A DNA stretch of 22,877 nt from the IMG/VR virus record IMGVR_UViG_3300042731_004366, positions 1 to 22,877 of that record. The stretch is one strand, 5' to 3'. Made by a program: the position numbers and the translations under genes. The stretch comes from a virus. Of the stretch, positions 1 through 22,877 are shown piece by piece; positions within the stretch are counted from its first letter, which is position 1; every line of letters begins with the position of its first letter. Below the pieces are notes generated by a model. It had not been told where the DNA came from. It searched no databases and saw only the letters and a list, made by a program, of their open reading frames with translations.

Positions 1-47
1 TTCCAGATATGCCGGGATGGGAGGGACATGAGTGGATGACATCCTGA
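1..47 (+). CDS. 3' end of an upstream gene, possibly a glycosyltransferase (partial)
   Basis: Only the last 14 residues are in the window, ending at a TGA at 45-47. The tail reads PDMPGWEGHEWMTS. The D-x-PGW signature resembles the C-terminus of the glycosyltransferase-like protein that ends at 3178 (DDILPGWGKTGRE), so the missing gene may be a relative of it. It overlaps the next gene's GTG start by 16 bases, as other junctions here do. The other two frames also stop within 39 bases, so the choice of frame rests only on this short similarity. Confidence 0.35.
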   Translation, partial: PDMPGWEGHEWMTS

Positions 48-727
48 TTAGTGTCTGCATTCCGGTGATGAACCGCCGCCACGATTTAGAGCGCACGATA
101 GGCAAGACACTTGCCGCCGCAAAGATCAGCCCACCAATCAACGTGTGCATACTAGATTATGGTAGCAGTGGCGGATTGAGCGAATTTATGGAGGCCTTGG
201 TGCCTATGCCGATAGTGTTCAATAAGCGAAACAACATCGTCTATGCCCGGTACAATGCCGATCATTATCACAATGCACACGCCTGGAATATGGCAGCGAG
301 AATGGGCGCGGGTGAATATCTCGTTATGGCGGGCGCCGACGCATTATTTGATTTGCACTATTTTGTCGAGATTCGCCGCTTGATTGACGGGGGCGCGATC
401 TGGATGCGCGGGCCGCATTTCAAGGGCATCATTTGCGTACAGCGTGACGAGTTTGACGCGGCGGGCGGATATGACGAGCAGTTTGAATTTTACGGATCAG
501 AGGACAAGGATCTTGAGGCGCGGCTTACTAGGCGCGGTGGTCAATTCGGCCTCGTGCCCGACAGTCTGGTCAGCGTTCTTCGCACGCCTAACAGCGAAAA
601 GACGCGGAACTATCGGGGGAATATGACCAAGCAGGAAATGATCGAGCACAACCGGCGAATCCTGGAAGCAAATAATCAGGCGGGCGTTCTGGTAGCCAAT
701 GAGGGGCGGGTATGGGGACAGTGGTAA
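32..727 (+). CDS. GT2-family (GT-A fold) glycosyltransferase
   Basis: Predicted nucleotide-sugar-dependent glycosyltransferase of 231 residues, cytoplasmic. The N-terminus (ISVCIPVMNRRHDLERTI) is the usual first beta strand and loop of GT-A enzymes. An acidic motif in VMAGADALFD (near residue 103) sits where the metal-binding DxD lies. GGYDEQFEFYGSEDKDLEARL (about 145-165) matches the C-terminal GxGxED-type motif of galactosyltransferase-like GT2/GT7 proteins. The start is GTG at 32, preceded by GGGAGGG. It overlaps the following sulfotransferase-like gene by 16 bases, so both are probably translated from one mRNA. The sugar and acceptor are unknown; a virion protein or host glycan is likely given the neighbouring structural genes. 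Confidence 0.8.
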   Translation: MDDILISVCIPVMNRRHDLERTIGKTLAAAKISPPINVCILDYGSSGGLSEFMEALVPMPIVFNKRNNIVYARYNADHYHNAHAWNMAARMGAGEYLVMAGADALFDLHYFVEIRRLIDGGAIWMRGPHFKGIICVQRDEFDAAGGYDEQFEFYGSEDKDLEARLTRRGGQFGLVPDSLVSVLRTPNSEKTRNYRGNMTKQEMIEHNRRILEANNQAGVLVANEGRVWGQW

Positions 728-1311
728 TTGTCGATTTCGCCCACTGTGGCACGACGATGCTGGCCGGCATCATTCACCTACTGGGCGTGCCGATGGTCGG
801 GCATGACTATAATGCCGCCAAATGGGAGGATTTTGAAATTAGTCGAGCATTGCAGAATGGCGAGGCAGCATTTGCAGCCGTGGCGAGGGAGCGAGACGCG
901 ACTTTTGGGAATTGGGGGTTCAAATGCCCCGGCATCTGGAATCAGATCGATGTACTCGACCGCGTGTTGATTGAGCCGGTCTATCTGGCAATATTCAAAG
1001 ATCCGGTCAGTGTTACCCTGAGGCGGTTCGGCAATGACAACGGGCGGCGATTTCGCTATCTCAACGATACTATGCGTCAGATGAAAAAGGCCATCGACGG
1101 AATGGGCGCAACGGGCCGCGACATTTCGCTATTCAGTTACAGTCGGGCGGTAGGTGCGCCGTGGCAATTCGTGCGAAAAGTGGCGAGCGTGATCGGCGCT
1201 ATACCAACAGCCAAGCAAGCTGAAGCTGCGGCGGGATTCATTCGGCCAAACACCGGCGGGCCGAGGACGGATTATCCGGCAGTGTGGGAGTATATAGCGC
1301 AGTATGATTGA
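712..1311 (+). CDS. sulfotransferase-like P-loop protein
   Basis: Small protein of 199 residues resembling bacterial sulfotransferase-family proteins, which move sulfate from PAPS to sugars or other acceptors. What is visible: an N-terminal strand-loop-helix (VVIVDFAHCGTTMLAGIIHL) with the CGTT loop typical of the 5'-phosphosulfate-binding site, and a later FKDPVSVTLRRFG segment like the 3'-phosphate-binding R-DP-x-S motif, with K in place of the usual R. It is shorter than most sulfotransferases (250-300 residues), so the acceptor-binding part may be reduced. It lies between glycosyltransferase genes, which fits sulfation of a phage-made glycan. The start could be ATG 712 or GTG 721; GAGGGGCGGG lies just upstream of both. 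Confidence 0.6.
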   Translation: MGTVVIVDFAHCGTTMLAGIIHLLGVPMVGHDYNAAKWEDFEISRALQNGEAAFAAVARERDATFGNWGFKCPGIWNQIDVLDRVLIEPVYLAIFKDPVSVTLRRFGNDNGRRFRYLNDTMRQMKKAIDGMGATGRDISLFSYSRAVGAPWQFVRKVASVIGAIPTAKQAEAAAGFIRPNTGGPRTDYPAVWEYIAQYD

Positions 1312-1319
1312 GGGAGAAA

Positions 1320-1550
1320 ATGAGCTATTCACCTACGCCTGAAAAATCTACAGAGGTGATGGATTTTCCAGCAGCAATGCAGGCAGTGATCGGCGGGAAA
1401 TTCATTACCAGGATCGAATGGAACGATTCGACGATCCTGGGCGGGCGGCATAACGGGATTTTGATGTTGTATATTAACAACGATTGGCACCAGTGGATTG
1501 TCAGCGATGGCGATCTGCTGGGGCAGGACTGGATTGTTCTCGGTGATTGA
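1320..1550 (+). CDS. tad2: DUF2829/Tad2-like protein (candidate anti-Thoeris sponge)
   Basis: Protein of 76 residues. From Met14 it follows the DUF2829 pattern: a start like MDFPAAMQAVIGGKFITR, an invariant-looking W-N (34-35), a hydrophobic strand (GILMLYI), then W-x-x-S-D-x-DLL-x-x-DW near the C-terminus (QWIVSDGDLLGQDWIV). The characterised member, Tad2, is a small oligomeric phage protein that binds and sequesters the cyclic ADP-ribose-type signal made by the TIR protein of Thoeris, blocking that defence. The family match is a pattern I recognise; the anti-defence role here is inference. I chose ATG 1320 over the in-frame TTG at 1308 because AGGGAG precedes it, although spacing is short. 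A loop after the WN motif is somewhat longer than I expect. Its place inside a glycosyltransferase cassette is unusual. Confidence 0.65.
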   Translation: MSYSPTPEKSTEVMDFPAAMQAVIGGKFITRIEWNDSTILGGRHNGILMLYINNDWHQWIVSDGDLLGQDWIVLGD

Positions 1551-2502
1551 TTTATCCGTTCTCATTCCGGCACGCAACGAGCGATGGTTGGCGCGAACGA
1601 TTGCCGACATTCTGGAAAATAGCCGGGCCGAAACCGAGATCATTACCGTTCTGGATGGTGCGTGGGCCGATCCGCCGATATTACAGAACGATCGGGTGAC
1701 GGTTGTGTACCATCCGGTGAGCGTCGGTCAGCGAGCAGCAACAAACGAGGCGGCGCGACTGGCGCGGGGCCAATTTATAATGAAGTGTGACGCGCACTGC
1801 GCCTTCGGGGCCGGATTTGATGTAGCACTGATGTCGCGTTGTGAGCCGATGGATACGGTAATGCCCGAACAGCGCAATCTGCATGTATTCGACTGGCAGT
1901 GTCAGAAATGCGGGGCGCGGTGGTACATGGGACCGGAGCCGACAGAGTGCCCGGAGTGCGACAATACAAGCGAGTTTGAACGCATCGAGATATGGCAGCC
2001 GAAGGCGAACAGTCGAAATCGGCATTACTGTTTCGATAGTCAATTGCATTTTCAGTATTGGCGCGATTACAAAAAGCGCGCCGGCAATGGGGTAATGGTC
2101 GAATCAATGTCGCTACTCGGCGCGTGTTGGATGATGCACAGGGTGCGTTATTCTGAGATTGGCGGGCTTGATGAACGGCACGGCTCGTGGGGCCAGATGG
2201 GGACTGAGGTCGCGTGCAAAACGTGGCTGTCCGGCGGGCGGCTATTGACCAATCGGGCGACGTGGTTCGCGCACATGTTCAGAACGCGCAAGGGATTTTC
2301 ATTTCCCTATCCGATGCGAAGCCAAGATCAACGGCGAGCGCGCGAGCATTCGTGGTGGTTATGGGCAGAAAGCAACTGGGAACAACCACACAAACCGCTA
2401 TCGTGGTTGCTGGATAGATTCTGGCCGATTGTGCAGGGCGATGTCGAGCACTGGACGGCAGTGGATAGGGAGGCACAGAGGAAAAGAGATTGTGGCAACT
2501 AA
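1543..2502 (+). CDS. GT2/GT27-like glycosyltransferase with inserted zinc ribbon
   Basis: Protein of 319 residues with a GT-A fold. The N-terminus (LSVLIPARNERWLARTI) and the EIITVLDGA strand are GT2-like. Several features recall polypeptide GalNAc-transferases (GT27): a metal motif CDAHC at 82-86, like their DSHC; WGQMGTEVACKTWLSGG at 216-232, like WGGEN-E-x5-W-x-CGG; and HMFR at 244-247 followed by FSFPYP. Between the two halves, C120-x2-C123 and C136-x2-C139 form a zinc ribbon that GT27 enzymes lack. A role in O-glycosylating a protein such as a virion subunit is plausible but inferred. The start is GTG 1543, which overlaps the end of the Tad2-like gene (GTGATTGA); earlier in-frame starts would run through that gene. 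The end overlaps the next gene by 11 bases. Confidence 0.75.
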   Translation: MIDLSVLIPARNERWLARTIADILENSRAETEIITVLDGAWADPPILQNDRVTVVYHPVSVGQRAATNEAARLARGQFIMKCDAHCAFGAGFDVALMSRCEPMDTVMPEQRNLHVFDWQCQKCGARWYMGPEPTECPECDNTSEFERIEIWQPKANSRNRHYCFDSQLHFQYWRDYKKRAGNGVMVESMSLLGACWMMHRVRYSEIGGLDERHGSWGQMGTEVACKTWLSGGRLLTNRATWFAHMFRTRKGFSFPYPMRSQDQRRAREHSWWLWAESNWEQPHKPLSWLLDRFWPIVQGDVEHWTAVDREAQRKRDCGN

Positions 2503-3178
2503 AGCCTGCCTCTATTATACGTGCTCGACGCTCGATTCTCGCATTGCGCGGGCCTGTAGGGAGCAATTGGACAGAGCACGAGGAAGTATACCGCTGGTGA
2601 GCGTGTCTCGTTCGCCGCTTGGATACGGGCAGAAAACGATTGTCATTCATGGCGAGCGAGGCGTAGAGACAATGCACCGGCAGATTGTAGCCGGTCTAAA
2701 GGCAATTGAATCTGATGTTGTTTTTATGTGTGAGCATGATGTTTTGTATCACCCATCACATTTTGAATTTACACCGTCGCGCCAGGACGTGTTTTATTAC
2801 AATACGAATGTCTGGAAATTGCGATACGATGATGGACACGCAGTCTGGACGGACGATCTACAGCAGGTAAGCGGGCTGTGCGCCTGGCGTGAAATGTTGC
2901 TTGAATATTACTCGAAGCGATTGGTTAAATTGTGGGTCGACGGCTGGGACAGGCATTATGAGCCGGGGCCGAAAACGGGAAATTACCGAACCGAGAATTG
3001 GCAAAGTCCGCATTGCAATCTAGACATTCGGCATGGGCGCAATCAGACCAGAAGCAAGTGGAAGCCGTCCGAATTTCGCAATCAGCGCTATGCAAAAGGC
3101 TGGCGGGAAACGGACGACATTCTGCCGGGATGGGGCAAAACGGGGCGCGAGATAGTCGAGGACATACGATGCAACTAA
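2492..3178 (+). CDS. glycosyltransferase-like protein (GT-A type)
   Basis: Protein of 228 residues of a kind often found in phage glycosylation cassettes. It has a Rossmann-like first half and an acidic metal-binding segment VVFMCEHDVLYHPSHF (EHD at 81-83), matching the D-x-D region of GT-A enzymes. A tryptophan-, tyrosine- and arginine-rich second half has NLDIRHGRNQTRSKW and a terminal DDILPGW. The start is GTG 2492, preceded by GAGGAAAAGAG and overlapping the previous stop. Longer in-frame starts would extend far into the upstream gene. Donor sugar and acceptor cannot be told. Its C-terminal PGW motif is shared with the partial gene at the left edge of the window, suggesting that this phage carries several related copies. 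Confidence 0.65.
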   Translation: MATKACLYYTCSTLDSRIARACREQLDRARGSIPLVSVSRSPLGYGQKTIVIHGERGVETMHRQIVAGLKAIESDVVFMCEHDVLYHPSHFEFTPSRQDVFYYNTNVWKLRYDDGHAVWTDDLQQVSGLCAWREMLLEYYSKRLVKLWVDGWDRHYEPGPKTGNYRTENWQSPHCNLDIRHGRNQTRSKWKPSEFRNQRYAKGWRETDDILPGWGKTGREIVEDIRCN

Positions 3179-3423
3179 TTCAGGACGCAGATGGCACTGT
3201 CTGGAAATACCAGGGCGATACGCCGCCAGCGGGCTGCCGTTGGATGTCGCCAAACGTGGGCACAGTCAAAATCGCAGGGGAATGGCGAGGACCGACGGGT
3301 GAAAAGAGAGTGCCTTGTGAGATATACAGTCGCGTAGTTGGCTACATTCGCCCGGTGAGGCAGTGGAATGTCGGCAAGCGCCGCGAATGGGCGGATCGGG
3401 TGACATATAGGGTGGAATTGTGA
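3169..3423 (+). CDS. free-standing glycyl-radical domain-like protein (NrdD C-terminus-like)
   Basis: Protein of 84 residues. The second half, from Cys50 to the end (SRVVGYIRPVRQWNVGK, then EWADRVTY), closely resembles the C-terminal glycyl-radical segment of anaerobic class III ribonucleotide reductase (NrdD), in which the glycine of the R-V-x-GY motif carries the radical; here that is Gly58. The catalytic ten-stranded barrel of NrdD is absent, and of the paired cysteines that usually bind zinc before the motif only Cys50 and perhaps Cys23 remain. It could act as a spare radical domain, as GrcA/YfiD does for pyruvate formate-lyase, or be a remnant put to structural use. The start ATG 3169 overlaps the previous stop and has GAGGA upstream; the stop overlaps the next GTG start. 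Confidence 0.6.
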   Translation: MQLIQDADGTVWKYQGDTPPAGCRWMSPNVGTVKIAGEWRGPTGEKRVPCEIYSRVVGYIRPVRQWNVGKRREWADRVTYRVEL

Positions 3424-3644
3424 GCGAGGGAACAGCGGTTCATTTTTGGGCGCTTATTGCCAAGGTTCAAACAATGGCGGATGGCGGATTGAGAGTTTAT
3501 CTCGATCTGCCAGAGGACGCAGTTGAGACGGTGGCCGTCTTGATGGAATATAAACGGCACGGGGTTGTGGCCGATGTGAGAATACAGCCGAGACAGGAAG
3601 ATGACAGCGGAAAATCGGGAAAAACAAGTAAACCCAAGCTCTGA
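3420..3644 (+). CDS. small phage protein of unknown function
   Basis: Protein of 74 residues that I do not recognise. It starts with GTG at 3420 in a GTGA overlap with the preceding gene, so it is probably translationally coupled. The first 60 residues look like a small alpha/beta domain (HFWALIAKVQTMADGGLRVY, then LDLPEDAVETVAVLMEYKR). The tail is lysine- and serine-rich. Its last 44 bases overlap the start of the small terminase gene in another frame, an unusually long overlap for this region. It may assist packaging by position alone, but nothing in the sequence shows a function. Confidence 0.7.
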   Translation: MSEGTAVHFWALIAKVQTMADGGLRVYLDLPEDAVETVAVLMEYKRHGVVADVRIQPRQEDDSGKSGKTSKPKL

Positions 3645-4050
3645 GCAGTTAGAGACTATCTTGGCGCAGTTGACAACAGATCAGATGCGCTTTATCGTGG
3701 CGCGTCAAGACGTGGCTACCGATAAAGCCGCTGCTGAGCAAATTGGTGTATCGCCTGACACTATTTCGAGATGGAAACGCGAAGGCGTACCGATTGACGA
3801 GGCGGTGCGGTTGATGGCCTTTGATGGATTGGTGACAGCGCTGCATATCCGCAAGCGAAACCTAGCCAAGGCGATGGCCGTCAAGGTCGCAGGACTGAAT
3901 AGCGACGATGAGCGGTTGCGTCAAGGTGTAGCAACCGAGGTCATAGAATGGGAGTTGGGTAGGGCGACAAGTCGGCAGGAAGTTAGCGGCAAAGACGGCG
4001 GTCCGCTTGTCGTCAACTTTACCAGCAACGTAGACGATGGCAAACTATGA
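3601..4050 (+). CDS. terS: terminase small subunit
   Basis: DNA-recognition subunit of the packaging motor, 149 residues. A helix-turn-helix is clear at about 40-60 (DKAAAEQIGVSPDTISRWKR), followed by an alpha-helical stretch likely to form the oligomerisation region and a short tail before the stop. Small terminase subunits bind the cos or pac site and hand DNA to the large subunit, whose gene follows at once with a 14-base overlap. The start ATG 3601 lies inside the preceding small gene. I could not identify a cos or pac site. Confidence 0.82.
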   Translation: MTAENREKQVNPSSEQLETILAQLTTDQMRFIVARQDVATDKAAAEQIGVSPDTISRWKREGVPIDEAVRLMAFDGLVTALHIRKRNLAKAMAVKVAGLNSDDERLRQGVATEVIEWELGRATSRQEVSGKDGGPLVVNFTSNVDDGKL

Positions 4051-5380
4051 TGTTGATCTATCGTTCTATGGCGATAACAAGGCGGCGATAGAATGTCAAG
4101 CGCCAGAGGTGTTGCTCATTGGCCCGGCAGAAACGGGCAAAACCATCGCACTGTTGTGGAAATTACATCGGATCGCGTTCAAATATTCAAACGCAAGCCT
4201 GGTGATTTTGCGAAAAACTTTAACATCAACATACGGAACTGTGCTGCGAACGTTCCAGGAGAAAGTTGTTGGAGAAACAGGCCTGAAATTGTGCGTCGAT
4301 ACCTATGGCGGCGAAAAGGCGCAATGGTTCGACTATCCGAATGGATCACGAATCTGGGTCGCCGGCCTGGACAAATCGAGCCGTATTCTGTCAGCAGAGC
4401 ACGATATTATATACGTCAATCAGGCCGAAGAGCTGACAATGGACGACTGGGAGACGCTGACCACACGCACGACGGGCAGAGCGGGCCACATTCCACATCC
4501 GCAAACGATAGGCGATGCCAACCCAACTTATCCATCGCATTGGATGTACAAGCGAGAGACGATTCGGCGCTTCTACTCGTGGCACCGGGACAACCCGACG
4601 CTGTACGATGGACAGGAATGGACAAGGCAGGGCGAGGAGACGCTCCGCCGGCTGGCCAACTTAACGGGGCTGCGGCGGGTACGGCTATTCGAGGGCAAAG
4701 CAGCGCAGGCAGAGGGCGTTGTATATGAGGATTGGAACGAAGCGATCCACGTCATCGAGCCGTTTGCGATTCCCGACGATTGGCGGCGATTTCGCGTCGT
4801 CGATTTCGGATTCACAAATGCCTTTGTCTGCCAGTGGTGGGCAGTTGACCACGATGGACGCATGTATTTGTATCGGGAAATCTATCATACCAAGCGGCTT
4901 GTCGAGGACCACGCTCGGCAGATTGTGGCACTGAGCGAGGGCGAGCGAGTCGAGGCGACAGTATGCGACCACGACGCAGAGGATCGAGCAACATTGGAAC
5001 GGCATGGAGTGCCAACGATTGCGGCACAAAAAGCGGTGACGGTGGGCATTCAGGCAGTACAGGCGCGGCTGAGAGTGCAAAAGGACGACAAGCCGAGGCT
5101 GTATGTATTCAGGGGCGCGCTGGTCGAACTCGATCCAGAGTTGGATACAGAACATAAACCGACCTGTACGAAGGATGAATTTGCCGGCTATATCTGGGAA
5201 AAGACGCCCGATGGCAAGCCGAACAAAGAGACGCCGCATAAGGCCGACGATCACGGAATGGATGCTGTACGATACGGGGTGATGTATCTGGACAATGAGA
5301 CGCAGAGCAGCGGCGAGACCGTACACGCCGATCCAGAAATATATCGAGTCGAACACAAGAGCAGATTGTGGGATAGGTGA
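4037..5380 (+). CDS. terL: terminase large subunit (packaging ATPase/nuclease)
   Basis: Motor protein of 447 residues that pumps DNA into the prohead and cuts it. Visible parts: Walker A GPAETGKT at 29-36; an adenine/coupling-type segment VILRKTLTSTYGTVLRTF; Walker B IIYVNQAEE at about 124-132, with the catalytic Glu pair; and a C-terminal RNase H-like nuclease with acidic residues at RVVDFGFT (Asp256), CDHDAED (Asp311) and ADDHGMDAVRYG (404-409). Length is normal for the family. The start ATG 4037 overlaps the small subunit gene by 14 bases. Protein and gene order are those of a standard siphovirus packaging module. Confidence 0.95.
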   Translation: MANYDVDLSFYGDNKAAIECQAPEVLLIGPAETGKTIALLWKLHRIAFKYSNASLVILRKTLTSTYGTVLRTFQEKVVGETGLKLCVDTYGGEKAQWFDYPNGSRIWVAGLDKSSRILSAEHDIIYVNQAEELTMDDWETLTTRTTGRAGHIPHPQTIGDANPTYPSHWMYKRETIRRFYSWHRDNPTLYDGQEWTRQGEETLRRLANLTGLRRVRLFEGKAAQAEGVVYEDWNEAIHVIEPFAIPDDWRRFRVVDFGFTNAFVCQWWAVDHDGRMYLYREIYHTKRLVEDHARQIVALSEGERVEATVCDHDAEDRATLERHGVPTIAAQKAVTVGIQAVQARLRVQKDDKPRLYVFRGALVELDPELDTEHKPTCTKDEFAGYIWEKTPDGKPNKETPHKADDHGMDAVRYGVMYLDNETQSSGETVHADPEIYRVEHKSRLWDR

Positions 5381-5386
5381 GGGAAA

Positions 5387-5836
5387 ATGGTATATCTAGA
5401 GTTCGACAATGGGCGCGTATACCTAAAAGACGAAGACGGCAGGCGGTTGTGGGAAAATATACCTGCTGGCTGGTGGAAGTGTAGATATTGTGGTGGGCTG
5501 GTACAGGATAGTGAATCAAAATGTCCAAACTGTTACGGCGGGCGCAAACCCGAATATCCCAAGCTGCCCCGCAATTTGAAAACAAGGCGGGGGATACTTG
5601 AGTTCACATACGAAATGGTATATGGAATGAAGCCGGGAACCCGTCTGCCATTACCAGATGAGACAATCGTTTATGGCGATGGGTGGTTCATTCATTTTGC
5701 AACCGATACCTATATGCTCAAAGTGATGAGTCCAACGTTACCTTATCAGGTGCGAGAGGGCGAGCAACTATACCGATACGCGCCCATTTGGGAATATGAC
5801 GAAACAGGTATGGCAACGTTCAAAGGCTGGACATAA
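5387..5836 (+). CDS. zinc-ribbon protein of unknown function
   Basis: Protein of 149 residues between the large terminase and portal genes. A treble-cysteine zinc ribbon is visible at about 32-51 (CRYCGGLVQDSESKCPNC). The rest is rich in aromatic residues and predicted beta strands (GDGWFIHFATDTYMLKVMSP). GAGGGA precedes ATG 5387, and the stop overlaps the portal start (TAATG). I do not recognise a family. Its place between TerL and portal is where small packaging or head accessory proteins often sit, but this is only positional evidence. Confidence 0.75.
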   Translation: MVYLEFDNGRVYLKDEDGRRLWENIPAGWWKCRYCGGLVQDSESKCPNCYGGRKPEYPKLPRNLKTRRGILEFTYEMVYGMKPGTRLPLPDETIVYGDGWFIHFATDTYMLKVMSPTLPYQVREGEQLYRYAPIWEYDETGMATFKGWT

Positions 5837-7503
5837 TGACAAAACGAAGACCAATCAGATCGCGCATACTCGAATGGCTAGACGCTGCCCCACGCAACGC
5901 AGTGGAAAGCGCTTGGACTCGTGGCTATGAATCGGGCTATGAGGATGGCAATGACGAGCCGACGCAAGGCACCGTTCGTTCACAGGGCTACACGAGGGCG
6001 ACGGCAGCCGGCAGTGCCATCAAGGAGCTGGGCGACCTAGACCACGACAAATTACTCAATGTGGTGTGGGCCATTTTCCTATCGAATCCGGTCGCCAAGC
6101 GCTATTTGCAAATCAAGCGCGATTACATTTTAGGTCGGGGCGTACAGCCGACGACAGAGGACGAGGCGCTGCAGGAATTGCTCGATGCCTTTTGGATTGA
6201 CAATGACCTCGACCGGCGATTGAGAAAATTCGTCCTGCAGTGGCGGCTATTTGGCGAGCAGTGTTATCCCGTATTTGTCCGCGAGTCGGACGGGCGTGTA
6301 CGGCTCGGCTATTTTGATCCGACGCAAATTGAGGATGTAATATTGCATCCTGAAAACGCACTTGAAAAATGGGCCGTCGTCATCAAGCGCCAGAACGCGG
6401 CAAAAGTCAAGAATTGGCAATTTGTGCGGCGCGACAAGCAGGTGTATCGCATCGTCCGCAGGGCTGAGCCGGTAGTGATGGATGATGATACTGTTGCCAC
6501 CGTAGAGCATGAGGGTCGGCTTGTCACCTGGGAGCAAACGGCGCTTGAACCCTGGGAAGAGAAAATGCTGGCCGACCACGGCCTAAAAGAATACACCGGC
6601 ACGTGCTTTTATTTTACCGTCAACGATGTAGCCAACCAGAAACGAGGCTATAGCGATTTGTTGCAGGTTGTGGATTGGCTCGACCAACTCGACAACACGC
6701 TTTTTTCTCTGGCCGACCGGGAGGAATTGGCGGCGCTGTTCTCCTGGGATGTGACGTTAAAAGATGCAGATGAGCCGCGCGTCAAAGAGCGGGCGCGACA
6801 AATTCGCAAAAATCCGCCGAAACGCGGCAGTTTCCGCGTTCACAATGACAAAGAAGCGTGGGAAATGAAAATCGCCGATCTCAAGCAGATTGGCACGGTC
6901 CAGACGGAAAAAGCTTTGCTCATTCATTCGCTGGGCGGGTTGGGCATGCCGCATCACTGGTATGGGTATGGCGACGATACCAATCGGGCTACGGCACATG
7001 AGCAAAATCAACCATCCTGGCGCACAATGGAACACGATCAGGACGAGACAAAGGATGCCATTTTGTTCATACTCCAATTTGTGCGCGATCAGGCACTCAT
7101 TGCGCGTATCTGGTCCGGTGAGGCGGATGTAGATTTGCAAATGCCCGAGATGTCTGGCAGTGACATCAAATTGCTATCCGAGTCATCCGGGCAATTGGCT
7201 GTCGGTCTGGCGACAGCAAAAAAAGAGGGCTGGATCACGACCGACACGGCGGCAGAGGTATGGGCGACATTGATGGCTGAGTTGGGTGTGACGTATGTGC
7301 CATCTGAGGAAGTCGAGTTGGCAAAAGCCGAACAGGATGCAAAGCCGCCGCCCCTGCCACCGCCATTCATGGGGCAGCAGACAGATAGCGGAACAGAGCC
7401 AGATATAGGTGAGGAGAACGAACAGGAATATTTAGAGGAGGTGATGGCAGCGGCAAGCGCTGCCCCCTTTCCGAGAAGCGATCCCTGGGGCCGTTATCCG
7501 TAG
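5836..7503 (+). CDS. portal protein
   Basis: Protein of 555 residues forming the dodecameric ring at the capsid vertex through which DNA enters and leaves. The central part has portal hallmarks: LLNVVWAIFLSNPVAKRYLQ, an RDYILGRG segment, FVLQWRLFGEQCYPVFVRE, GYFDPTQIEDV, and the late helical stem with DLLQVVDWLDQLDN, GMPHHWYGYG and RATAHEQN. The C-terminus is proline-rich (PPPLPPPF near residue 505), then acidic. It follows the terminase and precedes the MuF gene, as usual. The last 20 codons (7444-7503) overlap, in another frame, sequence that also looks coding for the next protein; a +1 frameshift joining the two is possible. Confidence 0.9.
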   Translation: MTKRRPIRSRILEWLDAAPRNAVESAWTRGYESGYEDGNDEPTQGTVRSQGYTRATAAGSAIKELGDLDHDKLLNVVWAIFLSNPVAKRYLQIKRDYILGRGVQPTTEDEALQELLDAFWIDNDLDRRLRKFVLQWRLFGEQCYPVFVRESDGRVRLGYFDPTQIEDVILHPENALEKWAVVIKRQNAAKVKNWQFVRRDKQVYRIVRRAEPVVMDDDTVATVEHEGRLVTWEQTALEPWEEKMLADHGLKEYTGTCFYFTVNDVANQKRGYSDLLQVVDWLDQLDNTLFSLADREELAALFSWDVTLKDADEPRVKERARQIRKNPPKRGSFRVHNDKEAWEMKIADLKQIGTVQTEKALLIHSLGGLGMPHHWYGYGDDTNRATAHEQNQPSWRTMEHDQDETKDAILFILQFVRDQALIARIWSGEADVDLQMPEMSGSDIKLLSESSGQLAVGLATAKKEGWITTDTAAEVWATLMAELGVTYVPSEEVELAKAEQDAKPPPLPPPFMGQQTDSGTEPDIGEENEQEYLEEVMAAASAAPFPRSDPWGRYP

Positions 7504-7561
7504 AAACCTGGACGGTGAACCCGATCCGCAAGGTGGCGAAAAGGATCGGTCTGAGTATGAA

Positions 7562-8857
7562 TTGCAGCAGGCACTTTTACAATTTTGGCGTGGACAGGTC
7601 GAGCGCATCAAGGACAGGCTGAGGCCGGGCATACCACGAAATCGGAGAGAGGCAAAGGCGCCGCAGAGCCGGCTTGATGCCTCGTTCTGGTCGGATGAAA
7701 ACCGCGAGTTGCTGGCCGTTCTCATTCCAGCTCTATCTGATGCGTCACAGGATGGCGCAGAGTGGATGGTAAATTGGGTAGACAGTACGCTGGGCATCGG
7801 CATCGACTGGACGCTCATCAATGCCGATGCAGTAGAATGGGCGCGAAAATATGCTGCCGAGTTGGTGCGAGGTATCAATAGCACGACGCGAGATCAGATC
7901 AAGCGTCACGTTTCGGCTTGGTTGGATACGCCGGGCCGCACGATGGGCGATCTGTTTGCAGAACTAGAGAGTCTGCCGGGATTCAATGAATCACGCGCAC
8001 AAATGATCGCGGTGACGGAAATCACGCGGGCCTATGCTGAAGGAAACAAATTGAGCGCACAAAAATATGAGGACGAAGGACTATTTACCTGGAAGCGAGT
8101 CTGGCAGACGAACAACGATGACAAAGTGTGTCCGCTATGCGCGCCATTGCACGGCACAACAGCAAAGGGAACAGATGGCGAATATGAGGACGGCACACAG
8201 CATCCGCCACGACATCCGCGTTGTCGATGTTGGGAGAATTGGGAGCCGGACATTTCGCGGGTAGCATTTACCGTCGCTAGAGGTGCAACAGATGCAGAGA
8301 TAGAAGCAACAGGAAATTTATTCGTCTTTAACGAAGGATCGGACTGGACGCCCGACGAGAGAGAAATTGCAGATCGTGCGCTGGAAAAATTAAGCGCACT
8401 GAATCCGTTCAGGGATATAACGGAACTAGTACGAGTAACTGGACAAGAAGAATTTGTAGCGTATTCGTTGGGAGATGGTCGGGTTATGGTGGGGGATGCC
8501 TTTTTCGACGAGTTTTATCAGCGCATACTAAACAAATCCTATGGGGGGCGACCTGGTGTATTAGCTCACGAGCTAGGGCATGAATTAGCTGAGCAGATGA
8601 TACCAGAGCAGCGAGCCGCTTATGCAGATATTTTTGCTAGGAATAAGAACTGGTGGCGCGATAATTACGATAAGGTTGGCATCAAGACCGACTATTCGAA
8701 CATCGACGAGGTAACATTGAGGTACTGGCCATCGTATCAGGCCATGAACGGATGGCAGGAGGATTTGGCAGAGAGCTATCGAGTTTATTTGAGGGCTGGC
8801 GGCGAGATGGGGGATCTTGGTGAGAGGCGTGAGCTAATTCAGGAGTTATTGCGGTGA
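7562..8857 (+). CDS. MuF/SPP1 gp7-like head protein with C-terminal HELGH metallopeptidase
   Basis: At least 431 residues. The N-terminal part is a MuF (SPP1 gp7-type) minor head protein that sits near the portal: AVTEITRAYAEGNKLSAQKY, then CPLCAPLHG and PPRHPRCRCW, the family's Cys/His signature. From about residue 240 a different domain follows, with a zincin motif AHELGHELAE (His336, Glu337, His340) and WQEDLAESYRVYL (Glu404), a likely third zinc ligand. MuF proteins with C-terminal toxin domains are known from temperate phages; this looks like that architecture with a peptidase. The C-terminal DNA is visibly AT-richer (many TTA, GGA, ATA codons), suggesting it was acquired. The only ordinary start in frame is TTG 7562, without a good ribosome site, yet the frame is open and protein-like back to 7445. 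Confidence 0.85.
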   Translation: MQQALLQFWRGQVERIKDRLRPGIPRNRREAKAPQSRLDASFWSDENRELLAVLIPALSDASQDGAEWMVNWVDSTLGIGIDWTLINADAVEWARKYAAELVRGINSTTRDQIKRHVSAWLDTPGRTMGDLFAELESLPGFNESRAQMIAVTEITRAYAEGNKLSAQKYEDEGLFTWKRVWQTNNDDKVCPLCAPLHGTTAKGTDGEYEDGTQHPPRHPRCRCWENWEPDISRVAFTVARGATDAEIEATGNLFVFNEGSDWTPDEREIADRALEKLSALNPFRDITELVRVTGQEEFVAYSLGDGRVMVGDAFFDEFYQRILNKSYGGRPGVLAHELGHELAEQMIPEQRAAYADIFARNKNWWRDNYDKVGIKTDYSNIDEVTLRYWPSYQAMNGWQEDLAESYRVYLRAGGEMGDLGERRELIQELLR

Positions 8858-9120
8858 TTTCATCGCGGCTAGTGGATATACAGAGTCAATTAGAAACTGA
8901 TCCTGGCCGGTGGTTTCCGGACGGAAAGACAAATCGACGGGCAGCAAATCAAGAGTTAGGGCGAATGGTAGGACAAGCCCTGTCGGTGTTTGACGAATGG
9001 GCCTTGTATGCTATCGCGATGTATGGGCGTTATATTGTCGCCAATTCACAAGACGAAACCGGGACAGCCATCACGATCAGCCAGTGGATAAAGTCAGTCG
9101 AGCAAGGGGCACATGTTTAG
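8854..9120 (+). CDS. small coupled protein, candidate partner or immunity protein of the MuF-peptidase
   Basis: Protein of 88 residues that starts with GTG 8854 inside the stop of the preceding gene (GTGA), so it is coupled to the MuF-peptidase. Mostly helical by eye, with a WFPDGKTNRRAANQELGRMV stretch and aromatic helices (FDEWALYAIAMYGRYIV). I do not recognise a family. Its DNA shares the AT-richer look of the peptidase domain. In polymorphic toxin systems the gene right after the toxin domain usually encodes immunity; that reading is inference from position and size. It overlaps the 3' end of the opposite-strand gene by 27 bases. Confidence 0.7.
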   Translation: MISSRLVDIQSQLETDPGRWFPDGKTNRRAANQELGRMVGQALSVFDEWALYAIAMYGRYIVANSQDETGTAITISQWIKSVEQGAHV

Positions 9121-9312
9121 CAAAGCCCCAAAGTCACCACAGAAGACGGTTTGTCCACTAGGGGCAAATTCCAAGTTCGGGTGATCGGCGGGGTACGCCC
9201 AAGTGTTGAAATTACCCCTTGATTGTTCGAATGCGGCAATAACGGCGCGAGTCGGGGACGTGAAATAAGTAATCCATTGTCCCGTGTTGAGATTAAAAAC
9301 GTGTGTTTTCAT
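9094..9312 (-). CDS. opposite-strand small protein, moron-like
   Basis: The only gene on the minus strand, 72 residues, converging on the gene ending at 9120. The start is ATG at 9312-9310, with AAAGG five bases upstream; a longer form from 9348 would skip that site. The protein begins MKTHVFNLNTGQWITYF and has FEQSRGNFNTW and VFCGDFGALL segments; I do not recognise a function. It has its own sigma-70 promoter (9437-9465) and a structured leader of about 120 bases, so it is transcribed apart from the late operon. A gene of opposite orientation with its own promoter between head genes is the pattern of a phage moron, usually expressed in the lysogen. Confidence 0.7.
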   Translation of the reverse strand: MKTHVFNLNTGQWITYFTSPTRAVIAAFEQSRGNFNTWAYPADHPNLEFAPSGQTVFCGDFGALLNMCPLLD

Positions 9313-9329
9313 AGGAACCTTTCTAATAC

Positions 9330-9431
9330 AAAAACCCACCCGCCTCAACCAGCGCTACTGTCTAGGCAACGCAGGAGACGGGCAGGTCAAAAAACAAACA
9401 AAAAGCACGGTATTGCCGCATTGCCTAGACA
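9330..9431 (-). promoter_or_regulatory. attenuator-like leader with two competing stems
   Basis: In the minus-strand transcript, arm A (9431-9418, TGTCTAGGCAATGC) can pair with arm A' (9372-9359, GCGTTGCCTAGACA) over 14 positions, one of them G-U. Arm B (9387-9375, ACCTGCCCGTCTC) can pair with arm B' (9346-9334, GAGGCGGGTGGGT) over 13 positions including three G-U, followed by TTTTT. B:B' is therefore a rho-independent-type terminator upstream of the gene start. The order A-B-A'-B' makes the two stems mutually exclusive unless they form a pseudoknot, which is the logic of an attenuator or small riboregulator. The trigger is unknown. T-rich runs also follow arm A. Confidence 0.55.
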
Positions 9432-9436
9432 GATAT

Positions 9437-9465
9437 AGTATATCATTTTTGGGATGATTTGTCAA
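9437..9465 (-). promoter_or_regulatory. sigma-70 promoter for the opposite-strand gene
   Basis: Reading the minus strand, a perfect -35 box TTGACA (9465-9460) and a -10 box TATACT (9442-9437) are separated by exactly 17 bases. Transcription would start near 9430, at the first base of the inverted repeat described below. The -35 box overlaps the ATG of the plus-strand gene at 9465, so the two could interfere. A weaker plus-strand box pair (TTGCCG at 9413, TATAGT at 9434, spacing 15) overlaps it and might serve the gp10-like gene. Confidence 0.8.
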
Positions 9466-9941
9466 TGACCGCTGAATTAGAAATCAAAGGGCTAGATGAG
9501 GTCCAGCAATATCTTGCCAAATTCCCGGCACAGATTAACGCTGACCTGCAATCGGCAATGAAGGGTGCCGCCGCTTTGGTCAAATCTAGGCTTAACCAAT
9601 ATCCTCCGTTATCTGAGGCCAACACGCCGCCAGGGCCAAACGGCTATTCGTGGTATGAACGGGGCTACGGCGTGCAAACGGTAACGGGCAAAGGCTATCC
9701 TGTTTCTAAAGTGTTAGGGCGCTCGTGGACAAGCGTCGTCAAAGGCGAGGGAATGGACGTAAAAGGCATTATCGGCACGCCCGTTTCGTATGCGCCTTTT
9801 GTACACGACGAAAGGCGCCAGGCTAGTTTCCATCGACGGCGAGGATGGCAGACAGCACAGGCAGTATTGGACAAAAACGCGCCGGTTATACAAGAGTTTT
9901 TTGACAAGATGATTGAGCGAATCATTGCCAGGGTGTCTTGA
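9465..9941 (+). CDS. HK97 gp10-like neck/tail completion protein
   Basis: Protein of 158 residues resembling the HK97 gp10 family, which joins the head-tail interface. Supporting features: an N-terminal helix-strand start (ELEIKGLDEVQQYLAKFPAQ), the A-L-V-K-SRL helix, and the late SYAPFVHDERRQASFHRRRGW followed by a long helix ending at IIARVS, the typical arrangement of an aromatic Y-A-x-FVH motif and C-terminal helix. I chose ATG 9465 over TTG 9459; GGGA lies upstream. Its position before the capsid gene is unusual, since gp10-like genes normally follow the capsid and adaptor genes; the other connector genes here (17682, 18566) do follow it. Confidence 0.72.
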   Translation: MTAELEIKGLDEVQQYLAKFPAQINADLQSAMKGAAALVKSRLNQYPPLSEANTPPGPNGYSWYERGYGVQTVTGKGYPVSKVLGRSWTSVVKGEGMDVKGIIGTPVSYAPFVHDERRQASFHRRRGWQTAQAVLDKNAPVIQEFFDKMIERIIARVS

Positions 9942-9951
9942 GGGAGACAGT

Positions 9952-10281
9952 ATGAAATGGTTTAGATGTCCAAAATGTGGATTTGTGGATACGGCAAAAA
10001 CGCAGATCGAAATTACAGCCTGCTTGCGCCTTGAGGACATACAGAAAGAGCCATACGGCGCGCTTATATATGATGATTATGAGTATATTCAGAATCCGCG
10101 CGCTTTGCAATGTGTCATTTGCGGATCAACCGTTGCTGTAGTAGAGAAACCGTGTCATCACGACTGGGGCCGCATTGAATGGGGCTATGGCGGCAATAAG
10201 GGCCAGGCGCGTCAACAATGCCAGCGATGCGGAGAGTATCGTTATGGCAAGGGCAAAAGCCCAGCGTGGGAGAGCGCATGA
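9952..10281 (+). CDS. double zinc-ribbon protein of unknown function
   Basis: Protein of 109 residues. Two metal-binding units are visible: CPKC (6-9) with CVIC (54-57), and Cys68-His-His with CQRC (90-93). The arrangement suggests a small adaptor or nucleic-acid-binding protein, but I recognise no family. AGGGAGA precedes ATG 9952, and the stop overlaps the next start (ATGA). It begins a run of four small genes between the gp10-like and capsid genes. Zinc ribbons also occur in the proteins at 1543 and 5387. Confidence 0.75.
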   Translation: MKWFRCPKCGFVDTAKTQIEITACLRLEDIQKEPYGALIYDDYEYIQNPRALQCVICGSTVAVVEKPCHHDWGRIEWGYGGNKGQARQQCQRCGEYRYGKGKSPAWESA

Positions 10282-10442
10282 CATCCGATCTTTCACCCGC
10301 AGCCATCAAATTGGCTCGCCGCCTGCAGGCATTACCAGCAGGTCGATTCTATTTGGCAATTTTGTACAAAGCCGCTAAAATATGGTTGCTGGGCATTTTG
10401 ACACCGAGGGGGATCAAAGCAGAGAGGATACAGGGGGAGTGA
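10278..10442 (+). CDS. small protein of unknown function
   Basis: Protein of 54 residues starting at ATG 10278 in an ATGA overlap with the previous gene, with GGGAGAG upstream. An N-terminal helix (SPAAIKLARRLQALPAGRF) is followed by a hydrophobic stretch (YLAILYKAAKIWLLGIL) that could be a membrane segment or buried beta strands. A GTGA overlap couples it to the next gene. No family recognised. Confidence 0.6.
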   Translation: MTSDLSPAAIKLARRLQALPAGRFYLAILYKAAKIWLLGILTPRGIKAERIQGE

Positions 10443-10645
10443 AATTATCTGGAGAACAATTAGACGCATTAGAGGATTTATTGTCAAGGCGCATGGATAT
10501 GCAGTATTGGCTATTTGCTATGTGGCAAAATCGGGATAAGAGATCAGAAATCGCCGAACAGTTTTATGAAACGTGGACGAAGCACCGAAGGGAGTTTGAG
10601 TCGTGGTGGTTGCTTGTTAAAAACGTTTTTGGGGGAACGCAATGA
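10439..10645 (+). CDS. small helical protein of unknown function
   Basis: Protein of 68 residues beginning at GTG 10439, with GGGGGA just upstream, overlapping the previous stop. It looks entirely alpha-helical and is rich in Trp, Arg and Glu (LDALEDLLSRRMDMQYWLF, FYETWTKHRREFESWW). Possibly a small accessory or chaperone protein, but nothing specific is visible. The stop overlaps the start of the Tat-signal gene (ATGA). Confidence 0.62.
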   Translation: MKLSGEQLDALEDLLSRRMDMQYWLFAMWQNRDKRSEIAEQFYETWTKHRREFESWWLLVKNVFGGTQ

Positions 10646-11055
10646 AACTATCCAGACGTGATATGCTAAAAGGATTCGGCGCATTCATTGCCGGTCTGTT
10701 GATGGGCGCGGCAAAGGCTGAGATGAAGCAAGACGAGCCAAAGATGCAAGAGGCTGATGACATTATTGATGAGGGGTGGGATTATAACAAATGGGTCACG
10801 CCTCTCGATTCCTATCGTGATTTCGGGCACACTTGGGCTTGTGCATCATGGTATGCGCGGATACATACGCGCGCGCCAACTGTTGACGACTGGCCAGTCG
10901 TGTCGGGGGTGACTATAATGTGGTTTGCAGAAAATCCTATTCCCGAGGGATGGGTAGAATCAGGCAAAAACGGCACGCCTAGGGTGCTAAATTACATTAT
11001 AGGCGGTATTGATATGGTACAAGAACCCGACGTTATTTTCATTACGAAAGTCTAG
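10642..11055 (+). CDS. protein with twin-arginine (Tat) signal peptide
   Basis: Protein of 137 residues. The N-terminus carries SRRDMLK (residues 4-10), matching the Tat consensus S/T-RR-x-F-L-K, then a moderately hydrophobic stretch (GFGAFIAGLLMGAAKA) with an A-x-A cleavage site before Glu27. It should therefore be folded in the cytoplasm and exported by the Tat pathway. The mature part is Trp- and Asp-rich (DEGWDYNKW, HTWACASWYAR, NPIPEGWVESG) and of unknown function. Tat-exported proteins are rare among phage structural genes; this could be a lysogenic-conversion protein or a borrowed cell-surface protein. It overlaps the preceding gene by four bases and is followed by the leader of the capsid gene. 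Confidence 0.72.
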   Translation: MKLSRRDMLKGFGAFIAGLLMGAAKAEMKQDEPKMQEADDIIDEGWDYNKWVTPLDSYRDFGHTWACASWYARIHTRAPTVDDWPVVSGVTIMWFAENPIPEGWVESGKNGTPRVLNYIIGGIDMVQEPDVIFITKV

Positions 11056-11077
11056 TTAGGCTAACAATTACATATCC

Positions 11078-11123
11078 GCCCGCACACCAGCGGGCTAGAG
11101 CACCAGGAACGGGCAATCGCCCG
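11078..11123 (+). promoter_or_regulatory. two short hairpins in the capsid leader
   Basis: Two GC-rich hairpins stand side by side in the 146-base gap before the capsid gene. The first pairs GCCCGC (11078-11083) with GCGGGC (11090-11095) around a six-base loop; the second pairs CGGGC (11110-11114) with GCCCG (11119-11123) around a four-base loop. Neither has a T-run. With the larger hairpin downstream they form a compact structured leader. Confidence 0.5.
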
Positions 11124-11128
11124 ATAAC

Positions 11129-11189
11129 ACGGGGCTAGATTTTCAGAGTGATGTTAAATCGTCGCCGGAATCTAGCCCCGTTTTGTTTT
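11129..11189 (+). terminator. terminator-like hairpin abutting the capsid ribosome binding site
   Basis: A perfect 13-base-pair stem, ACGGGGCTAGATT (11129-11141) with AATCTAGCCCCGT (11169-11181), closes a 27-base loop and is followed directly by TTTTGTTTT (11181-11189). This has the shape of a rho-independent terminator. The capsid ribosome site GGAGG begins at 11190, so no promoter fits between. Full termination would shut off the capsid, so it must be partial, antiterminated or used for RNA processing. Confidence 0.65.
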
Positions 11190-11201
11190 GGAGGTAACAA
11201 A

Positions 11202-13574
11202 ATGCCAGTACCACAACCGAACGAATCAGAGCAGGATTTTGTTTCTCGTTGTACCCCCATCGTTATGGAGGACGGCACGGCGGAGGACAACGAACAGGCT
11301 ACCGCTGTTTGTCATTCAATGTATAGGCAGGCACAGGAAGCGGTCAGAATTGACGTTGCCGTTACGCCGCGGCTCATTGAGGGCGCGCAGTTTACAGGGA
11401 AAGCCTGGGACGTAACCATTATCGGCGCCGAGGATGGCCAGCCGCCGCTTGTCGTGGACGGGCGAGAGTTCGTCGTCAGCAAAAACGGGAGACTGTACGC
11501 CGTAGACGCATTGCGCGCATCCGCGTCTATGTGGGAAGGGGTCAAAGTCTATGACAACCATCTCACCGATGCAGAATTTGAGCAGCGCGGCGGGATGCGC
11601 TCTGTCAAAGACGAATGGATTGGCACACTGCTCAACGTGCAATGGAACGAGGGTCGGCGCCAGTTGCGTGCTGAATTTCGCGTCGTAGACGATGCGCTGG
11701 CGGCCAAACTCAAAAGCGCCCTAGACGAGGGCGTGCTAGGATCAATCGGGTTGTCAATCGACGCCTTTCCGATTGTCGGAAACGCTGTCTTGCACGAGGG
11801 CAGACAGTGGCCGGTGATCGAAGGCTTCGAGAAAATATTATCAGTGGATTTAGTTGCAGAGCCAGCAGCAGGGGGACGGTTCAATCGAATTATCGCGGCG
11901 AAGCAACCAAGAGAAAAAACACAAGGAGCAATGCAAATGGCTGAGAACGAAACCAATGAGAACGTTCTGACCAAGAACGATGTGGCAGAAATGATCTCGG
12001 CAGCCTTGGCGGAAGCCCTCGCCGCGAAGGACGCCGAGAATGAGCCGGTCGAAGAGGCCGAACCGGAACCGGAGCAAGCGCCGGTTGAAGAGGCCGAAGA
12101 CGAGCCAGAAGACGAGGCTGACGACGTGACGGAAAAAGTCGAAGCCGAACTCGAAAAATTGGCAACAGAGCGGGCGCAATTGATGGTTGACCGCAAGCTG
12201 ATGGCTGCTCGACTGAACGAAAAACACGAGGCCATTATTAGATCTGCCGTCAATGGGCGCAAAGTCACAGAGGCATTTGTAGATGGCTTGATCAAGCAAG
12301 CCAAAGAGGCCCAAGCTGGTGCCGATCCATCGGGGCGCGTATCGGGTGCCGGCAATGCACCGTCGCCACAAATCGTGCTTGACGAGCACGAGAAAGCCGC
12401 CGCTGAGTTTTTGCGGATGGTTGCGGGTAACACCCGTTTTCGTGGTCTGGAAAACATCGAGGACGAAGACGTTGCCCACCGCCTGCATGAGAACATCGGC
12501 TACAAGGCCTGGGTCAAAGACGGCAAACCGCGCGACGGGTATGGTATGCGCCGTCTGTCCGACTGGGTTTACCAGTACTGGGGCGATCCGCTGGATGCCT
12601 CCCGCTTTTATGAGGCATCGACGACCAGTTCAATCTCGTCAATCGTCAAATCGGCACTCAACGTGATGCTGGCTGCCAACTATGCCACGCGGCACAAATG
12701 GTGGCTGCCGATTGTCCGAGAGGAAGAGATTGACACCATCGACGCGCCGACGCTGGTCCGCGCTTATGGGCTGGATATGCTTGACGTGGTGAACGAAGGC
12801 AATGCCTACACCGAGATGGGATGGGTAGATGAGGAAGAAACCGCCGCTTTCGTGAAGCGCGGGAACTACGTGGGCGTGACGCTCGAAGCGATGCTACGCG
12901 ACAAAGTGCAAGTCATTCGCACGCTGCCCGAGCGACTGGCAACTTCGTGGTACAACTCGATTTCATACCGCGTCAACCAGGTATTCGACGGCAACAGCGC
13001 CGCAGGACCAGTGTTGAGCGACACGGGCGCGTTGTTCAATAGCACTGCCGTTACCACGGGAGGCGGACATGCTAACCTGCTGACCGCCGCGCTAACCTAC
13101 GACAACTATACCGCCTCGCGCACGGCTATGATGAAACAGACCGATCAGTACAGCGGCGCGGGCACGGAAAAAGGTGTTCGTATGTTGATCCGCCCGAAGT
13201 TTATTGTCGTTCCGGTTGACCTGGAAGGTACGGCCCAAGCGATCTTTGGGACCGAGATGAAGCCCGGCAGCGCCAACAATGACATCAACCCCTACTATAA
13301 CGAGTGCCAAGTTGTCGTCGATCCCCACAGCACCGATACGAACAACTGGGCGCTGGTGGCAGATCCGGTAGAGTTCCCGGCGATTTGGGTGCTTTACCTG
13401 AGAGGCAATCGCGTGCCAGAGCTGTACAGTGCGGGTGATGAATCTGCAGGCGCGATGTTCACCAATGACACGCTGCGCTGGAAGGTTCGTCAGTTGACGT
13501 TCCGATTCAGCTCGACGTATGATTGCAGTCCTGTGTCGGATTTCCGCCCACTTCACAAGAACAACGTGAGCTAG
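11202..13574 (+). CDS. prohead protease-scaffold-major capsid fusion protein
   Basis: Polyprotein of 790 residues. Residues 1-45 are the short Cys-containing segment often seen before phage proteases. About 50-235 is a prohead serine protease: YDNH (His120), GSIGLSIDAF (candidate Ser185 or Ser181) and the closing ILSVDLVAEPAAGG. About 246-400 is acidic and coiled-coil (runs of E, A and P), the scaffold. The rest, to 790, is an HK97-fold major capsid protein: IVKSALNVMLAANYA, a Mu gpT-like GYVGVTLEAMLRDK-type region (here NYVGVTLEAMLRDK), and a TLRWKVRQLTFRFSST end. The start ATG 11202 has GGAGG seven bases upstream. An internal in-frame ribosome site could make scaffold-capsid alone. The capsid is presumably released by the protease, as in other phages. 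Confidence 0.88.
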   Translation: MPVPQPNESEQDFVSRCTPIVMEDGTAEDNEQATAVCHSMYRQAQEAVRIDVAVTPRLIEGAQFTGKAWDVTIIGAEDGQPPLVVDGREFVVSKNGRLYAVDALRASASMWEGVKVYDNHLTDAEFEQRGGMRSVKDEWIGTLLNVQWNEGRRQLRAEFRVVDDALAAKLKSALDEGVLGSIGLSIDAFPIVGNAVLHEGRQWPVIEGFEKILSVDLVAEPAAGGRFNRIIAAKQPREKTQGAMQMAENETNENVLTKNDVAEMISAALAEALAAKDAENEPVEEAEPEPEQAPVEEAEDEPEDEADDVTEKVEAELEKLATERAQLMVDRKLMAARLNEKHEAIIRSAVNGRKVTEAFVDGLIKQAKEAQAGADPSGRVSGAGNAPSPQIVLDEHEKAAAEFLRMVAGNTRFRGLENIEDEDVAHRLHENIGYKAWVKDGKPRDGYGMRRLSDWVYQYWGDPLDASRFYEASTTSSISSIVKSALNVMLAANYATRHKWWLPIVREEEIDTIDAPTLVRAYGLDMLDVVNEGNAYTEMGWVDEEETAAFVKRGNYVGVTLEAMLRDKVQVIRTLPERLATSWYNSISYRVNQVFDGNSAAGPVLSDTGALFNSTAVTTGGGHANLLTAALTYDNYTASRTAMMKQTDQYSGAGTEKGVRMLIRPKFIVVPVDLEGTAQAIFGTEMKPGSANNDINPYYNECQVVVDPHSTDTNNWALVADPVEFPAIWVLYLRGNRVPELYSAGDESAGAMFTNDTLRWKVRQLTFRFSSTYDCSPVSDFRPLHKNNVS
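11923..11939 (+). promoter_or_regulatory. internal ribosome site and start within the capsid fusion
   Basis: AAGGAG (11923-11928) lies eight bases before ATG 11937 and two bases before ATG 11931, both in frame. The 11937 start gives a 545-residue product that begins MAENETNENV exactly where the protease domain ends and the acidic scaffold begins. This is the known strategy of lambda C/Nu3, in which a nested start supplies more scaffold or capsid than protease. Confidence 0.65.
11937..13574 (+). CDS. nested scaffold-major capsid protein from the internal start
   Basis: Predicted alternative product of the capsid gene, 545 residues, from ATG 11937 to the shared stop. It would contain the acidic scaffold and the HK97-fold capsid but not the protease. 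Capsid shells need hundreds of capsid copies and few protease copies, so a separate and stronger start here makes sense. The evidence is the well-spaced AAGGAG and the exact coincidence with the domain boundary; that it is used is inference. Confidence 0.55.
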   Translation: MAENETNENVLTKNDVAEMISAALAEALAAKDAENEPVEEAEPEPEQAPVEEAEDEPEDEADDVTEKVEAELEKLATERAQLMVDRKLMAARLNEKHEAIIRSAVNGRKVTEAFVDGLIKQAKEAQAGADPSGRVSGAGNAPSPQIVLDEHEKAAAEFLRMVAGNTRFRGLENIEDEDVAHRLHENIGYKAWVKDGKPRDGYGMRRLSDWVYQYWGDPLDASRFYEASTTSSISSIVKSALNVMLAANYATRHKWWLPIVREEEIDTIDAPTLVRAYGLDMLDVVNEGNAYTEMGWVDEEETAAFVKRGNYVGVTLEAMLRDKVQVIRTLPERLATSWYNSISYRVNQVFDGNSAAGPVLSDTGALFNSTAVTTGGGHANLLTAALTYDNYTASRTAMMKQTDQYSGAGTEKGVRMLIRPKFIVVPVDLEGTAQAIFGTEMKPGSANNDINPYYNECQVVVDPHSTDTNNWALVADPVEFPAIWVLYLRGNRVPELYSAGDESAGAMFTNDTLRWKVRQLTFRFSSTYDCSPVSDFRPLHKNNVS

Positions 13575-13580
13575 TTTATC

Positions 13581-13600
13581 AGGGGCAGACCATCGCCCCT
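13581..13600 (+). promoter_or_regulatory. hairpin between capsid and fibre-like gene
   Basis: AGGGGC (13581-13586) pairs with GCCCCT (13595-13600) around an eight-base loop, directly before AAGGAG of the next gene. There is no T-run, so it is more likely an mRNA stability or processing element than a terminator. Confidence 0.45.
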
Positions 13601-13614
13601 TAAGGAGACATAAC

Positions 13615-14916
13615 ATGAACGAGAATCAGAAAAAGTGGCTGGGGTATGCGATTGTCGTGGCTGCGATCATTCTGTCGAATGTGTTGTTCGGCTACGTGAT
13701 TCCGTATCCCTCGCCGCCTGTGGAAATGCCATTCGGCGCACAGGGCTATACCAATTTCACCGGCTTGATTGTCGAAGCGCCAACATATCAGGCAACCAAC
13801 GAGCCTGCAATGCAGGTGGACAATGACGGCGTGTCCAACGTGTTCGAGGTTTTGGACGGCGGCACACCCGCGCTGGTTGTGGACTCAGACGGCAATACCA
13901 CCATCAGCGGCACGTGCAGCGGGTGCTCGGTCAACTCCGCTTCCGGTCTGCGCATCACCCAACCCACGGCAGCAACGACGGCGACGCCTGCACTGGCGGT
14001 GAATAGCCTTGCGGCCGGGGCAAACTTGCTGGAGGTCCAAGACGCGAGCACGCCCGTGTTTGTGGTAGAGAATGGCGGGGATCATACTATCGCCGGCAAT
14101 GTGGCTATAGCACAACCAACGGCGGCGGCAACGGCAACGCCGATGGTTTATGCGAATACCGCGGCCGACGCGCCGGATCTGCTCGTTGTCGCAAAAGACG
14201 CCACGCCAGTCGTCTCTGTCCACAATGACGGAACGCTGGACGTTGAAGGTGATGTCGATGTCGGCGATACGTTGAACGTTGACGGCGATATCGATCTGGA
14301 CGGCGACGGGTTCGACGTGAACATCACTGCAGGTTTCTCGATTGATGGTGACGCCGCGAGTAACATCAATATCAACACCGGCGATCTGACGATTGAGAAC
14401 GAGGACAAATCGATCATTATCAAAGGCGACGAGGCGGCGGCGGACGCGATCTATCTGGATGCCAATGACGCAGCAGGCACCGGGGTTTCTATCGTAACCG
14501 GCGCGTCGGCGGGGCTGTCCATTGATGGTGGGCTGACCGACATCGGCGGTGGTACATACACCGTTGCGGACGGGGATAACGATTTGGGCGTCGAGGGTGA
14601 CATTGAAACCAATGGGAACCTGGTGTTGTCCAGTGCCAATTATCCAGTTGAGCACGGCAGCGCCGGGCGCGAGATCTATTTTGGTGTGACCAGCGCGTTT
14701 ACCGGCACGACAACGGTATTGAGCACGACGACAGGAATCGAGAATGTAGTGGCAGCTCTGTGCCAGGTGGATGACCCGGATGACGATTCTGGAGATGCGT
14801 TTTTGTGCATCGGCTCGCATACTGACGGTGATGTAACGCTGACGGCGCTGGATGACTCTGGCGATGAATCGACCGAGGTCGATACGACAGTCTACTACAT
14901 TATCTTGGGCTACTAG
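13615..14916 (+). CDS. repeat-rich fibre-like protein with N-terminal membrane anchor
   Basis: Protein of 433 residues. A single hydrophobic helix (WLGYAIVVAAIILSNVLFGY, residues 8-27) follows a short charged start, so it looks like a signal anchor. Three repeats of about 50 residues follow (near 50-195), each with an A-T-x-x-PA-x-x-V start, a LLEV-x-D-x-x-TPV-x-VV middle and a G-x-x-TI-x-G end, as in beta-structured fibre shafts. Next comes an Asp/Gly-rich beta-helix-like part (DVEGDVDVGDTLNVDGDID) that may bind calcium, then a compact C-terminal domain. A trimeric fibre or surface protein is likely. A membrane anchor is odd in a virion protein; it may instead be displayed on the host or be cut during assembly. 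AAGGAG precedes ATG 13615. Confidence 0.7.
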   Translation: MNENQKKWLGYAIVVAAIILSNVLFGYVIPYPSPPVEMPFGAQGYTNFTGLIVEAPTYQATNEPAMQVDNDGVSNVFEVLDGGTPALVVDSDGNTTISGTCSGCSVNSASGLRITQPTAATTATPALAVNSLAAGANLLEVQDASTPVFVVENGGDHTIAGNVAIAQPTAAATATPMVYANTAADAPDLLVVAKDATPVVSVHNDGTLDVEGDVDVGDTLNVDGDIDLDGDGFDVNITAGFSIDGDAASNININTGDLTIENEDKSIIIKGDEAAADAIYLDANDAAGTGVSIVTGASAGLSIDGGLTDIGGGTYTVADGDNDLGVEGDIETNGNLVLSSANYPVEHGSAGREIYFGVTSAFTGTTTVLSTTTGIENVVAALCQVDDPDDDSGDAFLCIGSHTDGDVTLTALDDSGDESTEVDTTVYYIILGY

Positions 14917-14926
14917 GAGGCGAATA

Positions 14927-15292
14927 ATGGATAACTATGTTGTATTAGGCTTTACGCTCGTCAATCCAGCCGACGCCTCCGCCCTGGGCGATAACGATTT
15001 CTACCAGAACGTGCCGTGCGATATGACTATCATTTACGTCTGCGCCGCATCTGATACCGATGATGCAGACCTCACAGTAGACATCAACGACGATGGAACG
15101 GGCGCAATTGAGGCTATCTCGTGCGCGGACAAAGAAGATCCCGGCGAGTGGAAATCGACGCACGTTGGCGGGACTAACGATCCTGTTCGAGTTGCAGCCG
15201 GCAGCGAACTGTCGTTTGACGTAAATGACGCGGATGCAGCAACAACCATACATCTCACCATTTGGGCGCTCGCGTCCGAGGTGTGGGCATAA
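14927..15292 (+). CDS. decoration-like protein, copy 1 of a tandem pair
   Basis: Protein of 121 residues, all-beta in appearance, with YQNVPCDMTIIYVCAASDTD and DKEDPGEWKSTHVGGTNDP segments. AGGAGG lies six bases before ATG 14927. It is about three-quarters identical, by hand alignment, to the protein encoded immediately downstream. Small paired beta proteins right after a capsid gene are commonly capsid decoration or head-fibre subunits; that role is inferred from position and size. Two conserved cysteines (PCDMTIIYVC) could bridge or bind metal. Confidence 0.75.
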   Translation: MDNYVVLGFTLVNPADASALGDNDFYQNVPCDMTIIYVCAASDTDDADLTVDINDDGTGAIEAISCADKEDPGEWKSTHVGGTNDPVRVAAGSELSFDVNDADAATTIHLTIWALASEVWA

Positions 15293-15303
15293 GGAGAATT
15301 GAC

Positions 15304-15666
15304 ATGAAACCAGTAGTTTTGAATTTTACGATGGTCAACCCTGCCGAGGGCGGGGCGCTGGGCGCGCTCGATTTCTATCAGAACGTGCCATGCGATCTGA
15401 CCATTGTCTATGTGTGTGCCGCAGCCGACACGGATGACACCGGCCTGACTGTCGATATCAATGACGATGGAAGCGGGGTCATCACTGGCATCGACGCGGC
15501 AGACAAAGAAGATCCGGGCGAGTGGAAAAGTACTCACGTCGGTGGGACCAATGATCCCGTTGTGGTTGCGGCTGGCAGTGAGCTGTCGTTTGATGCCAAC
15601 AATGCGGCCAATGCGACGACTGTTCACATCTCGATCTGGGCGCTCATCTCCGAGGTCTGGGCATAG
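15304..15666 (+). CDS. decoration-like protein, copy 2 of a tandem pair
   Basis: Protein of 120 residues and a paralogue of the one at 14927. The segments YQNVPCDLTIVYVCAAADTD, DKEDPGEWKSTHVGGTND and the end SEVWA are shared nearly unchanged, while the N-terminus and some loops differ. AAGGAG precedes ATG 15304. Both copies have intact frames and starts, so both are probably made and may occupy different sites or bear different modifications. The third-position changes suggest the duplication is not recent. Confidence 0.75.
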   Translation: MKPVVLNFTMVNPAEGGALGALDFYQNVPCDLTIVYVCAAADTDDTGLTVDINDDGSGVITGIDAADKEDPGEWKSTHVGGTNDPVVVAAGSELSFDANNAANATTVHISIWALISEVWA

Positions 15667-15675
15667 TGATAGAAT

Positions 15676-15703
15676 GAGGCGGGGCGACACATTACCCCGC
15701 CTC
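15676..15703 (+). promoter_or_regulatory. strong hairpin after the duplicated genes
   Basis: A perfect nine-base-pair stem, GAGGCGGGG (15676-15684) with CCCCGCCTC (15695-15703), closes a ten-base loop. It sits in the 54-base gap before ATG 15721 and lacks a following T-run, so simple termination is unlikely; it may protect the 3' end of a processed mRNA or slow RNA polymerase. Confidence 0.5.
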
Positions 15704-15720
15704 CTGAAAGGCAATTGAAT

Positions 15721-15972
15721 ATGGACGAAAAACTGATCAAACGGGCGCGTTTGTACCTGGGCGATGACGGCGAAATGCTGGGCTGTCGCGTCGATGAACA
15801 ATGGAACGTGCTGCGCGTGGTTATAGATTACGGGGTCAAGGGGACAAAGGTGTTTAATATCCCACTGGCCGACCTGCCAGAACTGCCAAAACCCAAGCCG
15901 AAGCCGAGAGCCAAGCGGACGCGAACGGTACGCAAGGCCGCGCCCAAGCCGGCAGAGGAGGGGGGCGAATGA
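15721..15972 (+). CDS. small protein with basic Lys/Pro tail
   Basis: Protein of 83 residues. The first 57 form a small beta-rich domain (LGDDGEMLGCRVDEQWNVLR, then VVIDYGVKGTKVFNIPLADL). The tail is a Lys-Pro-Arg repeat (PKPKPKPRAKRTRTVRKAAP) ending in acidic residues. Such tails can bind DNA or extend from a virion. I chose ATG 15721 over TTG 15715. It overlaps the next gene by four bases. No family recognised. Confidence 0.65.
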   Translation: MDEKLIKRARLYLGDDGEMLGCRVDEQWNVLRVVIDYGVKGTKVFNIPLADLPELPKPKPKPRAKRTRTVRKAAPKPAEEGGE

Positions 15973-16466
15973 ACGCACCAATTATCACGAAGCCCTTTTC
16001 CGGCATTTTAGAATCGGGTATAACCGAGCTAATCGGCATCAATGAAAAAGTCGATCAAAATGACTATAGCGGCAGTGTCGATGTTGATGTATCACCAGGC
16101 CCACAGAATGCCAGTGGCGTGATTCAACAGTTCTCGTTTTACCAGACTGAGGATAGCGGCGGGGCCATCCTGTCGCCTGCTGGCACGCTCTACATTTTGG
16201 ACGCTGATCCTGATGTTGAAAGCGGGGCTACCTCGCTTGATGCTGCCGAATGGGTGACGGTCATCGGCACGGTGGATGTCGCCGCGACGGACTGGAAAGC
16301 GGACGCAAAAGGCAGTATTGCGACAATCACTGATAATTTGATCTACTTTCACGGTGTCGCCAGTCTGTATTTTACATTCAAACTGACCAGTGCCACATCG
16401 GTCAACAGCGCGGCAGGCGATGATGAGCAGCTAGAATTCAATTTTTGGTATCAGCTCTATAGTTAG
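15969..16466 (+). CDS. probable virion protein of unknown function
   Basis: Protein of 165 residues, beta-rich and acidic, starting at ATG 15969 in an ATGA overlap. Segments such as SGVIQQFSFYQTEDSGGAI, GTLYILDADPDVESG and the end LEFNFWYQLYS suggest a single jelly-roll-like or Ig-like domain. Its position among decoration- and lectin-like genes points to a virion surface role, but I recognise no family. Confidence 0.65.
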   Translation: MNAPIITKPFSGILESGITELIGINEKVDQNDYSGSVDVDVSPGPQNASGVIQQFSFYQTEDSGGAILSPAGTLYILDADPDVESGATSLDAAEWVTVIGTVDVAATDWKADAKGSIATITDNLIYFHGVASLYFTFKLTSATSVNSAAGDDEQLEFNFWYQLYS

Positions 16467-16476
16467 GCGGTGACGG

Positions 16477-17178
16477 ATGTACTACTACCAACGCCGCCGT
16501 CTGTGGGGCGGCTATAGCAAAAAAGTGTTGAGTTATGGACCTGTTGCTTACTGGCCCTTGAATGAGGAGTCGGGTTCGGTTGCCTATGACATCAGCGGCA
16601 ACGGGCGCAACGGTGCCTATACTGGCGTTACTCTGGGGCAGGACGGGATTGGGGATGGGGGGACGTGCCCACTGTTTGATGGGGCGAATGATTATGTGAA
16701 TATTATCGCGGCCCAAAATGCGTATAATGGTGCTGAGGGTGCTTTGATAGTATGGGCAAAGGCTAGCGGCGCGGGCATGTGGTCTGATGGCACTTTGCGA
16801 TATATCATTCATCTTTTCGCGGGCGCGACTACATTTATGTATATTCAACGAACCGCTGCTAATAATGCGCTTCAATTCCGGCGGCGGGTGGGGGCAGCTG
16901 ACAAAGTTATAAATGCAACGGGCGTCTCGTCGACGGAATGGATGTCGGTCGGTTTATCGTGGAGTGAAACCGGAGATACTGTAAAAGCATTTTATAATGC
17001 AAGCCAATTGGGAGCGACACAAACGGGACTCGGTACATGGTCAGGCGTACCTTCTGTTATGACGGTGGGGGCATATAACACGACGCCTGCCAATGTATGG
17101 GACGGATACGAAGGAAGCGTCATATTGTTTAATTCTGTACAGTCAAATGCTGCGATGATTGATTTGATGACGATATAG
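16477..17178 (+). CDS. LamG/concanavalin A-like lectin-domain protein
   Basis: Protein of 233 residues. After a short basic start (YYYQRRRLWGGYSKK) comes a LamG-type fold. PVAYWPLNEESGSVAYDISG and GRNGAYTG are the standard opening of that domain, then FDGANDYVNI, and the late WDGYEGSVILFNSV-type strand closes it. Such domains bind carbohydrates, so this is a likely virion-surface adhesin for host glycans. Position among fibre-like genes supports this. GGCGG-type spacing before ATG 16477 gives only a weak ribosome site. Confidence 0.78.
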   Translation: MYYYQRRRLWGGYSKKVLSYGPVAYWPLNEESGSVAYDISGNGRNGAYTGVTLGQDGIGDGGTCPLFDGANDYVNIIAAQNAYNGAEGALIVWAKASGAGMWSDGTLRYIIHLFAGATTFMYIQRTAANNALQFRRRVGAADKVINATGVSSTEWMSVGLSWSETGDTVKAFYNASQLGATQTGLGTWSGVPSVMTVGAYNTTPANVWDGYEGSVILFNSVQSNAAMIDLMTI

Positions 17179-17247
17179 AGGCAGGCGCCTATTTACGGAA
17201 GCGGATTGATATCTGTCTCATCGGAGTAAATCTAGTGGTGACATAAT

Positions 17248-17682
17248 ATGGCAAATTGGCACGGATACTTTGTAGTCGAACGGGGCACAATCGGATCGGG
17301 CAATTGGGCGGCGCTACAAGCCGTCTACGAGGCAATGGGCACGCACGATAGCACAATGCCTGCCGAGAACAACCACAAGCGGGCGCGGCTGGATGGCGAT
17401 GCCGTGATCTATGAATCTTCGTTTGATCCGACCGAGGTCAGTATAGCACAATTCAAGCAACTGTTAGCGGATGAATTTAGTCTAGACGTTGAGGATATCG
17501 AGCATACCGTGGGTAGTGATGACTATGCTGGATACGGAACGACAGTTTGGGAATTTCTCTACAATGACGTGGCGCGCTTTACGGTGCGGCGTTTCGGGGG
17601 CGGCGGGACGTGGGCAGAAAGTCGCGCTGAGGTGTTGGGCTATCTATCTGACAACGCCGCAAGCTGGGAGGAGGCCGAATAA
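17248..17682 (+). CDS. conserved-looking phage protein of unknown function
   Basis: Protein of 144 residues starting at ATG 17248 after a 69-base gap. Clear segments: GYFVVERGTIGSGNWAALQA, ARLDGDAVIYESSFDPTE, an acidic helix (FKQLLADEFSLDVEDIEHTV) and RFTVRRFGGGGTWAESRAEV. I recognise no domain. It overlaps the connector gene (TAATG). The gap before it holds only a six-base ATTTAC/GTAAAT inverted repeat and no convincing promoter. Confidence 0.7.
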   Translation: MANWHGYFVVERGTIGSGNWAALQAVYEAMGTHDSTMPAENNHKRARLDGDAVIYESSFDPTEVSIAQFKQLLADEFSLDVEDIEHTVGSDDYAGYGTTVWEFLYNDVARFTVRRFGGGGTWAESRAEVLGYLSDNAASWEEAE

Positions 17683-18569
17683 TGGCAATCCCGTTGACCG
17701 TATTTTCAACCGTCGTAGACGGGAATACCGGGGATGACGATAACAAGCTGACTGCGCTCGAACAGTACCGCCTGTGCGTTTCGGCTGTTGAGCGGTACAG
17801 CAAGGACGCGCCAGATACGTATACCGAGGACGTGACGGGCGACGCGGGCAATTACTATGCCATCTCAAATCTGACCTATTGGGTCGAGGGGTTTTCCCAC
17901 GTGACGCAGATCGAATATCCAGCGGCAACCATTGCCAGCGACGAGACGCCCCAATATCTAGAGCCGGAGGATTGGGACGATAACTATTGGGCAGAAATCA
18001 GCGGCACACATACGCGGCACATTTATCTACCCCATCACGCGCCGGCAGCAACGGAAACAATGCGGATCACGTACACGGTGCCCTACCAGTGGGTGGCGGG
18101 CGGATCGGCAACGGCAGTAGAGCAAGAAGCGCATGGGTTCACCGCAAATGATTATGTTTATCTGGATAGCACAACCTATACGGCAGCAGACAGCATCCGT
18201 ATTGCCACGCACCAGGTTAGCGCGGTAACGGATGCGGACAATTTTAGCGCAAAGTGGCTACAGGCCGACGTGCCGACAGAACATTTTTTCGCTATTTGCA
18301 ATCTTGCGTCGGGGCTATGCTGCCAGGCACTAGCAGCGAAATATGCCAGCATCGGACGCACGCTGATCAACGTAGATAGCGCAAGCCACGCCAGTAAATC
18401 GAGCGACTACGCCAAGCGTGCCAAAGAGTTCATCGATCTATACCGCAACCAATTAGGTTTCGACCGAGAAGATGATTATCAGGGCGCGGGTGAGTTTATC
18501 GATCTGGACACGAGACCGGGCTATCCCGGCAATCGTGACTATTTGCACCATCGAGGGGAGACGCGGTGA
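17682..18569 (+). CDS. head-tail connector (adaptor) protein with inserted small beta domain
   Basis: Protein of 295 residues. The N-terminal half (ALEQYRLCVSAVERYSKDAP, YLEPEDWDDNYW, RIYLPHH-like strand) and the C-terminal helices (AICNLASGLCCQALAAKYAS, SSDYAKRAKEFIDLYRNQLG) match the layout of phage adaptor proteins that dock under the portal. A segment at about 150-200 (EAHGFTANDYVYLDS to AVTDADNFSAKWLQAD) looks like an inserted small beta-barrel with the HGF-x5-V and AVTDADNF pattern of FCCH-like domains. The stop overlaps the next GTG start. The role as connector is inferred from shape and position after the capsid genes. Confidence 0.65.
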   Translation: MAIPLTVFSTVVDGNTGDDDNKLTALEQYRLCVSAVERYSKDAPDTYTEDVTGDAGNYYAISNLTYWVEGFSHVTQIEYPAATIASDETPQYLEPEDWDDNYWAEISGTHTRHIYLPHHAPAATETMRITYTVPYQWVAGGSATAVEQEAHGFTANDYVYLDSTTYTAADSIRIATHQVSAVTDADNFSAKWLQADVPTEHFFAICNLASGLCCQALAAKYASIGRTLINVDSASHASKSSDYAKRAKEFIDLYRNQLGFDREDDYQGAGEFIDLDTRPGYPGNRDYLHHRGETR

Positions 18570-19030
18570 GCGAATCAGGAATTCGGACAGCAATCAAGGC
18601 GATCGTTTCGGGCGTGTCGAATGTGGGCAACGTATACGATTATGAACGCTGGGCGGCATTTGCCAATGGCAAAGACACGCTTGCCGTGGCAACCATCAGC
18701 GGATCGGAGGTCGTGCGATTCTGGACGATTTCTTGCACAGGTTGTGTAGCGACGTTGGAGACGTTCGCCGGAGACGTGAGGCGCGCGTGGTCATACACCA
18801 TCAGCGGCGCGGTTGGCCTGGACGATTCGGCGGCCAGTGAGAAGACGGCTATCGCATTGGCAGAAGACATCATGGATGCGCTGGACGGGGCGGCAACGAT
18901 TCACACCTCAACAGAGGTCACGGACGGCCGCGTGCATCCGGCGCAATTGAGAATATTTGAGAATCGGCTCATTGCCGGCCTGCTCTGTCACTATATCGAG
19001 ATCACGCAAACCGTATCGGAGGTGGTGTAA
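18566..19030 (+). CDS. probable tail terminator/neck protein
   Basis: Protein of 154 residues, starting at GTG 18566 in a GTGA overlap with the connector gene. An N-terminal helix (IRTAIKAIVSGVSNVG) is followed by strands with FWTISCTGCVATLE, then YTISGAVGLDDSAASEKTAI and a helix. This alpha/beta order and size fit tail terminator proteins, which cap the tail tube and join it to the head. No diagnostic motif is present, so the call rests on order and layout. TAATG links it to the next gene. Confidence 0.55.
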   Translation: MSESGIRTAIKAIVSGVSNVGNVYDYERWAAFANGKDTLAVATISGSEVVRFWTISCTGCVATLETFAGDVRRAWSYTISGAVGLDDSAASEKTAIALAEDIMDALDGAATIHTSTEVTDGRVHPAQLRIFENRLIAGLLCHYIEITQTVSEVV

Positions 19031-19254
19031 TGAACTATGATGGCAAGTATGTCAAGACGAAAGATCAAAAGGCGTTCTGGGCGGTTGATGACGGGCAGCG
19101 GCGATTGATTGTCTCTACTGCCGAGGTATTCGCCGATCCGCGTCCAGTTGAATTGGTGACGGCGGAAGAGTTGGCGGCGATACCGCTAGAGGGAACAATT
19201 GAGCCGGAGCCAGAACCGGAGATCGAGGTCGAGTTTGAGGATTTGGAATTTTAG
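19030..19254 (+). CDS. small acidic protein of unknown function
   Basis: Protein of 74 residues starting at ATG 19030 in a TAATG overlap. The first half (DGKYVKTKDQKAFWAVDDGQ, RRLIVSTAEVF) looks like a small beta domain; the second half is Pro/Glu-rich (EPEPEPEIEVEFEDLEF). Possibly a chaperone or head-tail accessory, with no family recognised. Confidence 0.65.
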   Translation: MNYDGKYVKTKDQKAFWAVDDGQRRLIVSTAEVFADPRPVELVTAEELAAIPLEGTIEPEPEPEIEVEFEDLEF

Positions 19255-19262
19255 GGGGAAAT

Positions 19263-19811
19263 ATGCAATACACGGGGGAATGTGTTGTACCGTGGAAAAT
19301 CTCAGTTGGCGGTCCAGTGATGACGCGCCACGTTGCGCGGTACGCCTGGGCAATATTGCACTGTGCCAATAAGCACGTCATTGATTTGGGGAGTGGTACA
19401 GGCTACGGCTCGTTTATGTTGAGCTGGGTAGCCCGAATGGTGACAGGATTGGAGAAAAATGCGGATTGTGTCTTTTTCGCGCAGGAGAATTTCGACACGA
19501 TTTTCTGTCGTTATCGCCAGGCTGACATTACGGTAGACGCCATACCACAGGCCGACGTATATGTCGCCTTCGAGATACTGGAACATCTCGACAGCCCACA
19601 CCGACTGATTGGGCGTCTGCCGCCTGGAAAATTGCTATGGTCAATGCCCGTCAACGACATATCACAATTCCACAAGCGGGGCTATTCTGTCTCACAGATT
19701 GACTATCTGATGGGTCGTGGTGGGTGGTTTCAGGCCGGAGACGGCCTGATTGTACCGAGGGATCGGGCGTGGTTTGCGCCCAACAACGTGATTGGAATGA
19801 GGGAGGTATAA
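19263..19811 (+). CDS. class I SAM-dependent methyltransferase
   Basis: Protein of 182 residues. Motif I, HVIDLGSGTGYGSFML, binds S-adenosylmethionine; the next acidic strand is VTGLEKNADC; motif IV is VYVAFEILEHLDSPHRL. It is shorter than a full enzyme with a target-recognition domain, so small molecules, sugars or protein side chains are likelier substrates than DNA. It lies in a three-gene modification cassette with a DUF4177-like gene and a GT-B glycosyltransferase, between tail genes, which fits methylation of a glycan. GGGGGA precedes ATG 19263. Confidence 0.82.
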   Translation: MQYTGECVVPWKISVGGPVMTRHVARYAWAILHCANKHVIDLGSGTGYGSFMLSWVARMVTGLEKNADCVFFAQENFDTIFCRYRQADITVDAIPQADVYVAFEILEHLDSPHRLIGRLPPGKLLWSMPVNDISQFHKRGYSVSQIDYLMGRGGWFQAGDGLIVPRDRAWFAPNNVIGMREV

Positions 19812-19812
19812 A

Positions 19813-19995
19813 ATGATTCAATGGGAATATAAGGTTGTGATTCTACAGCCGGGGCAGAACGAGATTGATACGCTCAATGCAGAGGGACAAGAGGGCTGGA
19901 TGGTTTGGCAAAGTGATCGCTGCCCGATAGATGGCGAGGTCGTTTTTCACCTGATGCGCCCAATGCGGGCAGAGGAAAAGCCGGGGGAGAGTTAA
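19813..19995 (+). CDS. DUF4177-like small protein
   Basis: Protein of 60 residues. It starts IQWEYKVVIL, then LNAEGQEGWMVW and ends VVFHLMRP, which follows the DUF4177 pattern (W-E-Y-K-V-V, LN-x-x-G-x-EGW, strand with LxR). Function of the family is unknown. It sits between the methyltransferase and glycosyltransferase genes, with four bases to the next ATG at 20000. A good ribosome site (GGGAGG) lies just upstream. Confidence 0.65.
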   Translation: MIQWEYKVVILQPGQNEIDTLNAEGQEGWMVWQSDRCPIDGEVVFHLMRPMRAEEKPGES

Positions 19996-19999
19996 TACA

Positions 20000-21076
20000 A
20001 TGCGAATCATGATTATGTATCCCGGCGCAGAGTGGAGCGTCTACGACGTGGCGCGCGGATACGAAACGGCGCTGGCGAATCTGGGTCACGAGGTACGGCC
20101 ATTCAACTATCATTTGCACTATCGCTATCAAAAGACGTTTTTGGGCTGGCTATGTCAGACACAAGGGATGAAATTTCCGGCAGACGCGGCATGTCTGCGA
20201 GCAACAGAGGCGTCAATCACCGAAATTGTCGAATTTGCGCCGCAATTGCTCTTTATCGTGTCGGGGCTGGGCTGGCACCGGCGGGGCTATGATCTGGCCT
20301 ATCGCCTGGGTATTCCAATGGTATTTGTTTGCACAGAGTCACCGTATATGGATGCGGAACAATACGAAATTGTGGCAAAAGGCCATATTTCGATGGTATT
20401 CACCAATGACCGTGTAAGCGTTCCCGTCTATGAGGATTTATGTCCAACGTACTATTTGCCGCATTCATTCGATCCGACGCGCCATTATCGCCGCGATGTG
20501 GGGCTGGAATATCAAACGGACGTATTTTTCTGGGGCACGCTGTGGGCAGAGAGACGGCATTTGCTGGGATCGCTCGATCTGTCGGCCTATCGCGCCAAAG
20601 TCGGTGGGGCGTATACTGATCCAAATCGTCCTGACGTTTTGATTGGCGAGATCATGGACAACGAGGAAATGGCGCTGTGGTATAGTGGCACAAAACTCGC
20701 GCTCAACCATCACCGCAAAGACGTATTCGGCGGCGGCTTGCTGGCTCGTGGTGACGCCTATAGTCTGGGGCCGCGCGCGTTCGAGATTGCAGCGATGGGA
20801 GCATTTCAATTGTGCGATGATACGCGTCCGGAATTAAGAGACGTTTTCGGCGATAGCATTGCAACGTATGCTGATGCCGAGGAGTGCCAGGACAAAATTG
20901 ACTATTACCTGACGCACGACGCGGAACGGGAGGGAATGGCACAGGCGGCATGGAGGCGCGTGCAATCGTGTTCGTTTGAACAACGCGCCAACCAGATCGT
21001 TATTCCGGCATTGGAGCGATTGTTTCGTTCATCTCGGGCGAGGCGATGGCCCGGTTGTGTGAGACGTAACGTGTAA
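20000..21076 (+). CDS. GT-B glycosyltransferase (CgeB-like/group 1)
   Basis: Protein of 358 residues with two Rossmann halves. The N-terminal half opens RIMIMYPGAEWSVYDVARGY and has YDLAYRLGIPMVFVCTESPY; the C-terminal half has TDVFFWGTLWAERRHLL and the group-1 signature SLGPRAFEIAAMGAFQLCDD, followed by FGDSIATYADAEECQDKIDY. The pattern matches the CgeB-like or Glyco_trans_1_2 family. Donor and acceptor are unknown; the gene directly precedes the tail tube region, and phage tail tubes and capsids are known targets of phage-encoded glycosyltransferases, so glycosylation of tail proteins is a reasonable inference. GGGGGAGAG lies upstream of ATG 20000. Confidence 0.8.
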   Translation: MRIMIMYPGAEWSVYDVARGYETALANLGHEVRPFNYHLHYRYQKTFLGWLCQTQGMKFPADAACLRATEASITEIVEFAPQLLFIVSGLGWHRRGYDLAYRLGIPMVFVCTESPYMDAEQYEIVAKGHISMVFTNDRVSVPVYEDLCPTYYLPHSFDPTRHYRRDVGLEYQTDVFFWGTLWAERRHLLGSLDLSAYRAKVGGAYTDPNRPDVLIGEIMDNEEMALWYSGTKLALNHHRKDVFGGGLLARGDAYSLGPRAFEIAAMGAFQLCDDTRPELRDVFGDSIATYADAEECQDKIDYYLTHDAEREGMAQAAWRRVQSCSFEQRANQIVIPALERLFRSSRARRWPGCVRRNV

Positions 21077-21079
21077 TTA

Positions 21080-21151
21080 ACCGGCTGGTCTAGGGTGTGG
21101 TTAGCTGCCACACCTGAACGGGGTGCCTCCCTCCACCCCTGACCAGCCGGT
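21080..21151 (+). ncRNA. three-way-junction RNA-like element before the tail tube gene
   Basis: The gap between 21076 and 21217 holds a compact fold. P1 is an 11-base-pair perfect stem (21080-21090 with 21141-21151). Inside it, P2 pairs GGTGTGG (21094-21100) with CCACACC (21108-21114) around seven bases, and P3 pairs GGGGTG (21120-21125) with CACCCC (21134-21139) around eight bases. The three stems meet with only one to five unpaired bases between them. No T-run follows, so it is not a terminator, and it lacks tRNA features. It may be a leader element, a processing signal or a small RNA. A ribosome site, TAGGAG, follows 50 bases later. Confidence 0.5.
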
Positions 21152-21216
21152 GATCGAGGGAAACGGGAATAGAGCCACTGTGGGAGGTGGGCAATGACAC
21201 AATAGGAGTATAACAA

Positions 21217-21612
21217 ATGGCTATTGTAGCGAAACACGGCAAAAACTCATTGATCTATATCAATGGGTCCGAGGTCATCGGGGCAAACGCCTGGTCATTA
21301 TCTGTCGATCACGAGGCGGCTGAGTACGCCGTCTTTGGCGATGATTGGAAAAGCAATTTATCTGGACTGCTGGGTTGGTCGGGCAGCGTCACGGCCTGGA
21401 GCGATCACGATGCAAAGATCTTACAGACCGCCGCTGTGTATGACGGCACGTTGCCGCTTCTGGTGTATGACGACAGAACGGATAACACAACGTATTATAG
21501 CGGCAATGCGATCTTTGGATTCTCGTCAGACGCGGGCATGGCGGCCGTAGTCGGCCAGTCGGCTAGCTTTACCGGCTCGGGTGAGCTGTCCGTTACCGGC
21601 TTCTCGGCATAA
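21217..21612 (+). CDS. major tail protein (tail tube)
   Basis: Protein of 131 residues consistent with a siphovirus tail tube subunit. Its pattern of strands (SLIYINGSEVIGANAWSLSV, AEYAVFGDDWKSNLSG, then GSVTAWSDHDAKILQTAAVY and a closing AVVGQSASFTGSGELSVTG) matches the short beta-barrel family with the W-S-G-S-V-T turn and a helix between strands. It precedes the tail chaperone and tape measure genes, the expected order. TAGGAG lies eight bases before ATG 21217. It is a plausible target of the glycosyltransferase encoded just upstream. Confidence 0.75.
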   Translation: MAIVAKHGKNSLIYINGSEVIGANAWSLSVDHEAAEYAVFGDDWKSNLSGLLGWSGSVTAWSDHDAKILQTAAVYDGTLPLLVYDDRTDNTTYYSGNAIFGFSSDAGMAAVVGQSASFTGSGELSVTGFSA

Positions 21613-21631
21613 TCCAAATTGAGAGGGAGCG

Positions 21632-22018
21632 ATGGCAGAAAAAAAACGCAAAAAGCGCAAGATTCAGACATACGTAATTCCCGCTGACGACTTTATAGTC
21701 GAGGCAGAGGACGGAACAGAATTCGCGCCGCACAAAGGCGAAACGGTGACGCTGCGGCGCGATATGTCCTGGAGTGCGTTTCGTATCACGGGCGAGTTGG
21801 CTATGCGGGAATATGCGCCCCGGGCAATTGATCTGCTCAATCAGCAGATCGTTGCCTGGACGCTGACCGATCCTGATAGTGGGGATGAGGACGGAAACCG
21901 CGAGCCGTATCCACAACCGGGAACGGATGAATTTGAGCCGTTTCTGTGGGAAATGGATAACGCGCTCCGTTGGTGGCTGCTGGGCAAAGTTTTCGACAGG
22001 TCGGCACTCCCAAACTGA
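21632..22018 (+). CDS. tail assembly chaperone G
   Basis: Protein of 128 residues with a basic start (KKRKKRKIQT), a short beta domain and a helical, acidic second half (WEMDNALRWWLLGKVFDR). Position between tail tube and tape measure genes is diagnostic for the chaperone that holds the tape measure protein during tail assembly. GAGAGGGAG precedes ATG 21632. The stop TGA 22016-22018 is reached by most ribosomes; some shift at the preceding heptamer to make the longer GT form. Confidence 0.8.
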   Translation: MAEKKRKKRKIQTYVIPADDFIVEAEDGTEFAPHKGETVTLRRDMSWSAFRITGELAMREYAPRAIDLLNQQIVAWTLTDPDSGDEDGNREPYPQPGTDEFEPFLWEMDNALRWWLLGKVFDRSALPN

Positions 22019-22284
22019 CGCAAGTCGCCATATTCAAATTAGCATGTGGCGACAAAGACGCGCCGGCGGAACCGCTACAGCTCAAAGAGGGGGTTGTCTG
22101 CCGTTTTTATGGCTGTCTGCCATCACAGCTAGATGGAGAGGACATGACTCGCGTTTTGCAGAATATGCGGGCCGTCAAGCTGTTTGAGTCGGTCGGTTCG
22201 TGGTATCATGGCAGATCGACAGGCCCGCCGCCTGCCTTTATCGCAGATCTGATTCAGCGCGACTTTGAGGAAAGCCAGAAATAA
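21632..22284 (+). CDS. tail assembly chaperone GT, made by -1 frameshift
   Basis: Fusion product of 217 residues: all 128 residues of G, then 89 residues read in the -1 frame from 22015 to the TAA at 22282-22284. The shift occurs at CCCAAAC (22009-22015) immediately before the G stop. The T part (LTQVAIFKLACGDKDAP to DLIQRDFEESQK) has no ribosome site of its own. In lambda and many other siphoviruses the G and GT proteins act together at a fixed ratio to fold and load the tape measure protein. The stop overlaps the tape measure start (TAATG). Confidence 0.8.
22009..22053 (+). promoter_or_regulatory. -1 frameshift site: slippery heptamer and stimulatory hairpin
   Basis: The heptamer C-CCA-AAC (22009-22015) has the X-XXY-YYZ form, with zero-frame codons CCA and AAC followed at once by the TGA stop. 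Eight bases after the heptamer a seven-base-pair perfect stem begins, GTCGCCA (22024-22030) with TGGCGAC (22047-22053), loop 16. Spacing and stem are those of bacterial -1 frameshift signals. Confidence 0.8.
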
Positions 22285-22877
22285 TGCCTAGCAAACACGA
22301 AATAGAGCTAATTCTAAAAGCGACTGACAAAGCATCGAAAACGCTTGATAAAACACGGGGCGGAATGAATGATTTGGTTAAGGGCATTCAGGCCGGTGTT
22401 GCCGCGTTCGGCTTGCTCAAGGCGGCTCAAGTTGCGGTAGATTTTACCAAGTTCGGCGCCTCTGTCCAGATGGCCGAACAGCGATTTACGGCATTTGCGG
22501 GTGGGTCGGCCGAGGCAGCGCAATACCTCGCGGCATTCAACAAAGCCACCGACGGCACGGTTGACCGTATGGCGGCGATGCAATCAGCCGGCAAAATGCT
22601 GCAAATGGGCCTGGTCGATAACGCCGACGAACTGGGCCTCATGGCGGCAATGGCGACCAAATTGGGCGACCAGACCGCCGATGCTGGGGCACGTATCAGC
22701 GACTTTAGCATGATGCTTGCTAACACCTCGATCCCACGCCTCGACAATTTCGGCATCTCCTCCGGCAAAGTCCGCCAACGCATCAATGAACTACTCGAAA
22801 CGGGACAAGCACTATCCCGCGAAGAGGCGTTCAAGATGGCGGTCATGGAAGAGGGCAGCAAGGCGCTGGCCACGCTA
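22284..22877 (+). CDS. tape measure protein (5' part, runs off the window)
   Basis: The first 198 residues of a gene that stays open to the last base. It begins PSKHEIELILKATDKASKTL, then a hydrophobic helix (IQAGVAAFGLLKAAQVAVDF) and helical, Ala/Met-rich sequence (SAEAAQYLAAFNKATDGTVD, GLMAAMATKLGDQTADAG). This start, the strongly helical composition and the place right after the G/GT chaperone are typical of tape measure proteins, which set tail length and help deliver DNA. It starts at ATG 22284 overlapping the GT stop. Length and C-terminal enzymes cannot be judged. Confidence 0.85.
   Translation, partial: MPSKHEIELILKATDKASKTLDKTRGGMNDLVKGIQAGVAAFGLLKAAQVAVDFTKFGASVQMAEQRFTAFAGGSAEAAQYLAAFNKATDGTVDRMAAMQSAGKMLQMGLVDNADELGLMAAMATKLGDQTADAGARISDFSMMLANTSIPRLDNFGISSGKVRQRINELLETGQALSREEAFKMAVMEEGSKALATL

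Follow-up and report, generated by a model that had tools for sequence, protein, structure and literature searches.

Phages often carry free-standing homing endonucleases and TnpB nucleases, and how most of them are restrained is little known outside T4. The controls described for such genes in T4 comprise late promoters, autorepression, hairpins over the ribosome-binding site and a weak terminator (PMC2988022). The immunity of P4, with its CI RNA and the seqA and seqC elements, has also been described (PMC4825925). Transcription attenuators, both trp-type and those on riboswitch platforms, rely on mutually exclusive folds that share a strand, with a terminator and T-run ahead of the gene, and the leader discussed here has the same logic. 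It lies in a viral DNA stretch of 22,877 nucleotides (IMG/VR record IMGVR_UViG_3300042731_004366), hereafter the window, which over the stretch compared is identical to part of a 59,039-bp IMG/VR contig. We consider it likely that the leader belongs to a conserved promoter and two-state attenuator serving mobile and accessory phage genes, mostly antisense within structural operons; termination itself is inferred.

On the minus strand of the window a sigma-70 promoter is followed by four leader arms in the order A-B-A'-B', a T-run, a ribosome-binding site and a 72-aa gene, P0001. The promoter (9437..9465) consists of TTGACA (9465-9460), a 17 bp spacer and TATACT (9442-9437), with a TG preceding the -10 element. 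It ranks best of 22 promoter-like sites in a sigma-70 scan of positions 1-20000. With an extended -10 and 11/12 consensus positions, the epithet 'perfect' given to it in the initial annotation holds in part and is slightly too strong. Its -35 element overlaps the start codon (ATG 9465) of a divergent tail-completion gene, and the predicted transcript start, for which no transcript data exist, is G9430, inside arm A.

Arm A (9416..9432) combines the core TGTCTAGGCA (9431-9422) with the extension ATGCGG. The spacer behind it (9389..9415) contains a weak hairpin that competes for this extension and a U-rich tract, CTTTTTGTTTG, common to several family members. Arm B (CCTGCCCGTCTC, 9375..9386) forms the 5' strand of the terminator stem, and arm A' (CTGCGTTGCCTAGACAG, 9358..9374) pairs with A to give the antiterminator, with 15-17 pairs including G-U (9432-9416 with 9374-9358). 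In the alternative fold the 5' part of A' enters an apical stem, P2, of 6-7 pairs (9372-9366 with 9358-9352; its 3' strand, TAGCGC plus a neighbour, at 9352..9358), and CCTAGACA moves into the loop, where A' is displayed. Arm B' (GAGGCGGGTGGG, 9346-9335) forms 12 pairs with B (9386-9375) and runs directly into TTTTT (9334-9330), so that 9330..9346 makes up the 3' part of a predicted intrinsic terminator. The ribosome-binding site AAAGG (9322-9318) lies outside B', downstream of the T-run, and the start codon is ATG 9312. The claimed four-arm leader ahead of a reverse-strand gene thus holds by sequence, folding and recurrence. The arms of the proposed 14-pair hairpin starting at +1 are real, with 15-17 pairs counted; the 13-pair terminator holds in part, with 12 pairs and the T-run confirmed. 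No trp-type leader peptide or aptamer was identified in the window leader; a candidate peptide between A and A' (ATG 9420 to a TAG in A') has no usable ribosome-binding site.

The structure of the window leader is by itself no strong argument. A 12-bp perfect inverted repeat with a loop of up to 100 is present in 22/200 shuffled windows (11%), and folding of the full leader beats 196/200 shuffles (z -2.3), that is, moderately. For these reasons the case rests on comparison with other phages. An A/A' pair alone is not rare; its combination with the other elements and its recurrence in other phages exceed chance.

Viral contigs were searched with the pattern TGTCTAGGCA-N38..68-TGCCTAGACA, without any promoter term. 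This A-arm search returned 14 contigs, this phage included. In 12 of them TATANT stands exactly 5 nt upstream of the A core, and all 12 continue with B/B', usually a T-run, and then an ORF. A second scan added the fragment L121 and also L102, whose spacing narrowly misses the pattern. A relaxed scan with three positions of each arm freed recovered little A-arm variation and one true new member, L126, whose arms TGTCAAGGCA/TGCCTTGACA form a compensatory A/A' pair. Every intact member, from whichever scan, has TATANT at this same 5 nt distance from A. Altogether the cassette occurs in 15 viral records beyond the window (members: window, L070, L075/L079/L080/L121, L071, L072/L076/L102, L073, L074, L077/L078/L082 and L126). 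Some types are near-identical copies, and with the window, L070 and L075 counted as one type there are seven independent types, or about 7 independent cases. Members were recruited by the A core, and its conservation is partly a selection effect. No viral record holds more than one A/A' pair. Two candidates were rejected as chance matches: L081, with arms and no promoter, and the genome contig L003, where the match falls on a leuC-like gene. The copy at L076:1768-1855 looks like a relic leader: its -10 is altered or damaged, and the endonuclease gene is missing or has been replaced.

A generic scan of 1.2 Mb of loci for this layout with different arms gave background-type matches only, and a host search restricted to the phylum of Dethiosulfatarculus (198 genomes) found no match to the leader. 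At gathering score the leaders have no match in Rfam, where only miRNA and snoRNA noise appeared far below the cut-off. On the contig of one member, an int-alpA RNA (RF02996) does score above gathering at L070:3240-3305.

Evidence for two competing folds comes from both folding and covariation. The arms A and A' are constrained in sequence, whereas B and B' diverge fully and yet still pair. When the RNA is truncated 8 nt beyond A', A:A' is the predicted fold in 10/10 sequences; at full length, the minimum-free-energy structure is the terminator in 7/10. When each state is imposed as a constraint, their energies differ by no more than 4.3 kcal/mol in 9/10; the exception is L126, in which A:A' is strongly favoured (9.2 kcal/mol). 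Just 5' of A' lies a strand that can pair in register either with the A extension (P=2/5040) or with the apical strand of the terminator after A' (P=1/5040), as judged by in-register run lengths against all 5040 re-assignments among the 7 independent types; these two pairings are mutually exclusive. In 8/9 cases the best partner of B is the B' of the same leader; in the ninth it is that of the nearest sister. Among the window, L070 and L075, 28/28 pairs stay standard, with three B:B' pairs changed on both sides. Since both states have pairing support, the data favour a switch rather than a single hairpin. The initial annotation had held that a lack of conservation or of compensatory changes in the arms among relatives would refute it; conservation was found, in unrelated phages, as were compensatory changes (A/A' in L126, and B/B' re-paired).

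Two of the features that define a transcription attenuator were examined here. Mutually exclusive helices sharing a strand are established here computationally. That one helix be an intrinsic terminator with a U-run holds for the window and for most members, in which 4-7 T follow B' immediately or at a short distance, but not for L071, which has no proper T-run; for this second feature termination is inferred. The attenuator or riboregulator logic proposed initially is accordingly supported as a design, with termination itself and the signal remaining inferences. One point weakens the competition argument: A:A' and B:B' may coexist as a pseudoknot, which is topologically possible, and A:A' would then not block B:B'.

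The genes that follow the leader are TnpB (two types), GIY-YIG, LAGLIDADG and zinc-finger/Vsr-like endonucleases and two unknown small proteins. Pfam assigns TnpB in the L077 set, a T5orf172/MUG113 GIY-YIG protein in L073, a LAGLIDADG_1 protein with a homing-endonuclease-associated repeat in L074 and a treble-clef zinc-finger protein in L072/L102. The last has relatives in 952 phage records, some annotated as endonuclease, and a C-terminus that we take to be Vsr-like. We also take the gene in L071 to be TnpB, from its sequence, and that of L126 has a zinc-finger-like start before running off the contig. The 115-126 aa protein of L070/L075 belongs to no Pfam family. Cysteine-containing proteins of this size stand under the leader after MuF head genes (L070:11410-11757, L079:2300-2680) and might conceivably be immunity or accessory genes of MuF proteins. 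In intact copies an ORF starts closely after the leader, often with a ribosome-binding site.

This association is modular. L077 and L078/L082 share exactly the segment from -81 to +1268 around the arm, with 99.9% identity, and their flanks differ; the TnpB gene thus travels with its promoter and leader. The match between L072 and L076 extends to +118, where the leader ends, and goes no further, which shows that leader and ORF are separable. In the window and in L070 the leader occupies the same place, after the MuF gene and before the tail-completion gene, with different ORFs; in L079 it likewise follows the MuF gene. In the window, L070, L079, L071, L072, L102 and L074 the unit runs antisense to the genes on both sides; in L073 it is co-oriented with them. 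Anatomy, recurrence, pairing support and modular association with mobile genes are demonstrated. The setting named initially, one small gene inside the head operon, fails as a specific feature, as the leader precedes homing-endonuclease-type genes, TnpB and small orphans.

In the window the unit is the single reverse-strand one between the MuF-type head gene (Phage_Mu_F, 7562-8857) with its adjoining 88-aa neighbour and the tail-completion gene (phrog_5, from 9465). The orphan P0001 (9094..9312, minus strand) has no family in Pfam, NCBIfam or PHROGs. Its own family of about 70 aa, with members in six further viral contigs and on a plasmid of Geoalkalibacter (L061-L066, L058), shares the motif GN[WF]NTWxY...CGD, in fuller form NLxTG...AVVAAYEQxRGNWNTWxY...CGD. 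The predicted fold is beta-beta-alpha-beta-beta-beta (pLDDT 81), for which a fold search returned no solved structure, only weak resemblance to phage proteins that are themselves uncharacterised. As no such leader is present in the six other viral members of the family, it is not tied to this protein. The portal relatives L006/L007 lack both P0001 and the neighbouring tail-completion gene. No terminator-like site was found after 9094, downstream of P0001, and a transcript of this gene would therefore continue into the MuF gene in antisense orientation.

Several further observations concern these loci. The forward 88-aa gene (8854-9120) and P0001 overlap tail to tail by 27 bases. At 11129-11190 of the window a 13-bp inverted repeat (ACGGGGCTAGATT...AATCTAGCCCCGT) is followed by TTTGTTTT and also contains CTAG; it forms a second terminator-like leader directly before the ribosome-binding site of the protease/major-capsid gene (ATG about 11202). 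Glycosyltransferase-like frames, judged from translations only, lie upstream of the packaging genes (32-2502). In L068 a 907-aa tail-region protein contains a long serine-proline repeat (SVSPSVSP..., 5922-6450).

In the mechanism we propose, the transcript would start within A, and A:A' (10-17 bp) would form first once A' is made, before B' exists. As A:A' would tie up the strand from which the upper part of the terminator is built, the nascent RNA would start out antiterminated; this order of synthesis is the inferred ground for read-through by default. If A were kept from A', or if B' emerged and the balance tipped, B:B' and the apical stem would form, and B:B' beside the T-run would end transcription about 100 nt from the start. 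The terminated short RNA would then show A' (CCUAGACA) in its apical loop. In L071, with its weak T-run, and in L073/L074, where the Shine-Dalgarno sequence lies in B', the hairpin may act on translation instead. In effect the cassette would keep mobile and accessory genes within structural operons low or conditional. Termination, the folding order in the cell and a trans signal are inferences, and there are no transcript data behind the start or the 3' end.

What would keep A from A' can only be guessed. One possibility is that the leader RNA released by termination does so, its loop binding A of newly made transcripts in a P4-like manner. Because the exposed CCUAGACA complements the 5' end of new transcripts, such RNA feedback is the simplest self-contained candidate. 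The strict A core exceeds what pairing needs and may point to a recognising factor, as yet unidentified, that could be a DNA-binding protein. Ribosomal RNA was rejected as partner of the core: E. coli rRNA contains no exact counterpart, and the match it does give is at chance level. A bolder and speculative reading is that unrelated selfish nucleases (TnpB, GIY-YIG, LAGLIDADG, Vsr-like) and orphans share one cassette family whose terminated RNA captures new 5' ends through the CCUAGACA loop. If true, expression would be high in a naive cell and shut down once the leader RNA of a resident copy fills it, amounting to RNA-based self-limitation and cross-control between different elements.

Other explanations fit less well. 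That a chance inverted repeat merely lies beside a chance promoter is all but excluded: the frequency of the 12-bp repeat in shuffled windows speaks for it, but 15 other viral records share the identical architecture with covarying arms, and this recurrence refutes it. The suggestion, already raised in the initial annotation, that the A arms are repressor operators, at +1 and about +60, beside a separate and constitutive terminator is disfavoured, though not excluded. In its favour, A is a near-palindrome (TGYCTAGRCA), strictly conserved and fixed over the start site. Against it, each phage record has a single A/A' pair where several sites would be expected, and the sole further TGCCTAGACA in the 59-kb phage sits inside a coding frame. 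The A-A' distances (57, 60, 63, 67, 68, 78, 79) are not multiples of the helical turn, and DNA looping was rejected for this lack of phasing. Moreover, covariation of B/B', the extension and the apical stem is not predicted by operators, and L126 breaks the CTAG centre while complementarity is kept.

It also appears unlikely that a pseudoknot or hairpin controls only translation or RNA stability, as in the leaders of T4 homing endonucleases. Leaders of this kind are documented in T4 (PMC2988022), a G-rich B' strand stands just before the ATG in L073 and L074, and L071 has no T-run; but the ribosome-binding site of the window lies past the T-run, outside B', and most members have 4-7 T at B'. 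Translational control may nevertheless apply to L073, L074 and L071. Nor do we favour a mainly small-RNA gene whose 100-nt terminated RNA acts in trans, with read-through incidental. The defined start, the terminator and the exposed conserved loop CCUAGACA would suit it, but an ORF start lies close behind in intact copies, often with a ribosome-binding site, and the unit moves with TnpB. The promoter with its two-state attenuator thus remains our preferred reading.

The leader appears undescribed as a control device for such genes, as far as a non-exhaustive literature search can tell. The initial claim that no attenuator is described in this setting stands in that Rfam has no match; known parallels exist, and the form is new. 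Phage morons are likewise extra genes with their own promoter inside a structural operon; they differ from the present unit, which has a regulated leader, reverse orientation and no terminator found after the gene. P4 immunity also involves premature termination in a phage leader, with a short loop-complementary leader RNA as suggested trans factor; here, in contrast, complementarity lies within one transcript, trans action is not shown and Rfam gives no match. Compared with trp-type and riboswitch attenuators, the 5' arm is fixed in sequence at +1 and the genes are mobile nucleases and phage orphans. The 10-nt core offers a sequence handle by which uncultured phages can be searched for new mobile genes and orphan accessory genes; a single leader in front of many unrelated nucleases would suggest that they have a control principle and a trans factor in common. 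The T4 leaders of I-TevI, segB and mobE (PMC2988022) are alike in having their own promoter and an RNA structure that limits a mobile endonuclease, in mobE with a weak terminator. Since the known T4 controls include both hairpins over the ribosome-binding site and this weak terminator, an attenuator is plausible here, although new in form. A Shine-Dalgarno sequence enclosed in a hairpin, as in T4, is absent from the window leader and possible in L073/L074. Whereas the T4 leaders sequester the ribosome-binding site and are specific to their gene, here one conserved promoter and leader stands before several nuclease families.
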